This document shows, one piece after another, positions 1-64,000 of a stretch of DNA of 64,000 nucleotides (its first letter is position 1; the number at the start of each line of letters is the position of its first letter). The notes under the pieces were generated by a model. That model saw only the letters and a program-made list of their open reading frames with translations, had not been told where the DNA came from and made no database searches. The position numbers and the translations under genes are program-made. The stretch comes from a virus. The stretch lies in the IMG/VR virus record IMGVR_UViG_3300043640_000137, positions 24,525-88,524 of that record. The stretch is one strand, 5' to 3'.

Positions 1-1290
1 CAGGGCTTCTTCTTCGCCGACCTCCGCAAGAAGTACGAGCACGCTGCGTCGGCCGTCACGACCGGCCCGAACCTGTACGATGTCGCTTCAACCGCGGGTG
101 TCGTGGCCGGTTCGCTCCTGTTCGCGAGCGGCTTCACGAACGCGGCCAACAATGGTCTGCACACGGTCGCGAGCCTCGTCGCCAGTACCTCGGTCACGGT
201 GACGGAAGCAACTGCGGCCGAGGGTTCGCCGCCGGCAACCAATTTGCTTGTGCGCGTCGGTCATGAAGGGGCTTCGGGCGACCTCACCATCGACGTGAGC
301 GGCACGCTACCGGCGATGAAGAGCACGACGCTTGATTTCACCACGCTCGGGCTGGTTCCCGGTGAGTGGCTGTTCATCGGCGGTGACACGTCTGACACTC
401 AGTTCCTCAACGCGGTAAATAGCGGCTTCGCGCGCATCCATTCGGTCGCGGCGCATCAGATCAACTTGGACAAGGTGCAGGACACCTTCGTCACCGATGC
501 AGGCACCGCCAAGACCGTCCAGTTCTTCTTCGGTCGCGTGCTGAAGAACGAAGCCAACGATCCGACGCTGATCAAGCGCCGCACATATCACATCGAGCGC
601 ACGTTGGGCGTACCCGATGATGCGCTGCCGAGCGGCGTGCAGGCCGAGTACCTGATCGGCTCCGTGCCGAGCACCGCCAAGTTCAACTTCAAGACGGCGG
701 CGAAGATCGACCTCGACTTGGATTTCGTCGGCACCGACAATACCCAGGTCTCGAACACCGATGGGTTGCTCGCGGGCGACCGCCCGGTGCTTGTCTCGGC
801 AGACGCCTTCAACACGTCGAGCGACTTTGCCCGACTGAAGATGTCGGTCCTCGATCCGGCGTCGTCGAACCCCTCGCCGCTGTTCGCCTTCCTGAGCGAC
901 TTCACCGTGACGATCGACAACAAGCTCTCGCCGAACAAGGCGATCTCCGTGCTCGGCGCGTTCGAAGTCACCGCCGGCTTCTTCAACGTCGATGCGACGG
1001 CGACCGCCTACTTCAGCGAGGTTGCGGCGGTCCAGGCCGTGCGCGACAACGCCGACGTGACGATCGACTACGCGCTCGTGAAGAACGAGACCGTGGGTTT
1101 GGAGACCGTCGCGCAGGGCATCGTCATGGACATCCCGCTCGTCTCGCTCGGTGACGGCCGCTTGAACGTCGCGATCAATGCGCCGATCACGCTCGCGCTC
1201 ACGATCCCGGCCGCTGGCGATCGGGTGTTCAATCACACGATGTTGATGTCGTTCTTCGATTATCTGCCGCAGGCGGCGTTGCCGGCGTGA
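1..1290 (+). CDS. Major tail tube protein, 5' end outside window
   Basis: The frame is open from base 1, so the start lies upstream; the visible part is about 429 residues. It reads as a long beta-rich, low-cysteine protein with alternating short hydrophobic and Thr/Ser/Asp segments, as in phage tail tube subunits. It sits directly before the tail assembly chaperone pair and tape measure, the usual place for the tube gene. The role (stacked rings forming the tail tube) is inferred from position and composition; no catalytic motif is present. An outer tail or decoration protein is the alternative. Confidence 0.7.
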   Translation, partial: QGFFFADLRKKYEHAASAVTTGPNLYDVASTAGVVAGSLLFASGFTNAANNGLHTVASLVASTSVTVTEATAAEGSPPATNLLVRVGHEGASGDLTIDVSGTLPAMKSTTLDFTTLGLVPGEWLFIGGDTSDTQFLNAVNSGFARIHSVAAHQINLDKVQDTFVTDAGTAKTVQFFFGRVLKNEANDPTLIKRRTYHIERTLGVPDDALPSGVQAEYLIGSVPSTAKFNFKTAAKIDLDLDFVGTDNTQVSNTDGLLAGDRPVLVSADAFNTSSDFARLKMSVLDPASSNPSPLFAFLSDFTVTIDNKLSPNKAISVLGAFEVTAGFFNVDATATAYFSEVAAVQAVRDNADVTIDYALVKNETVGLETVAQGIVMDIPLVSLGDGRLNVAINAPITLALTIPAAGDRVFNHTMLMSFFDYLPQAALPA

Positions 1291-1399
1291 TCGGTGACGG
1301 CGGAAGCGTGATCTGAAATTCGGTCAAGGCCGGCTTCCGGTCTTAGGCCATAAAAAAGGGTGCCGGCTACGGCATGCACCCGCATAACCAGGAGACGGG

Positions 1400-1909
1400 A
1401 TGATGATGAGCGATACGAAAGATGACGAGGTAGTGCGCCAGATCGAGCACGAAGACGTGCGTGCGGAAGTCGTCGAGGCGTTCCCGCCGAAGAAGTCGAT
1501 CTACGACGTGTTCGGCACCGATACCGCGCGGGAGAAGAGCGGCGCGGTCTTCGAATATGGAGACATCAAAGTGCGTGTGGCGCGAGCCGGCGGCGCCAAT
1601 GATCGCTTCACCCGCCTCACGATCCAGAAGATGCAGCCGTACCGCCGCATGCTTCAGGCACAGCAGAACAAGCTCGACGCCAACACGATCGCCCTCCTGC
1701 GGACGATTCAGACCGAGGTCTTCGCGGAGACTGTCGTGCTCGGATGGGACGGCATCGCCGATCGCGAAGGCAAAGACATCCCGTTCTCGAAGGTGAACTG
1801 TCTGCAACTGCTTCAGCAGCTTCCCGACTTCTTCGACCAGCTATCCGGCTTCGCTCAGGACATGAGCAACTTCCAGAGCAGCGTGGACGAAAGCGACGTA
1901 AAAAACTAA
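1400..1909 (+). CDS. Tail assembly chaperone (G-like), zero-frame product
   Basis: A 169-residue acidic protein starting at ATGATGATG with GGAGACGGG just upstream. It lies between the tail tube and the tape measure, where phages encode the lambda G / GT pair that coats and folds the tape measure protein. The last sense codons are GTA AAA AAC followed at once by TAA, forming a canonical slippery heptamer. The chaperone call rests on synteny plus this frameshift site. Confidence 0.85.
   Translation: MMMSDTKDDEVVRQIEHEDVRAEVVEAFPPKKSIYDVFGTDTAREKSGAVFEYGDIKVRVARAGGANDRFTRLTIQKMQPYRRMLQAQQNKLDANTIALLRTIQTEVFAETVVLGWDGIADREGKDIPFSKVNCLQLLQQLPDFFDQLSGFAQDMSNFQSSVDESDVKN
1900..1906 (+). promoter_or_regulatory. 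-1 programmed ribosomal frameshift site A AAA AAC
   Basis: In the zero frame the codons are GTA AAA AAC TAA. The heptamer fits X XXY YYZ, so both tRNAs can re-pair one base back, and the following frame stays open for 113 codons. The adjacent stop codon may favour pausing. Confidence 0.85.
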
Positions 1910-2247
1910 CCGACGTCCTTCTCTACGACTTAGAGCAAGGACAGGTTGAAGAGATCATCGTCCGGCAGGCGGTGCGGAACAAGACGGCGGTCCCCGAAAA
2001 GGTCGCCAACGCACCGTCGCTCCTGCCTGGGCTGGATTTTTTCTACACGGCGTTCCTCCAACTCTGCACATGCAGGGCGATTGGCTTCAGTGTCGGGCCG
2101 ATCCCCTGGACCGCAGTCAGCGAATACGCGCGCCGGCACCAATTGATCGACGATGACTTCGAGACCTTCGCGGTGGTGTTGAAACGCCTCGATAGCGTCT
2201 ACCTCGATCACCAGGACAAGAAGCGGCAAAAAGACCAGAAGAAGTAG
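1906..2247 (+). CDS. Tail assembly chaperone frameshift extension (T-like)
   Basis: This frame has no convincing start of its own. It continues the upstream chaperone after a -1 slip at 1900-1906, adding about 113 residues and giving a fusion of roughly 282 residues. The extension is helical and ends with a run of Lys/Gln/Asp. As with lambda GT, the shorter product should be abundant and the fusion a minor one that contacts the tape measure. Confidence 0.85.
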   Translation, partial: LTDVLLYDLEQGQVEEIIVRQAVRNKTAVPEKVANAPSLLPGLDFFYTAFLQLCTCRAIGFSVGPIPWTAVSEYARRHQLIDDDFETFAVVLKRLDSVYLDHQDKKRQKDQKK

Positions 2248-2286
2248 CTGGTAAACGGCTAGGCAGCCTGTTAATCTAGCTGTCCA

Positions 2287-2301
2287 TCCACTTTATGTAG
2301 C
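2287..2301. promoter_or_regulatory. Degenerate copy of the GCTAC-N5-GTAGC dyad
   Basis: TCCAC TTTAT GTAGC matches the right arm and centre of the dyad found at early promoters, but the left arm is degraded. It lies 15 bases upstream of the gp10-like gene. On the minus strand a TGGACA sits where the other copies have TTGACA, but no good -10 follows. Confidence 0.4.
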
Positions 2302-2315
2302 TGCGGGAGGGAGTC

Positions 2316-2759
2316 ATGGTTTCGATCGCGCTCTTCCCGCAACGCATGAACCTCCGGGCGTCCCAGGTGATAGCCGCGGCGACGCGCGCGGTCCAGGCGG
2401 CGGCCAAGGTCGCGGTGAAGACCGTTACCGAGACCACGCCGGCAGACACCGGGCAGGCACGCTCGAACTGGATCACGACTCGCGACATCAAGTTCACCGG
2501 CACGATCCCGGCGTACTCGCCCGGCAGCCATCTCGGCATCGGTGAAAGTGCGAATGCCGGCGCTGCGCAGGCGCAAGGCAACATCGCGATCGACAGCTTC
2601 AATGCGAAGTCGAACAAGAGCGTCATCATCCAGAACAACCTCCCGTACATCGAAGGGCTCAACGACGGCTCGGTCTCGCGCCAGTCGAGCCAGATGGTTC
2701 CGCGGGCTTTGCAGGCGGCCGTTGTCGCCGTGAAGGCCATCAAGATTTTCGGGGATTGA
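2316..2759 (+). CDS. Tail completion / HK97 gp10-like protein
   Basis: 147 residues, ATG preceded by GGGAGGGAG. The segment TPADTGQARSNW followed by PAYSPGS and then NNLPYIEGLNDGSVS is the pattern of the HK97 gp10 / neck family, in which a cleft around the PYIE-LN motif joins the tail to the head connector. The place just after the chaperones rather than before the tube gene is unusual. Family assignment is by motif; the exact structural role is inferred. Confidence 0.7.
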   Translation: MVSIALFPQRMNLRASQVIAAATRAVQAAAKVAVKTVTETTPADTGQARSNWITTRDIKFTGTIPAYSPGSHLGIGESANAGAAQAQGNIAIDSFNAKSNKSVIIQNNLPYIEGLNDGSVSRQSSQMVPRALQAAVVAVKAIKIFGD

Positions 2760-2761
2760 TC

Positions 2762-3034
2762 ATGGGCTACCCGCAAGCTTTTGCCCTTCTCGGCGCAAAA
2801 ACGCAAACCTACATCGCGGCTGCGATGGTCTCGAAGCGTCTCGACACGCCGAACTCGCTTGTCTCGGCGGTCGTCGAAGGGCTCAGCAAGGCGACAATTG
2901 ACGGGATGGACAGCGGCGCGCTGTGCAAGCGTATGCCGGGCCTCGACGTTGTGACGCCGGTTGCGATCGAAGCGCTGCTCGTCAGCGGCACCGTGCCGGC
3001 GACTGCCGACACGTTTGAAGCGGCGTTGCCGTAA
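2762..3034 (+). CDS. Small tail-region protein of unknown function
   Basis: 90 residues from ATG at 2762, three bases after the preceding stop. Mostly helical with alanine-rich stretches and one cysteine; no motif recognised. It fills the gap between the gp10-like gene and the tape measure and is co-oriented with them, so a minor tail or chaperone-associated role is possible. Confidence 0.55.
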   Translation: MGYPQAFALLGAKTQTYIAAAMVSKRLDTPNSLVSAVVEGLSKATIDGMDSGALCKRMPGLDVVTPVAIEALLVSGTVPATADTFEAALP

Positions 3035-3039
3035 CCGCC

Positions 3040-6000
3040 ATGGCAAGTGAACGCCTGGACATCATCATTAGCGCGGTCGGCGGCCAAGCCGCGGCGTCCG
3101 AGATCAGCAGCATCGGCGGTGCGGCTGAGAAGACGACCTCACTGCTCGGATTCCTGCGCGCGGCGCTCGTCGCTATTGCGGCAGTCGAGATCGTGACGCA
3201 GTTCACGGAGATGGCAGACGTCTTCACGAACGTCCAGAACCGTCTCGTGCTCGTCACCAACGGCGTGCAGCAGGCCAACAACGTCTTCAACGGCCTCTAC
3301 GCGGTCGCGCAGCAGACGCGGCAGCCGCTCGAAGCGACGGCCGACGTGTTCACGCGCGTTGCCCGGTCGGCCGAGGGCCAGACGCTCACCTTTAACCAGT
3401 TGCTCGACGTGACGAAGGGCTTGAACGAAACGCTATTGCTCTCGGGCGCGTCCGGCACGCGTGCGAAGCAGGGCCTCACCGAGTTGGCCGAGGGCTTGGG
3501 CCTCGGCGTGTTGCAAGGCCGCCAGTTGCGCGCCTTGATCACCGACATTCCCGAACTCGCGAACGTCATCGGCAAGAAGGTCGGTATCGCCGGCTCGCAG
3601 TTGTTCGAGTTCGCGCAGCAGAACCCCGGTAAGCTGACGCCTGATCTGATCATCAAGGCGATCGAAGAGGCGCTGACTGAGTTGCAGGCGCGGTTGGCGC
3701 GCACCGGCCTCACCTTCGGCCAGACCTTCGACCGTATGGCCAATTCTCTCGACGTGTTCCTCGGCCGGCTCGCGCAGGGGACCGGCGCTGCGCAGAAGCT
3801 CGATACCGTGTTGCAGTTTATCGTCGCGCACGCCGGCCAAATCGTTGCGGCGCTGGCGGCGTTCGCGGGCATCGTCGCTTTCAACTTCATCGTCGGTCAA
3901 GCACTTGCACTCGGTACTGCGCTTGCGGGCGTGTTCGGCATCGTCACGCGGCTCCTCAGCGTGTTCGGGCTGATCCTCGTGCCGTTTCAGCTTTTCCGTA
4001 CGATAGCGATCGCCATAGGCGCGATCACATTCCTGCCGCTGGCGGCGGCGTTCAGCCTCATCTCCGGGATCGTTGTGGCCATGGCCAACCCGGTCAAGGC
4101 ACTGGCTGCGGCATTCGATCTGTTGAAAGTCGCGGTCCTTACCAACCCGCTCTTCCTGACGGGCGCGGCTGTTATCGCTGCGGCAGTTGTCGCGTTCTAT
4201 GTATTCCATGACCAGATAACGGGGATTGTGAATAGCCTCGGCGGGATATCGGGTATCTGGAACACCATCGTAAACGGCGCGGCTGCTGCGGTCACGGTCA
4301 TCATCGCGGAGTGGCGGCAACTGCCCGCCGTCTTCGACGACATAGGCAATCAGATCACGCAGAAGCTCGTGAATGCCTGGACGACTGCCAAGGACAAAGC
4401 AACCTTGATCATGGAGGGCCTGAAGCACCCGCTCTCGGCAACGATTGACGTGCTCAACGGCACGCCGTCGCCGCCGGCTCCGGCAACCACGCCGCCGGTT
4501 GTTGCCAACCCCGAGGCGGGTGCCGCGCAAGGGCTGCTCGACGACTTCAACAAGAATTTCGCGGCGCGTCAGGCGACGGGAACGAACGTCGTCAACACGG
4601 GGATCGAGGCTGCCATCGCGAAGGGTAAGCAGATGGTCGCATCGCTCACCAGCCTCACGGCGGGGACGGGCGGTGCCGAAAATGCGGGCGCGAGCGGCAG
4701 TGATCATCCGCAGTCTTCGGGGGATGTAGCCGATCTTGACGCCCTTTCGAAGAAGGCGCAGTCCCTTCTCGCGTCCGTGAGTCCGCTGATCGCGTTGCAG
4801 CAGAAGATGGCCGATACGAGCAAGGCCGTTGGTGAAGCGAGCCGGTACTATGCCGATCAAGTCACGTTCCTCACGCAGCAGATCGACGCTGGCAAAGACT
4901 CAGATGGCCACTACGCGAAGAACCTCGAACAGGTCCGGCAGAACCAGCAGCTTCTCAGCACGGTCATGGGCGATACGGAGCGCAAGACTGCGGGCCTCTC
5001 GACTTCTACCGACCAGTACGCGCAGAAGTTCCAGGTGCTCAACCAAGTGCTCAAAGACGGTAAGATCAGCCAGGAAGAATACAACCAGACCATTCAGAAG
5101 GACAGCATCGCCTTCCTCGCCACGCAGACGGATGCGCAGTCGGGGGTCGCGCGCACGTTCCTGAAGATGCAGGAGCAGACCGCCGACGCTGCGTCGGGCA
5201 TCGAGAAGGCGCTGACGGGTGCGTTCGATGCGGCGAACGATGCTGTTGTCCAATTCGTCACGACGGGCAAAGTCCAGATCACCGATCTCGCCAACACGAT
5301 CGAGTCAGGATTGTTGAAGCAGGCGTTGACGGGCCTCGAAGGTGATTTCGGCGCGCAACTCGGCTTCGGCTCGAAGCAAGGCGGCAACGGTGCGGTCGCC
5401 TCGATCTTCAACGGCATCAAGGGACTCATCCCCGGCCTCGGCGGCAGCAGCGGTGATCCGTCCTCCAAGGGCGGCATGGACAAGCTCAACGACATAATCA
5501 GCGGATCAGGGCTGACGTCTGCGCAGGGCATGCCCGTCTACGTGACCAACGCAGCCGGAGGCATCCCTGGCCTCGGGGGCGGGTCGAACCCGCTGGCCGG
5601 CGCGGAGAAAGCGGCGTCCCCGGACGGAAGCGGCGGTGGCTTCTTCGACTCCATCGGCAGCTTCTTCAAGGGCGCCGGCAGCGATGTGAGCGATATCCTT
5701 AGCAAGATCGGCGGCGGCATCGAGAGCGGCGCGTCTAGCCTCGCTTCGGGCGCGGGCAGCTTGGCCTCAGAAGCGGGGCCGTTGATCTCTAGCCTGTTCG
5801 GCTATGCGTCGGGCGGTAGCTTTCAGGTCGGCGCGGGGACGTCGCTCGGCGATACGAACGGCACGGACAACCGGCTCATCGCCTTCCGCGCTCGTGACGG
5901 TGAGACGGTCAGCGTCACGCCTCCGGGTCAGCGCTCGGGCGGCAGCGGAGTCACCGTCATCCAGAACATCAACACGCCTGACGCCAGCAGCTTCCGTGCA

Positions 6001-6072
6001 TCGCAAGGCCAGCAAGCTTCGGGTGCGTATGTCGCACTCGCGCGCGCCACGCGCCGGAACAATATGGGATAA
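3040..6072 (+). CDS. Tape measure protein
   Basis: 1010 residues. The N-terminal 250 residues match the conserved tape-measure N-terminal domain (segment around TLTFNQLLDVTKGLNETL, then LGVLQGRQLRALITDIPEL). Several hydrophobic, probably membrane-spanning segments follow at roughly residues 265-390, then long helical coiled-coil stretches, then a Gly/Ser-rich C-terminus. It sets tail length and probably helps DNA cross the inner membrane. Tail length would be around 150 nm if the usual 1.5 angstrom per residue rule holds (inference). Confidence 0.95.
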   Translation: MASERLDIIISAVGGQAAASEISSIGGAAEKTTSLLGFLRAALVAIAAVEIVTQFTEMADVFTNVQNRLVLVTNGVQQANNVFNGLYAVAQQTRQPLEATADVFTRVARSAEGQTLTFNQLLDVTKGLNETLLLSGASGTRAKQGLTELAEGLGLGVLQGRQLRALITDIPELANVIGKKVGIAGSQLFEFAQQNPGKLTPDLIIKAIEEALTELQARLARTGLTFGQTFDRMANSLDVFLGRLAQGTGAAQKLDTVLQFIVAHAGQIVAALAAFAGIVAFNFIVGQALALGTALAGVFGIVTRLLSVFGLILVPFQLFRTIAIAIGAITFLPLAAAFSLISGIVVAMANPVKALAAAFDLLKVAVLTNPLFLTGAAVIAAAVVAFYVFHDQITGIVNSLGGISGIWNTIVNGAAAAVTVIIAEWRQLPAVFDDIGNQITQKLVNAWTTAKDKATLIMEGLKHPLSATIDVLNGTPSPPAPATTPPVVANPEAGAAQGLLDDFNKNFAARQATGTNVVNTGIEAAIAKGKQMVASLTSLTAGTGGAENAGASGSDHPQSSGDVADLDALSKKAQSLLASVSPLIALQQKMADTSKAVGEASRYYADQVTFLTQQIDAGKDSDGHYAKNLEQVRQNQQLLSTVMGDTERKTAGLSTSTDQYAQKFQVLNQVLKDGKISQEEYNQTIQKDSIAFLATQTDAQSGVARTFLKMQEQTADAASGIEKALTGAFDAANDAVVQFVTTGKVQITDLANTIESGLLKQALTGLEGDFGAQLGFGSKQGGNGAVASIFNGIKGLIPGLGGSSGDPSSKGGMDKLNDIISGSGLTSAQGMPVYVTNAAGGIPGLGGGSNPLAGAEKAASPDGSGGGFFDSIGSFFKGAGSDVSDILSKIGGGIESGASSLASGAGSLASEAGPLISSLFGYASGGSFQVGAGTSLGDTNGTDNRLIAFRARDGETVSVTPPGQRSGGSGVTVIQNINTPDASSFRASQGQQASGAYVALARATRRNNMG

Positions 6073-6077
6073 CGGTG

Positions 6078-7100
6078 ATGGGCTTTTTTGACGTGCGTCT
6101 GCCGGAGGATATCGAGCGCGGTGCGATCGGTGGCCCTGGCTTCAAAACGACGGTGCTTCAACTCGCTTCCGGCGCCGAGCAGCGCGTCGTGAACTGGAAC
6201 CGCTCGCGCGCCAAGTACAACATCTCGTACGGGATCACGAACAAGAGCGATCTCGATCCGGTCATCAATATGTTCTACGCGATGCAGGGCATGGCCAGCG
6301 GCTTCCGCTTCAAGGATTGGGGCGACTTCCAGATCGGAGACACGCATAGCGGCGACACCGACACGGCGCAGGAGATCGGGCTCGGCGATGCGGTGAACGC
6401 CGCCTTCCAAATCTTCAAGCGATACGACGTGACGGTCACGTTCTACGATCGCATCGTCTACAAGATTGTCAGCGGAACGCTGCGCCTCTTCGTCGATGGC
6501 GCTGAGCAGATAGAGAACGTCCAATACACCGCGAACTATGCGACGGGCCTTATCACGTTCCTGGCCGGCCACATCCCAGGCACGAAGGCCACCAACTCGT
6601 TGACCCTCGCGACCATCGTCGGCATCGCGAGCGAGACGGTGACGCTCGGCTCGATCACGTACGAGTTCGTGTCGGCGCTGACCGGCGCGGCCAACGAAGT
6701 TAAGATCGACATCAACGCCAACAACACGGCGAACAACCTCGCCGCCGCGGTTAACGGCTCCGCGGGCGCCGGCACAATATACGGCACGGGTACAGTCGCG
6801 AGCGGCTCGGTAGTAGCGGTCAACGTCGCAGGGGAGATCACGTTCACCGCGCGCACGGGAGGCGTCGGTGGCAACGCGGTCGCGTGCAGCGGAACGCTCA
6901 CCGATCCCAGCAACGTGTTCGGCAATACGGACGGCCATCTGAACGGCGGCACTTCGCCCGCGGTCTCTGTGATGGCGGAGTTCGATGTGCCGGTACGCTT
7001 CGATAGCGATGACCTCGGCGTCAACACGCAAGTCTATTCGAACGAAGCGGTGATCGAGATTCCGCAGATCAATCTCGTCGAACTTCGCGAGAACAGCTAA
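6078..7100 (+). CDS. Distal tail protein, DUF2460 family, with an inserted domain
   Basis: 341 residues. Residues 1-90 (MGFFDVRLPEDIERGAIGG and later FRFKDWGDFQ) are the DUF2460 signature found in gene transfer agents and siphoviruses of alphaproteobacteria. A Thr/Ala/Gly-rich segment of about 120 residues between LTLATIVGIASET and HLNGGTSPAVS interrupts the C-terminal half and looks like an added beta domain; the family is normally near 210 residues. The stop overlaps the next ATG (TAATG). Confidence 0.85.
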   Translation: MGFFDVRLPEDIERGAIGGPGFKTTVLQLASGAEQRVVNWNRSRAKYNISYGITNKSDLDPVINMFYAMQGMASGFRFKDWGDFQIGDTHSGDTDTAQEIGLGDAVNAAFQIFKRYDVTVTFYDRIVYKIVSGTLRLFVDGAEQIENVQYTANYATGLITFLAGHIPGTKATNSLTLATIVGIASETVTLGSITYEFVSALTGAANEVKIDINANNTANNLAAAVNGSAGAGTIYGTGTVASGSVVAVNVAGEITFTARTGGVGGNAVACSGTLTDPSNVFGNTDGHLNGGTSPAVSVMAEFDVPVRFDSDDLGVNTQVYSNEAVIEIPQINLVELRENS

Positions 7101-8374
7101 TGGCCAAGAGCGCTTCATCGGGGCTATTAGCCGACTTGCAGCAGGACGTCGCGGGACTAGCGACGCTATGGACCATCACGCGCAAAGACGGCGTGACGCT
7201 CCGCTTCACCGATCTCGACACCGACGTCTTGTTCGACGGCGACACATACTCGGCCGCGGTCGGCTACACGCGCACGGCAATCGAAAGCCAAGTTGGCACG
7301 AGCGTCGATAATGTGGACGTCACCGGCTTCTTCAACGATGACGCTATATCCGAGCACGACTTGCGCGCGGGCCGGTATGACTACGCGAATGTGTCGATCC
7401 GTCTCGTGAACTGGCAGAACCTCGCGAACGGCCCGATGACGATCCGCACGGGTACGCTCGGCGAAGTCAACTTCTCAGACAACGGTCAATACTCTGTAGA
7501 GATTCGTGGACTCACGCAGGCGTACACGACGATCATCGGTGTTCTCGTGCAGGCTGAGTGCCGCGCGAACGTCGGCGATCTCCACTGCAAGATTCCGCTC
7601 AAGCCCCCGGTCGTGAAGCGCGGTATCGCGTATGCCGTGGGCCAGTTCGTCCGCGCGCCAGTGGCGGTTTCGGGTATCGCCAACCCGGACATCGCGTCGA
7701 TCGTCGCCGGTCTGATCACCGAAGATTACGACAACCGCATTTATGTCTGCGCGACTGCTGGCACGACCGATGCGACGACTCAGCCTGTTTACGATGAGAC
7801 GGTAGGCGACGGCACAACGGACGGGTCTGCGGTCTTCGAAGCGATGGAATCGTGGACGCGCAGCGCCGTCGTCGCGAGCGTTGTCGGAGACGATCGCACG
7901 TTCACGATCACCGTTGATGAGCCCCGTGCGTCTTCTGCGACGCAAGATGCCGAGAACTCGGCCGAGCTTTCCATCCTTCAGTCGATGGTATCGGTCGAGC
8001 AAGCCATGATCGCGACGGCGACGAGCACAGATGTCAACGGCAATACGATTTATGAGTCGCTTAACACGCCTAGCGCGACGCCGGCAGCACCGTGGTTCAC
8101 CTACGGCGCGGTCGGCTGGGACACAGGCTTGAATGCCGGGCTCGCGATGGAAATCAAAGGCTGGGATGCGACGACCAACAAGGTCACGGTCTACCTCGCG
8201 ATGCCGTACACGGTCGCGGTCGGCGACAAGCTCTCGATCTATCCGGGATGCACGAAGCTCGTGCCGGCGTGCGCCAACAAGTTCAACAATGTCCTCAATT
8301 ACCGCGGTGAGCCCTACGTACCGGGCCAGGACGCGATCCTCGCGTATCCGACACCGCCCGGAACGAGTGGCTGA
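7100..8374 (+). CDS. Tail hub protein, DUF2163 / phage BR0599 family
   Basis: 424 residues. The N-terminus (LADLQQDVAGLATLWTITRK, then LRFTDLDTDV) and the C-terminal stretch with CTKLVPACANKFNNVLNYRG are the marks of DUF2163 proteins, which follow DUF2460 in GTA-like tails. The conserved C-terminal Cys residues are kept. A 'DNRIYVCATAGTTDATT' segment near the middle resembles modules in the fibre gene at 13196. Part of the tail-tip complex. Confidence 0.88.
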   Translation: MAKSASSGLLADLQQDVAGLATLWTITRKDGVTLRFTDLDTDVLFDGDTYSAAVGYTRTAIESQVGTSVDNVDVTGFFNDDAISEHDLRAGRYDYANVSIRLVNWQNLANGPMTIRTGTLGEVNFSDNGQYSVEIRGLTQAYTTIIGVLVQAECRANVGDLHCKIPLKPPVVKRGIAYAVGQFVRAPVAVSGIANPDIASIVAGLITEDYDNRIYVCATAGTTDATTQPVYDETVGDGTTDGSAVFEAMESWTRSAVVASVVGDDRTFTITVDEPRASSATQDAENSAELSILQSMVSVEQAMIATATSTDVNGNTIYESLNTPSATPAAPWFTYGAVGWDTGLNAGLAMEIKGWDATTNKVTVYLAMPYTVAVGDKLSIYPGCTKLVPACANKFNNVLNYRGEPYVPGQDAILAYPTPPGTSG

Positions 8375-8376
8375 AC

Positions 8377-8802
8377 ATGAAACGCACTGAAGTAGTCGCC
8401 GAGGTTCGCAAGCTGAAGGGCGTTGCCTGGAAGCATGAAGGGCGCACGCGTCACGGTATCGACTGTGCCGGTGTCGTCATCGTGGTCGGCAATGCGTTCG
8501 GCCAGTATAAGTTTCAGCCGCTCGCGAACTACACGCGGCGGCCGGATGGCACATACGTTTCGCACTTCCGCCGGCATCTCATCGAGAAGCCTGTTGCGCG
8601 AGCTAAGGATGGCGATGTCGTGCTCTTCTCGGAAAGCACGCATCCATGCCACTGCGGCATCATCACGACGATGTATGGCAAGCCGGCGGTTGTGCATGCG
8701 CATGCACTGCGCGGCACGGTGATCGAAGAAACATTGGTGTCCGCGGAGTCCGTCGTCGGTCAGCCGACGTTCTGCTTTGCGTACCCCGGCATTGAGGACT
8801 GA
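8377..8802 (+). CDS. NlpC/P60-type cell wall peptidase of the tail tip
   Basis: 141 residues. Cys30 in GIDCAGVV, a His in the CHCGIITT segment and a second His in VVHAHA fit the NlpC/P60 catalytic triad. It lies between DUF2163 and the large tail-tip gene, as in GTA-like tails, where it opens peptidoglycan during DNA entry. No signal peptide is seen, as expected for a virion-delivered enzyme. Confidence 0.88.
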   Translation: MKRTEVVAEVRKLKGVAWKHEGRTRHGIDCAGVVIVVGNAFGQYKFQPLANYTRRPDGTYVSHFRRHLIEKPVARAKDGDVVLFSESTHPCHCGIITTMYGKPAVVHAHALRGTVIEETLVSAESVVGQPTFCFAYPGIED

Positions 8803-8805
8803 CCG

Positions 8806-11800
8806 ATGGCGTCATTAGGATTCGGCATTGTAGGCGGCGTTATTGGTGCCTTCTTCGGCATGCCGCAGCTTGGCTTCGTGCTGGGCTCCGTGCTCGGCAC
8901 ATTGCTGTTTCCGCCGAAAGGCCCTCCGGGCACAGAGGGTCCGCGCCTCGGCGATCTGAGCGTCATGATCTCCTCTTACGGCGCGGCGATTCCGAAGGCG
9001 TGGGGCACGTTCCGCATGGCCGGCAACGTGATATGGGGAACCCCTATCGTCGAGCAAAAGCTGACGACCAAGGTCAAGCAGGGTAAAGGGTTCCTGACTC
9101 CCTCTACCACGGAGACCACCTATAACTATTACGGCAACTTCCAGGTCGCTTTCGCGCAGGGGCCAGCAAGCGGCGTCGTTCGTATCTGGGCCGACAAGAA
9201 GATCATCTATGACGGTCGAGCCAACGCGGGCGGCCTCGTGCTGCCAGGGCTCAACTTCCGCTTCTACGGCGGCTCTGAAGAGGAAGTGCCGGACTCGATC
9301 GTCGAGGCGAATGTCGGCGCAGGTCTGGCGCCAGGGAACCGCGGTATTTGCACGATCGTATTCGACACGCTCCCACTCGCCGCGTTCGGCAACCGCATAC
9401 CCTCGATCGAGGCGGAGATCGCATTCGACTCCAATGAGGCCAACACGTCGCGCGCCGGCATCGCGAACACTGAGGGCATCTTCGCTAGTACCCCCCTCGG
9501 TAGCGCGATGGCCGTCGATCGGTCGCGGCGCCTCATATACACAATCGGTTCGGGCGGCACTGGGGACGCTGGGCTGCGCATATTCAACATGGACACGCTC
9601 GTCGAAATCCGTCAGCGGTCTCAGGCCGACATCTTCGCGAACAGTTCGGCGCTGAGCGCGGCTCCCTCTAACGGGTTCAATTTTGAGGGCGGCTTCACTG
9701 TCGGCGGCGGTGGGTTCATCTACACGGGGCTCGGCGATTCGAATTACGATCCGATCGTTTCGATTGATCCGAATGTTTTGATGGTGGCAGGGCACGGGGC
9801 CGGGGTGCTCGGTGATTTTGGTAACTTGTCGGGAGACATCCCGGCGGTGTGGTCGCTGGCAGAAGCCTCGGGCCTAGCAGTGCTTGATCCCATTGCGGGT
9901 CTTACAACGCCGCGATACCTCGCCGGTCTGACACTAGCATCGTCTTCTCTCGCATCGAAGTTCGTCATTTCCCAAGACACTGACTTCGGGTTCCTTCCTG
10001 TGTTCGGTGTGAACTTGGGAGGCAACGGGGGCGATGGGACTTCTCTTTCGCTGACGGGGGCGACGCAGTGGCCCGTCCTTCGCCGCGCACGCGGCATCGC
10101 AGTAGACTACAATCCCGCGGATACGGAGGGGGGTGCTGCGCGCTGGTGGGTCGGAGACCAAGAGCTTGCCGGGGGTAACACGTCCCTCGCGATCCTCCGG
10201 TACACGATCGACGAGAGTGGGTTCAACGTCATTTTGAAGACCACGCTCGATCCCGCCGCATGGTTCAATGATGCTGCGGCCGGAACGCACGCAATCGGCC
10301 CCATCGTCGATCAGCGCGACGGCGGGCTCCTCTTCCTCGTGCAGCCATCGAACACCAGTGGTTGCTACGTGCTGAAGTGGGCGGACAACGGGACTGACGG
10401 CGGGACGGGGACCAACGGTCTTCAATGGGTTCTGAGAACAGAGACGGGCTGGCCGCAAGATGAGAACACGATCTGCCATGAGTCGCAGGTATCTTCGAGC
10501 CGCTTCGGGTTCTTCGACGGGACCAGCGCCGCGCTGATCGACACGTCGGTCGGCAAGATACTGGTCGATCAGGCGGTCGCGCTACCTTCGGGATGGGAGG
10601 TATCGGTCGGTCAGACGCAGTTCTATGACGGTGACTCGCAGAGCGTCTATACGTTCACGAATCAGAGCAGCACCGGCATCGGCCAAATATACCTCGGCCG
10701 AGTCACGGGTGAGAGCGCATCGCTCGATGCGATCGTCGGCGACATTTCGAGCCTCGCCGGCTTGAAGGCTAGTCAGATCGACGTGTCCCGGCTCACGTCA
10801 ACCGACGTCCAGGGCTTCGCTCTCGCGCAGCAGATGGCCGCGAGTGACGCGCTTCAGCCGCTGCTCACGGCGTATGTGATCGACACGATTGAGACAGACG
10901 GCAAGGTCGTCTTCGTCCCGCGCGGTAATGACTCTGCCGCATCGTACACGAAGAGCGATCTCATGTTCGACAGCGACAGTGCGTCCAGCGTCTTTCAGGA
11001 GACGCGTATGCAGGAGTGGGAGCTTCCGCAGTCGCTCTCGATCAACTTCATCGACCCTGCTCTCGACTACCAACCGAACTCGGTCTCGGTCTCGCGCGTC
11101 GGTGCGCCCGCTGTAGGCACGATCGCAGCGTCGAGCCCCGATGCCGAGCAGTTCCAGGTTCCAACTATCACGGTCGGCTCAGTGGCGGCCCAGGCCGCGA
11201 ACCTCGCTATCGTGATGGGCGCCACCGAAGCGGTGCAGCTTGCAGAACGGCTGCTCTACACGGCTTGGAATGAGCGAATGTCGGAGGCGTTCCGTGGCTC
11301 GATCAGCATGCTCGAACGCGATCCTGGTGACGTGATCACAGTTGACCTTGAAAACGGAACGGTGCTCACCCTGCGCTTGACGAAGGCGACGCTGAACGCC
11401 GACTACAGCACCAACTTCCAAGCGACGGTACAGGATAAGACGACGCTCGTTGCGACGAAGACTTCGTTGGGCGGCTTCGGCATGCCGCAGCAAGTTCCGC
11501 CGGGTCAGGGCAAGACGCAACTCTTCGTCTTCGATATACCGCTGCTGCGCGATATCGACGACACGAACGGCGTCGCTTCGCGGCTCTACGTCGGCATGAA
11601 CGGGTACACGAACAACTGGCCCGGTGGCGTGCTGTGGCGCTCGACGGACGGAGGCGCGACGTACGCATTGACCGGCACGCGAGCCGTTGTCGGCTGTGCA
11701 AACGGATACGTCGTTGGCGGGTTCCTGCCGGCCACTGACGCTCCCTTCCAGACGGATCGTAAGACCGCGCTTCGAGTCGTCATGAACGAGGGCGAACTGG

Positions 11801-12471
11801 AAAGTGAAACGCAGTCGAACTTCTTGAACAACGCCAACGTCGCGATCATTGGCGATCCCTTCCTCGGTAATTGGGAAGTCGTACTGTTCCGTGATGCCGT
11901 GCAGCAGGACGATGGATCGTACCTCGTCAGCACGATCATGCGCGGTCGGCGTGGTACGGAGGGGCAAGTCAATACACACGGAACCGGCGAGTTCATCATC
12001 GTCCCGACTGCGGCGGCCTTCTCGACGTACGTGATGGCCCTCAATGACCTGGGCGACCCTGCGTTCTTTCGAGGCGTCGGTCTCACCGAGCTTGTCGAGG
12101 ATGCGGATACGGTGACGTTGACACCGAGAGGCAACGATCTGAAGCCGTACGCGCCCTGCCATCTGAAGGCCGCGAAGTCCGGCAGCGATATCGCGATCAC
12201 TTGGGTTCGCCGCAACCGGACGCTCGGTGGCTTGAGAGACCTCACCGGAACGGTCCCGATGACCGAGGCAACCGAAAGCTACTCGATCGACATCTTCAAC
12301 GGGAGCAGCGTTGTTCGTACGTTGACAGCTACTTCTCCCACTGTTACTTATACAAGCGCCAATATCACAGCAGATTTTGGTAGCTTGCCAGCCACATTAA
12401 CCTTCGCGGTCTACCAAATCAGCGCCGCCATCGGTCGCGGGTTCCAGGCGAAGACGACGATCACCCTATAG
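8806..12471 (+). CDS. Large tail-tip / host specificity protein
   Basis: 1221 residues. The N-terminus is hydrophobic and glycine-rich (about residues 1-45), followed by the conserved 'SSYGAAIPKAWGTFRMAGNVIW' type segment typical of phage tail-tip proteins of the GTA ORF15 / lambda J kind. A long beta-rich middle (about 200-620) has kelch/propeller-like repeats with many DNG and GGDG turns. The C-terminal third carries fibronectin-like segments. It is the likely central fibre contacting the host surface. Confidence 0.85.
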   Translation: MASLGFGIVGGVIGAFFGMPQLGFVLGSVLGTLLFPPKGPPGTEGPRLGDLSVMISSYGAAIPKAWGTFRMAGNVIWGTPIVEQKLTTKVKQGKGFLTPSTTETTYNYYGNFQVAFAQGPASGVVRIWADKKIIYDGRANAGGLVLPGLNFRFYGGSEEEVPDSIVEANVGAGLAPGNRGICTIVFDTLPLAAFGNRIPSIEAEIAFDSNEANTSRAGIANTEGIFASTPLGSAMAVDRSRRLIYTIGSGGTGDAGLRIFNMDTLVEIRQRSQADIFANSSALSAAPSNGFNFEGGFTVGGGGFIYTGLGDSNYDPIVSIDPNVLMVAGHGAGVLGDFGNLSGDIPAVWSLAEASGLAVLDPIAGLTTPRYLAGLTLASSSLASKFVISQDTDFGFLPVFGVNLGGNGGDGTSLSLTGATQWPVLRRARGIAVDYNPADTEGGAARWWVGDQELAGGNTSLAILRYTIDESGFNVILKTTLDPAAWFNDAAAGTHAIGPIVDQRDGGLLFLVQPSNTSGCYVLKWADNGTDGGTGTNGLQWVLRTETGWPQDENTICHESQVSSSRFGFFDGTSAALIDTSVGKILVDQAVALPSGWEVSVGQTQFYDGDSQSVYTFTNQSSTGIGQIYLGRVTGESASLDAIVGDISSLAGLKASQIDVSRLTSTDVQGFALAQQMAASDALQPLLTAYVIDTIETDGKVVFVPRGNDSAASYTKSDLMFDSDSASSVFQETRMQEWELPQSLSINFIDPALDYQPNSVSVSRVGAPAVGTIAASSPDAEQFQVPTITVGSVAAQAANLAIVMGATEAVQLAERLLYTAWNERMSEAFRGSISMLERDPGDVITVDLENGTVLTLRLTKATLNADYSTNFQATVQDKTTLVATKTSLGGFGMPQQVPPGQGKTQLFVFDIPLLRDIDDTNGVASRLYVGMNGYTNNWPGGVLWRSTDGGATYALTGTRAVVGCANGYVVGGFLPATDAPFQTDRKTALRVVMNEGELESETQSNFLNNANVAIIGDPFLGNWEVVLFRDAVQQDDGSYLVSTIMRGRRGTEGQVNTHGTGEFIIVPTAAAFSTYVMALNDLGDPAFFRGVGLTELVEDADTVTLTPRGNDLKPYAPCHLKAAKSGSDIAITWVRRNRTLGGLRDLTGTVPMTEATESYSIDIFNGSSVVRTLTATSPTVTYTSANITADFGSLPATLTFAVYQISAAIGRGFQAKTTITL

Positions 12472-12480
12472 GACATCACC

Positions 12481-13194
12481 ATGGGCAACCTTTCCGTCGA
12501 TCAAGTCGTGGCGAGCCAAGATAACAAGGAAACGACCATCAACGATGCTACCGCGGTACTCGAAGACGCGTTAACCGAACTGTTCGCGAAGACGCTCACA
12601 AGCCTCACCAGCCCGATCACGTTGACGACCGACGAGTGGCTGCGTGCGATCCGTGTGGACTTCACCGGGGCGCTGACAGGAGACTTCGTTGCTCACGCGC
12701 CGGCCGTGAAGAAGCTCTCGATCATCTCGAACCTCACGACCGGCGGCTTCGACGTGAAGGTCGATATCGCGAGCGGCAATGGGGTCACGGTGCATCCCGG
12801 CCAACAGAAGCTCGTCTATGCTGACGGCACGAACGTCGTGCTCGTGCAAGACATGTCGCAGCTTGTCGGCACATTTATCCCTGGCCTGCCGGGCGACGGT
12901 GCGCAAGTGCTGCGGTTCCTCGCGCCGTTCGACTTCACGATCAAGAAGGCGCTGGCCGGCGCGCGGGCGACAGCGAAGACTAATCCGACTGCGACGGCGA
13001 CGTTCTCATTGCAGAAGAACGACACGCAGTTCGGCACGATTGCGATCGGCACCAGCGGCGCTGTGACGCTGACGAACACGGCCGACGTGACCTTCACCGA
13101 CGACACCGACATCTTCTCGATCGTGGCGCCGAGCCCGCAGGACGTGACTCTCGCGGATGTCTCGCTGATCGTGCCGATCATTCGGAGCACTTGA
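12481..13194 (+). CDS. Tail fibre-associated / baseplate protein
   Basis: 237 residues, ATG nine bases after the preceding stop. Residues 1-40 are helical and acidic (possible trimerising stalk), followed by a beta-rich domain with LTSPITLTTDEW and GQQKLVYADGTNVVLV, seen in many siphovirus fibre or baseplate head domains. No enzymatic motif. Receptor-binding accessory or fibre adaptor by position. Confidence 0.6.
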   Translation: MGNLSVDQVVASQDNKETTINDATAVLEDALTELFAKTLTSLTSPITLTTDEWLRAIRVDFTGALTGDFVAHAPAVKKLSIISNLTTGGFDVKVDIASGNGVTVHPGQQKLVYADGTNVVLVQDMSQLVGTFIPGLPGDGAQVLRFLAPFDFTIKKALAGARATAKTNPTATATFSLQKNDTQFGTIAIGTSGAVTLTNTADVTFTDDTDIFSIVAPSPQDVTLADVSLIVPIIRST

Positions 13195-13195
13195 T

Positions 13196-15046
13196 ATGAC
13201 AAATTACTATGTCTCCTCGGTCGCCTTCACCGCTGTCTCGACGTGGGCCGCGCTGACCAGCGGCGTTGCGACGGCGGTCTCGCTCGGGCAGTACGTGCGC
13301 AACACGAGTCCCGCTGCGGATGCGACCGGCGTGGATAGTAACCAGCGCGTATGGAAGTGTACGACCGCGGGTACGACAAGCACGACGGAGCCCACGGCAT
13401 GGAGCACCACGTCTCCCGGCAACGATGGATCGACCACGACGGATGGTACGGTCGTCTGGACCGAAGTCATGGGCCGTGAGGCCGAGCAGGTAGCCGGTAC
13501 GTGGCATGCACCGGCACCCGACGTCCGCTCGATGATCACTTGTAAGAACCCGACTGCCGGCGACACAATCTTCATCTCTAGTGATCACGCCGAGACATAC
13601 ACCGTCCCGAGCTTCGTTGCCTTCTCACCAACTACCAACGTCGCGGCATCCCGCAACGTCAGATACATATCTGTGTCACGTACCGGCACGCACTTGCCTC
13701 CCATCGCAGCAGACATAACGAGCGGCGCGTCCCTCTCCGCAGCGATTGCGGCTACCAGCGTCACCTACGGCCTGCAATGGGCATACTACAGCGGCATCAC
13801 GTTCCATCTTACCGACACGGGTGCCCAGAATAACCAGATCAAGTTCGAAGGTTCGAGCGGGACGAATCCTTCTGGGCAGAAGTGCATACTGGAAAACTGC
13901 TTGCTCTTGATTGACTCGACGGGGCTGTCCTCATCCATTGTGATCGGCGACGCCTCCGCGGGCAGCGCGCTTGTGGAATGGATCAATACCGCGATCAAAT
14001 ACACGGGTGTTGCGGCATCCCCCGCTATCGCGCTTATGCAGTTCGCGAGTTTGATCTGGCGGGATACCCCGAGCAACGCCGTGCAGGGAACGGCGCCGGA
14101 TTCGCTACTTGGAGTCAACACCGTGGGCTCGAACACTCAGGGCTTCGCAACATTGCGCGGCCTTGATCTTTCAGGATGCGGAGCGGGAAAACTAATCAAC
14201 CCGGTCTCTACCGTGGGACCGACTCGCATCTCGCTTGAAAACTGCAAGCTCTCTGCGACCGTCACGGACGCTAACATTATCGCCAAAACGAAAGGCAGCA
14301 CTGACGACGCGCTATGCCTCTCCGTCGATAACTGCGACAACAGCACGAGTGGCCGGAACTGGCGCATGTTCCGTGCGTACTCGATGGGCATAGTCAAATC
14401 CGTCAGCAGCCCCGCACGAGATACCGGCGCGTCAGATGGGGTGACGGGCATCTCGTGGGCTTTCAGCAGTATTAGCGACACGCGCTTCGGAACGCTGCCC
14501 AACGTCTCGCTGCAAGGGCCTCAGATCGTGCGGCGGTACGACACGACCGGCTCTTCCAAGACCCTCACCGTTGAGATGCTGTATAACGGCACCGCGTTGC
14601 TGACCAATGCCCAAGCATGGATCGAGGCCGAAGTTCTCGGCACGGCAGGCGTTCCGCTCTCGGGGACTATTTCGTCTGGGATCGCGACCCCACTGACCAC
14701 CGCGGGCAACCTATCGACGAGCACGAAGACATGGGATGCGCCTGCGCGCGTCAACTCGCACGCTTACGTGCTCGGCGATGTGATATCCACAACGAGCAAT
14801 GTCGGCCCGGTCTTCTTCTGCACAACCGCAGGCACGAGTGCGTCGTCTGAGCCCGGAGGGTACGCATCGGCAGTCGATGGCGGTAGCGTGACGGATGGCA
14901 CCGCTCACTTCCGCGCCGGCTTCCGCATGAGCGCGAGCGTGACATTCACGGCCCAGGTCAAAGGGATGGTGCGTGTGATACCGAGGTTCGCCGTCACTAA
15001 CGACGCCTTCCACTTTTTCGTCGATCCCATGCTGACGATTACGTGA
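13196..15046 (+). CDS. Tail fibre / spike protein
   Basis: 616 residues. Two near-identical carbohydrate-binding-like modules (VWKCTTAGTTSTTEP near residue 60 and FFCTTAGTSASSEPGG near 540) flank a beta-helix-like centre with short repeated N/D/G turns. Module duplication is typical of receptor-binding fibres. No clear depolymerase residues are recognisable. Confidence 0.7.
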   Translation: MTNYYVSSVAFTAVSTWAALTSGVATAVSLGQYVRNTSPAADATGVDSNQRVWKCTTAGTTSTTEPTAWSTTSPGNDGSTTTDGTVVWTEVMGREAEQVAGTWHAPAPDVRSMITCKNPTAGDTIFISSDHAETYTVPSFVAFSPTTNVAASRNVRYISVSRTGTHLPPIAADITSGASLSAAIAATSVTYGLQWAYYSGITFHLTDTGAQNNQIKFEGSSGTNPSGQKCILENCLLLIDSTGLSSSIVIGDASAGSALVEWINTAIKYTGVAASPAIALMQFASLIWRDTPSNAVQGTAPDSLLGVNTVGSNTQGFATLRGLDLSGCGAGKLINPVSTVGPTRISLENCKLSATVTDANIIAKTKGSTDDALCLSVDNCDNSTSGRNWRMFRAYSMGIVKSVSSPARDTGASDGVTGISWAFSSISDTRFGTLPNVSLQGPQIVRRYDTTGSSKTLTVEMLYNGTALLTNAQAWIEAEVLGTAGVPLSGTISSGIATPLTTAGNLSTSTKTWDAPARVNSHAYVLGDVISTTSNVGPVFFCTTAGTSASSEPGGYASAVDGGSVTDGTAHFRAGFRMSASVTFTAQVKGMVRVIPRFAVTNDAFHFFVDPMLTIT

Positions 15047-15050
15047 CGCC

Positions 15051-15509
15051 ATGACGACCGAACAATATCTCATCCCAGGCGGCGGCTTCTACAACGACAG
15101 CGGCACACCGGCCGACTACCTCATACCGGGCGGCTCACTGTCCGTTGATACGTCTTCGAGCGCGAGCACGGTTAACGGCGTCGGATCGGCGGCCGGTGTA
15201 GCCGCAGTCAGTGGAGCGTCCGTCACAACGGTATCTCGGGCGGGCTCGGCGGCCGGCAAGGCCACGGTCAGCGGAGCTTCCATCGCGGTGGTATCCAGAG
15301 TCGGCTCGGCGGCCGGCAAGGCCACGGTCAGCGGAGCATCCCTTGCTGCGGCAGTTAGAGCGGGCTCGGCGGCTGGCAAAGCCACGGTCAGCGGAGCCGC
15401 CTTCTCGCTGGCATCTCGGGCGGGCTCGGCGGCCGGCAAAGCCACGGTCAACGCGGTCAGCCTCGGCGCGGCCGGAAGCCAGCCAGTTCTCCTCATGTTT
15501 GGTTTCTAA
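15051..15509 (+). CDS. Repetitive alanine/glycine-rich fibre protein
   Basis: 152 residues. The first 40 residues contain a duplicated YLIPGG motif; the rest is five 20-residue repeats around GSAAGKATVSGAS. The protein ends in a hydrophobic stretch. Position right after the fibre gene suggests a structural, possibly phase- or length-variable fibre extension; function unknown. Confidence 0.6.
   Translation: MTTEQYLIPGGGFYNDSGTPADYLIPGGSLSVDTSSSASTVNGVGSAAGVAAVSGASVTTVSRAGSAAGKATVSGASIAVVSRVGSAAGKATVSGASLAAAVRAGSAAGKATVSGAAFSLASRAGSAAGKATVNAVSLGAAGSQPVLLMFGF
15180..15479 (+). repeat. Five 60-bp tandem repeats inside the fibre gene
   Basis: The unit is exactly 60 bp, with a well conserved core (GGCTCGGCGGCCGGCAAGG) and a more variable second half. 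The reading frame is preserved, so copy number changes would add or remove 20 residues. Confidence 0.9.
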
Positions 15510-15594
15510 ACCGGCCAGTTCACGTAGCTCGGCTACGTATATTCCATATTCTTCCGCTATTGTATTTGCCCATCTTGTCAGTTAATGTAGCTGA
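15510..15594. promoter_or_regulatory. Intergenic region with hairpin and dyad half site
   Basis: CGTAGC TCG GCTACG is a perfect 6-bp hairpin just after the fibre gene stop and may act as a weak terminator or operator. Near the downstream end TGTCAGTTAATGTAGCT resembles the right half of the early promoter dyad, in the orientation that reads leftward. Confidence 0.4.
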
Positions 15595-15852
15595 ATGGGC
15601 GTGACCAAAGGCATCCTCATCGATCTGTTCACCAACTCGGAAGGCCATCGCGCCGACGAGATGGCTTCGCTGTCGATTGTCGGCGTGCTCGTGTTCATCG
15701 GCCTCGCGATTTACAGCGTTGCATACAAGGGCTCGGCCTTCGATCCGACAGGATACGGCACGGGCCTCGGTGCGGCGATCGGCGGTGCAGCGGTCGGCAT
15801 CGGCCTGAAGGGCAAGATGGAGCGCGACATCGGCAAAGACGGAGAAAAATGA
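15595..15852 (+). CDS. Holin-like small membrane protein
   Basis: 85 residues with two hydrophobic segments (about 25-45 and 55-72) and a charged C-terminal tail ending in KMERDIGKDGEK. It opens the lysis cassette and overlaps the spanin gene by ATGA. Two-helix topology and position fit a holin or pinholin; an accessory membrane protein is the alternative. Confidence 0.65.
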   Translation: MGVTKGILIDLFTNSEGHRADEMASLSIVGVLVFIGLAIYSVAYKGSAFDPTGYGTGLGAAIGGAAVGIGLKGKMERDIGKDGEK

Positions 15853-16340
15853 TGTTCGGACTCAGCACGATCAAGCTCATCGGCATTGGCCTCGGGGTCG
15901 TTGCCATCATCGGCGTCATCTTCGCCGGCTACCGCTTCGTATCGAATCAGATCGACGACCGGGTGAACGGCGCCGTCGTCGCAACTCAGTCTCAGGATGC
16001 GGCACGTATCAATGCCGTCACTGCTGCGCAGACCGCCGCGGAGGCGAAAGCCAACGCCGCTCAGGAAGCGCAGACCATGCAGCGTCTCAACGATCTTGGC
16101 CATGCACAGCAGCAGAATGCGAGCAAGGCGCAGGACATTTCCGGGAGCCTTCATCATGACTTCTCTGCGTCCTCTTCGCCTGACGGCGATGCTTCTGCCG
16201 CTCGCGATGATTTCGATCGGCTTAACCGCATGCTCGAATGCGCTTCCGGGGCTGCTGGCAGTTGTGTCAGCGCCGAAGCTGGCCCCGCCGATGCGGCCCA
16301 GCCCGGAAGCTCCGGCGCCGGTAAAGCTCCGCGATCTTAA
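15849..16340 (+). CDS. Inner-membrane spanin subunit (Rz-like)
   Basis: 163 residues: a single N-terminal transmembrane helix (about 8-30), then a long Ala/Gln-rich periplasmic helix with coiled-coil character. The start overlaps the holin-like stop. The gene carries a lipoprotein frame nested in +1, the classic Rz/Rz1 arrangement. The pair would fuse inner and outer membranes in the last step of lysis. Confidence 0.82.
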   Translation: MMFGLSTIKLIGIGLGVVAIIGVIFAGYRFVSNQIDDRVNGAVVATQSQDAARINAVTAAQTAAEAKANAAQEAQTMQRLNDLGHAQQQNASKAQDISGSLHHDFSASSSPDGDASAARDDFDRLNRMLECASGAAGSCVSAEAGPADAAQPGSSGAGKAPRS

Positions 16341-16548
16341 CTGGCAGGTCGTCGTCGATCCCAAGACGCACGAGCCCGTCTTCGGGCTCAGCGTCCAGGG
16401 CCTCTACGACCTCGAAGGCAACGAAGTGATGCTCGGCCAGTGGATCGGCGACTCGAAAGCCGTGATCGAGTTTTATCGTGCCGACAACGCCGCTGCCAAT
16501 GCGGAGAATGCACCTTCAAGCTCCGCAAAGGATGCGGGCAAAAAGTAA
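16156..16548 (+). CDS. Outer-membrane spanin lipoprotein (Rz1-like), overlapping
   Basis: 130 residues from ATG at 16156 with CGGGAG upstream. It starts inside the i-spanin gene in another frame and runs about 200 bp past its end. The signal peptide ends in a lipobox, IGLTAC, so Cys26 should be lipidated; proline-rich stretches follow. It is longer than typical Rz1 and its C-terminal domain (DPKTHEPVFGLS, LYDLEGNEV) is an extra. Confidence 0.78.
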   Translation: MTSLRPLRLTAMLLPLAMISIGLTACSNALPGLLAVVSAPKLAPPMRPSPEAPAPVKLRDLNWQVVVDPKTHEPVFGLSVQGLYDLEGNEVMLGQWIGDSKAVIEFYRADNAAANAENAPSSSAKDAGKK

Positions 16549-16592
16549 TCCTCGGACGATGGGTTGCGCAGTTTCAGTGTTCGAGGCGTGTC

Positions 16593-16973
16593 ATGGGCGA
16601 GTTCGATGTCGAGACTATGCTGCGGAACCTCACCCTGGATGTGCGAGACCTCCGCAAAGAGGTAGCCGCGATCCCGGAGAAGGCTGCCGAGGCCGCGCGT
16701 CGTGAAGCGCGCACCGCGCTCCTGAAGGTCGGGCTCGATACTACCAACGCGACGGAGCACCAGCGCGACATGGCTCTCGTCAGCGAAATCCGTGACATGG
16801 CCGAGCAGGGCAAGTTCTTCGAGCCGCTTCGTGCCGCGACCGACTGGAAGATCGCACAGGACGTCGTGAAGAGGGCCGGCCTCAAAGCCGCTACCGCGAG
16901 CCTCGTGGCGGCAGCGATCGGACTCTTCTGGCTCGGCTTCTCCGACAAGCTGCGGAGCATGTTTCACCTATGA
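16593..16973 (+). CDS. Small membrane protein with coiled coil, lysis region
   Basis: 126 residues; ATG preceded by GAGG seven bases away. The N-terminal two thirds is a charged helix (VETMLRNLTLDVRDLRKEV), the C-terminus a single hydrophobic helix with a short basic tail. This topology is seen in putative holins or antiholins. No further evidence of function. Confidence 0.55.
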   Translation: MGEFDVETMLRNLTLDVRDLRKEVAAIPEKAAEAARREARTALLKVGLDTTNATEHQRDMALVSEIRDMAEQGKFFEPLRAATDWKIAQDVVKRAGLKAATASLVAAAIGLFWLGFSDKLRSMFHL

Positions 16974-17305
16974 TCAAAGCTATCGTCGCCTGGACCCTTT
17001 GGGTACAGCCGGCACAGTGGTCCGAGCAAGTGGAACCGTTCTACATCGGCGTGTCTTTCCTTTGCCCTCACTGTGATCATACGGATTGCCCAGAGTGCGG
17101 AGCGCATCGCGGCAAAAGGTTGGCCGTGCGTTTCTGGCCGCCTATCGATCCCGGATCATGGGAGCCGCGGGTCACGCCGATTCCTCATGTCGGGTTTCAT
17201 ACCCGTGTGAGCGGCGACACCTTCGAGGCCCTTACCCTATCGCCGAGTGTGGGACTCGATCCTCACTGGCACGGTCACATCGTCAACGGGGTACTGAAGC
17301 CATGA
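16970..17305 (+). CDS. Small protein with CxxC and His motifs, DUF6527-like
   Basis: 111 residues, ATGA overlap with the preceding gene. CPHC at about residue 32 and CPEC just after suggest zinc binding; the C-terminus with PHWHGHIVNG recalls the small phage family DUF6527, whose function is unknown. The first eleven codons share a 25-bp perfect direct repeat with the next gene, so its 5' end looks borrowed. Confidence 0.5.
   Translation: MIKAIVAWTLWVQPAQWSEQVEPFYIGVSFLCPHCDHTDCPECGAHRGKRLAVRFWPPIDPGSWEPRVTPIPHVGFHTRVSGDTFEALTLSPSVGLDPHWHGHIVNGVLKP
16978..17002 (+). repeat. 25-bp direct repeat, copy 1 (AIVAWTLW)
   Basis: Perfect 25-base match to 17331-17355, beginning AGCTATCGTCGCC and ending GGACCCTTTGG, read in the same frame as AIVAWTLW in both genes. 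Confidence 0.95.
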
Positions 17306-17556
17306 GCATTACGCTTGCTCGCGCACTCGGAGCTATCGTCGCCTGGACCCTTTGGACGCTGCTCGGAATCTACATCGGCGTGACCGTGTGGATGGACCTC
17401 TTCGCCTTCGCCGAGGCGAAGTGCGGGACCGTCATGTTCTCGTTGACGTGGCCGATCTTCGCATTCGGCGGGCACACGGGACTCGACGCTTGGGGACCGT
17501 ACCTCTGGGTCGAGTATCACATCGCCGGCTTCTGCGTCTGGTACTGGCCATTATGA
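17302..17556 (+). CDS. Small membrane protein
   Basis: 84 residues, overlapping both neighbours by ATGA. One strong hydrophobic helix (about 8-32), then a Trp/Phe-rich C-terminus (WPIFAFGGHTGLDAWGPYLW). Position in the lysis cassette; no function recognised. Confidence 0.5.
   Translation: MSITLARALGAIVAWTLWTLLGIYIGVTVWMDLFAFAEAKCGTVMFSLTWPIFAFGGHTGLDAWGPYLWVEYHIAGFCVWYWPL
17331..17355 (+). repeat. 25-bp direct repeat, copy 2
   Basis: Identical to 16978-17002. Here the repeat encodes part of a full transmembrane helix, so this copy is more likely the original. Confidence 0.95.
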
Positions 17557-18020
17557 GGCAGTCGAATGTTCTCGCTTGCGTTCTGGACGCGGAAACGCTC
17601 GACCCGCGTGCATGGGACGACTTCCCCGAATGGAGACGCGTCTTCCTGTCCGAGCGCAATGACCGGCTCTTCGCGATCGTTGACCGGCAGGAATACGACT
17701 TCGCGCAACAGTTCTCCTGGGCCTGCCACAAGCAGGGAGGCTGGCGGTATCCCAACTACTACGCGCGTCGCACGGCCGGGCGCAACGAGGACGTTTCACA
17801 CGGTACGCCGTTTTATCTCCATGTCGAAATCATGAAGCTTGTCGCGCCGTCGCCGTCGCCGAATCACACGATTGCCGATCATCGTAACGGCAACACGCTC
17901 GACTGCCGGCGCTGCAATCTCCGCTGGGTGACGCTGACCGAGAACCGAGCGAACCGCCATGGCTTTTGGAGAGGTCGCGGACCCGAGCAAGCGTGGAACG
18001 GATGGAAGGAAGCATCATGA
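17553..18020 (+). CDS. HNH homing-type endonuclease
   Basis: 155 residues. The segment LHVEIMKL, then HTIADHRNGNTLDCRRCNLRWVT and NRANR, is the HNH signature of free-standing phage homing endonucleases (H...D-H...N-x3-N). It sits among lysis genes with ATGA overlaps on both sides. Such genes spread by cutting alleles that lack them. Catalytic residues look intact. Confidence 0.82.
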   Translation: MRQSNVLACVLDAETLDPRAWDDFPEWRRVFLSERNDRLFAIVDRQEYDFAQQFSWACHKQGGWRYPNYYARRTAGRNEDVSHGTPFYLHVEIMKLVAPSPSPNHTIADHRNGNTLDCRRCNLRWVTLTENRANRHGFWRGRGPEQAWNGWKEAS

Positions 18021-18199
18021 GCGATTGGGGCTTCGCATTCTCAGCCGAATGGGCCAGCACACCTTGGACGGTGGGTGCGTGGCCTTTGCCGATGCTCTGC
18101 ATATTCCGTGGTCAAGAGACTCACGATCTACACGTCAAGGTCGGCCGGCTGCTCCTGACGATCGTCTGCCGCAAGGGAGGGTTCTGCCGTGGTGACTGA
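18017..18199 (+). CDS. Small hypothetical protein before endolysin
   Basis: 60 residues from ATG at 18017. Trp-rich N-terminus, Cys at positions 28, 51 and 57. It overlaps the endolysin start by about ten bases. No motif recognised. Confidence 0.4.
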   Translation: MSDWGFAFSAEWASTPWTVGAWPLPMLCIFRGQETHDLHVKVGRLLLTIVCRKGGFCRGD

Positions 18200-18905
18200 A
18201 ACAATCGACGATATGGCCTTCGACATCGTGCAGCGCGAAGGCGGCTACGTGAACGACTCGGCGGACAAGGGCGGCCCGACGAACCACGGCATCACGCTCG
18301 CCGTCGCGAAGAAGCACGGGTACAGCGATGTGCAGCAGATCACGGTGCCGATCGCCGAGCAGATCATGATCGCCGACTACTTCACCGCGCCCGGCTTCGA
18401 TAAGTTGCCGGCGGTGATCCAGCCGCAGATGTTCGACATCGCCGTGAACTCCGGCGCGGGCGAAGCGGTGAAGCTGCTGCAACACGCGCTCGTGAGCCTC
18501 GGCGGTGATACGATCGTGGTGGACGGCGTACTCGGCCCTAAGACGATTGAGATACTTGACGCGGCGTGCAGCTATCACGGCGAGGCCGATGTGGATGACG
18601 CGATCGTGGACGCCCGCATCGCCTTCTACCGATCGCTCGTCGCGGCCGACCCGGCGGAGCAGCAGTTCCTCAATGGATGGACCGCTCGGGCCAAGACCTT
18701 CGAGATGGTCAAGGGCACCAAGCTTGTGACGCCGGCAACGACGCTGCCCATCACGGCTACCGCGCCGCCGGCAGGCGTCCAGGTCTCGAAGTCGGTTCAG
18801 GTGGTGTCGCAGGCGACGGCCCCGGCTCCGGCATGTGCGTCGGCCAGCCGGTGGACCTTCGAAGCGCTGCTCTCGAAATTGGGTCTTGCCCCAAGTCTGG
18901 TCTAG
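18189..18905 (+). CDS. Endolysin, glycoside hydrolase family 108 muramidase
   Basis: 238 residues from a GTG GTG start. Residues 10-40 hold the GH108 motif REGGYVNDSADKGGPTNHG with Glu17 as likely catalytic acid; residues about 90-175 match the peptidoglycan-binding domain that follows in this family (VDGVLGPKT). There is no signal peptide, so release depends on the holin. The C-terminal 60 residues are a Pro/Ala-rich tail. Last gene of the rightward late operon. Confidence 0.92.
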   Translation: MVTETIDDMAFDIVQREGGYVNDSADKGGPTNHGITLAVAKKHGYSDVQQITVPIAEQIMIADYFTAPGFDKLPAVIQPQMFDIAVNSGAGEAVKLLQHALVSLGGDTIVVDGVLGPKTIEILDAACSYHGEADVDDAIVDARIAFYRSLVAADPAEQQFLNGWTARAKTFEMVKGTKLVTPATTLPITATAPPAGVQVSKSVQVVSQATAPAPACASASRWTFEALLSKLGLAPSLV

Positions 18906-18912
18906 GATAAGC

Positions 18913-18942
18913 GAACGGCCCCATCGCGGGACAGGGCCGTTC
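18913..18942. terminator. Terminator after lysis cassette
   Basis: Perfect 9-bp stem GAACGGCCC / GGGCCGTTC with a 12-base loop, followed by a short C/T-rich tract. It separates the rightward lysis operon from the convergent gene at 19041. Confidence 0.8.
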
Positions 18943-19040
18943 CTTCTCAAGCGTTACGCTCGCCACCGTCAGGGTAGGGGCTGGTAGTGGGGGACTCCCG
19001 ACCTGACGGACCCCGAAGATGCGTCGTCCCGCTGCCGGCG

Positions 19041-19403
19041 TCAATGCCCCAGGCACAGGTGGTTGTAGACGAACCCGCCGACCTGGGCCTTGTACGGCGT
19101 GCGGGCGATCGTCGGGTCGGTCAGGTACGCTGTGCCGTCCGAGAGATCGACGACGAAGGCCGAGTCGGCCGACATGCCTCCGAAGCCATTGCGTGCCGAG
19201 ATCGAGCCGCAGACGGCCTTCACGGGCTCGCCGCGGGCGTTCCGGGCTCCTGGCAAGACCGCAGCCGTGGCGAAGCGTGCGGACCCAGGATCGCGAAGCT
19301 CGGTGAGGGCTAGAGCTTTAGCGGCTTCGACCGGATCGTTCTCTGCGTGCGCCTCTGGGGCCAGCAGCAGCAGCATCAAAGCCAGGATCAACAGGTATCG
19401 CAT
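19041..19403 (-). CDS. Secreted small protein, possible lysogenic conversion gene
   Basis: 120 residues. A textbook Sec signal peptide (MRYLLILALMLLLLAPEAHA, cleavage after AHA), then a compact domain with DPGSARFATA, ARGEPVKAVCGSISARNGFGG and a second Cys near the C-terminus that could form a disulfide. It stands alone, on the opposite strand to the lysis genes and next to attP, a usual place for accessory 'moron' genes. The domain resembles a small family found in bacteria and phages whose function I do not know. Confidence 0.7.
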   Translation of the reverse strand: MRYLLILALMLLLLAPEAHAENDPVEAAKALALTELRDPGSARFATAAVLPGARNARGEPVKAVCGSISARNGFGGMSADSAFVVDLSDGTAYLTDPTIARTPYKAQVGGFVYNHLCLGH

Positions 19404-19468
19404 GTCAGGGTCTCCTCGTGGCTGGCGGCTACCGTGCAGGGAAGACGTGAACGAACGATTAAGCCGCT

Positions 19469-19494
19469 ACATCCTTGCTAACATCCTGCTACGA
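19469..19494 (+). repeat. attP arm repeat, left copy (26 bp)
   Basis: Perfect match to 19676-19701. Each copy holds two near-repeats, ACATCCTTGCTA followed by ACATCCTGCTA, as expected for integrase arm-type binding sites. Confidence 0.85.
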
Positions 19495-19590
19495 CGTGAA
19501 CAGAAGCGGAAAACGATGTCGAAAAACGTCGAGCCGTGTCGAAGGATACCGCAGAATTGCGCCGTATGTCGAAAAGCTCGTACTAGGCTC

Positions 19591-19640
19591 TTGCTTTCGG
19601 GAGGCAGGGGCCGGAGGTTCGAATCCTCTCACTCCGACCA
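19591..19640 (+). other. attP: attP core: 3' half of tRNA-Pro(CGG)
   Basis: The 50 bases read as a tRNA from the anticodon stem to CCA: stem TTGCT, loop TTCGGGA (anticodon CGG), stem GGCAG, variable loop, T arm GGAGG-TTCGAAT-CCTCT, acceptor strand CACTCCG, A, CCA. The 5' half of the tRNA is missing. This is the usual form of a phage attP that rebuilds the host tRNA on integration. The integrase gene lies just to the right. Confidence 0.92.
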
Positions 19641-19675
19641 ATAAAATCAACAACTTAGCAAATCGGCACCGCCCA

Positions 19676-19701
19676 ACATCCTTGCTAACATCCTGCTACG
19701 A
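19676..19701 (+). repeat. attP arm repeat, right copy (26 bp)
   Basis: Second perfect copy, 207 bp from the first, with the att core between. It overlaps the end of the zinc-ribbon gene at 19685. Confidence 0.85.
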
Positions 19702-19834
19702 GGCGCGGGGCCGGTGTTTCGACCGGGTGCCAGTGACCGCAAGCTGGACACGCTTTAGCGACGATCACGCGGCTGCCCGTCCAGCCACACTTAGGACAGA
19801 GGACCGGCTTCTTCGGTCGCCAGTTGCGGCCCAT
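19685..19834 (-). CDS. Small zinc-ribbon protein
   Basis: 49 residues (MGRNWRPKKPVLCPKCGW...), with CPKCG and CPACGHWH forming a four-Cys zinc ribbon. It follows the upstream gene by three bases and its stop lies inside the right arm repeat. Function unknown; a DNA-binding accessory of integration is possible but unproven. Confidence 0.65.
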   Translation of the reverse strand: MGRNWRPKKPVLCPKCGWTGSRVIVAKACPACGHWHPVETPAPRLVAGC

Positions 19835-19837
19835 GGC

Positions 19838-20062
19838 TTACCGCCGGCCCCGATTGGTCGCGGCTTCACGGCGCTTGATCTCGGCGAACATCTCGTCGCA
19901 TTTCAAATTGCCGTGCTTCGTGACGAAGTGGCTGAGCTTCATGCGGCCGTCGATCCGGCGCACCTGATCCCGGCTGCTGGTCAGGACGGTCAGCCGGTCG
20001 AACTCGGCAAGCTCGGACTCGGTGTACGAGATCATCTCTACGGTTCTCTGCTCGGCCATCAT
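19838..20062 (-). CDS. Small hypothetical protein after integrase
   Basis: 74 residues from tandem ATGs that overlap the integrase stop (ATGATG). Basic helical protein (SELAEFDRLTVLTSSRDQVR, then EMFAEIKRREAATNR). Transcribed with the integrase. No family recognised. Confidence 0.6.
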   Translation of the reverse strand: MMAEQRTVEMISYTESELAEFDRLTVLTSSRDQVRRIDGRMKLSHFVTKHGNLKCDEMFAEIKRREAATNRGRR

Positions 20063-21231
20063 CGTTGCTCCATCGCTTTGAGGACGCGTTCGTTCCGGCC
20101 GGGCGCGAGATGTCCGTATGTCCGCTCGACCATCTCTCCGCTCATGTCGATAAACTGACCGACGTCGGCGTAGGGCAAGCCCCGCTGTACGAGCCACGAG
20201 GCGCAGGAGTGACGGAGCGTGTGCGGCGTCGCCAGTCGGAGCTTGCGGGCAGACTCGATCCACTGGTCTCGGTCCATTGGTGACGTGGCCTTGGCAGCAG
20301 CCTTGTCGGCGATCTTCGTGGCCTCTTCACACGCGGTCCTGAATGAGCGCTTCAGGTTCTTCATCGTCGAGCCTTCATATTCGAGCACATACGAAGTCGT
20401 CCGCTTGCGCAGATACCGGAGCAGGGTGAGGAGGCGCCGCGGAATCTCAGCCCGGCCTTTCCGCTTCTTGCTCTCGACTGCGCGCCGACCTTGGAAGTCG
20501 ATGCGACAGCCCGGTAGATCGACGTGACCGGCGATAGGGTTCGCCTGCCATTGCAGCTTCAGGATCGCTTGCTTGCGACGGCCCATGTAGAAGCCGATGA
20601 GGATGAAGTACGGCAGATGAGCTTTCGCCTTCTTCTGCCGGCGGGCAGCGACGACCAGCGTCGCGATCTCGGTGCGATCGAGCCAGATGTCTTTCGACGG
20701 TGACTTAGGTGGTAGCTCGACCGGAACCGACTGTGTGAGCTTGCCTTCCGCGACGCAGTAGTTGATCGCAGCGATGAGTGTGCCGAGTTCCTTGCGTGCG
20801 GTGCCGGCTGCCATGCCTGCGTCCACGCGAGACTTCACATACGCGCGGCATGTCCTCGGTGTGATGGCAGAGAGGTACTGGTCCGTCCACCACAACACGA
20901 GCGCGGTGATGCAGTACGCGATGCGACCAGGGTCTTCGACGGTAGGCGCATGCTCTTCGCCGTAGACGGCAAGAACGTCAGCGATCGTTACCTGATCGGG
21001 ACGACGAGCCCCGTTCCATTTGAGCGCTCGGCTGTTGAGGAAGTCGCCGAGTTCGCCTTCAGCCTTCGCGCGATGCTCAAAGCTCGCGCCTGTGCTCCGC
21101 TCGTGTGGCCGCCTGCGTTCGGACCAGACGATGTACCAAATGTACTGGGTGAAGCCTTTGCGCGGCTTGGCTCCGTGCTTGGTGTCGGGTCCGAAGAGGA
21201 TGAGTCGAGGGCCGGGGTTTGGCCGCGGCAT
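20059..21231 (-). CDS. int: Tyrosine integrase
   Basis: 390 residues. The catalytic residues are visible: Arg218/219 in FYMGRRKQAIL, the HTLRH box at 337-341 and Tyr372 in VERTYGHLAP. An arm-binding-like N-terminus and a core-binding domain (about 80-165) precede it. ATG has CAGGAG ten bases upstream, inside the overlapping excisionase-like gene. It should recombine attP at 19591-19640 with the host tRNA-Pro gene. Confidence 0.95.
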   Translation of the reverse strand: MPRPNPGPRLILFGPDTKHGAKPRKGFTQYIWYIVWSERRRPHERSTGASFEHRAKAEGELGDFLNSRALKWNGARRPDQVTIADVLAVYGEEHAPTVEDPGRIAYCITALVLWWTDQYLSAITPRTCRAYVKSRVDAGMAAGTARKELGTLIAAINYCVAEGKLTQSVPVELPPKSPSKDIWLDRTEIATLVVAARRQKKAKAHLPYFILIGFYMGRRKQAILKLQWQANPIAGHVDLPGCRIDFQGRRAVESKKRKGRAEIPRRLLTLLRYLRKRTTSYVLEYEGSTMKNLKRSFRTACEEATKIADKAAAKATSPMDRDQWIESARKLRLATPHTLRHSCASWLVQRGLPYADVGQFIDMSGEMVERTYGHLAPGRNERVLKAMEQR

Positions 21232-21422
21232 GGTTTGGTCTGCTCCTGTATGTAGCGCTTCAGTGCTGCGCCCGTGATGAGCGTCGTTGCGCCGATGCGA
21301 ACGACCTCCAACTTGCCACCGTAGGCGGCGCGCTTCAAGCTCTGTGGCTTCACATCTTCATGGATAAGTGTTGCCGCTTGCTTGAAAGAGTACCGATTAT
21401 CATCGACGATGGCGCTGAGCAT
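20988..21422 (-). CDS. Excisionase-like small DNA-binding protein overlapping int
   Basis: 144 residues. Residues 10-60 (YSFKQAATLIHEDVKPQSLK, then GKLEVVRIGATTLITGAALK) look like the winged-helix domain of excisionases and MerR-like proteins. The last 80 residues are Ser/Pro/Ala-rich and overlap the integrase start by 244 bases in another frame, so the functional part is the N-terminus. Candidate recombination directionality factor. Confidence 0.65.
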   Translation of the reverse strand: MLSAIVDDNRYSFKQAATLIHEDVKPQSLKRAAYGGKLEVVRIGATTLITGAALKRYIQEQTKPCRGQTPALDSSSSDPTPSTEPSRAKASPSTFGTSSGPNAGGHTSGAQARALSIARRLKANSATSSTAERSNGTGLVVPIR

Positions 21423-21637
21423 TAGGGAAGCTCCCGACCGAGGATGACGCGGTAGTCACCGAAGAGGATGTCCTGAAGCTCAGAACCTTTGCTACGGCCG
21501 TAATAGCGGTGATACCAGGGCAGACGCGGGCCGTCGCCGAAACGCCAGCCACCGGACTCCGACACGAGCAGCGTGAAGCTAAACGCCAGTGTTAAGCGGG
21601 TGCCAGGGACGAGGAAGTCGATCAGGCGGCGGGCCAT
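21422..21637 (-). CDS. Hypothetical protein
   Basis: 71 residues, basic and aromatic (WYHRYYGRSKGSE). The stop abuts the excisionase-like start (TAATG). No motif recognised. Confidence 0.55.
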   Translation of the reverse strand: MARRLIDFLVPGTRLTLAFSFTLLVSESGGWRFGDGPRLPWYHRYYGRSKGSELQDILFGDYRVILGRELP

Positions 21638-21897
21638 TACGAAGGCTCAACCCGCAGAGACACTGGAACCTGCCAGCCGATGACGCGGAGCACGACTTGG
21701 CCGCCGGCATTGAGCAGTGCGAGTTCTTCGGGCGACGGCTGCCACGCGCTATCGCAGTGCTTCACGTGCTGCTGCCCGAATGAATCGTAGAACTCCGCGC
21801 GGATAGGAAGGCGCCCGCAGGTGCCATCACGCTTCGCGTCCCAATCGCTCGGCGCTCCGGGGTTCGCGTTGGCTCCGGCAATAGCTTTCGGTGTCAT
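21637..21897 (-). CDS. Hypothetical protein
   Basis: 86 residues from ATG at 21897, chosen because TTGGAGGAATACA precedes it. Cys at residues 28 and 49, C-terminal VVLRVIGWQVPVSLRVEPS beta-like. Function unknown. Confidence 0.6.
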   Translation of the reverse strand: MTPKAIAGANANPGAPSDWDAKRDGTCGRLPIRAEFYDSFGQQHVKHCDSAWQPSPEELALLNAGGQVVLRVIGWQVPVSLRVEPS

Positions 21898-21971
21898 TGT
21901 ATTCCTCCAACTCTCAAAAGGATGTGCCAGACCATTGCGCACACGAGGCATATTCCAAGGAACCTAAGCAT
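21894..21971 (-). CDS. 25-residue membrane peptide
   Basis: MLRFLGICLVCAMVWHILLR and five more residues: one hydrophobic helix. The start overlaps the upstream stop by eight bases and the stop overlaps the next ATG (ATGA), filling an otherwise empty gap exactly. Tiny single-span peptides are common in early phage operons. Confidence 0.5.
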   Translation of the reverse strand: MLRFLGICLVCAMVWHILLRVGGIQ

Positions 21972-22167
21972 CGTGGCTCCGGCGGTAGTTAGCGACGAGC
22001 GGCGCAAGGTCTGCGGCCGTGCCCAGGAAGCTCTCGAAGTCGGCGCAGCAGTCGAGCATGTCTTCCGCGACGGCCAGATCGGTCTCGCCTTCGATCTCGT
22101 AGCCGTTTTCGATGCGGTGCCCGAGCGCTTCCATGACGATCGCGTGGTAGTGAGCAGCGACGGCCAT
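21964..22167 (-). CDS. Hypothetical protein
   Basis: 67 residues from ATG at 22167, which overlaps the upstream stop (TGATG) and follows GGGAG. Acidic helical protein with a CC pair (EDMLDCCADFESF). Unknown function. Confidence 0.55.
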   Translation of the reverse strand: MAVAAHYHAIVMEALGHRIENGYEIEGETDLAVAEDMLDCCADFESFLGTAADLAPLVANYRRSHDA

Positions 22168-22517
22168 CACCATTCTCCCGGAGGCGGATCGTCTTCTGTG
22201 AGGCCCGCGTTGAACCACGCCTGGAACCACTCCCACGCGCCGAGCGTGCCGGTCGAGACAGCTATGCCGGCAGCTTCGAGCAGCGTGTAGCCGCAGAACT
22301 TCTCTTCTTCAGCCGGCGGAGCGTTGGCCATGCACAGCGCGAGATCAGCGATAGCTCCGTTCTGATCGGCGCCGGCTCGTGTCTGTGCAAGCTGTTCTTC
22401 CAGTTCCTCGATACGGTCGGCAGCGAGGTTAAGGGACTCCATAATGTGGATCGGGTTTCGGTCGATGTTGTCACCGACCTCGAAGGAGACTTTGCGGAGC
22501 CCTGCTGCCGTCACCAT
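22167..22517 (-). CDS. Hypothetical protein
   Basis: 116 residues from ATG at 22517 (TGATG overlap). Contains a coiled-coil-like stretch (ADRIEELEEQLAQTR) and a C-terminal Trp-rich segment (GAWEWFQAWFNAG). Unknown function. Confidence 0.55.
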   Translation of the reverse strand: MVTAAGLRKVSFEVGDNIDRNPIHIMESLNLAADRIEELEEQLAQTRAGADQNGAIADLALCMANAPPAEEEKFCGYTLLEAAGIAVSTGTLGAWEWFQAWFNAGLTEDDPPPGEW

Positions 22518-22705
22518 CACCAAAGCTCCCGTGCGTTGCGGAGCATGTCCCGCGTGAAGATGAATGGCAGCGACCCCGCGTTGATGACGCCGTTCAACAG
22601 CGCGACTGCCGGAACCCACGTAAAGGTGTAGAGCAGGATGAACGGGAAGACCTCGATCGAGATGGTGCAGGCGTAGTGGAGCGCGATGTCGGTGCCGTCA
22701 GTCAT
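22517..22705 (-). CDS. Small membrane protein
   Basis: 62 residues with one long hydrophobic region (about 13-38) and a second weaker one. Overlaps both neighbours. Unknown function. Confidence 0.55.
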   Translation of the reverse strand: MTDGTDIALHYACTISIEVFPFILLYTFTWVPAVALLNGVINAGSLPFIFTRDMLRNARELW

Positions 22706-22877
22706 GGGTTCCCGTACCTTTCACGGACTGATGATGATAATCGCCGCACTGCCAAGCGCGACGGCGAGCGCCGAACGTGAACTCGAAATTCTTCCGGCCC
22801 ATGACGTACCACCACACAAGAGGGCGGCGGGGGACGCGATGCTGCCAGAACTTCGAGCGGCTGAGATCACAGGTCAT
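22698..22877 (-). CDS. Hypothetical basic protein
   Basis: 59 residues from ATG at 22877, overlapping the upstream stop (ATGA). Arg/Trp-rich (KFWQHRVPRRPLVWWYV). Unknown function. Confidence 0.5.
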   Translation of the reverse strand: MTCDLSRSKFWQHRVPRRPLVWWYVMGRKNFEFTFGARRRAWQCGDYHHQSVKGTGTHD

Positions 22878-23035
22878 GGGCCGGTTCCGAACAGAGAGTC
22901 GAACAAGTCCCACATCGCATCGACGGAGTGCGTGATCCCCGCGGCAACGCAATTGCCGAAGTGCATGAACTCATATTCGACACGGCCGGCGTGCTCGATG
23001 AACGAGAGCCAGTATCCCCGCTCTGTGCCGATCAC
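22874..23035 (-). CDS. Hypothetical small protein, GTG start
   Basis: 53 residues (MIGTERGYWLSFIEHAGRVE...). GTG overlaps the upstream stop (GTGA) and has GAGGAG seven bases upstream. The stop overlaps the next ATG. Acidic C-terminus. Unknown function. Confidence 0.6.
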   Translation of the reverse strand: MIGTERGYWLSFIEHAGRVEYEFMHFGNCVAAGITHSVDAMWDLFDSLFGTGP

Positions 23036-23256
23036 GACGGTCTCCTCTCGCCCGTCTCGAACATCTCGCGGCCGTCGAGCGAGTGATGGACGGTGACGCC
23101 TTCGTCATCGGTAGGGTTGCACCAGCAAGGGCCGTCCGCTTCCGAGTCAGGCAAGATGTGCGGACGCAGATCGTCGATCGGGTAGACGACCCGAGTGGTC
23201 ACAGGCCCGTTCAGCGAGTCGCCGTAGGAGCTTGCCTTCCAACCGCCGAAGGTCAT
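23032..23256 (-). CDS. Hypothetical protein
   Basis: 74 residues; acidic, with CWC in the middle and a terminal GREMFETGERRPS. Unknown function. Confidence 0.55.
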   Translation of the reverse strand: MTFGGWKASSYGDSLNGPVTTRVVYPIDDLRPHILPDSEADGPCWCNPTDDEGVTVHHSLDGREMFETGERRPS

Positions 23257-23257
23257 G

Positions 23258-23494
23258 TCAGCCGGCTCCCGTGTAGGATCGACGCGTCTGCATCTTCGGC
23301 GTCGTCCATTTGGTGATCGCGCCGTTCGCCGCCTGCGTGGTGACGTGCTTGATGCGGAACTCGTTCTGCAAGCGCCGAAGCGCGATGCGGGCGGTCTTGT
23401 TGTCCACGCCGAACTTCTCGGCTATGTCGTCGGTCGAGGCTTCACCCTGCTCACGGATGAAAGCCACGACCTCATCGTCTTTGTGCAAGCCCAT
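23258..23494 (-). CDS. Winged-helix DNA-binding protein
   Basis: 78 residues. Residues 8-50 (EVVAFIREQGEASTDDIAEK, then NKTARIALRRLQNE) form a clear winged helix-turn-helix of the DeoR/ArsR-like type, followed by a beta wing (HVTTQAANGAITKW). Possible transcription regulator of the early region. Confidence 0.68.
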   Translation of the reverse strand: MGLHKDDEVVAFIREQGEASTDDIAEKFGVDNKTARIALRRLQNEFRIKHVTTQAANGAITKWTTPKMQTRRSYTGAG

Positions 23495-23503
23495 GATACC
23501 CTC

Positions 23504-24136
23504 TTAATGGATCGTGCGGCGCGTGGTATCCTTCACGCGACGGCTGCGCTTGGCAGGGATGTCGGCACCGTTGCCGATCGCGCGGAAGGCTTCGCCGTTC
23601 ATGACGGACGTGCCGAGCGCAGCCATGTCCTCTTGAAAGCCTTCTTGATCGCGGAAGGTGTAAGCGGGCTTCGGGTTCGGATACTTGTCGATGAGCGCCG
23701 CGGCCTTTTGATTGAGCGCGAGCAGCCAGCCCTTCGGAGCGTGCGGCGGGCGGTCATCGATCAGCTTGCCGTAAATCTGCGCGGAGCGGAGCACCACGAG
23801 GCAGGCAGCGGCCTTGGTGAGATGCGACAGGCCGGACTCCTCATCGGTGTCTTCGCCTTCCCACCACGCGGGCATGTGCCGAGCCATGATCGCGTCGTAG
23901 TAGACGGAAGCGCGGACGCCCGCGATGAGGTAGTTGTGCCGGCCGTACTTCAGCGCGCCTTCGAGCATCGCGACGCCGATCTCCAAGATCATCGGCATGG
24001 GCACGGTCGAGAGGTACGCCTTCTTGACGCCGACCGAATCCTTCGGGTTGGTGGATTTGCTCGTCAGCTTGACGACCTCACCGCTAATGCGAGGGCCGAC
24101 ACCGCGGACACTGGCTCGTTTTAGGGTCTTGACCAT
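23504..24136 (-). CDS. DUF5664 dATP/dGTP diphosphohydrolase-like (MazZ-like)
   Basis: 210 residues. The central domain (NPKDSVGVKKAYLSTVPM, LEGALKYGRHNYLIAGVRAS, ARHMPAWWEGEDTDEESGLS) matches the DUF5664 family, annotated as dATP/dGTP diphosphohydrolase because of cyanophage MazZ. Such enzymes hydrolyse dATP and dGTP to monophosphates and take part in 2-aminoadenine DNA synthesis when PurZ is present. PurZ is not in this window, so general nucleotide-pool control is equally possible. The start lies in the shared leader AGGTGAAATT-ATG. Confidence 0.78.
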   Translation of the reverse strand: MVKTLKRASVRGVGPRISGEVVKLTSKSTNPKDSVGVKKAYLSTVPMPMILEIGVAMLEGALKYGRHNYLIAGVRASVYYDAIMARHMPAWWEGEDTDEESGLSHLTKAAACLVVLRSAQIYGKLIDDRPPHAPKGWLLALNQKAAALIDKYPNPKPAYTFRDQEGFQEDMAALGTSVMNGEAFRAIGNGADIPAKRSRRVKDTTRRTIH

Positions 24137-24147
24137 AATTTCACCTA
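24130..24147 (-). repeat. 18-bp start-region repeat, copy 1
   Basis: TAGGTGAAATTATGGTCA on the minus strand, covering the ribosome site and start codon of the DUF5664 gene. Identical at 24338-24355; a close variant precedes the gene at 25525. Confidence 0.9.
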
Positions 24148-24344
24148 TTCAGCAAAGAGACGAAAATGTCGGGAGAGCCGGCCGCTGCTACTGTCCGGCC
24201 CGTTGTCGCGCTTGATGCGGTCGATCGCATCGGCAGCCTGATTGACAGCGAGGAGCAGAGCGGTCTCCGGTGAGCGGTGCGCAGCCGATCAGAGTGCGGA
24301 TGCGTTTGTCCCTCGGCGCGCAGTTGCTTGGTCGTGATGACCAT
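24145..24344 (-). pseudogene. Small gene split by an apparent -1 frameshift
   Basis: From ATG at 24344 one frame reads MVITTKQLRAEGQTHPHSDR, then turns Arg/Ser-rich. From about 24270 another frame reads PETALLLAVNQAADAIDR and runs to a stop at 24145. The two halves together look like one normal small helical phage protein, so a base is probably missing near 24270, unless frameshifting is programmed. Confidence 0.5.
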
Positions 24345-24355
24345 AATTTCACCTA
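24338..24355 (-). repeat. 18-bp start-region repeat, copy 2
   Basis: Identical to 24130-24147, covering the ribosome site and start codon of the frameshifted small gene. Confidence 0.9.
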
Positions 24356-25093
24356 TGAGGGAATCGAGAGGTTGATCTCGTCGAGCGTCGGGAAGATGCG
24401 GAAGTTGACGGCGGCTTCCTTGAAGAGCGTGACCACGCGATCGAAGTCAGCCTTCCACTTCGGATCGTCGAGACGCATCGCATAGCCGAAGACATGCGTG
24501 ATGCCGGCCTGGACGATGGCTCGGCCGCAATCCATGCACGGAACCCAGGTGCAGTAGAGCGTCGAGCCTTCGAGCGGTGTGCCGCGGCGAGCAGCGAGAT
24601 AGATCGCGTTGCGCTCGGCGTGCTCGGTCCAGAAATACTTCTCGGGACGCTCGTGACGCTCGGGCGCCGTATCGTCGATGCCGGCGGGGAAGCTGTTGTA
24701 TCCGGTCGAGAGCGTGGCGTTGTCCCGGCCAACGATGACGCAGCCGATCTGAGTCGAGCGGTCCTTGCTGCGCAGTGCCGCCACTCGCGCCATCGTCATG
24801 TGGTAGTGATCCCAGTCGGGGATGCGACGGGAGCCGTCATTATTGAAACCGGGCTCGAAGGCGTACTCGGATGGAACGACGGAGTATTCGCTGGCCTCGG
24901 ATGCCGCGAAGCCAGGATGCTCGGCTTTGCAGTCGGGGCATTCCACGGCGCTCATGATGCGGCGCCCGTGCTTGCATAAGTGACGACTTAACGATAGGCC
25001 GACATCGAGACGGTCACGCAAGGTTGCGCCTTCGTCCTCGCACTTGAAGCACTTCAGCGTCAGCCGTGTGCCGTGCTTGCAGAGGAGTGCCAT
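24353..25093 (-). CDS. dCMP deaminase with N-terminal zinc-finger extension
   Basis: 246 residues from ATG at 25093. Residues about 100-240 are a deoxycytidylate deaminase: His158 and Glu160 in the HAERNAI box and Cys186/Cys189 in PCMDC bind the catalytic zinc. It makes dUMP for dTTP synthesis. Residues 1-60 carry two extra Cys/His clusters (CKHG...CFKC and CKHG...CPDC) that look like zinc knuckles, not part of the normal enzyme. No thymidylate synthase was seen in the window. Confidence 0.9.
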   Translation of the reverse strand: MALLCKHGTRLTLKCFKCEDEGATLRDRLDVGLSLSRHLCKHGRRIMSAVECPDCKAEHPGFAASEASEYSVVPSEYAFEPGFNNDGSRRIPDWDHYHMTMARVAALRSKDRSTQIGCVIVGRDNATLSTGYNSFPAGIDDTAPERHERPEKYFWTEHAERNAIYLAARRGTPLEGSTLYCTWVPCMDCGRAIVQAGITHVFGYAMRLDDPKWKADFDRVVTLFKEAAVNFRIFPTLDEINLSIPS

Positions 25094-25095
25094 GG

Positions 25096-25401
25096 TCAGA
25101 ACCCTTCCCGACGCGGTGCGCCGTTCTCTTCCATGCAGGCGACGCCAAGGGCAGTCACCTTGCGGATGAAGTCGAGCACCTTGTTCTTTGCATCCGGCCC
25201 CCATGAAGTCGCGGCAATGCGCTTCGCTTCGTCGAGGTACACGTCCATGTAAAGGATGAACTCATCGACCGAATGGCTCGGAGCACCGTTGTCGCGGCTC
25301 TTGCGCATGTTCTGGTACGCGCGCTCGCTATCCACCGCCTCGTAAGCCGATTGCCGCTCGACCGAACGGGGGTAGATGAGAGCACCGATGTTCTGGGTCA
25401 T
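25096..25401 (-). CDS. Hypothetical phage protein
   Basis: 101 residues, helical (DEFILYMDVYLDEAKRIAAT, KVTALGVACMEENGAPRREG). The C-terminal 'TALGVACMEENGAPRRE' pattern recurs in phage proteins of unknown function. Overlaps the next gene by ATGA. Confidence 0.65.
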   Translation of the reverse strand: MTQNIGALIYPRSVERQSAYEAVDSERAYQNMRKSRDNGAPSHSVDEFILYMDVYLDEAKRIAATSWGPDAKNKVLDFIRKVTALGVACMEENGAPRREGF

Positions 25402-25523
25402 AGTACGTGGAACCTTCTAGCGAAGTGGTAGAGGAGGATCAGGGCACCGAGGCAGACAGCAGCCTTGAAGAGATCGCCTTGCTGCCACGCCCAAATCCGT
25501 ACATTCCAGACGAGACCGCGCAT
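25398..25523 (-). CDS. 41-residue membrane protein
   Basis: From ATG at 25523, two bases after the upstream stop. Single hydrophobic helix (FKAAVCLGALILLYHF) flanked by basic residues. Unknown function. Confidence 0.5.
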   Translation of the reverse strand: MRGLVWNVRIWAWQQGDLFKAAVCLGALILLYHFARRFHVL

Positions 25524-25524
25524 G

Positions 25525-25791
25525 TCAGAACCCTTGTGCCGGCTTGAAGATGATCCCGATGACGAGGACCACCAGGAGGATGAAGGCGATGTTGGAAAGG
25601 TCGCAGGGCAGCAGCTTGCCCGTCTCCTCATCGCCGCCGCATGACCCGCACATGAGGTCGAGCAGCCGGTCATTGCCCCACTGCGTCCACATCCACCGGA
25701 AGCGCGTGCTGTAGTGAAGGTTGTCGTGCAAGGTCAGCAGCAGCATCGCCGTGTTGAGCCAGAGGGTGCGGAGAAAAAGGGTCTTGACCAT
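25525..25791 (-). CDS. Small membrane protein with CGSC motif
   Basis: 88 residues: N-terminal hydrophobic stretch, central MCGSCGGDEE, C-terminal transmembrane helix (FILLVVLVIGIIF). The start cassette and MVKTL beginning match the DUF5664 gene, suggesting a duplicated translation start. Unknown function. Confidence 0.55.
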   Translation of the reverse strand: MVKTLFLRTLWLNTAMLLLTLHDNLHYSTRFRWMWTQWGNDRLLDLMCGSCGGDEETGKLLPCDLSNIAFILLVVLVIGIIFKPAQGF

Positions 25792-25795
25792 AAAA

Positions 25796-26023
25796 TCACC
25801 GCCGCGGTTTCAGGTATTCGACTTCGAGAGACTCCAAGGCGTTGAGCACGGCCTTGATGTCCCGCTGTGCGACGCTGGTGCTTGCATGGACCAGCAGCAC
25901 GATCGCTCGCTCGTTGAGCCTGCCGGCGCGCAGCCTCTTCACGCCTTGCGACATCTCGACGATCGCTGCGGCGAGGACTTCGCTCGGAGTCTCGTCGGGC
26001 GTCACGACTATGCTGCGGGTCAT
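25796..26023 (-). CDS. Hypothetical helical protein
   Basis: 75 residues, two helices (SEVLAAAIVEMSQGVKRLR and IKAVLNALESLEVEYL). Unknown function. Confidence 0.55.
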   Translation of the reverse strand: MTRSIVVTPDETPSEVLAAAIVEMSQGVKRLRAGRLNERAIVLLVHASTSVAQRDIKAVLNALESLEVEYLKPRR

Positions 26024-26217
26024 CGGCCTACCCTCTTGATGCGCGAGATGTGGATCGGCGCGTAAGGCAGGCCCTCCATCGCGTGCATGGCTCGGTCGGC
26101 AGCCGTGTCGATGAGGCTGCGAACCTCTTCACGCGTGAGATGCTGCGTGTCCACCGAGATCGTGATGTCGATCTTCGCGTGGGGCGTATCGGCGGCGAGC
26201 CGGGTTGAGCGCCTCAC
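26020..26217 (-). CDS. Hypothetical protein
   Basis: 65 residues; beta-helix pattern KIDITISVDTQHLTREEVR. Overlaps both neighbours by ATGA. Unknown function. Confidence 0.55.
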   Translation of the reverse strand: MRRSTRLAADTPHAKIDITISVDTQHLTREEVRSLIDTAADRAMHAMEGLPYAPIHISRIKRVGR

Positions 26218-26795
26218 CGGACGTACGCCTCGGCCGGCATGCGACCTTGCGCATCGAGCGCGTAAAGGGTGCGGGCTTTGTTGCCGAAGCCGTAGGAGTA
26301 TCCCACGGGCGGCTTCCGACCAGCGGAGTCGGGGTTGCCGTTGCCGTTGCCGGTGCGGGGGTAGTGGGGTCCTTGCGCCAGTCGCGCGACAAGCTCCTCG
26401 ACGCTGAAGAAGACGCCGCCGGACGCGAAGTTATACATGACGTCGTAGCGCTCGGGCATCGGACCTTCGATCAGGATGAAGCCCTGCTTGCCGCAGCCGA
26501 TCATGTAGCCGAGTTCCAGATGGCCGCTCTTGCCGGCGGGCATCAAGAGAACGGCCGTGTCCTGCGCGTCGAGATGTCGCTTGTCGAAGTCGAACACGTC
26601 CTGCGCGTGGGGCGCGGCGAGCGCTTCCGAGTACGTGCGACCGCGCTGCGTCTCGTAGCGCTGCCAGCAGTCGTCAGCCTCGGGACCAGCGGCGAACCAG
26701 TCGTCGAACACGGCATGCCCGCTACGGCGAAGCTCAGCGGAGACAAGGGGGACGCGCTCGTTGCGTAGCGATCCGATCAGATAGATTTTTCGCAT
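26214..26795 (-). CDS. Nucleoside 2-deoxyribosyltransferase-like protein 1
   Basis: 193 residues. MRKIYLIGSLRNERVP, FDDWFAAGPEADDCWQRYE and LLMPAGKSGHLELGYMIGCG follow the NDT fold: a Rossmann-like start, Asp/Glu-rich substrate loop and a conserved E in the HLELG box. NDTs swap bases between deoxynucleosides. Residues about 130-193 are a separate Gly/Asn-rich tail. Related in fold to the protein at 27080. Confidence 0.75.
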   Translation of the reverse strand: MRKIYLIGSLRNERVPLVSAELRRSGHAVFDDWFAAGPEADDCWQRYETQRGRTYSEALAAPHAQDVFDFDKRHLDAQDTAVLLMPAGKSGHLELGYMIGCGKQGFILIEGPMPERYDVMYNFASGGVFFSVEELVARLAQGPHYPRTGNGNGNPDSAGRKPPVGYSYGFGNKARTLYALDAQGRMPAEAYVR

Positions 26796-27076
26796 GACAC
26801 TTCCTCGACGACCGGAAACGACGCGTACCGGCTGATAAAATTGGCTGGGATATTCTTGCCGATCTCGTGTGCGAGTCCGGTGGGATCGGTGTATTCGAGA
26901 CCACGGAGGTCATTGACCTTCATGACCTTCAACACGCCTTCCTTCGCAAGCTCGTCGAGCACCTTCTTCATACGCGCGCCGATACGGGACGCTGTGTTGA
27001 AGGTGAGCTTGGTCGCGGACTGGTGCTTCCAGAACACGGCGCAGACTGCTCGCGCGCTTTCGGTGAGAACGACCAC
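26777..27076 (-). CDS. Hypothetical protein, possible DNA-binding
   Basis: 99 residues; helix-turn-helix-like stretch (ASRIGARMKKVLDELAKEGV) followed by a wing-like segment (LKVMKVNDLRGLEYTD). Possibly a winged-helix protein; weak call. Confidence 0.5.
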   Translation of the reverse strand: MVVLTESARAVCAVFWKHQSATKLTFNTASRIGARMKKVLDELAKEGVLKVMKVNDLRGLEYTDPTGLAHEIGKNIPANFISRYASFPVVEEVSCEKSI

Positions 27077-27079
27077 GGG

Positions 27080-27616
27080 CTAAAGCCCCGGTGTGAGCAG
27101 ATGCGCCGCGATGATCGCGGCCTCTTCGAGCGTCGGCACGATGTAGCCGGCGATGGCCTGGATCATGCCGTGCCAATGCGGGTTCACCAGCGGAACCTCT
27201 TCATCGGGGCGAGGATTCGAGCGGAACATCTGACCGTCTCGCTCGATGACGAGGATGACCGGCTTGCGGTAGGCGTGCGCGAGGCCGAACTCGATCGCAG
27301 TGCCGACCGATGCCTTCTCGGCGCCGAGGAAGTTCGCGATCATGAGATCGCAGTTCATGACGTCGTTGCCGTCGCGACACATGATGCCCTTGGCCGTGGC
27401 CATGGCGTGTTGCGGGTACATGTTGGGATCGCCGACGAGGATGCCCGCGTCCTTCAGAAAGGACTTGCCGCGCATCGGCGACAGCGTGCGAATGTGGTCC
27501 GGCAGAAGCTTCGCGAGGTCCGCGCGCCAACCAAGAGCCGAGTCCTGGTAGTTGAGGCCGGTGATCGGCCCAGCCGTGTAGACGGTTTTCTGAGGGTACG
27601 GCAGGAGGTTCAGCAT
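27080..27616 (-). CDS. Nucleoside 2-deoxyribosyltransferase-like protein 2
   Basis: 178 residues. VYTAGPITGLNYQDSALGWR, CDLMIANFLGAEKASVGT and IEFGLAHAYRKPVILVIE follow the NDT family pattern, with the conserved Glu in GTAIEFG. First gene of the operon read from the promoter at 27666. Two NDT-like proteins in one operon, with DUF5664 and dCMP deaminase, suggest remodelling of the deoxynucleotide pool. Confidence 0.78.
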   Translation of the reverse strand: MLNLLPYPQKTVYTAGPITGLNYQDSALGWRADLAKLLPDHIRTLSPMRGKSFLKDAGILVGDPNMYPQHAMATAKGIMCRDGNDVMNCDLMIANFLGAEKASVGTAIEFGLAHAYRKPVILVIERDGQMFRSNPRPDEEVPLVNPHWHGMIQAIAGYIVPTLEEAAIIAAHLLTPGL

Positions 27617-27665
27617 CGTCGTCTCCGTTTCAATCCTAGGAAGCTGTTGCTCAGCTATTATTAAG

Positions 27666-27709
27666 ACTGTAACGGAAAGGTTTTTGGCTGTCTAGCCTTT
27701 TTAAGTAGC
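27666..27709 (-). promoter_or_regulatory. Early promoter P1 with degenerate dyad
   Basis: Minus strand -35 TAGACA (27694-27689), 17-base spacer, -10 TACAGT (27671-27666). Upstream of the -35 lies GCCTT TTTAA GTAGC (27695-27709), one intact arm of the dyad. Drives the operon from 27616 leftward, probably to the integrase. Confidence 0.6.
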
Positions 27710-27937
27710 TGATCGGTGTTTTATCCAGAGCGTCCGCGCGCTCATGGTGCCGAGGACCGTTTCAAGGAGGAAGAGGTACATCGGCCACGGCTGAACGAAG
27801 AAGGTCCAGGCGGCCCAGATGATGCAGCCGAGAAGGAGCAACGCCGACGCGAGCTTCACGTTGCGCGCCATCGTCCAATAACCGCCGAAGATAACGGCGG
27901 CGCCGACAAGCTGGATCGCGTCGGAGATGCTTAACAT
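27701..27937 (-). CDS. Small membrane protein
   Basis: 78 residues from ATG at 27937 with three hydrophobic segments (IQLVGAAVIFGGYW, ASALLLLGCIIWAAW, PMYLFLLETVLG). Its 3' end overlaps the P1 upstream region. Unknown function. Confidence 0.55.
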   Translation of the reverse strand: MLSISDAIQLVGAAVIFGGYWTMARNVKLASALLLLGCIIWAAWTFFVQPWPMYLFLLETVLGTMSARTLWIKHRSAT

Positions 27938-27939
27938 GA

Positions 27940-28320
27940 TCAATCTTTCTTATGGCTCAGGCTGCCGAACTCGTTGACGCGTTGCGGGCGCAGACCGTTG
28001 ATCGCGTGCTTGTCTTCGGTGCTGGCGTGGATTTCCGCCGATGAGATGCCTGCGAGGCCGGCATATATTCTGAGGCAGATGCGAACGTCGCAAAGCTCTT
28101 TGACCGCTTCGACAATGCTCGGCTTCGTGCCTCGCGCGACCTCTTTAATGACCGCCTGCTGGACCACGGCCTCGATCTGGTGAGGCGGAACACCAGCGGC
28201 GAAGCAGAACTCGACGTATTCTTCGAGTCCCTTCAGAGCCATCGGCCGCGATGCCGGCTCGACGCCGCCGGATGCTTCAAGGAACTGTCGGCGATACTGC
28301 TCGGCGAACTTATTGATCAT
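27940..28320 (-). CDS. Possible MazG-like nucleotide pyrophosphohydrolase
   Basis: 126 residues. The helical pattern VEAVKELCDVRICLRIYAGL followed by DKHAIN resembles the second half of MazG-fold proteins (E-x2-D, then K...N), but the first EExxE motif is not obvious. Weak call; plausible because MazG-like enzymes cluster with nucleotide genes in phages. Confidence 0.4.
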   Translation of the reverse strand: MINKFAEQYRRQFLEASGGVEPASRPMALKGLEEYVEFCFAAGVPPHQIEAVVQQAVIKEVARGTKPSIVEAVKELCDVRICLRIYAGLAGISSAEIHASTEDKHAINGLRPQRVNEFGSLSHKKD

Positions 28321-28567
28321 CGTTCTCTCCTAGTGACAGCAGTCGGGGGCAGTCGTCCCAATCGATGAAGCCATGCGGACACGGCGGCGTATATCTGTCG
28401 TGCGGGTTCGTCCGAACCGGCGTCGCGATGCTGTCCTTCAGGCAGCACGGCTGGCCCTTCATGCACGGCACTTCCATCGGGCACACGCCGATGCCGCTGG
28501 CGGGACAATCCTGGCGACGGCTGCCGTCCAGGAGTCGCCACTTCAGCCGCTTCAGAAATCGCCGCAT
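28310..28567 (-). CDS. Cysteine-rich small protein
   Basis: 85 residues from ATG at 28567, overlapping the upstream stop (TGATG). Cysteines in DCPASGIGVCPMEVPCMKGQ, CC and CPHGF...CPR fit metal binding. Unknown function. Confidence 0.55.
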   Translation of the reverse strand: MRRFLKRLKWRLLDGSRRQDCPASGIGVCPMEVPCMKGQPCCLKDSIATPVRTNPHDRYTPPCPHGFIDWDDCPRLLSLGENDDQ

Positions 28568-30282
28568 CACCCGCTCCCTTTCGCGCGCCACTTGCCGTTC
28601 CAGAACGTGACGATCGCGCGCTTGCCGTTCTCGTAGGTGAGAATCTGCGAGTGCGACCACGAACTCGGGCCGTGTGTCCAGTCGGGATCGAGCACGCCGC
28701 AAGTGCCGGACGTGAAGACGCCATCGACGATCGAGGCCGAATGCTCGTGACCGCGGTTCATGCGGCGGCCCATGCGAGCGTAGGCCAGCGGGCTACCAGG
28801 GCGGCCGTTGGGGCCGGTGTCGCCGTGCATACCGTTCTCGATGCCGCCGTGATCGTCGGGGCACAGGATGAAGCTCTCGTCTTCTGCGAGGAACTGCGCC
28901 AGCTTCTCGGGCTTCGCGACGCCGATCTCCCGAAGCGCAAGGTAGAGGTAGTTCGGGCTCAGGCCACGGTGGATGCAGTCGTAGACACGAGCCGACATCG
29001 CAAGCCAGAACTCGCAGTTCACCGGGTCTTCGCGGCCGTCTTGCTCCTGAAGCCAGCGAGCGAGATGGTGATGATGGTTGCTATCGACGATGACGCTCTT
29101 GCACCACGGCCGGAAGGCGAGCCGGAGGAACGCTGCGACGTCGGTCACTTCTTTGCGGATGTCCTCGGCGCCTTGGATGTAGCGGCGGAACATCGTGTGC
29201 GGGTTCTTCATCTCGTGATGCGAGCGACCGCGGAAGTGGAGAACGTCGTGGAGGAACTGGTACTCCGGCTTCAACTCATCGAGCATGCCGTTGGCGCCCC
29301 AGGCGATATCGTACGCGCCTTTGTCGCCCTCAGCGACGTGGATGTCGCCCCAGGTGATGCCCTTGACGCGATGGCCGGTCGTGACCTCGCCGTCCTTCAC
29401 CCGCATGTCGTAGGCGTAGATCACGCCTTCGCTGTTCGCGTTGAGTTGGATAGGGAACCAGTCGCCGTCGCTATCGACCTGGACGAGCAGCCCACCGTAG
29501 CAATGATGGAACTCGGCCTTCAGCCCTTCCTTGCGCTGGATGTAGTTGCGCTGCGTGAGGGTGCCGGTGGTGTAGTTGAATTTCGCCGGCTCCCCTCGGG
29601 CCGACGCGATCGACTGCATCTGAATCTTGACGTGAGGGAAGATGCCCGAGCGACGGCCGGTGTAGACTTCGAGCCCGGAGAGCGGTCGTACCGCGGTCGG
29701 CAGGATGTTCATCTCGCCGCACCAGACGAGCCCAGGCGCAAGCTCCTCACGGGTGTCGCAAAGGTACGGCTCGATCCGAGAATCCCACCAGCGGTCCTCG
29801 CTGCCGCCCAGGCGCTCGCGTTTGGTGAACGCCCCTTTGTCACCCTTCGCGCCGAGGCCCAGCTTCATATAAGCGAACCGGGAGACGAGCAGATCGGCGT
29901 CGAGGTAGTCCTTCAGCGCGAGCATGTTCTGCCACAGCTTCTCGTGCAGCTTCGTGTTGTTCTGCGCGCACGTCAGGATGTAGGAGTAGACCTGACCTTC
30001 AGGCGGCGTCTCGAAACCGCCCGGCTGCATGGCGCGAAGCTGACCACCGGGCCGCGGCTTCGATTTCGGTGTCGCATTCGCAACGACATCTTTGTGTTGG
30101 GTCTTCGGCTTCGCACCGACCGACAGAGGCTCCATGAGTCCTTCCGCCACGGCGGCGTGATACACTTTGAGGAAGCTGACCCACGACATGTTGTCGTCGG
30201 TGCCGCGGATCGAGCGCCACGATGCTTTGAGGCTGCCCTTTTCTTTGTAGAGCTTCACGAGCTTCTTCGGTGTCATGGCCAT
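28567..30282 (-). CDS. T5 A1-like protein (metallophosphoesterase-like)
   Basis: 571 residues from ATG at 30282 (GGAG eight bases upstream). The C-terminal third reads HGDTGPNGRPGSP, then RGHEHSASIVDGVFTSGTCG, then HGPSSWSHSQILTYENGKRA and IVTFWNGKWR, a pattern I recognise from the T5 pre-early protein A1. WGDIHV, DSNHHHH and the GHEHS box are metal-ligand motifs of a calcineurin-like phosphoesterase. In T5, A1 is needed for host DNA breakdown and second-step transfer; the role here may be nuclease or phosphatase. Identification from memory. Confidence 0.65.
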   Translation of the reverse strand: MAMTPKKLVKLYKEKGSLKASWRSIRGTDDNMSWVSFLKVYHAAVAEGLMEPLSVGAKPKTQHKDVVANATPKSKPRPGGQLRAMQPGGFETPPEGQVYSYILTCAQNNTKLHEKLWQNMLALKDYLDADLLVSRFAYMKLGLGAKGDKGAFTKRERLGGSEDRWWDSRIEPYLCDTREELAPGLVWCGEMNILPTAVRPLSGLEVYTGRRSGIFPHVKIQMQSIASARGEPAKFNYTTGTLTQRNYIQRKEGLKAEFHHCYGGLLVQVDSDGDWFPIQLNANSEGVIYAYDMRVKDGEVTTGHRVKGITWGDIHVAEGDKGAYDIAWGANGMLDELKPEYQFLHDVLHFRGRSHHEMKNPHTMFRRYIQGAEDIRKEVTDVAAFLRLAFRPWCKSVIVDSNHHHHLARWLQEQDGREDPVNCEFWLAMSARVYDCIHRGLSPNYLYLALREIGVAKPEKLAQFLAEDESFILCPDDHGGIENGMHGDTGPNGRPGSPLAYARMGRRMNRGHEHSASIVDGVFTSGTCGVLDPDWTHGPSSWSHSQILTYENGKRAIVTFWNGKWRAKGSG

Positions 30283-30539
30283 TGTCGGCGCTCCATAAAA
30301 GCAACAAGAATCTCGCCGTGGCACGCCTTCGGCTTGCACACGCATCCAATCGTTTTGTCGGTGAGAACTTCGCGGGCGCGTTCAACAATCTCCGGGTGAT
30401 CGCGAAGGTGTTGCGCGTAGAGCATGAGACACTTATCCCGGCCGTAGACTTCGACGCGAAACGGATTGCTGAAAATGCTCGGCCGCAAGATCGACACGTC
30501 GTAGCGTTCGCCGCTTCGGATGTTGATCACACGAGTCAT
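30273..30539 (-). CDS. DUF4326 family protein
   Basis: 88 residues from ATG at 30539. TRVINIRSGERYDVSILRPS, NPF, GRDKCLMLY and GCVCKPKACHGEILVAF are the DUF4326 pattern, with the conserved CxCxPxxCHG motif probably binding metal. Function unknown; frequent in phages. An in-frame GTG at 30653 would add 38 residues, but the homology begins at 30539. Confidence 0.8.
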   Translation of the reverse strand: MTRVINIRSGERYDVSILRPSIFSNPFRVEVYGRDKCLMLYAQHLRDHPEIVERAREVLTDKTIGCVCKPKACHGEILVAFMERRQWP

Positions 30540-30657
30540 GGAGTGCCGAGCAAGGTGTAGACGCTCGCCTGCCGGTTCGTTGGCCACAGACAGAAACGGA
30601 GAAAATGATCTGTGTTCGCCCCAATCCTTGGTGCTTCCGTTGACACTCGGCACTCCA
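30539..30657 (-). promoter_or_regulatory. Leader with 12-bp inverted repeat closing on the start codon
   Basis: TGGAGTGCCGAG (30539-30550) and its exact complement (30646-30657) are 95 bases apart in the leader of the DUF4326 gene. Pairing would include the A of the start codon and hide the initiation region. Confidence 0.6.
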
Positions 30658-30665
30658 CTTTCTCA

Positions 30666-30701
30666 AACGTACAATAGGCCCTGGCAGGAGTCAATGTAGC
30701 T
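30666..30701 (-). promoter_or_regulatory. Early promoter P2
   Basis: Minus strand -35 TTGACT (30694-30689), 17-base spacer, -10 TACGTT (30671-30666). The half site ATGTAGC follows at 30695-30701. Drives 30539 leftward. Confidence 0.65.
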
Positions 30702-30707
30702 CGATAG

Positions 30708-31181
30708 CTATTTGATAATTCCGGTAAGCTTTTGATAACCGTACAGAGCTATAAGCGCTGCTTCGGCGATGCCGTCCTTGTACCCGCCGCGAGGACCGAT
30801 GAAGTCCTTGGTCTGCTTAGGGAACAGTTCCATGATGCGGATCACGGACGTTGACTTGTCGGCCTTGACCTTCATGGCCGGCTTCCAGACAGACGGCGAA
30901 GCCTCGGTGATTGGCGTGCGCGACGCTTGGAAGATGCCAGTGATGCGGCCCGTGGCGTATCCAAAGTTGAACATGCTCACCGTGCCTTGGTCGGGACGGG
31001 CGCCTACCTTCTCGATGAAGAGATGGTCGGCCGGCAGGATCAGGATATCGAGCAAGTCCATAAGCTCGGGCCACACGACGAACTTGCCGGCCTTCGGGAT
31101 TTCGAGAGTTACAAGCGACGTGCCGTCGTACTTTGCGACGCCACCGCTCTTGCCTGGATCGACACCAACAACGCTAAGCAT
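30708..31181 (-). CDS. RuvC-like Holliday junction resolvase
   Basis: 157 residues. Asp8 in VGVDPGKSGG, Glu in LFIEKVGARPDQG and the C-terminal GYKDGIAEAALIALYG (catalytic Asp) are the acidic residues of the RuvC fold. It resolves branched DNA before packaging. Last gene of its operon, right at promoter P2. Confidence 0.9.
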   Translation of the reverse strand: MLSVVGVDPGKSGGVAKYDGTSLVTLEIPKAGKFVVWPELMDLLDILILPADHLFIEKVGARPDQGTVSMFNFGYATGRITGIFQASRTPITEASPSVWKPAMKVKADKSTSVIRIMELFPKQTKDFIGPRGGYKDGIAEAALIALYGYQKLTGIIK

Positions 31182-31199
31182 GGTTCAAGCCTTCCTCGA

Positions 31200-31973
31200 T
31201 TATTGATTGATGGCAGCGAGGTCGTTTAGGTCGAAGGCTGCGGCCTCTTCGTCTTCGATACGTTGCCGCGCAACATCGACATACTTCGACTCTTTTTCGA
31301 TTCCGATGAACCGCCGGCCTTCACGAAAAGCGGCCAATGCCGTTGTTCCCGACCCGATACAACTGTCGAGAATAACGGCGTTACGCTCTGTGTATGTTCG
31401 GATCAGATACCGAAAGAGATCAACCGGCTTTTGAGTCGGATGAAGGCCGACTTGAGAACTGTGCTTCGGGAACAGCAAAATCGACTTCGGGTATTTCAAC
31501 CCGCTAAGGTCATCCGGCGCACGGCCCGAAATCAGCCTCGTCTCGGATACGTTCTTCGTCGATCCGCCCTGCTTATGGTTGGGCCGTCCCGGCGTCATCT
31601 GCGGGTTGTAGGAGCACTGCTTATCGTAAAACACCAGCACGCTTTCATGCTGCTTTAACGGTTGCCGCTTCGCGTTCGCGAAGTTAGTCGGGTTCACTTT
31701 GTCCCAGACCCATTCGTATTTGAACATCTTGGGGTTGGACATGACCAGCGCACTTGTGAACGGCTGGCTCGCCGTTAACACGATTGCCGACCCCGGCTTG
31801 ATAACGCGCTTGTACTGTTCCCACAGCGGCTCGAACTGAACCACCGCGTCCCACGGGCAATACGTAGTTCCGTATGGAAGATCGCAGAGGATCATGTCCA
31901 CGCAAGCGTCGGGAATGCGCCGCATGACGGCAAGGCAGTCGCCTTCGTGGATTTTGTTGATCAAGGCGTCCAT
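31200..31973 (-). CDS. DNA methyltransferase (N6-adenine / N4-cytosine, beta class)
   Basis: 257 residues from ATG at 31973, two bases after the polymerase stop. Motif IV DLPYGT at Asp31, and motif I near the C-terminus (DSCIGSGTTALAA), give the beta-class order. HPTQKPVDLFRYLI is the usual motif X. It probably protects phage DNA from host restriction or marks it; no cognate nuclease is nearby. Confidence 0.9.
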   Translation of the reverse strand: MDALINKIHEGDCLAVMRRIPDACVDMILCDLPYGTTYCPWDAVVQFEPLWEQYKRVIKPGSAIVLTASQPFTSALVMSNPKMFKYEWVWDKVNPTNFANAKRQPLKQHESVLVFYDKQCSYNPQMTPGRPNHKQGGSTKNVSETRLISGRAPDDLSGLKYPKSILLFPKHSSQVGLHPTQKPVDLFRYLIRTYTERNAVILDSCIGSGTTALAAFREGRRFIGIEKESKYVDVARQRIEDEEAAAFDLNDLAAINQ

Positions 31974-31975
31974 AA

Positions 31976-34900
31976 TCACGCCTTCCGATACCTCTGCCCG
32001 CACCAGCCCTCGACGTTGATGGGGCAGCCGGGCAACCATGCTGGTGTCACCATCATCAAGTCCTCGAACTCTCGCTGCGTGCCGTGGCTCGCTTCGGCTT
32101 CCGAGATCACTTCGTCATGGACGGTGAGCACGATCGGATACTGCGCAACCTCGACGCGGCCCATCGCTTCGGCCAGGATGTCGCGCGAGATCGCCTGCAC
32201 CACGTTCTCCGTGAGCATGCCGCCGTATGTGCGAATGAAATTCCAACGGCCGCCGAGCTTGCTATCCCGGCCCCAATAGCCGATCTGCTTCTTGTTCCAG
32301 GGCTTGCCGTCGCGGCCGAACATCTGAACAGTGTCGAGCCGTGGCTCGCGATACCAGAGCTTGCGGCCGTTCGGCAGCTTGCACGAAAGCCATGTGCCCG
32401 CTGCATCTGTCTCGACCTGATACGTGATGCCGTTGAAGTCGAAGGCTCGGCCGGGATACATGACCGCGCTGACCGCGGCTTCTTCGAGCCCGTACCAAAG
32501 CAGCTTCACTTTCGGGAAGCTCTCGCGATAACCGTTGACGAGAAACTGTGCCTGCTCGTCGGTGAGGATGACCTTGTAGTCTTTCTTCGCCTGCTCTTGC
32601 AGCCGTTGCCAGCCCATCTGGTATCCGCAGTTGCTCGCGCAGAGCGGAAGGCCACCGCCGGGCGATCTAACGAAGAAGCGGTGCCGCGGCCCGCATTCGA
32701 TCAGATCGTACACGTTCACGGGAGCGTCGGTTGAGCACTTGCTGCGATCGCGTCGCCATGCGGACGTTGCCGATTTCGTAATTGCCGTCGTTGTTGACGC
32801 GATCAATTTCGAGAGAAGGGTTGTTCCAGCCGGCAACCATTTGAATGTCGATAAGGAAGTTGCGCCGATCGAGCCAGTCGATGCAGACTTGGATTCCTCG
32901 CGCGCCGTAGTCGATGAAGCCAGGGTTATCGGAGTTGAGGCATCGGGAGAGCATACCGGCGTGGCGAGAAGCCCACATATTGCGGAGAGTGTCGTCAGGC
33001 ATGACGTCGCCGTAGCCTTCGTTCTCTCGTATCCACTTCGCAGTCGCTTTCTTAGCGCACGCATTGCATCGCGTGGTGCGAGCGCTTCGAAGGTTTGAGA
33101 TGTTGACCTGCGTTTCTGAACCGCAAACGCACACGGCGTAGACAGCGGTGATCCCACCGCGCGGGCCTGCTCGGAAGCCGGCAATCGTGAGATCGCCCAA
33201 TCGTGAACCGACTGTTGGTATCTCGCGCTCGCGTTGACGACCGCAGACGCGGGCACCCAATCGTCGGGGGTCATCATCATATGATCCGGCGTAACCCCAA
33301 TCCCCGCTAAGCGGGTTGTCGGTTTCTTTCCTTGGTAATGAGGACCGTCGTGGTTCACCCATTCTTCACCGTCCCATACCTTGTCAGCCGTGGTCACATC
33401 GACGATACGAATCCAACCTCGATCCGTAAGGACTTCGGTGTCGGCCTCGAAGCAGCCGAGGATCGTGATCTTGCCTAGCTGCCGCTCGTTCGGGTCTTTC
33501 TCTTTGTCGATCGGCCGGTTGTAGAGCTTCTGCGCCATGACGCAGTAGATGTCTGGGCCTTCTTTGCGATCCGACTTCAGGAAAGCTTCGAGCGCGTCTT
33601 CCTCCCCGGCGAGCCACATCGTCACGCGCGCCTCGATCGCGCTGAAGTCGGCGACGCGGTAGGTCTTGCCCTTGGCCGCGATGAACATGCCGCGAAGCGC
33701 AGACGCGATTGCGTCCATCGGATCGCCGTAGAACATCGTGAGCAGATCGGCGCTGCGGCACTTGATGGCCGCGATCAGGGGCTCGATGCCCTTCTTGACG
33801 ATCTTCGGGTTGCCACGGGGGAAGTTGTGCGGCTGCACGAGGCGCCCAGCCCAGCGGCCGGTGCCGGCGCCGTGGTACTGCATCATCCCGCGAACACGGC
33901 CGTCCTCGCACATGCAGTCGATCATGCGCTTCAGCTTCTTCGTCGAGCCGCGCGACAACTGCTGGCGGATACGGAGGACGCGCTTGACCTTGGGCCACGC
34001 CTCGTTGTTCTCGCTGTCGTCCAGCGGTGGGCCGCCGTTGTCGCCGATACCGGCGATCTCGTCCTCGTCCTCTTCCGGCTCTTCGTCGAAGTCTTCGTCG
34101 CCCTGGTCGATCGCTTGCTCGACGATATCCTTCGATAAGCTTTCGAGAATCACGCCGTTCTTCGCCGCCCACTCTTTGATCTTCGCGACTTGGTTGCCGG
34201 TCGTAACCTCGCCGCCCGTCAGAGTCATCAACTCGGCGGTGAGTCTCGTCTCGACGTCGTGAATGATGCTGAGCGCGGATTGGACCGCTTCGATATCAAC
34301 GCGAACGCCACGCCAGTTGATCTTTTGGTCGAGTACCCAGATCACGTACTCGGCGTCGTCCATGTCGCCTATCGTTTGGCCGAGAAGGTCTTCCGCCTCG
34401 ACGTCTTGATCGCAGTAGTCCTGAAGCGCCTGGAAGAGCGTACGGTCGTCGCCCCATTCGCTCGGCGTCGGCCCGTTGGCATCCGCCCATAGCGTCGGGA
34501 TCGGCGGCAGGTTGAGGACCGCTTGGTAATGTGCATCCTTCTGCTCTTGCGTTGGCTTGGGCTTCTTCGGCAGCGGGTGAACGCCGTGCTGCTCAGCCCA
34601 CGCGAGGATGTCCGCCTTCAGCGGCTTGCGCGGTTTGCTGAGCTTCTGAAGGAGGTACTTGCCGTGCTTATCTTTCTGGACGTCGAGATCGAGAACGCGG
34701 CCGACTTCATCCAGGCCGAGAGGCAAGGCGCGTTGTGCGCAGCGAGCTTGCGTGTCGTACCAGCGCTTCGGCATCGGAATGCCGAGCTTCTTGTGCAGTT
34801 GGTTCAGCCAGATCGACTGCTCGAACAGCGCGTTGTGCGCCTCGATCGTGCCGCCCTTCTCTACGAAGTCGATGAGTTCTTGGGGGAACGGCAGGCCCGG

Positions 34901-35065
34901 CTTCCACCGGCCACGTTTACCGCCCGGCAGCTTATACGACATCGTTTGGATGTGCGTGGACGGATGCTCGGAATACTTCACGGCGCCGACGTTTTTAAGA
35001 TCAGCCTCACTGCCGGTCTCAAAATCGACGGTGGCGCGATGAGCGCTGAGGAGCCGGTTGCTCAC
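31976..35065 (-). CDS. Family A DNA polymerase with 3'-5' exonuclease and intein
   Basis: 1029-residue precursor, GTG start overlapping the upstream stop (GTGA). Exonuclease motifs: DFET (Asp14, Glu16), AHNALFEQ, YCDQDVEAE. Polymerase motifs: A, DFSAIEAR (Asp473); B, R528...K532; C, TVHDEV (Asp984). Motif B is cut by an intein between Gly537 and Cys813, so the spliced enzyme would be 754 residues. At the position of Taq Phe667 (K+4) it has Leu. It should replicate the phage together with the PrimPol-helicase and SSB-like protein. Confidence 0.95.
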   Translation of the reverse strand: MSNRLLSAHRATVDFETGSEADLKNVGAVKYSEHPSTHIQTMSYKLPGGKRGRWKPGLPFPQELIDFVEKGGTIEAHNALFEQSIWLNQLHKKLGIPMPKRWYDTQARCAQRALPLGLDEVGRVLDLDVQKDKHGKYLLQKLSKPRKPLKADILAWAEQHGVHPLPKKPKPTQEQKDAHYQAVLNLPPIPTLWADANGPTPSEWGDDRTLFQALQDYCDQDVEAEDLLGQTIGDMDDAEYVIWVLDQKINWRGVRVDIEAVQSALSIIHDVETRLTAELMTLTGGEVTTGNQVAKIKEWAAKNGVILESLSKDIVEQAIDQGDEDFDEEPEEDEDEIAGIGDNGGPPLDDSENNEAWPKVKRVLRIRQQLSRGSTKKLKRMIDCMCEDGRVRGMMQYHGAGTGRWAGRLVQPHNFPRGNPKIVKKGIEPLIAAIKCRSADLLTMFYGDPMDAIASALRGMFIAAKGKTYRVADFSAIEARVTMWLAGEEDALEAFLKSDRKEGPDIYCVMAQKLYNRPIDKEKDPNERQLGKITILGCFEADTEVLTDRGWIRIVDVTTADKVWDGEEWVNHDGPHYQGKKPTTRLAGIGVTPDHMMMTPDDWVPASAVVNASARYQQSVHDWAISRLPASEQARAVGSPLSTPCAFAVQKRRSTSQTFEALAPRDAMRALRKRLRSGYERTKATATSCLTTLSAICGLLATPVCSPDASTPITLASSTTAREESKSASTGSIGATSLSTFKWLPAGTTLLSKLIASTTTAITKSATSAWRRDRSKCSTDAPVNVYDLIECGPRHRFFVRSPGGGLPLCASNCGYQMGWQRLQEQAKKDYKVILTDEQAQFLVNGYRESFPKVKLLWYGLEEAAVSAVMYPGRAFDFNGITYQVETDAAGTWLSCKLPNGRKLWYREPRLDTVQMFGRDGKPWNKKQIGYWGRDSKLGGRWNFIRTYGGMLTENVVQAISRDILAEAMGRVEVAQYPIVLTVHDEVISEAEASHGTQREFEDLMMVTPAWLPGCPINVEGWCGQRYRKA
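32630..33454 (-). other. Intein in polymerase motif B (275 residues)
   Basis: Residues 538-812. Block A CFEADTEVLTDRGW starts with Cys1; block B GVTPDHMMMT has the Thr and His; block F VNVYDLIECGPRHRFFV; block G ends Ala-Ser-Asn before Cys813 of the C-extein. All splicing residues are present, except that the residue before Asn is Ser, not His. The middle, residues about 615-760 in this frame, is low-complexity Ser/Thr/Ala and looks like out-of-frame reading of the nested HNH gene. Confidence 0.93.
32667..33362 (-). CDS. HNH homing endonuclease nested out of frame in the intein
   Basis: 231 codons in the -1 frame relative to the polymerase. From about residue 48 (PTVGSRLGDLTIAGFRAG) it is a recognisable HNH protein: CVCG and CNAC zinc pairs, RNMWASRHAGMLSRC, YGARGIQVCIDWLD, LEIDRVNNDGNYEIGNVRMA and QQVLNRR. 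The homology ends exactly where intein block F begins. The first ATG (33362) is preceded by GGTGAAGA; otherwise it could be reached by frameshifting. Base composition looks less GC-rich than the flanks. Confidence 0.85.
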   Translation of the reverse strand: MGEPRRSSLPRKETDNPLSGDWGYAGSYDDDPRRLGARVCGRQREREIPTVGSRLGDLTIAGFRAGPRGGITAVYAVCVCGSETQVNISNLRSARTTRCNACAKKATAKWIRENEGYGDVMPDDTLRNMWASRHAGMLSRCLNSDNPGFIDYGARGIQVCIDWLDRRNFLIDIQMVAGWNNPSLEIDRVNNDGNYEIGNVRMATRSQQVLNRRSRERVRSDRMRAAAPLLR

Positions 35066-35385
35066 GGGTACGCGCCCGATGACATGTTTTCGGCGACGGA
35101 TCGCACGCGGCTCGGATAGTCCTCTTCCTTCAAGTTGAACCCGGTGCCGGCTCTCAGCGAGGCGGTGTCAACCAAGTCCATGTTGAAGTGATCGACTTCG
35201 AGCGAGTCCATCGCGTCGAGCAGATCGTGGCAGAGCTTGTCATAGAACTCATCCGAGACAAGTGACTCGTTCAGGTGATAGTAGGCGTAGCTCGTGACCA
35301 GATACCAAGGCACGAGCATCGACGGCCCGTAGTTGAGCACGGCGACCTCGCACAGGCTCTCGATCTTCTCGCGGTCAATCGCCAT
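35062..35385 (-). CDS. Small LigA-N-terminus-like protein
   Basis: 107 residues. YAYYHLNESLVSDEFYDKLC recalls the YY-x-SD-xx-YD segment of the NAD-dependent ligase Ia domain, without any nucleotidyltransferase part. Such proteins are seen in phages next to replication genes. Overlaps the polymerase start. Confidence 0.6.
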   Translation of the reverse strand: MAIDREKIESLCEVAVLNYGPSMLVPWYLVTSYAYYHLNESLVSDEFYDKLCHDLLDAMDSLEVDHFNMDLVDTASLRAGTGFNLKEEDYPSRVRSVAENMSSGAYP

Positions 35386-35632
35386 GACGCAGCGCCTTGA
35401 TCGCTTTGCTCACGCCTGCGAGAGCCTTTGCGCGGCGTCGAGCGGCCGTGCGTCGCCGGTCCTCGCGAACACTCATCTCAATGTGTCGGGATCGAAGGCG
35501 GAACCGGAGCGTGTGGACCTTCGTGCAGTCGCAGCAGCAAAAGCGGAACCCCTTGCGTGATGGCTGAAGCCAATAGCCCTCGGGCTTCTCCACGCCGTCT
35601 ACGAACACCACGTACTGCTTTTTACGTGCCAT
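35375..35632 (-). CDS. Hypothetical basic protein
   Basis: 85 residues; CCCDC near the centre, basic C-terminal helix (REDRRRTAARRRAKALAG). Possibly nucleic acid binding. Unknown family. Confidence 0.55.
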   Translation of the reverse strand: MARKKQYVVFVDGVEKPEGYWLQPSRKGFRFCCCDCTKVHTLRFRLRSRHIEMSVREDRRRTAARRRAKALAGVSKAIKALRHGD

Positions 35633-35761
35633 GGTGCGCGCGTCTCCGGGAAAGGAAAAGGTGAGCGGCTAATGGAGTTGCACCACTTAGCCCGGATATA
35701 GGCCACCGCTCGCAGTTTGGGTCTCACCCTTGGGAGGAATAATGAGACCGCCTTCGTTAAA
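35633..35761. other. Intergenic stretch with a 7-bp hairpin
   Basis: No open gene seen. GGTCTCA and TGAGACC form a perfect hairpin about 35720-35750 around a GGGAGGAATAATG segment. No U-run follows on either strand. Confidence 0.4.
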
Positions 35762-36010
35762 TCAGTCGAGATGGATCAGCGTGACTTCCGTCGTCGCGTT
35801 GCAATTCACCGCGTCGTAATGGCCGAAGCTCTTGACGTGAACGACGTGCGGCGTAGTCGTGTCCGGCACGAGGTCAATGTCTGCGAGGATGATGCTACGA
35901 ACTTGCGGCGGGATACCGTTGTCGAGGACGTGAACGCCGTCCTTCTCCGTGAGCAGCGCCGTGTACGCCGCAGCTTTCGAGGAGAAGTATTTGTCGATAT
36001 TCCACGACAT
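35762..36010 (-). CDS. Hypothetical protein
   Basis: 82 residues from ATG at 36010 (GGAGATCGTC upstream). Starts MSWNIDKYFSSKAAAYTALL; beta-rich C-terminus. Unknown function. Confidence 0.55.
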   Translation of the reverse strand: MSWNIDKYFSSKAAAYTALLTEKDGVHVLDNGIPPQVRSIILADIDLVPDTTTPHVVHVKSFGHYDAVNCNATTEVTLIHLD

Positions 36011-36029
36011 GACGATCTCCGGGTTTGGA

Positions 36030-36056
36030 AAAAAGCGCGGAGGGCTTCGCACCCTG
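36030..36056 (-). terminator. Terminator-like hairpin after SSB-like gene
   Basis: On the minus strand AGGGT-GCGAA-GCCCT, CCGCGC, then T6 (36035-36030). Two more small perfect stems (CCGAC/GTCGG and CCGGTC/GACCGG) lie between it and the SSB-like stop. The ribosome site of the next gene lies just past the T-run, so attenuation is possible. Confidence 0.5.
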
Positions 36057-36135
36057 CCTTGCCGACCCTCGTGTCGGTTGCACTTCCTGAGCCTTACGAG
36101 CGCAGGAGCGGGTCTTCTTCCGGTCGAGACCGGAT

Positions 36136-36852
36136 TTAGAACGGGATTTCGTCGTCGAGGCCGGCCATCGGGTTGTGCTCGGACTTGCCGCCCTGCACAC
36201 CGTCGAACCGGCTCATGAGACCGCCGCCGCCACCGCCGATCGGATCGCCGGTACGCACGAGACGGGCCGAGTTGATGTAGAACTTCAGGAACTTGCCCTG
36301 AGCGGTCTTCGTCGCCTTGACCACGATCTCGCCGATGCCGTAGCCACCGCCGCGGAACGCCTGCTTGGCTTTCGCCATATCGACGTCCGAAGCACGGTTC
36401 AGCGTGACCACCTTGCCACCGTCACGCATCGAGAGCAGCGGCGGGTAGTCCTGGTTGGCCGAGACCTTGATGATCTTCATGCCCTTGTAGTGGCTGAAGT
36501 CAGCGACCTTCTTCTTCTCGGCAGCCGCCTTCTCTTTCTTCTCGGCGAGTTGATCGCCGTCGATGATCGGCCAGTTGAGTTCGCTGGCAGCGACCGCTTC
36601 TTTGACGTTGATGTCGGGCCATTCCTCTTTCGCGACTGCGACGAGCATAAGCGCGAGGGAGACCTCGACGAGATTGCCGTTCTGATCTTCCAGGAATTTG
36701 CCGATCATGTCGGGCTTCAGGATAAGCTCCGACGAGAAGGTAGGATCGCCCTTGGCCTTGCCATTCTCTTCGTAGGCTTTGGCCGTAACGAGGGAGTTCG
36801 AGTAACAGAACCGAACCTCCGGGGTAAGCAAGCGTCGTGATGCACCAGCCAT
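36136..36852 (-). CDS. Single-stranded DNA-binding protein, DUF2815-like
   Basis: 238 residues. The N-terminus (LLTPEVRFCYSNSLVTAKAY) is the DUF2815 pattern, followed by a Lys/Glu-rich helix and a beta-rich OB-like domain. It ends in the acidic tip DDEIPF typical of SSBs, which recruits partner enzymes. First gene after promoter P3. Confidence 0.88.
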   Translation of the reverse strand: MAGASRRLLTPEVRFCYSNSLVTAKAYEENGKAKGDPTFSSELILKPDMIGKFLEDQNGNLVEVSLALMLVAVAKEEWPDINVKEAVAASELNWPIIDGDQLAEKKEKAAAEKKKVADFSHYKGMKIIKVSANQDYPPLLSMRDGGKVVTLNRASDVDMAKAKQAFRGGGYGIGEIVVKATKTAQGKFLKFYINSARLVRTGDPIGGGGGGLMSRFDGVQGGKSEHNPMAGLDDEIPF

Positions 36853-36912
36853 GTCAGTTCTCCAAGGTCATTAAGTTGAAAAAGCCAAATGAGTAAATTC
36901 AGCTTGTCCAGA

Positions 36913-36956
36913 TTTCTATGCTAGTTTCCCCGACTGGTCAAGCTATTTTAAGTAGC
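36913..36956 (-). promoter_or_regulatory. Early promoter P3 with dyad
   Basis: Minus strand -35 TTGACC (36941-36936), 17-base spacer, -10 TAGAAA (36918-36913). Upstream GCTAT TTTAA GTAGC (36942-36956), one mismatch from the perfect dyad. Drives the SSB-polymerase operon. Confidence 0.7.
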
Positions 36957-36965
36957 TTGGAAGGG

Positions 36966-37097
36966 TTAATTTTTGGGGCGGCTCTTGACCAGCTTGCGGT
37001 GGTACTGCCGGGCCTCGTACCAGCGGCGCACCCACACGGGACGCGTGCCCGAGCCCGAGACGTTGATCCACATGAAGGGACGCTGGCGACAGACCAT
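36966..37097 (-). CDS. Small basic protein
   Basis: 43 residues (MVCRQRPFMWINVSGSGTRP...). ATG three bases after the upstream stop. Arg/Trp-rich; unknown function. Confidence 0.5.
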   Translation of the reverse strand: MVCRQRPFMWINVSGSGTRPVWVRRWYEARQYHRKLVKSRPKN

Positions 37098-37099
37098 GA

Positions 37100-37207
37100 T
37101 CAGCAGAGCGGCTTACGGCAGATCGGGCAGTGTCGTGTCTCCGGGCACCAGTAGCAGGCGCCGCCGAAGGCGTGCCTCACCCTCTGCCACCAACTGAATG
37201 ATCGCAT
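37100..37207 (-). CDS. Zinc-knuckle peptide overlapping another gene
   Basis: 35 residues: MRSFSWWQRVRHAFGGACYW and then CPETRHCPICRKPLC. Cys pairs (CxxC twice) fit a small zinc knuckle. It overlaps the 3' end of the gene at 37113 in another frame and leads by two bases to the next ATG. Confidence 0.5.
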   Translation of the reverse strand: MRSFSWWQRVRHAFGGACYWCPETRHCPICRKPLC

Positions 37208-37325
37208 CGTTCGTCTCCACATCTAAACCGGCGTCTTCGAGTAGACCGAGAACCGTTTCTTCCAATGTGCTTGGCGCGTTGTCGGGTTCGTTCGGTCCTG
37301 CGTCATCAAAACGACGAGCAGTCAT
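37113..37325 (-). CDS. Hypothetical helical protein
   Basis: 70 residues; LEETVLGLLEDAGLDVETND helical. Overlaps the nuclease stop. Unknown function. Confidence 0.55.
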   Translation of the reverse strand: MTARRFDDAGPNEPDNAPSTLEETVLGLLEDAGLDVETNDAIIQLVAEGEARLRRRLLLVPGDTTLPDLP

Positions 37326-38608
37326 TCGGGGATGTCCACGCCGCGCAGCCGATCTTCCGTGAGCATCACGTCGAACTTGCTCATGAGAGGCACATGCGCC
37401 TCGCGCTTATCATCGTCTCGCGCCAGCGTCAGGCCGCTATCGGGCATGTAGCCCCACACGCGAACGAATTTACTGGCGCCGTCGAGGTTCTTTTCAAGCT
37501 GTGCCGGCGAGAGGAGTGCTGGCTTCGTGAACGCTTCGTCGCCCCACTTCGCGCGTGCTGCGTCATCGACGCTGACGACGGACTTCGTGCCATCTTCGGC
37601 CGTGATCTCCATCGACTTTTTGTAGACGCGGTTTGCTTTCTGCTTCACAAGCTTGTGGCCCTTGACCGTAGAGCCGCTGAGCGCGCGTCGCAGCGCTTCT
37701 TCCTGCATGCGTTCAAGTTGCCGGCGGATGATGTCGCCCTTGACCAGGAAATCACCAAGCTCTTCGTCGGTCAGCGTCTCGGGGTCGCTGGCGATGTTGA
37801 AGTTGGAAAGCTCGCTGTTCACCAGCGGGCAAGAGTTGGCATACTTCGCGGGGCAGAAGCGGCACCACTTGCCCAGCGTGAGCAGCGCATCGGGATCGCG
37901 GGTGTCCTGCATCGCCGGCACGGCTTCGTTCTCGAACCAGCCTGTGATCGCGGCAGCCGTGGTCTCGAACTCGCGGATGCGGCCTTTCGGATGCGGCATG
38001 CGCGGCTGCACGATCGTCAGGATGACCTTCTCGACGTCGGCGGCGCCGGGCAGGTTCTCGATCGCCAGTGCGGCGTAGTATTTCGGTTGCGGGTAATCCG
38101 GCTCGACGCAGACCATGCCGTTCTTGTAGTCGATGACGTAGAGCAGCTTCAGCTTGCGGACGTGCAGCATGCAGTCCGACGTGCCGTAGGCATCTTCGTC
38201 GAGGACGGAGCCCATGCCTTTTTCGACATATAGCACCGGATCGAAGTCTTTATACTTCGTGATGAGATCGCGGATATAGGTGAGATACCGCTGCACGGAG
38301 TCAGCCATCTCTTGGTCGCACTCGAAGGTCCAGTCATCGACCTTCAGCTTCGTGCCCATGTGCTCCCAGGCTTCGGTGCCGGCGTCGAGGGATGTCTGGC
38401 AGATCGTGTGTGCGGCAGTACCGAGCGCAGCGGCCGGGGAGCCACGCTGCATCAATTCGGGGCTGGCCTGCGTGAGCTTGCGAATGAGGTTATTGCTGCC
38501 CTTGCAGTGCATCCAGCGATCCGCGCTGCTGGCGCCGACCTTGGAGTGATGAATCTCTTCGACCTTGACGAGCGGGGCAAGGGACGAAAGGTTGGCGCCG
38601 TCAGGCAT
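37322..38608 (-). CDS. DUF2800 PD-(D/E)XK nuclease (Cas4/RecB-like)
   Basis: 428 residues. HHSKVGASSADRWMHCKGSN near residue 20 and GTAAHTICQ are the DUF2800 signature. The nuclease core shows GTSDCMLHV (Asp) and LLYVIDYKNGMV (D-x-K), and four Cys (CRFCPAKYANSCP and upstream) could hold an Fe-S cluster as in Cas4. It probably acts with the SSB-like protein in recombination or end processing. Confidence 0.88.
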   Translation of the reverse strand: MPDGANLSSLAPLVKVEEIHHSKVGASSADRWMHCKGSNNLIRKLTQASPELMQRGSPAAALGTAAHTICQTSLDAGTEAWEHMGTKLKVDDWTFECDQEMADSVQRYLTYIRDLITKYKDFDPVLYVEKGMGSVLDEDAYGTSDCMLHVRKLKLLYVIDYKNGMVCVEPDYPQPKYYAALAIENLPGAADVEKVILTIVQPRMPHPKGRIREFETTAAAITGWFENEAVPAMQDTRDPDALLTLGKWCRFCPAKYANSCPLVNSELSNFNIASDPETLTDEELGDFLVKGDIIRRQLERMQEEALRRALSGSTVKGHKLVKQKANRVYKKSMEITAEDGTKSVVSVDDAARAKWGDEAFTKPALLSPAQLEKNLDGASKFVRVWGYMPDSGLTLARDDDKREAHVPLMSKFDVMLTEDRLRGVDIPE

Positions 38609-38907
38609 TAGACCACTCCTGCTGAGGCTGCGCTGACGCGCGTCCAGACGATGGCATTGTGGCCACTCTCGTTCGGACGGCGCTCTCCCGTGTCGATCAC
38701 GTCCCCGCTATGCACGAGTTCGCTGACGCGTGGTCGGATCGCCAGGATGCTTCTGCCTATATCGGCAGCGATCTCATCGGCGGTCATGCGCCGGCCGGTA
38801 AGAACGTCGCTGACGCGATCTCGAAGGTTGCTCGCTCGCGGTGCGATAGCCGCCGCTGCGATTGCGGAAGTCTCGCGGGCTTTGAACCCAGGCTCGTTCG
38901 GATACAT
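38608..38907 (-). CDS. Winged-helix protein
   Basis: 99 residues from ATG at 38907 (AGGGAG six bases upstream). SNLRDRVSDVLTGRRMTADE and AIRPRVSELVHSGDVIDTGE form a helix-turn-helix plus wing often found next to phage recombination genes. Possible DNA-binding regulator. Confidence 0.62.
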   Translation of the reverse strand: MYPNEPGFKARETSAIAAAAIAPRASNLRDRVSDVLTGRRMTADEIAADIGRSILAIRPRVSELVHSGDVIDTGERRPNESGHNAIVWTRVSAASAGVV

Positions 38908-39027
38908 CGTCATCTCCCTGTTGGCGCCCATCTCCCCAGGAGCCCGCCGCTGTGCCTAGACGGTGGTCCCTTGTCGGGGCCGGCTAGAGCGGTGTTGCTC
39001 CTGGGGCGGGACTTCTGAGCGGCGGCT

Positions 39028-39780
39028 TTACGCCATCGCCTCCATCTCGATCTCGTCCTTCACGGTCTGAAGATCGGCCTCGGGCAGTTCCGAGGTACGA
39101 GCAACGCCGTGCTGTGCGAGGATGTCTTTGATCTTCGCGACCGCGACCTTCTTGCTCTGCACGGTCTTCGTGATGAACGCCTGCAAGCCATCGGCCGTCA
39201 GCTTGTCATCGTCGCCCGCCGCAGCGCCTTTGCCCGCATTCTGCGTCGTCGGCGCCGGATCGTCGGGGATGTCGCTCGCCGCGGCGCCGTTGGCGGCCGG
39301 CTTCGTGGTTGCAGCGGCGCCCTTGCCGGCAGTCGTGTCATCCGGGATTTCATCGACGGCCGGGTCTTTACGTTCGCCGCCCGTGCTGATGTTGTCCGGC
39401 TTCGGCGCCGCCTCGGCCGGCACTTCGCCCGAAGTGCCCTTCGGCGCCTTGTCGGCCTTCGGAGGCTTGTCGGCCTTCGGAGCCTTGTCGGCCTTCGGGG
39501 CTTTGTCGCCGGCAGGCTGAGTCTCGGTCTGCGTGGTCGTCGCCGTCGTGGCGTTGAGCGCAACCGCCGCGGTATCGGTCTTCGTACCACCGGCAGCCGT
39601 GTTGCCTCGCAGGCCGTCGATCACTGTCTGACGGGCCAGGGACATCAAGGTCGCGGCGGAAGCGGCAACGTCATCGCTGCCGTTAAAGTTCGCGTGTAGC
39701 GTGACCTCGCCCTCGACGGGCTCGTATTGCGCTGCCTGCACTTTGCGCGAAAAGCGCACGCTGATACCGGAAACATCCAT
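39028..39780 (-). CDS. Low-complexity acidic/basic protein of the recombination operon
   Basis: 250 residues. N-terminal 60 residues are a beta domain (GISVRFSRKVQAAQYEPVEG). The middle is disordered, with KAPKADK repeats and two copies of an IPDD motif resembling the SSB tip. C-terminal helix pair (LQAFITKTVQSKKVAVAKIK). First gene after promoter P4. Possibly an SSB or recombination cofactor; unproven. Confidence 0.55.
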   Translation of the reverse strand: MDVSGISVRFSRKVQAAQYEPVEGEVTLHANFNGSDDVAASAATLMSLARQTVIDGLRGNTAAGGTKTDTAAVALNATTATTTQTETQPAGDKAPKADKAPKADKPPKADKAPKGTSGEVPAEAAPKPDNISTGGERKDPAVDEIPDDTTAGKGAAATTKPAANGAAASDIPDDPAPTTQNAGKGAAAGDDDKLTADGLQAFITKTVQSKKVAVAKIKDILAQHGVARTSELPEADLQTVKDEIEMEAMA

Positions 39781-39820
39781 GTCGTCTCTCCTGGTTTAGG
39801 ATATTAAATTTGTGAAAGTG

Positions 39821-39849
39821 ACGTTATGGCTACTTTCCGTAGCTGTCAA
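39821..39849 (-). promoter_or_regulatory. Early promoter P4 with perfect dyad in the spacer
   Basis: -35 TTGACA (39849-39844), 17-base spacer, -10 TAACGT (39826-39821). The dyad GCTAC TTTCC GTAGC (39829-39843) is perfect and fills the spacer, so a bound repressor would block RNA polymerase directly. Confidence 0.8.
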
Positions 39850-40529
39850 GCAGCTTGTTTCAGCGCGTCGCTTATAATATGCCAGAGCATCTCGACCGGC
39901 GCCGCGTCGTATCGGTTGAACTCGTTGTCGGGATGGCCGCCGACCGGGACGAAGACACGCGGCCGTGCAGCAGCGCCTTGCGCCACGGTCGGGCCGTCCT
40001 TCTGTATCAGCGTCACAGTGATCTCGGCCGTGACACTTTCATGAAGCGTGCCGGCATCGCAGCGGTACTCTTCGCCCGCGTGAACGATCTGCGTGTCGTT
40101 AACAAATAAACCGTATGTGCCGGGATCGCGCTGTTGGAGCACCGTGTCCTCGCACAAGTCTTCGCCAAGCATCCGCGTGTGCGGCTCGTAGAAGTTGCCG
40201 ATCGGTAGGTTGATGGCCTCGATAAGGCCGGGCCACGGGCCTTCCTCATACTCGACGTTGATCATCCGGCCGCTCAGGACGTGGCTCGTGAAGCCGAAGA
40301 CATGATCGTGGATCGGCGTCGGGAACTTCTGACGCGGGATACGGAGATCGCCGAAGACATGCAGCCGGACGCGATCATCGAGATCAAGCTGGATGAACCC
40401 ATTGCCGTGAACGCGTGGCCTATGCGTCTTCGAGAAGTTGAACTCGTCCATCAAACCGGCTAGTTGCCCGAGCGAATGAAGCTTGCCGCCGGACCAGCCG
40501 TGGTAAGGATTGATTGTGAGCGGCTTCAT
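39846..40529 (-). CDS. Cupin-like protein
   Basis: 227 residues. HDHVFGFTSHVLSGRMINVE and later YRCDAGTLHESVTAEITVTL fit the two cupin boxes (H-x-H ... E, and H). The fold is shared by dioxygenases and isomerases; metal ligands His in IHDH and His in LHES are visible. Similar proteins occur in phages without known role. Confidence 0.6.
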   Translation of the reverse strand: MKPLTINPYHGWSGGKLHSLGQLAGLMDEFNFSKTHRPRVHGNGFIQLDLDDRVRLHVFGDLRIPRQKFPTPIHDHVFGFTSHVLSGRMINVEYEEGPWPGLIEAINLPIGNFYEPHTRMLGEDLCEDTVLQQRDPGTYGLFVNDTQIVHAGEEYRCDAGTLHESVTAEITVTLIQKDGPTVAQGAAARPRVFVPVGGHPDNEFNRYDAAPVEMLWHIISDALKQAA

Positions 40530-40541
40530 GACGTTCTCTCC

Positions 40542-40799
40542 CTACGCGTGATGACGAAGGCTCTCGCCGGGGCATTCGGGCGCGAGATTGCCGAGCTTCA
40601 CGCCCCTGCGGAAATACTCGTTGAGTCTAAACGTCGGGAAGTTGCTGCCGCGGCTCGTCGTCCGGCGTAGCAGTCCGCATTCCAGACACAAGCAGTCGAG
40701 GACGGCGACGATGTGACCCTTCCGTCGCCCAAACGCGACCGGCAGCCTGTGCCAGCGATGCCGTGGCATAGGAACGCTACGGCTTATGCTCTTGCTCAC
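40542..40799 (-). CDS. Small Cys-containing protein, GTG start
   Basis: 85 residues, GTG at 40799 with AGGAG seven bases upstream, overlapping the helicase stop. CLCLECG in the middle may bind metal. Unknown function. Confidence 0.5.
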   Translation of the reverse strand: MSKSISRSVPMPRHRWHRLPVAFGRRKGHIVAVLDCLCLECGLLRRTTSRGSNFPTFRLNEYFRRGVKLGNLAPECPGESLRHHA

Positions 40800-42430
40800 G
40801 CTGATCTCCTATCGAGCGTGTCGTATATGATGTGGCTTTTTTCTATGGTGGTGCCGAGGATGCGTTCGCAGAGCGAGCCTTCGGCGACCATCAACTGCGC
40901 CGTGACGTTGTTGTGCTGGCCCATGCGGTGGCAACGATCGACGCACTGCTCATTGTCCTTCGGAACCCATGACGGCTCGGCGAAGACGACGTGGCTCGCG
41001 ACGTTCTGGAGTCCGTCGATGCCTTCGCCGGCAGCGATCATCTGCCCGAGGAAGATGCGTGGCGCGGTCTTCTCCAACCGCTGAAAGTCCACGACGCTTT
41101 TGTCTTTGGCCGTGCTGCTCATGCCGCCGCGGACCATGACCACGCCGTATGCCGCAAGCTCCTTCGCGAGGTAATCCATCACGGTCTTGTGGTGCGCGAA
41201 GACGACGACCTTCTTAATCTCGACGGTATCGAGCAGGTACTCGATATGAGCTTTGACGCTCGGCGCCATCGCTTCGCCCATCTCGCGACGAACTGTCGAG
41301 ACTTGGCCCCATATCTCGGCGAACGGGTCGTGAAGATCGGTGATGTCGAAGTGGATCAGCTTCTCTTTCGCGAGAATTTCCTTGATCCGGCCGTCCGGCT
41401 CGACGTAGGTGAGTTCGTATTGTTTGTCGGGAAGGTCTTCGAGGACGTCTTCCTTCAGCCGGCGGATCATGAAGTTGCAGCGCAGGCGCGCTTGTAGCTC
41501 GGGCAGCCGGCCCTTCTCTTCGCGAACGAAGCCGGACTCCATGCGACCGCTCGGGTTGAAGCGGAAGCAGAACTCCTCTTCCGTCATCCAGTCGATCGAC
41601 TCGTGGCAAAGTCCCTTAGCCAAAGTAAAACACTCGCGCGGACGATTTGGCAGGGGCGTTCCCGTGAGCGCGACAATCTTCTCGACCTTCTCGGCGAGGA
41701 TCGCAGTCTTGAACCGGCCGCGGCCACCGCCGAACAGGGCGCGCGTGCGGCTGGCTGACGGGGTTTTGAGGTAGTGCGCTTCGTCGAGGACGATCATGTC
41801 CCAATCGCGAGCGCAGAGCGCTTCGTGCAGATGCTCGTTGCGCAGCAACTCGTACGAGATGATCGTGTAGTTGGTCGTCGGGGCGATGCCATGGCGGGAG
41901 CTACCGACGAAGACGGCGCGCACATGCGGTATGGTGCTCCACCGCCGAACCATCTTCTGCCATTGCTTGCGCACTGACGCAGGACAGACGATCAGGACGT
42001 GGTGATAGCCTTTTGCATTCGCTATGCCGATCGCCTGCACGGTCTTGCCCAGGCCGGGCTCGTCGCCGATGAGCACGTTCTGATGCGCCAGACCATAGTC
42101 GATGCCGGCGGATTGGAATGGGCGATAGTCGAGCGGGTTCCCAAGCTCGTCTGTGACAGGATGCGGATGCTTGCTGCTCGATACTTTTGCCCAGGACTGT
42201 TCGTAGTCGGTCCAGAGATTTGCAAGCTGCGCTTGCGCCTTCGGATCGGCGTCTTTGTAGTAGGAGAGCGCGGCGTAGGGTGACTGCGTGAAGTAGACCT
42301 TATCGCCGTTGGCAGCGCGTATCTTCGTCGAGAGCGTGAGCCCTACGGCTTCGGCGCGCGCGTTATCGTTCGAGACGACAACGAAGTCCTTGGTGTTCTG
42401 ATTGAATTTCAGGCTCGCCGCATCAACCAT
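40796..42430 (-). CDS. SNF2-family helicase / translocase
   Basis: 544 residues from ATG at 42430. Walker A in LIGDEPGLGKTVQAIG (near residue 125), DEAH box in VLDEAHYLKTP, LTGTPLPNRP motif III, and C-terminal motifs V-VI (AAGEGIDGLQNV, DRCHRMGQ). SMARCAL1-like layout; acts on forked or branched DNA. It overlaps the TopVI-A-like gene. Confidence 0.92.
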   Translation of the reverse strand: MVDAASLKFNQNTKDFVVVSNDNARAEAVGLTLSTKIRAANGDKVYFTQSPYAALSYYKDADPKAQAQLANLWTDYEQSWAKVSSSKHPHPVTDELGNPLDYRPFQSAGIDYGLAHQNVLIGDEPGLGKTVQAIGIANAKGYHHVLIVCPASVRKQWQKMVRRWSTIPHVRAVFVGSSRHGIAPTTNYTIISYELLRNEHLHEALCARDWDMIVLDEAHYLKTPSASRTRALFGGGRGRFKTAILAEKVEKIVALTGTPLPNRPRECFTLAKGLCHESIDWMTEEEFCFRFNPSGRMESGFVREEKGRLPELQARLRCNFMIRRLKEDVLEDLPDKQYELTYVEPDGRIKEILAKEKLIHFDITDLHDPFAEIWGQVSTVRREMGEAMAPSVKAHIEYLLDTVEIKKVVVFAHHKTVMDYLAKELAAYGVVMVRGGMSSTAKDKSVVDFQRLEKTAPRIFLGQMIAAGEGIDGLQNVASHVVFAEPSWVPKDNEQCVDRCHRMGQHNNVTAQLMVAEGSLCERILGTTIEKSHIIYDTLDRRSA

Positions 42431-43310
42431 CGTACTGCTCGCACATGCGGTACTCACGGAGCCGCTGGCGCATAACCTCTTCGGCAGCTATCGCGCGGTC
42501 CCACTCGTCTTCGTCGCGGTAGCCGAGCACGGCGTCGCGAATGAGCGCGTCGATGATCTCGGGGTTGAGCGCGTCAAGCTCCCACGACTCGTCGCCGAAC
42601 TTTTCACGGTAGCCGTCGCTGCGCGAGTCGGTCAGCTTGACGGGATTGGGCGGCGGGCTGTGCTCCTCGATCTGTTCCCAATTCAACGCCATGCGTCGAA
42701 CGGTGACGAAATTGCCGAGGAAGATGTCGAGCCGATCTTGATTGTCGCGTGTCATATCGACACCGCTCGGATCGTGATCGCCGAAGTGCAGGATCACAAC
42801 CTGCTGATTGGCGTTGTTAAACCGGCGAAAGCGATGGCTCGCGCGCCACTGCTCGGATTGGGATGAGTACCCGCGGCATGCGAAGTACGGCACGTCGAGG
42901 TCGCTGCACGCCGGCTCGACGACACCGATCAGCGCTTCCTTCTCGATCCAGACCTCGACGCGAGTGCCTTGCTGAGACCATTTGTCGATCGCGAATAGAT
43001 CGACGGCCGTCTGAAGGATGTCGCCCTGGCTCGCCCAGTGCGAGTTGCTCGTGAGATGGCGCGTGCGGTCCTCTATCGCGTCCCAATCGATGAGGCCCGC
43101 AAGCCTCGCATCGTTGATCACGCTGCCGAGGCGTTTGTATTCGGGTTGCTTGTTCGGGAGCAGGCCGCGCGCGACGAACTGATAGTAGAGTTGGCGCAGC
43201 GTGAGCGTGAAGCCCTTGCCCATGTACTCGTCGCAGATCACGTTCGCCTGGGCGATGAGCTTCTGCGAGGACGAGTTGAAGCGCTTCTCGATGTATTGTT
43301 CGAGCGGCAT
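42423..43310 (-). CDS. TopVI-A / Spo11-like Toprim protein
   Basis: 295 residues from ATG at 43310. LTLRQLYYQFVARGLLPN near the N-terminus holds the winged-helix Tyr region, WIEKEALIGVVEPAC gives the Toprim Glu and LHFGDHDPSGVDM the DxD. This small family is found in phages and mobile elements, without a partner B subunit. May cut or bind DNA in replication. Confidence 0.8.
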   Translation of the reverse strand: MPLEQYIEKRFNSSSQKLIAQANVICDEYMGKGFTLTLRQLYYQFVARGLLPNKQPEYKRLGSVINDARLAGLIDWDAIEDRTRHLTSNSHWASQGDILQTAVDLFAIDKWSQQGTRVEVWIEKEALIGVVEPACSDLDVPYFACRGYSSQSEQWRASHRFRRFNNANQQVVILHFGDHDPSGVDMTRDNQDRLDIFLGNFVTVRRMALNWEQIEEHSPPPNPVKLTDSRSDGYREKFGDESWELDALNPEIIDALIRDAVLGYRDEDEWDRAIAAEEVMRQRLREYRMCEQYDG

Positions 43311-43311
43311 G

Positions 43312-43470
43312 TCAGGGAGCCCGCGCCACAGGAACCTTGCCCTCGCCATCGCATGCCGGGCAGTCCACGAGTGACGGCGCGTCACCTTCGAGGAAGTCCA
43401 ATGCTGAGCTTACGAGGCCGGTGGCATCGCAGGCGGGACAATCGACAGGAGGTACATTGGGTTGCGTCAT
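43312..43470 (-). CDS. DnaJ-type zinc-finger small protein
   Basis: 52 residues: CPACDATG and CPACDGEG, two CxxCxxxG motifs as in the DnaJ zinc finger. The ATG lies about three bases after the predicted start of transcription from P5. Confidence 0.7.
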   Translation of the reverse strand: MTQPNVPPVDCPACDATGLVSSALDFLEGDAPSLVDCPACDGEGKVPVARAP

Positions 43471-43479
43471 GATGAAAGT

Positions 43480-43509
43480 AACTTAATAGCTACTTTCACT
43501 CCCTGTCAA
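43480..43509 (-). promoter_or_regulatory. Early promoter P5
   Basis: -35 TTGACA (43509-43504), 18-base spacer, -10 TAAGTT (43485-43480). Only one arm of the dyad (GCTAC) lies in the spacer. Nearly leaderless start at 43470. Confidence 0.7.
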
Positions 43510-45737
43510 GCGTCTTTATCCGCTTGTCCCATCATGTCGGTATTGGTCTCGACTTCGAAGACTTGGCCCCTGCCGCGGTTCTTCAGCCGGACTTTCACCG
43601 GGCTATCGACGTACGTGATCGGATGTCCATCGGGCGCCTTCTGCCACAGCAGCAGTAAGTCCTTCTCGATCGCGTCAACGGAAGGCTTGGTCGAAAGGTT
43701 AACGTATTCTTGCAAGCGATCGACTTGCCCTTTAGCCCATTGCGCTTCTTCACCCGTGCCACGGGACAGTTCGAGTAGCCCGATGACGCGGTTCTTCTTA
43801 TTCGACCGCGGCGCTTCGCCGGCAATGTACTTCGCGACCTCGTTAACCGTGTATGGCATGCCCTTCGAATGGGTGAAACGCTTCTCGTGCCGCAGCAGGT
43901 TCAACTCGGCGATAACCATCGCATATGCCGTGCGCTTGCCGAGTGCATCCGGGCCGACGAACACTTCGCCGCTCTTCTTGATCGGGACGACACCCGTGCG
44001 CGGCCGGTTGAACTTATCAATCTCGCCGAGCGGGACGATCTTGAACTCGAACTGCGCGTAGGCGCCGGACGGGCCACCTTTGATACGGGTGACTTCGAAC
44101 TTGGCGCCCTTGACCATATCGAGTGGCGTTAGCTCCCAGATGGCTTCCGTGTTGTTCTCCATCACCGACGATCCCATGATCGTCAGGCGATCATCCTTCG
44201 GCGGGTGACAGGCGATCACAGCAGCAGCGCGGAGCGTGCGCGCGATGAACTCGGCGTGATGCCATGCCTTTTGCATCAACACGTCGTCGCTTTGGCTGGC
44301 GCCAGCGGTCGCGCGCTGCCACGTATCGAAGATCAGAAGGACGCTATCGGTATCCTCGATCTTTGTCAGCGCCCACCGAATGAAAGACTCACATGACTCG
44401 ACATCGAGCAGATCGATGATGCCGCGCAAGAACCAGAAGTTCGGAATGTCTTCGACTTGGTTCTCGATGCCCCAGCCTTTGATCATGTCCGCGGTGCCGG
44501 TATCGTCTTCACCCGCGAGGTAGAAGACCTTGCGGCCGGGCTCAACAGGGAAGCCGTGCCATGCCTTACCCATCGCGACATGCAGCGAGAGATCGGTCAG
44601 CATGACGGTCTTACCACTGCCGCGCTTCGCGACGACGGCGCTCACGCCCTGCGCCGGCAGGATGTCGGGGATGATCATCTCGCGATGCTCGATCCCGCCG
44701 ATACGAGAGAACGGGTACGCGAGTTTTTCCCATCGGTCGAGCTTCTTATTCTCGACGCGCTTCTCTTCCGCTTCGACGGCTTCAGTGCCGCCCGATGCAG
44801 CCATGGCGCGTTCCATCGCTTCGTCGAGCGCGGCAGTGTCGGTGCCCTTCGAACCCGGCCGCGTTTCCCGGTACTTCAGTGCGTTCTCCACCTTCACGGC
44901 GAGATCGGCCAAGTCCCAAGGCGGTTCGCATGTATCGTTCCACGATCGGCGTTCGCCGTCGATCAGGATCAGCGGCTCGGTCAGAAGCTCCAACGCCTTC
45001 AAGTCCGACACGCCGAGGTCGATGAGCCCGGCGGCCGTCAGCAGCGTGTGCTTGTCGCCTTCTTGTCCCTCGATCGCCGGCCGACGATTGCGGAGCCAGT
45101 CGCTTGCCATCTGAACGGCTTCGGGCGTATCGAGGTCGAAGACGGGATTGATGGTGGTCTCACCTTTCTCGCCTTGCTTCTTCAGCCGGACGATGACCCA
45201 AGCTGGCGGCGAGATGGGAGTCGCGTCGTGCTCGACAACGTATTCGCCCGGCGTGTCCTTCGGGTCGCACATGCCCGCGATGAGCTTCGAGTACGGGCCG
45301 ACGACATAACCGCCAGGACCGCGAATGTCGATACCAGCGGGAAAGTTGTGCGCGTTCGCGGAAGCGAACGGTGCTTGGAGATAGAGATGCGTGCCGCCGG
45401 AAGGCGTGCCGACGGTGAACGTCGCGCCGCCCGTGATCGGATCGTTGCCGGGCTCCATCTCAATGTCCATGAGATGAACGTCGCCGAGCTTGCCCGGCTT
45501 GACGTCAACGTCGATGATGACGTGATGCTCGTCGGGATTGACGCCGTAGTTCATTGACGGGCTGGATTCAAACCACGCTCGGATCGTGACCTCATCGGTG
45601 GTGGCAACGTCATACCATGAATGGCCAGCCGGCGGCTCTTTGGCCCCGTCGCGCAGAGGGAAAATCTTAAAGCCCTGCCGAGCGAGCTTCGCAGCCCACT
45701 CACACGCTGGATTTAAAGATGTGTCATCACCGGCCAA
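43506..45737 (-). CDS. PrimPol primase-polymerase fused to RepA-like helicase
   Basis: 743 residues, TTG start (AGGGAG seven bases upstream). N-terminal AEP primase-polymerase: catalytic DVD at Asp76/Asp78 (IIDVDVKPGK), then GGTHLYL. C-terminal RecA-like ATPase: VVAKRGSGKTVML Walker A near residue 370 and VLLIFDTWQRATAG Walker B. It should start and unwind phage DNA replication. A shorter-helicase C-terminal wing (VDAIEKDLLLLWQKA) follows. Confidence 0.9.
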   Translation of the reverse strand: MAGDDTSLNPACEWAAKLARQGFKIFPLRDGAKEPPAGHSWYDVATTDEVTIRAWFESSPSMNYGVNPDEHHVIIDVDVKPGKLGDVHLMDIEMEPGNDPITGGATFTVGTPSGGTHLYLQAPFASANAHNFPAGIDIRGPGGYVVGPYSKLIAGMCDPKDTPGEYVVEHDATPISPPAWVIVRLKKQGEKGETTINPVFDLDTPEAVQMASDWLRNRRPAIEGQEGDKHTLLTAAGLIDLGVSDLKALELLTEPLILIDGERRSWNDTCEPPWDLADLAVKVENALKYRETRPGSKGTDTAALDEAMERAMAASGGTEAVEAEEKRVENKKLDRWEKLAYPFSRIGGIEHREMIIPDILPAQGVSAVVAKRGSGKTVMLTDLSLHVAMGKAWHGFPVEPGRKVFYLAGEDDTGTADMIKGWGIENQVEDIPNFWFLRGIIDLLDVESCESFIRWALTKIEDTDSVLLIFDTWQRATAGASQSDDVLMQKAWHHAEFIARTLRAAAVIACHPPKDDRLTIMGSSVMENNTEAIWELTPLDMVKGAKFEVTRIKGGPSGAYAQFEFKIVPLGEIDKFNRPRTGVVPIKKSGEVFVGPDALGKRTAYAMVIAELNLLRHEKRFTHSKGMPYTVNEVAKYIAGEAPRSNKKNRVIGLLELSRGTGEEAQWAKGQVDRLQEYVNLSTKPSVDAIEKDLLLLWQKAPDGHPITYVDSPVKVRLKNRGRGQVFEVETNTDMMGQADKDA

Positions 45738-45789
45738 GGATCATCTCCCTGCCGCGCTGGCGCTTGATCATGATGGGTACTCCGGCGGT

Positions 45790-46128
45790 TTAAAAGACGC
45801 CGGCTTCAATGAGATCGAGAGTCGTCTGCGAATATCGGATGATGCCACCGTGGCGGATCAGCGGCGGCATGCTACGGTTGCGAAGCGTGCGTTCCGTGCA
45901 GTTGAGCCGCTTCGCTGCGAGAGCCGGCGTCAGAAGCTTGTCGGTGCCGTGGAAAATCGCTTCGAGCAGTTCGGCGTTGCAGCCAAAAGCCTTCGCGATC
46001 TGCCTCACTGTGTATTTCGGGTCCATCGACTCCGACCAGTTCGGGTTGCCTTGGCCGGTGATCGCTCGTAGGACCGTCCGCTGGTGACAGCCAAGTGAGG
46101 CAGCCACCTGATTCAGTGAGACTTGCAT
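45790..46128 (-). CDS. Protein with three helix-turn-helix units
   Basis: 112 residues. LNQVAASLGCHQRTVLRAI, VRQIAKAFGCNAELLEAIF and TPALAAKRLNCTERTLRNR look like three tandem excisionase-type HTH modules, the last with a wing (HGGIIRYSQ). First gene after promoter P6, ahead of PrimPol. Candidate transcription regulator or replication initiator helper. Confidence 0.65.
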   Translation of the reverse strand: MQVSLNQVAASLGCHQRTVLRAITGQGNPNWSESMDPKYTVRQIAKAFGCNAELLEAIFHGTDKLLTPALAAKRLNCTERTLRNRSMPPLIRHGGIIRYSQTTLDLIEAGVF

Positions 46129-46150
46129 ACCGTCATCTCCCTTTTAACGA

Positions 46151-46185
46151 ACCTTAACAGCTACATTCCGTAGCTGTCAAGCTAC
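46151..46185 (-). promoter_or_regulatory. Early promoter P6 with perfect dyad
   Basis: -35 TTGACA (46180-46175), 18-base spacer, -10 TAAGGT (46156-46151). GCTAC ATTCC GTAGC (46160-46174) is perfect and within the spacer. A further half site GCTAC at 46181-46185. Confidence 0.8.
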
Positions 46186-46196
46186 ATTAAATGGGG

Positions 46197-46451
46197 CTAG
46201 ACTCGGCCTCGGCCGCCGTCGCAAATATCCACCACGAAGCGCAGTCCCATCGCAATCACCTGGATCGCTTCTTTGCGCATCGCATCGAGATCGCGGCGCT
46301 TCTGGTTTGTCCAGACATGCGCCTTTAACTCGTCGAACTCTTCGTGCATGATCGCGAACTGCTCATGCGCGCTATTCGCAGCGACCGGAAACATCGCATA
46401 CGCTCGTTCCAATTCCGCGACGGCTTCCGCCGCAACCTCAGTCGCGCCCAT
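46197..46451 (-). CDS. MazG-like small protein
   Basis: 84 residues. HEEFDELKAHVWTNQKRRDL and MRKEAIQVIAMGLRFVVD follow a MazG-like E-x2-E...E pattern (EEFDE), commonly annotated as putative NTP pyrophosphohydrolase in phages. Last gene before P6. Confidence 0.6.
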   Translation of the reverse strand: MGATEVAAEAVAELERAYAMFPVAANSAHEQFAIMHEEFDELKAHVWTNQKRRDLDAMRKEAIQVIAMGLRFVVDICDGGRGRV

Positions 46452-46518
46452 GATCGCTCTCCTGGTTTTATATACTGCAACCTATTGTCGGCTGGCCCCG
46501 ATATAGACCGCGGGCTAT

Positions 46519-46860
46519 TTACTGCTCGCCTTCGCCGCGCTCCTGCGGCGGTGCTTCGTACATCAAGCCGTCCATCCGAAGCTCGCGGTATCCCTCGCGC
46601 GCCATCTTCACGCATTCGGAAGGGTCGTGGCCCTCGCCATACTGCTCATCCAGCATCTCAGCCATGGCGCCGGCCAGGACCATGATCTTTCTCTCGAACT
46701 CACCCTCGCTGTGGCACTCATGCGGGAAGATGTCGGCCTGCTTCTTCAGAACACCGCCGACCGCGAGCTTCCGAGAGGACTCGACCTCGACGCGGATGAA
46801 CCGCCGTCGCCCTACCGGCCGGGTTTTGTCTTCCATAAGCCTGACGTTGACGATGCTCAT
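46519..46860 (-). CDS. Hypothetical protein
   Basis: 113 residues from ATG at 46860, with AGGAGG seven bases upstream, the strongest ribosome site in the area. Beta-rich N-terminus, helical acidic C-terminus. Unknown function. Confidence 0.6.
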   Translation of the reverse strand: MSIVNVRLMEDKTRPVGRRRFIRVEVESSRKLAVGGVLKKQADIFPHECHSEGEFERKIMVLAGAMAEMLDEQYGEGHDPSECVKMAREGYRELRMDGLMYEAPPQERGEGEQ

Positions 46861-46870
46861 TTGAACCTCC

Positions 46871-47050
46871 TTAGTTTGTGTCTCGTTGCCGAGCGAGGGC
46901 GCCAGTATCGGCTTTGATCTGCCGCATGGCTTTACGGATGATCGAATCGTTGCGACGGCGCATCTCCCGGTTTTGTCCTGGGTGCGCCATCCGCTGCTGA
47001 AGGGCCTCCCGGCGTTCATCAAGGCGCAGTTTGCGATCGTCGTTATTCAT
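46871..47050 (-). CDS. Small basic helical protein
   Basis: 59 residues from ATG at 47050, overlapping the upstream stop. Arg/Gln-rich (LDERREALQQRMAHPGQNRE). Possibly nucleic acid binding. Confidence 0.55.
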   Translation of the reverse strand: MNNDDRKLRLDERREALQQRMAHPGQNREMRRRNDSIIRKAMRQIKADTGALARQRDTN

Positions 47051-47235
47051 TTCCGTCTCCGATTGATGGCGCGAATAAAGATGACCGTAACGTACGCCGG
47101 CCAGAGCAGCACGACAAAGGTCCAGGAGAGATAGTTCGTCTTGTGTCCGAGCATCTTCTGCCCGCGCAAGCACAACTCTCCGAACGCGGCTCCAATCGTC
47201 AGATACGCCGCGATGCTGAGGAGCCACTGAGTCAT
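47047..47235 (-). CDS. Small membrane protein
   Basis: 62 residues with two hydrophobic helices (LLSIAAYLTIGAAFG and WTFVVLLWPAYVTVIFI) and a basic tail. Unknown function. Confidence 0.55.
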   Translation of the reverse strand: MTQWLLSIAAYLTIGAAFGELCLRGQKMLGHKTNYLSWTFVVLLWPAYVTVIFIRAINRRRK

Positions 47236-47573
47236 GATCGGTAGTGGTCCTTCAGCAGATAGAAGTCGTTCGCTGTGATGACTACTTGGAAGTCTTCGCC
47301 CTCCGTCACCACGGCGCTGGCGAGCGCGCGGATATCGTCGATGGCGCCTTCCTGAAGAAAGCAGTGCTCACGCGTAATCGCTTTGATCTCTTCTGGCATG
47401 CGCGTGATGATCTGCGAGATCGGCACGAACCAGAGCCAAGGTCGCGTGCGTCGCATCGCTCGCGCCACGTCCCTCGCGATCTCATCCCGCTCTTGCTTGA
47501 TCCGCCGCTTCACTCGATCACAAGCATCGACGATCTTGTGCGCCGGGAGGAAGGCGTGTGTCTCAGCCGTCAT
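47232..47573 (-). CDS. Hypothetical protein
   Basis: 113 residues, basic helical N-terminus (VKRRIKQERDEIARDVARAM), beta C-terminus. Unknown function. Confidence 0.55.
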   Translation of the reverse strand: MTAETHAFLPAHKIVDACDRVKRRIKQERDEIARDVARAMRRTRPWLWFVPISQIITRMPEEIKAITREHCFLQEGAIDDIRALASAVVTEGEDFQVVITANDFYLLKDHYRS

Positions 47574-47784
47574 CTTTGACCCGCTTCACGAAGTAGCCGG
47601 CGCCGGCTTTGTAGGTCAGTTCGAAGCTGATACCTTTTTGGACGCAGTGGTTGAGGACGTGGTGCAGCAGCGCGCCGATCTGGCTGTGCATACCGCTGCG
47701 GCCCTTCTTGTCGAAAGCTTCGACCGCTTCCTTGACGGCCTTTGCCGTTGGCCGTGGCCGTGCTTGCAGTGGCATGTAGATCAT
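47563..47784 (-). CDS. Hypothetical protein
   Basis: 73 residues; helical centre and a C-terminal beta hairpin (FELTYKAGAGYFVKRVKDDG). Unknown function. Confidence 0.5.
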   Translation of the reverse strand: MIYMPLQARPRPTAKAVKEAVEAFDKKGRSGMHSQIGALLHHVLNHCVQKGISFELTYKAGAGYFVKRVKDDG

Positions 47785-48053
47785 TCGTCAACTCCCGCGC
47801 AGTCTTCACATTCTTGGTTGCCGTCGTCGTTGCTCAGTCCTTCGGTGTCGCACCACCAGCCGCAGATCGAGCAGAGGAAGAGCATCGAGTCGAACTCCGC
47901 TTCGTCCTCGTGCGTGAGCCCGTTCTGCTCCATGCCGAAGAGAGAAAGCAGCGCGCCTTCGAGCGAGCCGCAGGAGCCGCGAAGATGGTTGCAAAGCTCT
48001 TCCATCTGCGCGTCGGTGAGCGCGTGGTCGCGCCGCGGAACCGAGTTCGTCAT
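47781..48053 (-). CDS. Putative zinc-binding protein
   Basis: 90 residues. CSICGWWC and ECEDC in the C-terminal half could form a zinc site; acidic overall. Unknown function. Confidence 0.55.
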   Translation of the reverse strand: MTNSVPRRDHALTDAQMEELCNHLRGSCGSLEGALLSLFGMEQNGLTHEDEAEFDSMLFLCSICGWWCDTEGLSNDDGNQECEDCAGVDE

Positions 48054-48733
48054 GCTGCCTTCTTCCCTTCCCAGAATTGGGTACTATGTCCTTCCCACCG
48101 CCGGTCCCATACGAACCAGGAGAAGTTGTGCCGCGGCCCGGCGTCGGGCCTATTCGGGTCAAGACCAGCTTTCACCCGTCGCTGCCGCTTCTGATCTTCG
48201 GTCAGCCACCAGTCCCATCGCGGCCGGCTGGTCAGCACGATCTCGAAAGCGAACGGCACCTTCTTGAATGGGCCGAAGGGCTGACGATCGAAGTAGCTCC
48301 GGCGCTTGCCGGCGTGATTGACCTCACCGCGAAGCAGCGCAGCGACTGTCTGCACCTTCGGCATCGACAGGGCGTGCTCGATGAACTCGTCTTGCAGATT
48401 GTACGGAGGGTTCATGACAATCGCTTCGACGCCTGGATCGAGCAGTTCGTCGTTCAAGAAGTCGCGAGCGCCAGCCGCGCGCACTGGATAGAGCGTTTCG
48501 TCGAAGTCGCTCATGTCGAGGTCGCAGGCGATGATGTCGCTGTAGGCGATGCCGTCGTCTTCCACGAGCACGTCGATGATGTCGCCACGGCCGCATGCCG
48601 GTTCGAGGATCAGCATGCCGGGCAGGTTGAGGCGGCGCATCAATGCGCGGGTCATCCAGTGCTCGGTGTAATACTTCTCGCCTTCGTTGCGCTCGAAGGC
48701 ACTCTGCACCATCGCCTTGTCGCGCGTGATCAT
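48050..48733 (-). CDS. DNA adenine methyltransferase-like protein
   Basis: 227 residues. SAM-binding EPACGRGD (44-51) and catalytic NPPY (108-111) in the gamma/alpha order. C-terminal part (FSWFVWDRRWEGHS) is typical of phage methylases. Second methyltransferase of the phage, different class from the one at 31200. Confidence 0.85.
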   Translation of the reverse strand: MITRDKAMVQSAFERNEGEKYYTEHWMTRALMRRLNLPGMLILEPACGRGDIIDVLVEDDGIAYSDIIACDLDMSDFDETLYPVRAAGARDFLNDELLDPGVEAIVMNPPYNLQDEFIEHALSMPKVQTVAALLRGEVNHAGKRRSYFDRQPFGPFKKVPFAFEIVLTSRPRWDWWLTEDQKRQRRVKAGLDPNRPDAGPRHNFSWFVWDRRWEGHSTQFWEGKKAA

Positions 48734-49188
48734 TCGTCGTCTCCGTCACCGAAGGCGGCGTTGGTCGTCCCCATTTCGTGGAGCGGGACAGTGCGCGTTA
48801 CGTATCCAGGGCCTCGGTTGCCGCTCGGGCCACGCTTCACGCCTGCCGGCGGCGCTGGACGTGGCTGAGGCGCAGCGACGGGCTGTGCTGGTGCAGCGGG
48901 CGTCGTCACGGGATCGGTGGAACCTTGCTGCACGGCAGGACGGCCCTCATCCGCTGCGATGGCTGCTGTATCGGCGATCAGGTTGAGCATCTTCGCGAAG
49001 CGCGCCGGCTCAGATATCAGCGCGCCTACCATCGCCTCGTGCTCAGCCGTGGCGTTTTCAGGCATACCGGCGACCGCAGTCAGAAGCTCGACGCGGACCT
49101 CGTGCTTAACGGCATCGGCTTGCGACGCGAAGTCGCTCGTCGAACCGTCTGGGTTTTTCACCCGATAAACCTGGACAGCCTCGACCAT
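48730..49188 (-). CDS. Hypothetical protein with VQQGSTD linker
   Basis: 152 residues. A helical N-terminal domain (about 1-80), then the 24-bp repeat read as AVQQGSTDP, then a Pro/Ala-rich linker and a Gly-rich end. The repeat lies between domains. Unknown function. Confidence 0.55.
   Translation of the reverse strand: MVEAVQVYRVKNPDGSTSDFASQADAVKHEVRVELLTAVAGMPENATAEHEAMVGALISEPARFAKMLNLIADTAAIAADEGRPAVQQGSTDPVTTPAAPAQPVAAPQPRPAPPAGVKRGPSGNRGPGYVTRTVPLHEMGTTNAAFGDGDDE
48911..48934 (-). repeat. 24-bp dispersed repeat, copy 1
   Basis: Plus-strand GGATCGGTGGAACC then TTGCTGCACG. The most isolated copy, 5.5 kb from the others. In frame as VQQGSTD. Confidence 0.9.
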
Positions 49189-49190
49189 GA

Positions 49191-49547
49191 TCAGTTCAGC
49201 CGTGATCCTGGCACCGGGACCGCGAGTGCGAAGTCGTCGATTGGATCAGGCTGCGCGGATTGATCGACGGTGCTCAGCACAGCGATCCCGTGATCGATGT
49301 AGGCGCAGTCGAGGCCCGTCGAGCCGTCGCCGAAGGTCTTCAGCGGATCGAGGCCGAATGGTGCGACGATGGCGGGCCACAGCGCCCGCGTGGCTTCGCG
49401 AAGCAGTGCCTGCCGAGCCGCGACAAGCTGCTGGTGCTTCATGTCGAGCAGTTCCATGTCTTCCTTGAACTCATGCACGAGACCGTGGAACGCCTTGGCG
49501 GCGTCGAGCGCCATGCCAGTCAAAAGAAACGTCTTTGGATTACCCAC
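49191..49547 (-). CDS. Hypothetical protein, GTG start
   Basis: 118 residues from GTG at 49547 (GGGAG upstream, overlap with previous stop). Helical coiled-coil-like middle (AFHGLVHEFKEDMELLDMKH). Unknown function. Confidence 0.55.
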   Translation of the reverse strand: MGNPKTFLLTGMALDAAKAFHGLVHEFKEDMELLDMKHQQLVAARQALLREATRALWPAIVAPFGLDPLKTFGDGSTGLDCAYIDHGIAVLSTVDQSAQPDPIDDFALAVPVPGSRLN

Positions 49548-49749
49548 GATCGTTCTCCCTCTTCTCAGTCTGCAAGACGCTATCGACGATCTGCTCGGCC
49601 TGCTCCCGCGACATCTCAGGGTGCGCAAGCATGATCTCACCCACCGCCCACGACCGACGTGTCTCGTCCGTGTTGCCGCCCTTGGAGATCGCGTTGAGCC
49701 GGCGCTGGGCCATCCCGAGTTGCGAGAAGGTGAGTCGCGTCTGCGTCAT
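49540..49749 (-). CDS. Hypothetical helical protein
   Basis: 69 residues (MLAHPEMSREQAEQIVDSVL helix). Unknown function. Confidence 0.55.
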   Translation of the reverse strand: MTQTRLTFSQLGMAQRRLNAISKGGNTDETRRSWAVGEIMLAHPEMSREQAEQIVDSVLQTEKRENDRG

Positions 49750-49994
49750 TTGTCGGACCTCGGGATCGGTGGGATGTCGAGCAGTGATGCAGCAATCGTC
49801 TTCCGGCTGGACCGGCGCTTCGGAAGGGAAGGGCTGCCGTGGTTATCGTCGCCGCGGTAATCGAGTGCGCGCTCGCGTTGCTCGGGCGTTAGCGTCGCCA
49901 GGAAACCAGTCTTCTCGGCGAGCACCTGCGGCTTGCGCTTCTCTCGCTCGATGGCGAGGTTGATGATCTCAGCGCTCCGCGTGCCGGCGATCAT
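49746..49994 (-). CDS. Hypothetical basic protein
   Basis: 82 residues; AIEREKRKPQVLAEKTGFLA and a 'TPEQRERALDYRG' segment. Unknown function. Confidence 0.5.
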   Translation of the reverse strand: MIAGTRSAEIINLAIEREKRKPQVLAEKTGFLATLTPEQRERALDYRGDDNHGSPSLPKRRSSRKTIAASLLDIPPIPRSDK

Positions 49995-49997
49995 CTG

Positions 49998-50246
49998 CTA
50001 CCCCTTGACGGCCATGCCGCCGATTGGCTCGCGGCGTGCGGGCTGCGACGGCTGTTGCGGGGAAAGCTCTTCGTCTGGGACCAGCATGTCCATGACGACC
50101 AGGACGTGTGGCGTGCCGACGCCGGCACCGCCCATGACAACGAACGGCTCGCATGTGTGCAGACGCCAGTTCGCCTTGCCGTGCTCTTTCAGCAGGGCTT
50201 GAAGCTCTTCTGGCGATGTGAGGAAGGTGAGATAGTCGTAAGCCAT
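49998..50246 (-). CDS. Hypothetical protein, leaderless start
   Basis: 82 residues from ATG at 50246. MAYDYLTFLTSPEELQALLK is helical; a beta sheet and proline-rich tail follow. The predicted transcript starts at or next to the A of ATG. Confidence 0.6.
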   Translation of the reverse strand: MAYDYLTFLTSPEELQALLKEHGKANWRLHTCEPFVVMGGAGVGTPHVLVVMDMLVPDEELSPQQPSQPARREPIGGMAVKG

Positions 50247-50253
50247 ACCAGGG

Positions 50254-50297
50254 AACTTATAGAGCCATTCCCCGGCTGTCAAGCTACTTTATATAGC
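50254..50297 (-). promoter_or_regulatory. Early promoter P7 with dyad
   Basis: -35 TTGACA (50282-50277), 17-base spacer, -10 TAAGTT (50259-50254). Upstream GCTAC TTTAT ATAGC (50283-50297), one mismatch. Confidence 0.75.
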
Positions 50298-50523
50298 TGT
50301 CGAGGGTCTTCCCAATAAGGTTGAGCCCCGCACGGGTATCAGCCGCACGAGGCTCGAATTAGAAGGCACCCTGCTTCTTGCTATCATAAAAGCTATTGCC
50401 CTCTCTGAAACTGCGCATTGTCACTTATGCTATCAAAACAGATTTTGCGCAGCTTCAGAGAAGGCGGGAGCGCAGAGACACTTGCTATCAGGCGTGCAGT
50501 TGCTCCCGGTTCTCCTACGCCTT
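50298..50523. other. Intergenic region with inverted repeat and TGATAGCA sites
   Basis: About 226 bp without a convincing gene. CTCTGAAACTGCGCA (50403-50417) pairs with 50446-50460 with one mismatch, around a 28-base AT-rich loop. Three TGATAGCA octamers (minus strand) at 50379-50386, 50428-50435 and 50483-50490. Could be an origin, operator or terminator region. Confidence 0.6.
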
Positions 50524-51132
50524 TCAGCGTATATCTTTCGCCTGCTTGATGATCTTCTCGACCGCCTTTGCGGTGAACTCCTGCGAGACGCGGCTCTCGG
50601 AGTCCGGCAGGCCCGCGCACAGTTGCTCGGCGATAAAGCTGTGCTCGCGGCCTCGACGGCCCCACGCCTTCAGCTTCTCTTGCGTCATGTCGCCGATGTA
50701 GCAGTCGAAGTCCGCGATCTTGTAATCGACGAACCATGCGAGCGCCGTCGTAGCGCCCTGCGTGTGCGCCACTGCTGCCGCTGCCTTAGCACCGCGCGTA
50801 GCTGCTGCCGTCGATTGGCCGCGGGCCTTGCCACGACGAGGGCCTGACTGCCGGGGTGTCTGCGCCGGGTTCAACTCCGTCTCGCGGGCGTCCATCTTCC
50901 TACCGGCCATGCGGGTGATCACGCCCAGGAAGTCGTCGTCGATCTTCAGCGCTTGCGGGCACTGGTCGATGATGGCGACCGCAAGGTTTGCTGGCGACCG
51001 GCTGTTTTCAAGTTCCTGATCGACGAGGTTACGGAGCATCGACTCCGCGTTCTCACGCGCTTTCTGCGCCGTCGATTTCTCCGCACGATGGGCGCGCTCG
51101 ACAGCGCCCGCATTCTCTATACTGGTCTGCAT
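50524..51132 (-). CDS. Hypothetical protein
   Basis: 202 residues; helical N-terminus, a central Ala/Arg/Thr-rich basic stretch (GPRRGKARGQSTAAATRGAK) and an acidic-aromatic segment (WFVDYKIADFDCYIGD). Possibly DNA-binding. Unknown family. Confidence 0.55.
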   Translation of the reverse strand: MQTSIENAGAVERAHRAEKSTAQKARENAESMLRNLVDQELENSRSPANLAVAIIDQCPQALKIDDDFLGVITRMAGRKMDARETELNPAQTPRQSGPRRGKARGQSTAAATRGAKAAAAVAHTQGATTALAWFVDYKIADFDCYIGDMTQEKLKAWGRRGREHSFIAEQLCAGLPDSESRVSQEFTAKAVEKIIKQAKDIR

Positions 51133-51162
51133 AACTTAGCCTCTCGTTGCTTTACACACTGG

Positions 51163-51879
51163 TTAAAAAAAAAAAGTGGAAGGCGCGGAATCTGTTGCTA
51201 TCAGCGTAATCTTGAAGTAGAGCACAGCGAGCTTGTTGCCCGGTCGCATCGCGGCGCCCTCACCATCGTCAGCCCGCGCGTAGCTGTTCTTCGGTGCGAG
51301 GCCGATGTAGCGGCGCAGTCCTTGCGGCGTGGTCTTCTCGACCGTGCCGTCTTCGAGTTCGAACTGCCGCGGATCACCGAGCAACCCGAGGATACATCCG
51401 TACCCGTAGAGGCTGACGCCCTTGGTAGCGTCGATCCAGCCGTCGCCCGCCCATCCAGCGCAATCGCCACCGGGGAGCTTTGCGACGATCTTCTCCATGG
51501 CGCGACGCGACTTCTTCTCGGCCGCGATCAGTCCGTCGATCGCCGGCTGTGACGCGCGCATCATCTCCGCCGTAGCTTCGTCCATCTCTTCGCCGCCGGG
51601 GAGTCCCATCGGCTCACCTTTTTCGTATCGAGCGAGCGATTCCTCGACCTGTTTGAGCTTCGTCTTGCGCTCGTCGTCCGGCAGGAACGCGTTGTAGCCG
51701 ATCTGGAACGCAACGAAGGATTCGTTCTGATTGATGAGGCGCATCCGCGCAACTTCCGCGCGCTTGTTAAGCCGATACCAGCGCTGAAGGTCTTCGAGTT
51801 GCGCCGTGAACGGCAGCCCCTCGATCGCCGCGGGCTCGGGCTTCACAACTTCCAACTTCGGCTTGCGCTTGGTGGGCAC
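51163..51879 (-). CDS. Conserved phage protein, possible DNA-binding (IS110 C-term-like)
   Basis: 238 residues from GTG at 51879 (GGAG six bases upstream). GVSLYGYGCILGLLGDPRQF and GLRRYIGLAPKN resemble the helix-hairpin-helix end of IS110-type transposases, but no catalytic domain is seen. The gene ends in a run of eleven T giving STFFF. An IS origin is not claimed. Confidence 0.45.
   Translation of the reverse strand: MPTKRKPKLEVVKPEPAAIEGLPFTAQLEDLQRWYRLNKRAEVARMRLINQNESFVAFQIGYNAFLPDDERKTKLKQVEESLARYEKGEPMGLPGGEEMDEATAEMMRASQPAIDGLIAAEKKSRRAMEKIVAKLPGGDCAGWAGDGWIDATKGVSLYGYGCILGLLGDPRQFELEDGTVEKTTPQGLRRYIGLAPKNSYARADDGEGAAMRPGNKLAVLYFKITLIATDSAPSTFFF
51196..51203 (-). promoter_or_regulatory. 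TGATAGCA octamer
   Basis: Copy of the octamer seen three times at 50379-50490, here inside the gene at 51163. Confidence 0.4.
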
Positions 51880-51921
51880 TTGGCTCTCCGTTTCAAAAAA
51901 GATCGAACGCAGTCTACAAAT

Positions 51922-51929
51922 TGCTATCA
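51922..51929 (-). promoter_or_regulatory. TGATAGCA octamer in P8 leader
   Basis: Same octamer, in the untranslated leader between promoter P8 and the GTG at 51879. Confidence 0.45.
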
Positions 51930-51955
51930 CATGACATATTGCGTTCTTGAAAGAG

Positions 51956-51999
51956 AGCTTATGAAATATTTCCGTCCCTGTCAAGCTACTTTATGTAGC
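51956..51999 (-). promoter_or_regulatory. Early promoter P8 with perfect dyad
   Basis: -35 TTGACA (51984-51979), 17-base spacer, -10 TAAGCT (51961-51956). GCTAC TTTAT GTAGC at 51985-51999 is perfect and directly upstream of -35. Confidence 0.8.
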
Positions 52000-52217
52000 T
52001 AAAATCCTATTCTCGAATGTGCCATCCGCAGCGCGCGATACTGGTCTTCGCGCCACGTCCAGTGTGCAATCGAGACGACGGCCTCGATCTCGAGTCCTCG
52101 TAGCGTCTGTTCATCGTACGCGAACACGGCGCGCGGAGCTTTGTCAGCGTGGTCCCGACACCAATCGTCAAACTGCCGACGCGTGCCGGCGATGACCGCG
52201 ATCTTCGCCGTGCTCAT
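51999..52217 (-). CDS. Hypothetical phage protein
   Basis: 72 residues. KIAVIAGTRRQFDDWCRDHA, RGLEIEAVVSIAHW: a Rossmann-like small domain that recurs in phages (beta strand, glycine loop). Unknown function. Confidence 0.6.
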   Translation of the reverse strand: MSTAKIAVIAGTRRQFDDWCRDHADKAPRAVFAYDEQTLRGLEIEAVVSIAHWTWREDQYRALRMAHSRIGF

Positions 52218-52453
52218 CCGAGCTTGATCCTATCAGCTATGCGGTTGAGCCCGAAACGGTATAGGCGACGGCGCGCCCTGAACATGATCTTCCACCACGC
52301 CCACCGCAGCGGAGGCAGCAGATCGGGCTCTTGTGGCTTGGGATCGGGCCGCGCGCGGCGCTGGTAGCACGACTCCATGTACCCGCATTCGCATCTTTCA
52401 GCGAAGCGACGGCACTTAGGACAGAAGGTAAGCGGGACCGCGATCTTGCTCAT
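52214..52453 (-). CDS. Small zinc-binding protein
   Basis: 79 residues: FCPKCRRFAERCECG gives four Cys for a zinc knuckle; basic C-terminus. Unknown function. Confidence 0.58.
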   Translation of the reverse strand: MSKIAVPLTFCPKCRRFAERCECGYMESCYQRRARPDPKPQEPDLLPPLRWAWWKIMFRARRRLYRFGLNRIADRIKLG

Positions 52454-52620
52454 AGGCTGCGGAGCCTCTTAATGAAGGACTCGGCACCCGTGTTATACAT
52501 TTTCGAGAACAACCGGCGCTTCCACAGATTGCGCACGTCCATAGTCCATTCGTCATCGGGGATCGCGTGACCAAGCTCTTTCTCGGCCTGGGCGCGGATG
52601 TAGTCTAGTGGATCGCTCAT
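52450..52620 (-). CDS. Hypothetical protein
   Basis: 56 residues from ATG at 52620, overlapping the upstream stop. Helical (YIRAQAEKELGHAIPDDEWT). Unknown function. Confidence 0.55.
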   Translation of the reverse strand: MSDPLDYIRAQAEKELGHAIPDDEWTMDVRNLWKRRLFSKMYNTGAESFIKRLRSL

Positions 52621-52817
52621 GCGGAAGCGCCGGTCCAACGGTCATGGATTTGGATTAGCGAAACGATCACGCGATTGTCGTAGGTGTCACGGCATTCCAT
52701 GTCCTGTAACGACCCGTCTTGCTGATAGATGCGATACCATATGCGCCCGTCTCGACCTTTGATCTTCGAGAAGTCGTAAGGATCGCAGCGTTCGTATTCG
52801 TCAATCTTCTTCGTCAT
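52617..52817 (-). CDS. Hypothetical protein
   Basis: 66 residues from ATG at 52817. Beta-rich (RIWYRIYQQDGSLQDMECRD). Unknown function. Confidence 0.55.
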   Translation of the reverse strand: MTKKIDEYERCDPYDFSKIKGRDGRIWYRIYQQDGSLQDMECRDTYDNRVIVSLIQIHDRWTGASA

Positions 52818-52918
52818 CGCCCGCCTCGTAAGCAATGCAGTCGCAGCTTTCACATGCCGTCGATCCGGGATACTTCGTGGCCGTGTTCTTCTTCACTGTG
52901 TCCGCATTCGCAAGCCAT
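52801..52918 (-). pseudogene. Small zinc-binding gene split by an apparent +1 frameshift
   Basis: From ATG at 52918: MACECGHSEEEHGHE in one frame; about base 52875 another frame continues KYPGSTACESCDCIAYEAGD to a stop at 52801. The halves make one plausible four-Cys protein, so one extra base near GGCCACGAAG breaks it, or frameshifting is programmed. Confidence 0.5.
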
Positions 52919-52928
52919 GATCTATCCC

Positions 52929-53099
52929 TTAGTCGAAGCTCGGGTAGCCGGCGTCGATCACGGCGTACTCGATACGGTTGGCGACCACTTCGAGCGCGTC
53001 GCCGATAGTCACGATATCCTCACTGTCTTCCTTTGATTCTCGGGCGACGTCCCTGAGTATGTCGCGCACGATCTTCAGCGCGTCGTATGCGTCCATCAT
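52929..53099 (-). CDS. Hypothetical acidic helical protein
   Basis: 56 residues from ATG at 53099. DAYDALKIVRDILRDVARES helix. Unknown function. Confidence 0.55.
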   Translation of the reverse strand: MMDAYDALKIVRDILRDVARESKEDSEDIVTIGDALEVVANRIEYAVIDAGYPSFD

Positions 53100-53248
53100 G
53101 ATTCGTCTTCCACCTTCTTGACCCATGTATCGGAATCGGGCTCGTAGACGTACCCTTCCCGCTTCAGCCTTTCGATGGTGTCGCGCTCCCGATGAGCGGC
53201 GTGTGCCATCTGCCGAAGATAGTCGGAGAGCTTCGCGGTGAACGTCAT
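53096..53248 (-). CDS. Hypothetical helical protein
   Basis: 50 residues (MTFTAKLSDYLRQMAHAAHR...), ATGA overlap with the next gene. Unknown function. Confidence 0.55.
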   Translation of the reverse strand: MTFTAKLSDYLRQMAHAAHRERDTIERLKREGYVYEPDSDTWVKKVEDES

Positions 53249-53295
53249 GCTTCGGCTTCCGTGGCCTCTTCTAGGACGTTCGCGGGCATAAGCAT
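53245..53295 (-). CDS. 16-residue mini-ORF
   Basis: MLMPANVLEEATEAEA; its stop overlaps the next ATG and its start follows the previous stop by two bases. It may only serve translational coupling. Confidence 0.25.
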   Translation of the reverse strand: MLMPANVLEEATEAEA

Positions 53296-53297
53296 CG

Positions 53298-53600
53298 TCA
53301 CGTCAGCGACTCCAATTCCTTGATGCGCTTCTCCAAGCGCTCCATGTACTCGGCCGCTTGGCGCAAGCCCGGCGGGTTGCCGCCGTGAACTCGAAGCGCC
53401 TGCTTGACTGTCTCGACATGCGCCGGATCGACCTTGAATGACTCCGCGGGCACGCTACCGGCCACAATCCGAAGCCCGCGCTTTTCGAGATGATGCCGGA
53501 CGTTGAGTGCCGTCACCCGGCCTTCACCGTCGCACACAGCGTCGGACAGCGCCTCGTTGATGTCGTCGTCCATGACCGCGATTGCGTCTTCGTTAGCCAT
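53298..53600 (-). CDS. Hypothetical protein
   Basis: 100 residues from ATG at 53600. Acidic N-terminus; a middle with RVTALNVRHHLEKRGLRIVA; C-terminal coiled coil (AAEYMERLEKRIKELESLT). Unknown function. Confidence 0.55.
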   Translation of the reverse strand: MANEDAIAVMDDDINEALSDAVCDGEGRVTALNVRHHLEKRGLRIVAGSVPAESFKVDPAHVETVKQALRVHGGNPPGLRQAAEYMERLEKRIKELESLT

Positions 53601-53608
53601 CTTAACTC

Positions 53609-53791
53609 CTACCGATAAAGTTGAATGTGCGTGGTCTGCAAACCCGCAACGCCGTGGCCGAGACGCGTGAGCCATGTCTGGAACTCCTCGATCGACAACG
53701 AGTGCGCTTCACACGCCGCCTCGATCGAGATCGCACCATCCTGAACTGACTTAACCAGTTCCGCTTTCCGCCGTGCCGTCCACCGCTTTTG
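53609..53791 (-). CDS. SciP-like transcription regulator (DUF1153)
   Basis: 60 residues from ATG at 53791. RW..RRKAELVKSVQDG, then S-x-E-x-AC, SIEEFQTWL and GLQTTHIQLYR follow the DUF1153 pattern of Caulobacter SciP residue by residue (RW, RRKAE, EAC, EEF, GL, QxYR). In Caulobacter, SciP binds CtrA and stops it activating transcription. The phage form has only the helix-turn-helix core, lacking the usual N-terminal arm. It is first in the operon and starts within a few bases of the predicted transcription start, so a role early in infection or in lysogeny is likely. Confidence 0.88.
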   Translation of the reverse strand, partial: QKRWTARRKAELVKSVQDGAISIEAACEAHSLSIEEFQTWLTRLGHGVAGLQTTHIQLYR

Positions 53792-53801
53792 CATGATGTA
53801 A

Positions 53802-53845
53802 CCTATGAACGAACTTTCCGTGACTGTCAAGCTACTTTATGTAGC
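53802..53845 (-). promoter_or_regulatory. Early promoter P9 with perfect dyad
   Basis: -35 TTGACA (53830-53825); -10 is CATAGG or TAGGTT (17- or 19-base spacer), the weakest -10 of the set. GCTAC TTTAT GTAGC at 53831-53845 is perfect. Confidence 0.7.
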
Positions 53846-53849
53846 TGTT

Positions 53850-54152
53850 TTATTGTTTTCCCCAAGACCTGACGATAGCCATGACCGCTTCTCTCGCCTC
53901 TGGGCATCCATCCCTGCACGCCCTCGTCATGACGTAGATCATGGCCGCGCTATCGTTCGGGAAGACGCGGCTCGCCCCATGGAACTCAGCGTCAGCATCA
54001 TCCTCACGCGGAGCGATATCACGGTTCGCGTGAAGTTCGAGGATCGGCTCTTTCTCCGTGCCGATGTTCACGACATCCCAATGCACGCGGTACGGATCGT
54101 GAGACGGCACCGGACGCCGGCTGAGATGAAGCGGTGACTGCCTGATCTTCAT
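53850..54152 (-). CDS. Hypothetical protein
   Basis: 100 residues; beta strands (PILELHANRDIAPREDD) and a helical C-terminus (REAVMAIVRSWGKQ). Unknown function. Confidence 0.55.
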   Translation of the reverse strand: MKIRQSPLHLSRRPVPSHDPYRVHWDVVNIGTEKEPILELHANRDIAPREDDADAEFHGASRVFPNDSAAMIYVMTRACRDGCPEAREAVMAIVRSWGKQ

Positions 54153-54340
54153 CGGTGCTTACTCACGTTGCTGGGATCGAAGTTCATCTGGTAGCCGGCG
54201 ACGTATGGCGTCACGCCGATCCAATCTGGATACACGGAGCCGCCACAGCCCGACACCGGCCCGACGGCGGTGATCCTGCCGACTCCATAGCCGGGCACGC
54301 GCACTTGCTCACCGAGGATGATTTCGTCAAAGGCAATCAC
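54149..54340 (-). CDS. Hypothetical protein
   Basis: 63 residues; beta-barrel-like (VRVPGYGVGRITAVGPVSGC). ATGA overlaps on both sides. Unknown function. Confidence 0.55.
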   Translation of the reverse strand: MIAFDEIILGEQVRVPGYGVGRITAVGPVSGCGGSVYPDWIGVTPYVAGYQMNFDPSNVSKHR

Positions 54341-54420
54341 TTCAAGCCTCCATAAAGTAGGATCGCGGTCGTCAAGCCGCCGATGAGAATTATAATCGCC
54401 GCGAGATGGTAGTACCTCAT
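54337..54420 (-). CDS. 27-residue membrane peptide
   Basis: MRYYHLAAIIILIGGLTTAI and a short tail: single membrane helix. An upstream in-frame extension through the 24-bp repeat (VRQGSTES) is open but has no ATG. Confidence 0.5.
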   Translation of the reverse strand: MRYYHLAAIIILIGGLTTAILLYGGLK

Positions 54421-54451
54421 TTTTGCGCTCTCGCTCCTGGGCATTCGTTGC

Positions 54452-54973
54452 TCATTCGCCTGGCCGGATTCGGTGGAACCTTGCCGCACGGTGCCTCGCT
54501 GCTTGTCGAAGCCAAGTCGCAAACCGTTCTGCGTCTACCACCAGCGGCGACTTCTCAGCGAGCCACACGGCTAGCAGGTCCATGTAGCTGTTGCCCTTAC
54601 CCAGGTGCGATACTGCGTGCGCAAGGACTCGGCGCTCGATGTCGGCGAAGTCCGCGTCGATGATTACGATACGCGGCTGTTCCCGGCCGGCTCGGTGGAA
54701 GCGGCTCTGCGATTGGATGATGTCGAGGGTTATCGCGTCGAGGGCTTGCTTCTGGTGCGGAAGCAGACGGCCGGTAGGGCTCTGCCCGGAATCGGTGGAA
54801 CCTTGCTGCACGGCGAGATTGGATTCGGTGGAACCTTTCTGCACGCCGCCTAGCAAAGCGGCATAGAGATCGCGCACCAGCATCTCAGTGATCAGCGGCA
54901 GCCGCGCCCTCTCTTCCGCGTCGAGCAGGCACCACGCATTGGCCCGCCCCAATAGCTGCTTCATGTCAGCCAT
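54452..54973 (-). CDS. Hypothetical protein with two in-frame 24-bp repeats
   Basis: 173 residues from ATG at 54973. N-terminal helix, then GGVQKGSTESNLAVQQGSTD (two repeat copies), then a domain with PRIVIIDADFADIERRVLAH and a conserved-looking ending. The DADF segment could bind metal. A third repeat lies at the 3' end, read in another frame (HRAARFHRI). Confidence 0.55.
   Translation of the reverse strand: MADMKQLLGRANAWCLLDAEERARLPLITEMLVRDLYAALLGGVQKGSTESNLAVQQGSTDSGQSPTGRLLPHQKQALDAITLDIIQSQSRFHRAGREQPRIVIIDADFADIERRVLAHAVSHLGKGNSYMDLLAVWLAEKSPLVVDAERFATWLRQAARHRAARFHRIRPGE
54467..54490 (-). repeat. 24-bp dispersed repeat, copy 2
   Basis: GATTCGGTGGAACC then TTGCCGCACG (one change). 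At the 3' end of the gene at 54452 and upstream of the peptide gene at 54337. Confidence 0.9.
54789..54845 (-). repeat. 24-bp dispersed repeat, copies 3 and 4
   Basis: Copy 3 at 54789-54812 (GAATC variant) and copy 4 at 54822-54845 (TTTCTGCACG variant), nine bases apart, both in frame as VQQGSTD and VQKGSTES. Confidence 0.9.
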
Positions 54974-55397
54974 AGACGATATCCTTCAGAGCGACGCATT
55001 GCAGAAACACATCGGCCGTGGTCGCGTCTTCGTTGTCGTTGAGGAAATCGCCGAAGTGCTGGCCGTACTTCTCCGCCATGAGCTTCAGCCCGACCTTGAA
55101 ATCCGCTTGCGTGATGCGTCGGCTTTGCGGCTCGCCCTCTTCGTTGTACTCGCCGACTTCGATCTCGAAGAGGCTGCCATCGCCGAACAGCGCCGGGCAG
55201 TCATACCAGTTGTCTGACTCGGAGTCAGCCTCCGCCGCTGCAACAGCCTCCCGCCCCGATAAAACTTCGGAGAAGTGGTTGCCGGGCTCCCATCGAAGCA
55301 ACAGCACGCTTCTGCACCAGTAGTTGCTTCCGCCTTCGATTGCCGTGACCATAAGGTCTGCAATGCGTCGCGGCGCGATCTCGATCTCAATTTTCAT
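54966..55397 (-). CDS. Hypothetical protein
   Basis: 143 residues from ATG at 55397 (ATGA overlap). Beta-rich N-terminus (MKIEIEIAPRRIADLMVTAI), acidic middle with repeated E. Unknown; conserved-looking. Confidence 0.6.
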   Translation of the reverse strand: MKIEIEIAPRRIADLMVTAIEGGSNYWCRSVLLLRWEPGNHFSEVLSGREAVAAAEADSESDNWYDCPALFGDGSLFEIEVGEYNEEGEPQSRRITQADFKVGLKLMAEKYGQHFGDFLNDNEDATTADVFLQCVALKDIVYG

Positions 55398-55849
55398 TTG
55401 CTGCTCCAACTGTTCATCCCTTCGGGCGCGTCGATGCCATACCCGCCACGCTCCACTTTATCCTTGTCGGGAAGCTGGGCGATATACGCCTCGGCTTCGG
55501 CAATGGTGCCAAAGCGCTTTAGCACCGTGAACCCTTCGCTCTCTTCGTCAACCACGAACACGGGTTTAAGCGTCATTTGCTGCTCCCATTTATCGAGCCA
55601 ACCTTTTTGGTCCGCTTCCCTAAGCACGTACTCCACCATGTAGGCGAGGTATCCTGCGTCGTTCTCTTGCCCGAGCTTGGCGTTGATGCGCTCCATGCTC
55701 GGCTTAATGATCTCGGACACGCAGCGAGCATTAAACCGGCGGAGTGGCGTAGGGTGATCGGCCTTGCGGCATTCCTTAAAAATCGCGACCGCTTTGTCGA
55801 TCTCATCCTGGGTCAGGAAGTCGTCCAACGTCACTTGCTTGTCTGCCAT
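55394..55849 (-). CDS. Hypothetical protein
   Basis: 151 residues from ATG at 55849 (GGGAGAG upstream). Helical first half (DEIDKAVAIFKECRKADHPT), beta second half. Unknown function. Confidence 0.6.
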   Translation of the reverse strand: MADKQVTLDDFLTQDEIDKAVAIFKECRKADHPTPLRRFNARCVSEIIKPSMERINAKLGQENDAGYLAYMVEYVLREADQKGWLDKWEQQMTLKPVFVVDEESEGFTVLKRFGTIAEAEAYIAQLPDKDKVERGGYGIDAPEGMNSWSSK

Positions 55850-55883
55850 ACTTTCTCTCCCAATGAAACTCTCTAGCCAGCTA

Positions 55884-56060
55884 CTATACGCCCTGGCCGG
55901 AATCGGTGGAACCTTGCTGCACGCGAGCGACAAACGCGTCCAGCCCTCTTCGCTTCTTGCGCGCGGCGGCGCTGTGCCTCGCCTGCGTGCGCTTTTTTAT
56001 CTTAGCTTCATGCGCCGCTAAGTGCGCGGCTACGGCCCTCTCCTGCTCTTGATCTTGCAC
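55884..56060 (-). CDS. Small basic protein ending in VQQGSTDS
   Basis: 58 residues, GTG start overlapping the upstream stop. Lys/Arg-rich helix, then VARVQQGSTDSGQGV at the C-terminus, encoded by repeat copy 5. Confidence 0.6.
   Translation of the reverse strand: MQDQEQERAVAAHLAAHEAKIKKRTQARHSAAARKKRRGLDAFVARVQQGSTDSGQGV
55900..55923 (-). repeat. 24-bp dispersed repeat, copy 5
   Basis: GAATC variant of GATTC. Read in frame at the C-terminus of the gene at 55884. Confidence 0.9.
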
Positions 56061-56257
56061 TAGAAAAGCTCCGCTAACTCTTGCTTCAACTTCGCGTCGT
56101 CGTCCTGCACGGGCTCCGCCTTGCGCTTACGCTCGCGATCCTCGGCGTCGATGGCTTTGCAGAACGCGATCCAGTTCGCTTCGGCACGCTGAAAGCACAA
56201 CACGTCATCGGGATTATGCCGCGAACTCGGCGCATAGAACTCAGTGGGCTTAGCCAC
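56060..56257 (-). CDS. Hypothetical protein
   Basis: 65 residues from GTG at 56257 (GGAG nine bases upstream). Helical (RAEANWIAFCKAIDAEDRER). Unknown function. Confidence 0.55.
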   Translation of the reverse strand: MAKPTEFYAPSSRHNPDDVLCFQRAEANWIAFCKAIDAEDRERKRKAEPVQDDDAKLKQELAELF

Positions 56258-56504
56258 GGGCCGGCTCCGATTCGGTGGAACCTTGCTGCACGGCGGCGCC
56301 GTGATCATGCTCGATGCCGTAGGGCGCAAGGCACACTTGAAGGAAGCCATTCGTCTGCCGGCTGACGTTCGCGCACACCTTGCCGAGCACTGGCGCCAGC
56401 GCCTCGCGGCATGCGGCCTCAAAGCAATCGTCACACATTCCGACTTCCTGGGTCTGGCATGTGACGTGCTGCTCGCCGCAGACTTCGCAATAGGGTAGGT
56501 CCAT
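56250..56504 (-). CDS. Zinc-binding protein ending in VQQGSTES
   Basis: 84 residues from ATG at 56504. CEVCGEQHVTC and MCDDCFEAAC fit a zinc site; the C-terminus GAAVQQGSTESEPARG comes from repeat copy 6. Confidence 0.62.
   Translation of the reverse strand: MDLPYCEVCGEQHVTCQTQEVGMCDDCFEAACREALAPVLGKVCANVSRQTNGFLQVCLAPYGIEHDHGAAVQQGSTESEPARG
56269..56292 (-). repeat. 24-bp dispersed repeat, copy 6
   Basis: Consensus copy, in frame at a C-terminus, just before the next gene. Confidence 0.9.
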
Positions 56505-56896
56505 CACACAGACTCCTTTGCAACCGTCTCCGATTCGGTGGAACCTTGCTGCACGGTGTCCTTCGGAAGCAAAGGAAGGTCGATAAAGCCGGGCCGCGCG
56601 TCAGGCGCTTTGAATAGCTCCCAATCTCCGGCCGCGAGGCGGAAGGCGCTGACGGAGCCGTGAGCGAGGTCAAGCTCTATCAGCGTGCGCCGTATCAGCC
56701 CGTAGCCCGGCATCTTGTCTGCCGATATCCCAAGGCGGACGAAGCCCTGAGACTCAAGCTGCGATGGATCGTAGCTCTTCGGGCCAGAGTAAAGCGTCGT
56801 GTGGCCTTGCTCGCGGGCGCGCTCGAACATCGCGTCCATCTTGGCGTTGCGGCGCTGGGCGCCGGTCATTGTCCGCCAGCCTGGGAACTTAGACAT
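56504..56896 (-). CDS. Hypothetical protein ending in VQQGSTES tail
   Basis: 130 residues. RNAKMDAMFERAREQGHTTL and ESQGFVRLGIS; C-terminus TVQQGSTESETVAKESV from repeat copy 7. Unknown function. Confidence 0.6.
   Translation of the reverse strand: MSKFPGWRTMTGAQRRNAKMDAMFERAREQGHTTLYSGPKSYDPSQLESQGFVRLGISADKMPGYGLIRRTLIELDLAHGSVSAFRLAAGDWELFKAPDARPGFIDLPLLPKDTVQQGSTESETVAKESV
56532..56555 (-). repeat. 24-bp dispersed repeat, copy 7
   Basis: Consensus copy at the 3' end of the gene at 56504. Confidence 0.9.
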
Positions 56897-56945
56897 TGAC
56901 CGTCTCCGATTCGGTGGAACCTTGCTGCACGGCGGATACGCTCAT
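56889..56945 (-). CDS. Mini-ORF made of the repeat (VQQGSTES)
   Basis: 18 residues, MSVSAVQQGSTESETVNV. Its ATG overlaps the stop of the gene at 56942 and its stop overlaps the start of the next gene, so it bridges them. It is almost only the repeat. Confidence 0.4.
   Translation of the reverse strand: MSVSAVQQGSTESETVNV
56908..56931 (-). repeat. 24-bp dispersed repeat, copy 8
   Basis: Consensus copy between two genes, inside the mini-ORF. Confidence 0.9.
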
Positions 56946-57274
56946 ATCGAACGCTCCTTCTGTTTGGCCAGCCAATCGAACCACGCCAACGCGCTCTGGA
57001 CGGTTCTGTAGCGACCGCCGTTGCAGTGGCAGGCTTGCGGCTCCCAACCGGCGAAGTCATAGTTGCCCTCGGTCGCTGTCCGGTAGCGCACAGATAAGCG
57101 CCTCTCCCAACAAACCATATCCTCGGGTATCCACTCTTCGCGCTCTTGCCCGTCAGAAGTGATAACCGCAAGGCTGGCGTTTAAGTACCTGACCGCCTCG
57201 AACCCCGCGCGCTGCATCGCTTCAAGATGCGAGGGCGGGAGCACCGGGACGGCCGTCGCTTTGCGTTTGCTCAT
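56942..57274 (-). CDS. Hypothetical protein
   Basis: 110 residues; MSKRKATAVPVLPPSHLEAM start, beta middle with CHCNGGRYRTVQSALAWFD at the end. Unknown function. Confidence 0.6.
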   Translation of the reverse strand: MSKRKATAVPVLPPSHLEAMQRAGFEAVRYLNASLAVITSDGQEREEWIPEDMVCWERRLSVRYRTATEGNYDFAGWEPQACHCNGGRYRTVQSALAWFDWLAKQKERSI

Positions 57275-57277
57275 GGC

Positions 57278-57610
57278 TCAGCCCTCGATCTTGGCAAGGA
57301 TGGTGCGCAGGATCGCGCGGTCGGGATCACTTGGATGCTCAATCTGCGGAACGCATCGCCGCACCCAGGCCGCAAGCTCGCGCAGCGTCGCCGCGTCGAG
57401 CGTGACATTGCCGCGTGGATCACGCGTGAAGATATCGTGGCCGATGCGGATGTTCCCGCTATCGCGCACGGAGTAAACCAAGTCGTGGTATCGGGCGTCC
57501 CGCTTGTCGCGCTCTTTGCGCGCCGCAGCAAGATCGTCGGTTGTGAACCGAGTGCGCGTCCATTCTGACGCCGCGATGTGCCGATGGCAGAGAACGTATT
57601 GACCGCTCAT
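57278..57610 (-). CDS. Hypothetical protein sharing a domain with the gene at 59149
   Basis: 110 residues. GHDIFTRDPRGNVTLDAATL repeats nearly word for word at 59149 (DIFTRDPRGNVTLD). N-terminal CHRH; C-terminal helix. Unknown function. Confidence 0.6.
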   Translation of the reverse strand: MSGQYVLCHRHIAASEWTRTRFTTDDLAAARKERDKRDARYHDLVYSVRDSGNIRIGHDIFTRDPRGNVTLDAATLRELAAWVRRCVPQIEHPSDPDRAILRTILAKIEG

Positions 57611-57912
57611 TTGTCGCTCCCATTCGCCTTCGGCTCGGGCTTCGCGGATTCGGTGGAACCTTGCTGCACGTCTTCGTCTTCATCGCTTTCGGGATGGTGG
57701 ACGAAGACCCAGGCCGAGACCCAAACGCCTTCCTCGGTGTAGCTGTAGAGCGGCGCGTCATCGATCTCTAAGTCGTCATTGACGGCGACTTGCTCGGCGT
57801 ACTCGGGATACTTGTCACCGTAGGTTGCGAGGATCGTGAGAACCTCAGCTTGCGTCAGGCCCGAGCCCAACGCTTCGCGCACCATGCTTTTCAAGCGGTC
57901 ATTGTCAGCCAT
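57607..57912 (-). CDS. Hypothetical protein ending in VQQGSTES tail
   Basis: 101 residues from ATG at 57912 (AGGAGTCGA upstream). Helical; C-terminus DVQQGSTESAKPEPKANG from copy 9. The frame is open upstream through copy 10 with a possible GTG start. Confidence 0.58.
   Translation of the reverse strand: MADNDRLKSMVREALGSGLTQAEVLTILATYGDKYPEYAEQVAVNDDLEIDDAPLYSYTEEGVWVSAWVFVHHPESDEDEDVQQGSTESAKPEPKANGSDK
57647..57670 (-). repeat. 24-bp dispersed repeat, copy 9
   Basis: Consensus copy near the C-terminus of the gene at 57607. Confidence 0.9.
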
Positions 57913-57925
57913 TCGATCGACTCCT

Positions 57926-57949
57926 GATTCGGTGGAACCTTGCTGCACG
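57926..57949 (-). repeat. 24-bp dispersed repeat, copy 10
   Basis: Consensus copy between genes, followed at once by AGGAGTCGA and the ATG at 57912; in the same frame as the downstream gene. Confidence 0.9.
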
Positions 57950-57950
57950 C

Positions 57951-58382
57951 TCAGCGATACCAATATTGCACGCCGTCGAAATCGACTTGCTGATAGTCCA
58001 TCTTCAATTCGTCCGCCGCGCGGTCCCAATCGATGTAGGACAGCGGCCATTGCGCGTCGCGGCCGATGGCGCCGATGTCTTCGGCATGCTCTTGGGCATA
58101 GTCTTGGAAGGATGAGTCCCGGATGAGCGTGACCGGATACCAAGCGCCGTTCCATTCGTGATCGCCGCCATTGCCGCGAAGCTCATCCAGAAGCGCGGTC
58201 AGATTGGCGCGCTCTTGCGCCTCGTCAGTCAGGTCAACGCCTTCGACGCCGGACACTTCGCCTTCGCCGCCGATTGACGATTGCGCCGAAAGGTCTTCAA
58301 GCTCCGTTCCGATTTCCTCGACGCGTGCAATCACGTCGCGCACGTCGATATAGCCTTCGGAATTACTAATGCTATCAGCCAT
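57951..58382 (-). CDS. Conserved phage/plasmid-type hypothetical protein
   Basis: 143 residues from ATG at 58382. The segment WNGAWYPVTLIRDSSFQDYA, WPLSYIDWDRAADELK and VDFDGVQYWYR is a pattern I have seen in phage and plasmid proteins of unknown function. N-terminal coiled coil. Acidic. Confidence 0.62.
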   Translation of the reverse strand: MADSISNSEGYIDVRDVIARVEEIGTELEDLSAQSSIGGEGEVSGVEGVDLTDEAQERANLTALLDELRGNGGDHEWNGAWYPVTLIRDSSFQDYAQEHAEDIGAIGRDAQWPLSYIDWDRAADELKMDYQQVDFDGVQYWYR

Positions 58383-58693
58383 CACACGCTCCCGGATTCG
58401 GTGGAACCTTGTTGCACGGCGTTCTCGCTCCGCGCGTCCTTCAGAACCTTTATGCTCTCTCGCAGCCATTGCCAGCCGGCCGTCATGCTGCCCTTGCACT
58501 CGGGTTCGAAGAGCACGATTGCGAGCGCGAGAAGCTCTTCCATGTCCGTCGCCGCGCCAATCAGGTTGGCGTTCGCAACCGCCTGTCCCGGCAACAGGTG
58601 CGAGCGGTCGGTGTCCGTAACCAGCACGCCGTTTGCATCTCGAATGACGGTGACTTGAACGGTCCAAGGACCGGGTGAATGTTTAACGGGCAT
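58382..58693 (-). CDS. Conserved phage protein ending in VQQGSTES
   Basis: 103 residues from ATG with AGGAGTCGA upstream. KHSPGPWTVQVTVIRDANGV and ANANLIGAATDMEELLALAI follow a common phage hypothetical family ('HTPGPW'). C-terminus NAVQQGSTESGSV from copy 11. Confidence 0.65.
   Translation of the reverse strand: MPVKHSPGPWTVQVTVIRDANGVLVTDTDRSHLLPGQAVANANLIGAATDMEELLALAIVLFEPECKGSMTAGWQWLRESIKVLKDARSENAVQQGSTESGSV
58395..58418 (-). repeat. 24-bp dispersed repeat, copy 11
   Basis: TTGTTGCACG variant; the change is synonymous (CAG to CAA) in the VQQGSTES frame. Confidence 0.9.
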
Positions 58694-58961
58694 CGTTCGA
58701 CTCCTTGCACTCGGCTTCGTTATCGGTGTCGCGCGATATGCGGTCGCGCGGTACGCCTAGCTCGTCTGCCATCTCTGCCGCCGATTGCTGCGCCCATTTT
58801 TCCAAGGTCGCCGCTGGCACGGGCCGGTCATTCACGGCGACCGATTGAGAGTCGAGCGGATGGTCGCCGGCCGTGTATTCTTTGACGGGCTGGCCGTCGC
58901 GCCCGTATGCCGTGACCGCGTAGCCGTGGCCGGTCAGGTACCATTGAACGAAGGGCTTCAT
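58683..58961 (-). CDS. Hypothetical protein
   Basis: 92 residues from ATG at 58961. MKPFVQWYLTGHGYAVTAYG start, acidic helical end. Unknown function. Confidence 0.55.
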   Translation of the reverse strand: MKPFVQWYLTGHGYAVTAYGRDGQPVKEYTAGDHPLDSQSVAVNDRPVPAATLEKWAQQSAAEMADELGVPRDRISRDTDNEAECKESNDAR

Positions 58962-59152
58962 TGCCAATCCCCGTATCCCGCGCAATCGGGCTGCGGCTCT
59001 TCGCTGTCTTCCGCTTCCATCGCGTCAAGCCAGCCGTGAATCCACGCGTAGCTGTTCTCCGCTTTCGAGGAAGATTCGGACGCGTACCGGCCATCGACTC
59101 CGGCCATGCACGCTTGCCAGCCCGCGACATACGCTTGCGCTTCGGTTGTCAT
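58958..59152 (-). CDS. Hypothetical protein
   Basis: 64 residues from ATG at 59152. Ala/Glu-rich with CMAGVDGRYASE; acidic end. Unknown function. Confidence 0.55.
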   Translation of the reverse strand: MTTEAQAYVAGWQACMAGVDGRYASESSSKAENSYAWIHGWLDAMEAEDSEEPQPDCAGYGDWQ

Positions 59153-59850
59153 GACCGCGCCCATCGTTGCTTAACCACAAGGTCACAATCGGAATAGATA
59201 TCGGTAAGCTCCGCGAGCAAGGCTGCGCATTCATCCGGCGTTGCGTTGCGCGTCTCATTAAACCAAGAGCGCGAGCATTCCGAGTGCTGGCCGATGTGCG
59301 CGTAGCACACGGCCATTCCGGGGTTGGCGCTCAGCGTAGGGAACACGGCGCTAACGTCGCCCTTGAACTTACCGGCGCACTCCACACGGAATAGAACCGG
59401 AAGCTTCTCTTTGCCTGACGCGGCCTTGCGCGGTTGAGTCGTTCTGTCGCTGACGATGGCGCCAGTCCTGCCAATCGTGACGCGCTGGTTAAAGCGATGC
59501 TTCCCTGCCGGCGTTATGAGCCGAAAGCCGCGAACGGACTCAACCCGGTATCCGGGGCGATGCTCTGTCAGCGCTTCATTCATCCGGCCGCGCGTCAACA
59601 TGCTATAGAAGCCGCCGCTGTCGAGCGTCACGTTGCCGCGTGGATCACGCGTGAAGATGTCGGTGGAGTGAAGGCGCACGCGGAGCGTTTCGTCGCTCAG
59701 CCTATATTCGATTGTGTTCCGCGCCACGATCCGCGACGTGATCACTTCGCAAGGCTTGCCGCTTGCCTGTATCTCGCTCGCGATCTCGGCGAGCATGCCC
59801 TTCTTACTCTTGCGCGCGATGGCTTGCGCGGAATACTGACCGTAACCCAT
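59149..59850 (-). CDS. Hypothetical protein, shares domain with gene at 57278
   Basis: 233 residues from ATG at 59850. Contains the shared DIFTRDPRGNVTLD segment (near residue 65), a basic middle and a C-terminal domain with CYAHIGQHSECSRSWF. First gene after promoter P10. Unknown function. Confidence 0.6.
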   Translation of the reverse strand: MGYGQYSAQAIARKSKKGMLAEIASEIQASGKPCEVITSRIVARNTIEYRLSDETLRVRLHSTDIFTRDPRGNVTLDSGGFYSMLTRGRMNEALTEHRPGYRVESVRGFRLITPAGKHRFNQRVTIGRTGAIVSDRTTQPRKAASGKEKLPVLFRVECAGKFKGDVSAVFPTLSANPGMAVCYAHIGQHSECSRSWFNETRNATPDECAALLAELTDIYSDCDLVVKQRWARS

Positions 59851-60009
59851 GACATCAATCTCGCTATCGCTTTCGGGCGATGCGGGAGGCGCTGGTATCA
59901 CGCCTCCGCGCAGTCTTGCCCGGATTGAAACTCTTTCTCTCAGTGGATTGCGCGCTTGCGCTGCGGTCTACATGATCGGCTCCCGTTCTCTCTCGCTTCC
60001 TTGAAAGAG

Positions 60010-60038
60010 ACAGTAGAGCTACTTTCCGTGGCTGTCAA
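60010..60038 (-). promoter_or_regulatory. Early promoter P10 with dyad in the spacer
   Basis: -35 TTGACA (60038-60033), 17-base spacer, -10 TACTGT (60015-60010). GCTAC TTTCC GTGGC (60018-60032), one mismatch. Drives the small-gene operon 59850 leftward. Confidence 0.75.
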
Positions 60039-60099
60039 AAAGAAAATGTAGCTCGGCGAATATATTCGTCGTTAATTTCTTAACCTATATCCGGCCATG

Positions 60100-60129
60100 A
60101 AAAAAGGCGCCTCGATTTCTCGGGGCGCC
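60100..60129 (-). terminator. Minus-strand terminator
   Basis: GGCGCC stem with inner CGA/TCG pairing, followed on the minus strand by T6 (60105-60100). Ends the operon coming from beyond 64,000. Confidence 0.82.
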
Positions 60130-60138
60130 CTCTGCCGG

Positions 60139-60170
60139 AAGCATGCTTTTCTAAGGCATGCTTTTTTTTT
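60139..60170 (+). terminator. Plus-strand terminator
   Basis: AAGCATGC / GCATGCTT stem followed by T9 on the plus strand. No plus-strand gene is seen here, so it probably stops antisense or spurious transcription, or ends an unrecognised RNA. Confidence 0.7.
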
Positions 60171-60192
60171 CTATCACTTATCTAGGCATAGA

Positions 60193-60546
60193 TCAGCCCA
60201 TCGTCGCCTCGGTCGCTGGCGTGGTCGCATCGCCCATGTTCAAGTTGTTGTCTTTCCAGTAGCGGAGCACGTTGCAACCGACCTTTCGCTGCACAGCCTT
60301 AGCGCATAGCTCTTCAAGCTCTGCATCAATCGCTTCTGTGATCTGGCCCGAGCTTGGTTCTGCCGCCGCTAGTAGCGTATAGTCGAAGCGGAAGACGGCA
60401 AAATCATCGCCCGCAACGCTTGCCTCGAACGCATAGGCTTTGTCCGCTTCCTCCGCCGTGTGCCACCAATCGAAGCCGCCGCCGCCTGCCCGTGGACCGG
60501 GATTGACGTACTCCGTCGCGACGCAATAGACCTTCTTCCCTGTCAT
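60193..60546 (-). CDS. Hypothetical protein
   Basis: 117 residues. GKKVYCVATEYVNPGPRAGG start, aromatic acidic middle. Last gene of the rightmost operon. Unknown function. Confidence 0.58.
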   Translation of the reverse strand: MTGKKVYCVATEYVNPGPRAGGGGFDWWHTAEEADKAYAFEASVAGDDFAVFRFDYTLLAAAEPSSGQITEAIDAELEELCAKAVQRKVGCNVLRYWKDNNLNMGDATTPATEATMG

Positions 60547-60833
60547 GACGATAGACCTCTCTTTGCTGATTCGGTGGAACCGTGCTGCACGTCAAATAAA
60601 TCCCAAGCTTGATCGACGCGTTCCAAGATTCGGTGGAACCTCGCTGCACGCCGGCCCGATTCGGTGGAACCACGCTGCACGGCGCCACCGTCCGCGCTCG
60701 CGCTCGATCTCTCGCTTTTGAGATAATTCCGCTCGATCGGTAAGGTTAACGATCCATTAAGGTTAACGCGCATTAAGGTTAACGATCCATTAAGGTTAAC
60801 GCGCATTAAGGTTAACGCCCGGCCAGCTTTCAT
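60543..60833 (-). CDS. Doubtful ORF over iterons and three 24-bp repeats
   Basis: 96 codons starting directly at the upstream stop (TAAATG). The N-terminus is a translation of the iteron array (LTLMRVNLNGS twice) and the C-terminus of two repeat copies. It may be a control region rather than a protein gene. Confidence 0.25.
   Translation of the reverse strand: MKAGRALTLMRVNLNGSLTLMRVNLNGSLTLPIERNYLKSERSSASADGGAVQRGSTESGRRAARFHRILERVDQAWDLFDVQHGSTESAKRGLSS
60568..60591 (-). repeat. 24-bp dispersed repeat, copy 12
   Basis: GATTCGGTGGAACC, GT, GCTGCACG. In frame as VQHGSTES. Confidence 0.9.
60627..60681 (-). repeat. 24-bp dispersed repeats, copies 13 and 14
   Basis: 60627-60650 (middle bases TC) and 60658-60681 (middle bases AC), seven bases apart. 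Together with copies 1-12 they show that the two bases after GGAACC vary while both flanks are fixed. Confidence 0.9.
60741..60817. repeat. Five iteron-like direct repeats TAAGGTTAACG
   Basis: Copies start at 60741, 60758, 60774, 60791 and 60807, spaced 17, 16, 17, 16 bases. Spacers alternate between ATCCAT-like and CGCAT-like. GTTAAC inside each is itself palindromic. Fits an origin or a multi-site operator. Confidence 0.85.
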
Positions 60834-61255
60834 TTACCATTCCTCGCCGCGAGCGCGGCTACCGCTTCCGGCGCCGTGTCTCTGCCGCCTGCCCGTAGGA
60901 TGTCCGATATCGCCGCTAGGACTGCGCTAGGCGTCTTTCCCGCGCGCTCGCGCATCGTGCCTGCTATCCGGTCTAGGGCGCCACATGCCGCCATGCGCTC
61001 CGCTCCGCCGCGATCAAGCTCGCCTAGGAAGCCTGCCGCTAGGTGCTGGCGTATGCCGGCGCCCATATGCGGCCGTTGCTCGATTGTGTACCGTGCCTTG
61101 CCCGTGTCCGCATCATAGGCGACATCCACGGATATCGCACCGCGCCACGATGTAGCCAGCGTGCGCAACCCTGTCTTTTTGTCACCTATGCGCGAGACTG
61201 TCCCGGTTCCGCCGCGAAGCGCGCGGCCGGTAACGCTTCCCTTAAATTCTGCCAT
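60830..61255 (-). CDS. Hypothetical protein
   Basis: 141 residues from ATG at 61255 (AAGGAGTCGA upstream). FKGSVTGRALRGGTGTVSRI and SWRGAISVDVAYDADTGKAR resemble a common phage beta-domain; helical C-terminus. Unknown function. Confidence 0.6.
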   Translation of the reverse strand: MAEFKGSVTGRALRGGTGTVSRIGDKKTGLRTLATSWRGAISVDVAYDADTGKARYTIEQRPHMGAGIRQHLAAGFLGELDRGGAERMAACGALDRIAGTMRERAGKTPSAVLAAISDILRAGGRDTAPEAVAALAARNGK

Positions 61256-61392
61256 GCCTCGACTCCTTGGGGCGAATGGTCGCCCGGTATCGTTTCGTCG
61301 CCGCAAGGGAAGCTCGCCTAGCGCGTTCTGCTATGCCATAGCCAGATTGCTACGCCTCCCAGACTTCGCGCCCCTTGGCCTTCCCTTGCGAT
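61256..61392. other. Intergenic stretch, nothing recognised
   Basis: About 137 bp between two minus-strand genes without an open frame that fits. GGCCAAGGGGCG near the right end is the only notable motif. Confidence 0.3.
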
Positions 61393-61584
61393 CTAGCGGT
61401 TCAAGTGACCGTGCGAGCCGAGATAGCCCGGCCTGCCGGCAATCGCCCCGTTAGCATCGTGACGCGGTGCCGGCGACGCGAGTTGCTCGCCTATGGCCTT
61501 TAGCATTGCATCCCTAAGCCGGTCAGAGAATGCCGCCATGATCGCCGCGCGCGGAGTGGTGCCGGCCGCGATGTCGCGATCCAC
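61393..61584 (-). CDS. Hypothetical small protein, GTG start
   Basis: 63 residues (MDRDIAAGTTPRAAIMAAFS...). GTG four bases after the upstream stop (GAGGAA). The helical N-terminus looks real; the Gly-rich end is less convincing. Confidence 0.45.
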   Translation of the reverse strand: MDRDIAAGTTPRAAIMAAFSDRLRDAMLKAIGEQLASPAPRHDANGAIAGRPGYLGSHGHLNR

Positions 61585-61588
61585 TTCC

Positions 61589-61744
61589 TCAATCCGCGCT
61601 TAGGTATTGCGACAAGGCATAGTGATTGAACGGCACTCGGCGCCGTGCTGCGCTCGCTTCCTGGCGCGCATCAAAGCGCGTTGCAGCGTGAACTAGCGCG
61701 GCGTGTATCGTGCCGCCGAATAGCTTGAACGGTTCCGCTGTCAT
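61589..61744 (-). CDS. Hypothetical small protein
   Basis: 51 residues (MTAEPFKLFGGTIHAALVHA...), ATGA overlap with the upstream gene. Basic helical. Unknown function. Confidence 0.55.
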   Translation of the reverse strand: MTAEPFKLFGGTIHAALVHAATRFDARQEASAARRRVPFNHYALSQYLSAD

Positions 61745-61896
61745 ATGTCTATCCCGCGTCGCTCCGCTTCGCCGCGCGCAATCTCCGCGTATTCATCACG
61801 GCCGGCGCCGGACTCCTTTTCATAAACGCCGCGAACTTGTGAGTCCGTGCATTGCCGGCAATAAAGCCGGAACCCTTCTCTATCGCGCCGTGTCAT
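61741..61896 (-). CDS. Small CxxC protein
   Basis: 51 residues: FRLYCRQCTDSQVRGVYEKE; two Cys. Unknown function. Confidence 0.55.
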   Translation of the reverse strand: MTRRDREGFRLYCRQCTDSQVRGVYEKESGAGRDEYAEIARGEAERRGIDI

Positions 61897-61908
61897 GCGG
61901 CTGACCCC

Positions 61909-62235
61909 TTAGAAATAACCCGGATCGTCGGCAACGGCGCCGACATTATCGGCAATCCAGCAACTAGCCGCGCTGATAAAGTCTAACGCTTTGGCGTTGC
62001 ACGATGGACAATCGATCGTGCCATCTGTGCCCAAATGATCATCTTCGCATTCGAAGCCGTCAGGCATGCCGTGCCAGCCGAAATTTCGCGCGACACTGGG
62101 ATAGTCCCATTCCGCTTGCACTAGAATCGTGTTGCTTTCGTCGCGTGCATCGTGAGTCCCGTCTGCCCGCTCGCGCGCAATGATGTAGCAGCAAGGCGCG
62201 AAGCTTGAGTCGCGGCATAGGTGAATGAGGCTCAC
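61909..62235 (-). CDS. Putative zinc-binding protein, GTG start
   Basis: 108 residues from GTG at 62235 (GAGGAGTCGA upstream, GTGA overlap). Cys at FAPCCYII, GFECEDD and CPSCN. Unknown function. Confidence 0.58.
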   Translation of the reverse strand: MSLIHLCRDSSFAPCCYIIARERADGTHDARDESNTILVQAEWDYPSVARNFGWHGMPDGFECEDDHLGTDGTIDCPSCNAKALDFISAASCWIADNVGAVADDPGYF

Positions 62236-62405
62236 TTGCTCGACTCCTCTTGCTGGCAAAACTCGGCGGCAAGTTTTGTCTGTATCTCGCGCTCGCTTAG
62301 CATCCCGGACGCGCGACACGCGACACCGTGCGGCTTATCGTGCGGTTTCATCGTGCCGAAGCCCTTAGCGCCGCAATGCGGGCACTTCCAAATGGTGACG
62401 CTCAT
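62232..62405 (-). CDS. Zinc-ribbon small protein
   Basis: 57 residues: WKCPHCGAKG with further Cys in VACRASG and FCQQ. Unknown function. Confidence 0.58.
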   Translation of the reverse strand: MSVTIWKCPHCGAKGFGTMKPHDKPHGVACRASGMLSEREIQTKLAAEFCQQEESSK

Positions 62406-62836
62406 TTGTAAACCGCGATTCCGTTTGAGTAGCAGGACTCCACGCTGGCGCCTTCCCGGATATCGCCCGGCCGAAGGATATAGAGCGCGGCGCCGCGCGG
62501 GTCGCCTTGAATGTAGAAACTCAGAGTCGGATATCGCGCCATGATCGCCGCAAGGCGTTTCAGCGCCCCTGACTCTCTGTCACCTATCGACTCATACTTC
62601 GCGACATTGAGGCCATGGACGTGCCGCTCTAGGAAGGGCTTGCCCTTCTCGTCATGAATAAACGTGCCGTTCTCTTTTCGGCCGCGCGTTATGACCCATG
62701 ACGAATAGTCATTCGAGTCGCCGCACTCTAGTTCATGCCAGCGATGCAACGTCATGGACACGCGGCGAAGCGCTTGTGCATCGTCATACGCGATGCCGGC
62801 CGCTATCAGTCTGTCAACGCAATCGGAAAGGCTCAT
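62402..62836 (-). CDS. Hypothetical protein
   Basis: 144 residues from ATG at 62836 (TAGGAGTCGA upstream). LHRWHELECGDSNDYSSWVI and FYIQGDPRGAALYILRPGDI look like a common phage fold of unknown function. Confidence 0.62.
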   Translation of the reverse strand: MSLSDCVDRLIAAGIAYDDAQALRRVSMTLHRWHELECGDSNDYSSWVITRGRKENGTFIHDEKGKPFLERHVHGLNVAKYESIGDRESGALKRLAAIMARYPTLSFYIQGDPRGAALYILRPGDIREGASVESCYSNGIAVYK

Positions 62837-62955
62837 GCTTCGACTCCTACTTTGCGCGCGCGGCAGAACGAAAGCCGCATGCGACCGACTTTGAAAAACC
62901 ATATCCCGCCAACCTTGCGCGCGGACGGCGCAAGCGCCTTTAGCTTCGCGCTCAT
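62833..62955 (-). CDS. Small basic protein
   Basis: 40 residues (MSAKLKALAPSARKVGGIWF...), ATGA overlap. Unknown function. Confidence 0.5.
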   Translation of the reverse strand: MSAKLKALAPSARKVGGIWFFKVGRMRLSFCRARKVGVEA

Positions 62956-63173
62956 TTTCCCGACTCCTCAGTAAAGACGGACTCGGCCAGTGCCTTGGCG
63001 CCTTTAGCGCTTTCGCAAAGCTGCCCGTAAACGTCGCGGCCGAAACGCGAGATCGTACTCGCGCCGTCCCAAACGCTCGCGCCCGCATGCCATTTCGTGC
63101 CGCGCGCGGCCCTCTCGCCGAATAACCCTTTAGTGTGTTCCGGCGCCGCGAATAACGTAACATTAGCGCCCAT
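62952..63173 (-). CDS. Hypothetical protein
   Basis: 73 residues; GTKWHAGASVWDGASTISRF. Unknown function. Confidence 0.55.
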   Translation of the reverse strand: MGANVTLFAAPEHTKGLFGERAARGTKWHAGASVWDGASTISRFGRDVYGQLCESAKGAKALAESVFTEESGK

Positions 63174-63236
63174 TTCGGCGCGCCATCCTGCGCCGTCTTT
63201 AAGCCATGGGAACGTGCTACTAGCCGTATCCGACTC

Positions 63237-63533
63237 CTAGCTAAGAATGGTTGCCAAGTCCGCCGCGTCTTGCGCGGCTCGCTCCGCTTCGATGCTTCGC
63301 GCGGTTGCCGCGTAGTCCCTCGCCGCGCGCAAAGCGATATCGTGCGACTCAACCGTGTATCGATAGATCGCCGCGACGATTGACTCCGCACCATCGAGCA
63401 TGTTGCAAGCCAAGCCTGCCGCGACAAGCTCGCGCGAAGCGGCATGGAACGCATTACCTATCGCCGCTTGCGTTGCTTCCGGCGCCGCCGCGAGCATACG
63501 CGCCCAATGCTTATCAACATTAGTTAGGCTCAT
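63237..63533 (-). CDS. Hypothetical alanine-rich helical protein
   Basis: 98 residues from ATG at 63533. Four helices rich in Ala. Unknown function. Confidence 0.55.
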   Translation of the reverse strand: MSLTNVDKHWARMLAAAPEATQAAIGNAFHAASRELVAAGLACNMLDGAESIVAAIYRYTVESHDIALRAARDYAATARSIEAERAAQDAADLATILS

Positions 63534-63647
63534 TTACATCGACTCCAAGGCTTCGATTTCCCGCCGCGCTTCCTTAGCCGCGCCGGCAGAGTCGCAGTCC
63601 CAAGAGACAACCATTTTTTCCCAAGCTATGCAAGCCGGGCGATTCAT
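63534..63647 (-). CDS. Small protein overlapping gene at 63574
   Basis: 37 residues (MNRPACIAWEKMVVSWDCDS...), TTGGAGTCGATGTAA at the 3' end leads to the next ATG. Overlaps the upstream gene by 74 bases in another frame. Confidence 0.5.
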   Translation of the reverse strand: MNRPACIAWEKMVVSWDCDSAGAAKEARREIEALESM

Positions 63648-63741
63648 AGATCGTGACGGATGCGCCGCGCTTCGTGCCGCCTGGAATCGTGTATCGTTGA
63701 ATGTAGGCGACGTGCCGCGCCGTGCGGATAGCGCGGCTCAT
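63574..63741 (-). CDS. Hypothetical basic protein
   Basis: 55 residues (MSRAIRTARHVAYIQRYTIP...). The last 20 residues overlap the previous entry. Unknown function. Confidence 0.5.
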   Translation of the reverse strand: MSRAIRTARHVAYIQRYTIPGGTKRGASVTIYESPGLHSLGKNGCLLGLRLCRRG

Positions 63742-63992
63742 TCGTCAACCCGCGCAACAAGGTTAGACGCGGTAGGGCATCCCGAGCCCGCGCCGTCGCT
63801 CATGCGAAAAAGCGCCGTTGCCTTCTCGTCGCCGATTGAGACGCATTGCAGGTATGGACCGTCACTATAGGTGTAGGGCCTTGATAGCGCGCGCCAGCGC
63901 ACGCCCCGATTATCGATGTACGCGCAACCCGGCTCGACTCTCACGCCATTAGCCCGTGGCGGCGACGGGAAAAGACCCGTGTTGTTTTTCAC
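63738..63992 (-). CDS. Hypothetical protein
   Basis: 84 residues; CAYIDNRGVRWRALSRPYTY and LQCVSIGDEKATALFR. Unknown function. Last gene in the window. Confidence 0.55.
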   Translation of the reverse strand: MKNNTGLFPSPPRANGVRVEPGCAYIDNRGVRWRALSRPYTYSDGPYLQCVSIGDEKATALFRMSDGAGSGCPTASNLVARVDE

Positions 63993-64000
63993 TTGCTCGA

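Follow-up and report, generated by a model that had tools for sequence, protein, structure and literature searches.

A 24-bp sequence is repeated 14 times, always in the same orientation, in the phage genome studied here, and nine of the copies lie just ahead of a gene start. The strand bias, the placement at junctions and a conservation that does not depend on reading frame together suggest that the repeat may be an orientation-dependent cis element at early-operon junctions, acting like the SAS or the stoperators of mycobacteriophages. A probability of about 0.45 is given to this reading. The window analysed, a stretch of 64,000 nucleotides, corresponds to bases 24,525-88,524 of a virus record totalling 88,524 bp.

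The sense-strand sequence of the repeat is CGTGCAGCNNGGTTCCACCGAATC. Since the genes in this region are on the minus strand, the string printed in the preliminary description is its antisense. When up to two mismatches were allowed in the fixed bases, 14 matches were obtained in a single orientation, with 0 expected and 0 found in 100 shuffles; the dispersed one-strand repeat that had been described is thus real. Eight matches in the whole record are exact, and all of these lie within the window. When the entire record was scanned with a position-weight matrix, the 14 copies scored 37-43 bits and the next best site 10 bits, a gap that fixes the number at exactly 14. The count proposed in the preliminary description stands, for this record, at 14, all inside the window. 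No degenerate or decayed copies were seen in the 88.5-kb record by the weight-matrix scan, and none on the opposite strand (0/14 antisense). Copies are absent from the window's first 48.9 kb, from the 24.5 kb preceding it and from the structural half, and 13 of the 14 are packed into ~6.2 kb. The edges of the repeat are sharp. CGTGC, the core GGTTCCACCGA and the final C are invariant in all copies, variation being confined to bases 6-10 and 22-23. The two middle bases, said earlier to vary, do so in three copies only and are AA in the other 11. A length of 24 preserves any reading frame, and no stop codon is present in any of the six frames.

Genes were called with a small codon model and ribosome-binding sites, and the calls around the repeats were checked by hand. 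By these calls, the window is occupied by minus-strand genes from ~19 kb up to its right end. PHROG and Pfam matches in the small early gene run are mostly to families of unknown function, with one ArdA-like protein. The sole ORF in the leader at 60.6 kb, with three copies inside it, has a codon-model score of -45 and is probably not a gene. The tandem GTTAACCTTA units of this leader occupy 60741-60822, ahead of gene 60193-60546.

Table 1. Copies of the 24-bp repeat and the regions that carry them (positions in the window).
Feature	Position	Strand	Context
Copy 1	48911..48934	-	two mismatches; internal, Pro/Ala-rich linker of ORF 48730-49188
Copy 2	54467..54490	-	3' end of gene 54452-54973; different frame, RAARFHRI
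Copy 3	54789..54812	-	internal linker of gene 54452-54973; VQQGSTDS
Copy 4	54822..54845	-	internal linker of gene 54452-54973; VQKGSTES
Copy 5	55900..55923	-	C-terminus of ORF 55884-56060; next start 50 nt on
Copy 6	56269..56292	-	C-terminus of gene 56250-56504; next start 11 nt on
Copy 7	56532..56555	-	C-terminus of gene 56504-56896; next start 27 nt on
Copy 8	56908..56931	-	past the stop of 56942-57274; start at 56896 is 11 nt on; overlapped by an 18-codon ORF
Copy 9	57647..57670	-	C-terminus of gene 57607-57912; next start 36 nt on
Copy 10	57926..57949	-	untranslated gap past ArdA-like gene 57951-58382; next start 13 nt on
Copy 11	58395..58418	-	C-terminus of gene 58382-58693; next start 12 nt on
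Copy 12	60568..60591	-	start at 60546 lies 21 nt on; centre AC
Copy 13	60627..60650	-	in leader 60547..60829; centre GA
Copy 14	60658..60681	-	in leader 60547..60829; centre GT
Leader, probably non-coding	60547..60829	-	five GTTAACCTTA units followed by three repeat copies
Small early gene run	54149..59850	-	from gene calls; 10 of 14 copies inside, all sense

Of the 13 copies in the cluster, nine have the next start 11-50 nt beyond their end (11, 11, 12, 13, 21, 27, 36, 46 and 50 nt), although such positions make up 13.5% of the stretch; nine near-start copies were reached in 0 of 20,000 random placements. The association with gene starts made in the preliminary description is thereby borne out. 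Its wording that most copies lie 10-50 bases before a start holds for these nine of the 14 (at 11-50 nt) and fails for the other five, which are in linkers (48911, 54789, 54822) or in the leader (60627, 60658). Four copies are 11-13 nt before the start, an arrangement matched in 2 of 20,000 random placements, and the Shine-Dalgarno sequence is therefore often directly 3' of the repeat. At several copies GGAG or AGGAG abuts the last base (GAATC-GGAG, GAATC-AGGAG).

Conservation of the repeat was compared in and out of the peptide frame. A clear VQQGSTES frame within a plausible gene is found at eight copies, five at C-termini (58395, 57647, 56532, 56269, 55900) and three in linkers (54822, 54789, 48911); the remaining six are untranslated, doubtfully translated or in another frame. 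The earlier figure of about 12 of 14 copies open as VQQGSTES is right mechanically, but only these eight have that frame in a plausible gene. Six substitutions in 192 bases were counted in the clear VQQGSTES copies versus five in 144 in the others. Copies outside the frame are thus equally conserved, and conservation is independent of the peptide. All in-frame copies retain two codons that are rare in this genome, GGT (0.16 of the codons for its amino acid) and TCC (0.15), which points to a shared DNA ancestry. Conservation at the nucleic-acid level, as had been supposed, is upheld by both observations, and the VQQGSTES reading is incidental, not the conserved entity. With 11 substitutions in total there are too few to separate constraint from recent copying cleanly, and the identity among copies could also have arisen through recent copying alone.

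The proposal that the RNA folds as a small hairpin, GGUUC-CACC-GAAUC, was not sustained: shuffled sequences fold equally well (z-scores -1.5 to 1.05), and A22T, carried by three of the 14 copies, breaks one pair. An Rfam search with the repeat gave no match, and no dyad symmetry or inverted arms are present in the 24-mer. Several known signals were considered and rejected. No sigma-70 promoter-like site (-35/-10 hexamers) is present at any copy; on the opposite strand the spacing, judged by eye, is unsuitable for sigma-54 and ECF promoters. An integron-like cassette array was set aside, as inspection of the 24-mer revealed no core GTTRRRY and no folded arms.

A separate dispersed motif on the minus strand consists of an AGCTAC..GTAGCT palindrome that overlaps a TTGACA; 17 bases on lies an A/T-rich hexamer. 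Its sites, located partly by eye, are at 46151, 46172, 50274, 51976, 53822 and 60009. This motif is probably the early promoter and operator of the phage. If the early promoters are of this type, the 24-bp element would lie inside transcription units and not at their heads. A regulator-like gene, 45790-46128, adjoins two of the sites. A unit containing GCCGTTAACCATGTTG occurs three times at 95-base spacing at ~5020-5232 of the studied record (G000), in the part not covered by the window.

If the repeat is a cis element, a putative phage or host factor would recognise it, either on the RNA or on DNA that is being transcribed, and in this way tune expression of the downstream gene or genes, as proposed for SAS and known for stoperators. 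VQQGSTES would then be a by-product, an element inside a gene end yielding a harmless polar tail. Weighing against such an element are the variable spacing to starts (11 to 50 nt), the 5/14 copies off starts, the lack of a conserved structure and of an Rfam match, and the confinement to one ~6-kb cluster, when stoperators are found in all operons.

The SAS/ESAS of Cluster K mycobacteriophages are asymmetric, present in one orientation in 11-19 copies, and located in the non-structural half (PMC3203893). The present repeat is likewise asymmetric, in one orientation, in about a dozen copies, among non-structural genes only and mostly just upstream of starts. It differs in length and distance (24 bp, 11-50 nt and 5/14 off starts, against 13 bp and 3-7 bp from the start). 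The SAS consensus GGGATAGGAGCCC contains the Shine-Dalgarno, whereas the sequence here is another one with the Shine-Dalgarno 3' of it; SAS favour genes with long upstream gaps, whereas this repeat is mostly within the 3' end of the upstream gene. Stoperators, too, are asymmetric sites that follow the direction of transcription (PMC4351075, PMC6550527), and those of Cluster A share with the repeat these features and the many copies per genome (PMC6550527, PMC9283540). However, Cluster A stoperators are genome-wide, structural operons included, and bind a known immunity repressor that stops transcription, whereas the repeat occupies one early cluster. As it misses defining features of both SAS and stoperators, the repeat is classed as neither. 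The 17-bp repeats of Cluster O mycobacteriophages are similar in having invariant arms and variable middle bases, in lying often near gene ends and in being denser at one genome end; they are, in contrast, palindromic, number 34 and have no orientation relative to transcription (PMC4351075).

The strongest rival to the cis element is a very small spreading repeat, copied within the operon and kept where it is harmless, at C-termini, in linkers and between genes. This is a possible account, though on balance a doubtful one. Nostoc small dispersed repeats, which are bacterial and 21-27 nt long, several with a common predicted fold, share with the present repeat the length class, the dispersed copies and the lack of an encoded function; they differ in that the repeat here is strand-biased, placed at gene junctions and without a fold. 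In its effect a spreading repeat would be comparable to these cyanobacterial elements, which are mentioned in PMC3116915, and to the Rickettsia palindromic elements. The frame-neutral length of 24 without a stop in six frames, the flexible-linker and C-terminal sites and the absence of decayed copies agree with spreading. So do the 3' flanks common to neighbours (56908/56532/56269 and 54467/54789/55900). Over 12 bases of 3' flank, 56532 and 56908 agree at 9/12, and 56269/56908, 54467/55900 and 54789/55900 at 8/12, against a background mean of 3.1, which fits local copying with some of the flank. The weak point of spreading is the lack of any antisense copy (0/14), though the antisense frames are open too. 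The strong bias to the stretch just ahead of ribosome-binding sites also argues against it, and neither target-site duplications at the copies nor a linked mobilising gene were found.

Also against spreading, no exact match was obtained among 2.9 million viral contigs and 84,980 bacterial and archaeal genomes, sets outside which close kin of the window may fall, so that the absence from them is to be read with close kin excluded. Relaxing the search to a 15-base pattern brought up 21 single matches, with no repeat family among them. Absence in related phages, which the preliminary description had named, together with random placement relative to gene ends, as refuting its observation, is seen for distant kin only (~30-40% amino-acid identity).

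Recombination joints are an unlikely explanation, in which one- or two-gene cassettes would be gained, lost and reordered through homologous or site-specific recombination between repeats. Consecutive copies bracket whole ORFs in a single orientation, which makes such joints possible, and the phage has a gene for a tyrosine integrase (20059-21231). Recombination between repeats has been documented for Corndog-type phages (PMC4351075). Movement of fragments is indicated by a 43-nt stretch, DIFTRDPRGNVTLD, at 57395-57437 and 59620-59662: the two occurrences are 93% identical in otherwise different genes (57278-57610 and 59149-59850), which suggests recent gene-fragment movement. Against these points, the search for relatives yielded none of comparable gene order in which reordering could be seen, the inverted arms expected of a recombinase core are missing, and no serine recombinase is encoded in the record. 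A strand-specific mobile or recombinational joint without stops, which would append itself to gene ends while early genes were added and swapped as cassettes, each with a benign VQQGSTES tail, is held to be no less improbable.

Still less credence is given to a peptide tag, that is, VQQGSTES borne by small early proteins and recognised by a phage or host partner. The peptide frame is read in eight copies, distributed over seven plausible genes, and in an 18-aa mini-ORF, and the frame bias is 10/12 versus one third (p ~5e-4, with doubtful ORF B counted). Such a tag, suggested earlier, is disfavoured by the equal conservation of out-of-frame and untranslated copies and by the fixed rare codons; moreover, VQQGSTES is never the extreme C-terminus, and the variable residues after it leave no terminal degron. 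An assembly or amplification artefact, conceivable in that all repeats come from a single contig, is very unlikely in view of the fourteen distinct contexts with unique flanks, the position-specific variants and the non-random placement.

The phage is isolated and only distantly related to sphingomonad phages. No close relatives were detected by megablast of 24 kb, three protein scans or a plasmid search. The best links are a T5-A1-like DNA transfer protein, 37-48% identical to those of phages of Rhodobacter, Dinoroseobacter and others; the ArdA-like protein; and early and tail proteins, ~30-40% identical to those of Sphingomonas phage Carli and Citromicrobium phage RXM. The relatives of the topoisomerase and of phrog_2355 are distant. 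For the repeat-bearing genes 58382-58693, 54452-54973 and 48730-49188, in which homologues might reveal the tail as an insertion, no phage homologue was found, and for 54452-54973 none in viral contigs either. The tyrosine integrase family protein encoded at 20059-21231 (minus strand) indicates that the phage may be temperate. The DNA polymerase I ORF (31976-35065, minus strand) contains an apparent intein, beginning at ILG-CFEADTEVLTDRGW and ending at LCASN-CGYQMGW, with a PHROG endonuclease match flanked by two polymerase matches.

Dispersed sites of their own are present in four of the five kin compared (Carli, RXM and three distant viral contigs), contig G001 having none. They are palindromes in Carli and two contigs, and, in RXM, GGTTAAC units repeated in its early region; GGTTAAC units recur within the initial 6 kb of the studied record as well. 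In RXM (L026, 3681-7809) a 17-nt leader element, GTCAACAAGAGGAGTGA, occurs five times directly ahead of starts, each copy behind a TTGACT/TTGACC promoter-like site; to our knowledge it has not been described. Like the 24-bp repeat, this element of a distant relative is repeated on one strand directly ahead of small early gene starts. It differs in being 17 nt long, in including the Shine-Dalgarno and in lying in a promoter-bearing intergenic region, and no sequence similarity is seen between the two.

Most descriptions of orientation-fixed repeats at gene junctions come from mycobacteriophages. The repeat reported here would add an independent case that is longer, varies hardly at all and lies partly within coding sequence, in a phage distantly related to those of sphingomonads. 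It illustrates how a DNA-level signal can impose one peptide tail on unrelated proteins, and such a case would allow what these repeats do in transcription, in translation or in the shuffling of genes to be tested in another host group.

Follow-up and report, generated by a model that had tools for sequence, protein, structure and literature searches.

A tailed phage encodes a short protein of the SciP (DUF1153) family that lacks the N-terminal arm of cellular SciP, and its genome holds arrays of CtrA boxes far above chance. Of all bacterial cell-cycle circuits, the one made up of CtrA, GcrA, CcrM, DnaA, and SciP has been studied best. The explanation we favor, with a probability of roughly 0.55, is that the arm-less SciP modulates CtrA-dependent promoters of the phage, of its host, or of both, which suggests that the phage tampers with host cell-cycle control of gene activity. 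This reading builds on the DUF1153 match, the loss of the arm, and the excess of CtrA boxes in this phage, in Erythrobacter phage XM05, and in Brevundimonas phage vB_BsubS-Delta (Delta), whose boxes bind CtrA in vitro. The window is the whole stretch of 64,000 nucleotides analyzed here, part of an IMG/VR virus record of 88,524 bases; positions are those of the window unless stated otherwise.

The SciP-like gene and the phage that carries it

The leftward SciP-like ORF (Table 1) has its stop end at 53609 and its best start at the ATG at 53794, and encodes MQKRWTARRKAELV...IQLYR. The sole in-frame start further upstream is a TTG at 53830, which is the TTG of a TTGACA hexamer. The sequence-only reading had delimited the feature as 53609-53845; the gene end stands, but the upper limit takes in a dyad that precedes the gene. 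The motifs RRKAELV, EAC, EEF, GL, and QLYR, which it had listed in the order of the DUF1153 family, were all found in that order, and the family core (RW.ARRKAE[VLI]V ... EAC ... [LI]S..E[FL]..W ... HG..GL..T..Q.YR) is present. The protein matched Pfam PF06627 (DUF1153) with 63.7 bits against a cut-off of 23.5 (E 1.8e-17) over profile positions 27-87 of 87, the sole DUF1153 match of the record. Its PDB relatives by sequence were 2jrt (1.6e-8) and 2oa4 (1.2e-6), named merely 'uncharacterized protein' and 'SiR5'. An AlphaFold2 model (52 aligned rows, mean pLDDT 76) contained 3 helices (residues 7-19, 24-30, and 35-46) and a poorly predicted C-terminal tail. Foldseek with this model gave no match at E <= 0.001; the top PDB match was again 2jrt (probability 1.00, TM 0.68 by query, E 0.057), and many of the remaining top matches were HTH DNA-binding domains. 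The predicted product is a minimal SciP, with a tri-helical HTH and the C-terminal GL-T-Q-YR tail and without the N-terminal arm. The earlier assignment as SciP-like is thus right as to family, but the protein is not a full SciP.

The DUF1153-type domain is kin to the HTHs of transposase OrfA proteins, and the gene might be a transposase relic, an IS3-type OrfA HTH that merely resembles SciP. HTH_Tnp_1 scored 23.7 bits on the protein, just under its cut-off of 24.1, and on Salmonella plasmid NZ_CP148803 an IS3 OrfA bears the name 'DUF1153 domain-containing protein' (L088:726-1034), so that the DUF1153 name alone does not identify a SciP. We regard a relic as very improbable, and disfavor it, because DUF1153 outscores HTH_Tnp_1 by 40 bits, the protein has all of the SciP tail GL..T..Q.YR, which the IS3 match, ending at residue 49 of 61, does not reach, the 5 neighboring ORFs scanned around the gene gave no Pfam family, transposase families included, and XM05 keeps the same short form. 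Of the plasmid records matched, 108 of 127 were from Salmonella. DUF1153 genes were also seen on plasmids of Novosphingobium (pP6W2, L089:4911-5210), Paracoccus, and Sphingomonas, and may be additional copies of SciP on these replicons.

Terminase, portal, major head protein (capsid), scaffold, tape measure, and tail genes are all in the record, which identifies a genuine tailed phage of siphovirus type and bears out the earlier description of the gene as phage-borne. The large tail protein matched 124 phage records, most commonly from phages of Caulobacter (38), Rhodobacter (24), Brevundimonas (8), and Roseobacter (7). Comparison with Delta gave 52% for the capsid, 39% for the portal, 36% for the terminase, and 48% for the topoisomerase, and the tail genes have a match in XM05. 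Because the tail-protein matches are led by alphaproteobacterial phages, and the head and tail genes resemble those of Delta and XM05, respectively, the host is likely an alphaproteobacterium. No match to GcrA was found in the phage. GANTC sites numbered 260 versus 369 (second-order) or 291 (third-order) expected, which is no clear depletion, unlike in Delta, where depletion is strong (48 versus 165 expected). Two leftward ORFs resemble DNA methyltransferases (31203-32039, N6_N4_Mtase, 2e-26; and 48053-48733); the first was considered as a CcrM counterpart and dropped, as Pfam and BLAST identified only a common phage methylase. The leftward DNA polymerase I ORF (31976-35065, 1029 aa) contains an endonuclease-family stretch (residues 556-767) between its polymerase parts (10-538 and 813-1028), an insert that looks like an intein.

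The N-terminal arm and the relatives of the phage protein

The arm of cellular SciP reads roughly VIGPxGxPLTLxDLPPPxT in 74 distinct proteins from 80 cellular loci, with near-invariant columns (L 0.99, P 0.97, T 0.97, G 0.94). These 74 rows were retrieved with the pattern R[WY][TV]A.., so identity in the core is there partly due to selection; 50 of them, the window protein, and the viral protein L005 make up the 52 rows of alignment A2. DUF1153 was found in 60 of 60 genomes of an alphaproteobacterial order sample and in 72 of 190 genomes of a class sample, and 76 of the 77 matches in the latter begin at profile position 24 or before. The arm motif GP.G..LT...LPPP.T is absent from the window protein and from its relative in XM05 (PV416404; 151,973 bases; named host Erythrobacter sp. 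JL475), and both proteins begin at RW/RY. The XM05 protein, XM05_97 (64 aa, MRYTARIKAEIV..., annotated as hypothetical), is an arm-less DUF1153 protein with 46% identity to the window protein (alignment A1).

T24I and T65A of Caulobacter SciP are described as loss-of-function substitutions (PMC4241560, PMC7591256). A T-T pair with the T24-T65 spacing of 41 residues occurs at the same place in 26 of 30 cellular SciPs, one T in the LT...DLP of the arm and the other in the L-T-x-EE[FY] of the helix; it is numbered exactly T24/T65 in 4 cellular SciPs and is absent in 4 of the 30. By this spacing in cellular SciPs, not on the C. crescentus sequence, T24 would map to the arm missing from the phage proteins and T65 to a Ser that is kept (S34). 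Compared with the cellular SciP of Caulobacter and other Alphaproteobacteria, the window protein thus keeps the HTH core, the C-terminal tail, and S/T at the presumed T65 site, but it has lost the arm, is phage-encoded, and stands behind a dyad promoter. It also has a T instead of V after RW (T in 4 of 4 viral proteins versus 1 of 74 cellular ones, by column frequency), a His at position 31, common to both arm-less proteins, where cellular SciP has Tyr (0.97), and a one-residue deletion before HG. Because an arm nearly invariant in cellular SciPs, with the mapped site of T24I, is missing, one cannot take it that the phage protein simply blocks CtrA in the manner of SciP; it might just as well antagonize SciP.

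Relatives in viruses are few. Searching 50,697 phage records by tblastn with the window protein returned one relative, XM05; the L005 protein likewise found XM05 only, and the XM05 protein found itself and one weak partial match (E 0.6). In viral contigs, neither the window protein nor the XM05 protein found a relative, alignment A1 found 2 loci, L005 and L006 (the latter cut at a contig end), and the L005 protein found its own record only. L005 (IMGVR_UViG_3300036828_001020, 4935-5207) is a 90-aa SciP-like protein whose arm is partial and degenerate (LAGELPDPLQRWTARRKAAVV). Its record holds a single TTAA-N7-TTAA about 0.8 kb upstream of the gene and one control match too, and we make no CtrA-box claim for it.

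In a tree of 77 rows and 62 columns (L006 was left out for its length), XM05_97 sits on a long branch with a Sphingomonas SciP (97/79), close to its host's lineage; the window protein is unplaced. Its branch measures 1.55 versus a median of 0.15, both phage branches being about 10 times the median, and the function of the window protein may have drifted, given this very long branch. Three virus-label changes were counted, 2 of them forced by starred branches, although rows on branches of this length are placed with little certainty. As a reasonable guess, and not a result of the tree, the window phage and XM05 may have captured sciP separately and then lost the arm. The rarity of the gene in viruses (1 of 50,697 phage records and, over 4 completed protein scans, 2 viral-contig records) would suit a passenger, that is, a host gene fragment acquired by the phage without a selected role. 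This we consider improbable, since the ORF is intact and far from any host copy seen (the nearest has 53% over 58 columns), has clean gene boundaries and its own promoter, and shows the same arm loss in XM05, a phage of another host.

Dyad promoters and CtrA boxes

Table 1. Positions of the SciP-like gene, its transcription unit, the dyads, and the CtrA-box arrays.
Feature	Position	Strand	Remarks
Arm-less SciP-like (DUF1153) gene	53609..53794	-	61 aa; ORF and start choice, Pfam, AlphaFold2 model
Weak AGG, Shine-Dalgarno-like	53802..53804	-	10-8 nt before ATG
TTGACA, -35-like hexamer	53825..53830	-	36 nt before ATG
Perfect dyad AGCTAC-ATAAA-GTAGCT, putative operator	53830..53846	.	overlaps TTGACA
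Second gene of the unit	53298..53600	-	100 aa; AGGAG before ATG; no Pfam match at E <= 0.05
Further tightly packed small ORFs of the unit	51999..53248	-	ORFs and start candidates
Perfect dyad, putative promoter	51984..52000	.	next dyad after 53830..53846; closes the unit
Dyad, 1 mismatch, putative promoter	50282..50298	.	beside TTGACA
Perfect dyad	46159..46175	.	beside TTGACA
Dyad, 1 mismatch	60017..60033	.	beside TTGACA
Dyad, 1 mismatch	39828..39844	.	beside TTGACA
Dyad, 1 mismatch	36941..36957	.	beside TTGACC
CtrA-box array 1	5021-5864 (record positions)		outside window; between divergent genes, in a non-coding gap; 25 TTAA; 2 perfect boxes (5655, 5672)
CtrA-box array 2	60746..60815	.	9 TTAA; 2 perfect boxes (60746, 60779)

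The dyad in front of the SciP-like gene starts a few bases beyond the stop of the upstream gene (53850), and its last base begins the TTGACA hexamer. The -10 of the putative promoter is poor, though the distance from hexamer to ATG would be consistent with the earlier claim of almost no leader; if transcription begins beside the ATG, the weak AGG may lie outside the mRNA. The ATG of the second gene (53600), with its AGGAG, comes 8 nt past the sciP-like stop, and leftward ORFs are packed from there to the next dyad promoter at 51999, so that, by layout, the sciP-like gene is putatively first in an operon. Three of these ORFs (52617-52850, 52217-52453, and 52002-52217) gave no Pfam match.

Dyads of the form AGCTAC-N5-GTAGCT with at most 1 mismatch number 7 in the 88.5-kb phage versus 0.2 expected from 40 third-order Markov genomes, and 6 of the 7 touch a minus-strand TTGACA, either upstream of the hexamer or extending into the spacer. 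From these positions, we predict that the 7 sites belong to one promoter family of the phage, in which the dyad is an operator-like element; the dyad-controlled promoter that the sequence-only reading gave to the sciP-like gene is supported and appears general in this phage. The same dyads would fit a regulator private to the phage: a captured SciP that has lost every link to CtrA and whose HTH now recognizes phage sites such as these. A dyad stands at the gene's own promoter as well as at 6 other sites, its contact with TTGACA is that expected of an operator, and the recognition-helix residues and branch length of the protein are strongly divergent. We nevertheless judge this reading unlikely on balance, as XM05 has an arm-less SciP but not a single dyad of this form, even with 1 mismatch allowed, and nothing singles out the window protein among possible phage repressors as the one that acts at the dyad.

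For CtrA boxes, the check that the earlier reading had proposed, the phage contained 4 perfect TTAA-N7-TTAA versus 0.10 expected, with a maximum of 1 in 40 third-order Markov genomes, and no copy of the control AATT-N7-AATT. The motif TTAACCAT was found 12 times versus 1.15 expected in the third-order model, which we quote because the expectation depends on the model (0.5 in the second-order one). What marks LPEG-type phages, boxes above chance and clustered in gaps, is seen here in these counts and in the clusters of 25 and 9 TTAA (Table 1), the smaller of which lies some 7 kb upstream of the sciP-like gene, where it occupies a gap between 2 leftward genes. Array 1 is partly a 95-bp tandem repeat and the array elements are mostly half-sites or TTAACC repeats; because elements are partly tandem copies of this unit, the box counts are not independent. 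As a reference, 50 of 80 other viral loci with a G+C of at least 0.55 (819,849 bases) held 1 perfect box in total. With boxes so far above chance, the earlier suggestion that the phage might control its own promoters becomes concrete, with the CtrA circuit as the candidate means. Two observations count against the CtrA reading or its simple form: the promoter of the sciP-like gene itself has the dyad and no CtrA box, and none of 70 cellular sciP genes (those of 74 with 400 bp upstream) has a perfect box within 400 bp upstream, against the simple expectation that cellular sciP carries such boxes. TGTCGMG, which we take to be a SciP DNA motif, occurs 68 times in the phage versus 45 expected (second-order) and is not used as evidence.

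A 24-bp asymmetric repeat, GATTCGGTGGAACCTTGCTGCACG, is present in 14 copies at 48916-60663, dense from 54472. It is always in plus orientation, opposite to the genes, and sits at gene ends and in gaps, 3 of its copies separating CtrA-box array 2 from the following gene; where read, it gives proteins 'VQQGSTES' tails. It is reminiscent of the stoperators of mycobacteriophage L5.

XM05 shares with the window phage the arm-less DUF1153 protein and many CtrA boxes (7 perfect versus 0.17 expected; 38 TTAACCAT versus 1.95 expected). Of its 194 TTAA, 144 fall in one 20-kb block (77,934-97,909), 141 of these in intergenic DNA, and 30 of the 32 gaps of at least 60 bases in the block have 2 or more. 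The arrays lie upstream of a strikingly repeated promoter, GTGGAAAAAGTGCTTGACCGAATCGGTGGAG..., and the block carries about 30 near-identical promoters (TTGACCGAATCGGTGG ... CCTAGAAACGAATCA), which serve one small gene or unit apiece; GAATC sites lie inside these promoters. XM05_97 is in this block, second after XM05_98 and behind a promoter of the repeated type with 4 TTAA. In contrast to the window phage, XM05 therefore has its sciP-like gene amid some 30 TTAA/TTGACC promoters and without the AGCTAC dyad. CtrA arrays are thus present in both phages found with an arm-less SciP, 2 phages being a small sample.

Possible roles and comparison with known systems

In published work, SciP keeps CtrA-activated genes in check and binds both CtrA and DNA, and this binding protects it from Lon, of which it is a substrate (PMC7591256, PMC10662116, PMC4219702). 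We propose that the phage would infect an alphaproteobacterium with CtrA, that host CtrA would bind the TTAA arrays of the phage, and that the short SciP, made from the dyad-controlled promoter of the phage and free of host sciP control, would act on phage promoters that depend on CtrA and probably on such promoters of the host as well. Two forms of action divide the probability of this proposal. Tentatively, we give the larger share to an antagonist of host SciP, the core of which would occupy DNA or CtrA without repressing. By displacing the SciP of the host from CtrA promoters, it would release phage genes driven by CtrA in cells with high SciP. Close behind, and a little more doubtful, comes a minimal SciP-like co-repressor that would still repress, made on the schedule of the phage. 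We lean to antagonism because a residue required for repression by SciP maps to the missing arm, and because the infectable swarmer cells are those in which SciP should hold CtrA promoters down. Swarmer cells are infected by phage, as stated in the report on CtrA-regulated phages (PMC9437464). If the protein is indeed an anti-SciP, the SciP block on CtrA-activated promoters (those of the phage and of flagellar and pilus genes) would be lifted in G1 swarmer cells, and 'lytic deferment' would be ended on the phage's own schedule.

It is possible, if slightly less probable than antagonism itself, that the 2 phages, each infecting a different alphaproteobacterium, have matching equipment: CtrA-box arrays on their own promoters and an arm-less anti-SciP. 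The CtrA arrays of Delta, a phage without SciP, count against the CtrA reading as a whole. The idea is directly testable in XM05, whose host is named and which has about 30 near-identical promoters with TTAA arrays, one of them in front of its own sciP. A natural arm-less SciP is a ready tool for asking what the arm does.

CtrA-regulated 'LPEG' phages include Delta and phiCbK, and CtrA binding and regulation of phage sites are reported for Delta, phiCbK, and Cp1R7A-A1 only (PMC9437464). In published assays with the Delta boxes, CtrA binds in vitro and represses; that paper counts 12 boxes in the Delta gap (PMC9437464), and our one-strand count (the pattern is palindromic) gave 6 perfect boxes versus 0.12 expected. 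The window phage resembles Delta and other LPEG phages in the TTAA arrays in a gap between divergent genes, in a genome near 87 kb, and in homologous head and topoisomerase genes. Delta differs in having no SciP-like protein by tblastn and both of its TTAA clusters in one gap. The word SciP is absent from the phiCbK genome paper (PMC3556154), the paper on CtrA-regulated phages reportedly looked only for SciP binding sites (PMC9437464), and we found no report of a phage-borne SciP in the open-licence literature, judged largely by titles and abstract starts.

Other host-type regulators of different families are carried by phages to act on host or phage promoters: GcrA in phiCbK-like phages (PMC3556154), CcrM-like methylases (cited in PMC9437464), and the XRE factor TgrL of phiCbK (PMC10462132). 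Phage GcrA and CcrM and phage CtrA boxes were already known; new here is the host cell-cycle regulator SciP carried by a phage, and with it the inhibitor, the node so far missing from this set, is found alongside CtrA-box arrays in one phage.
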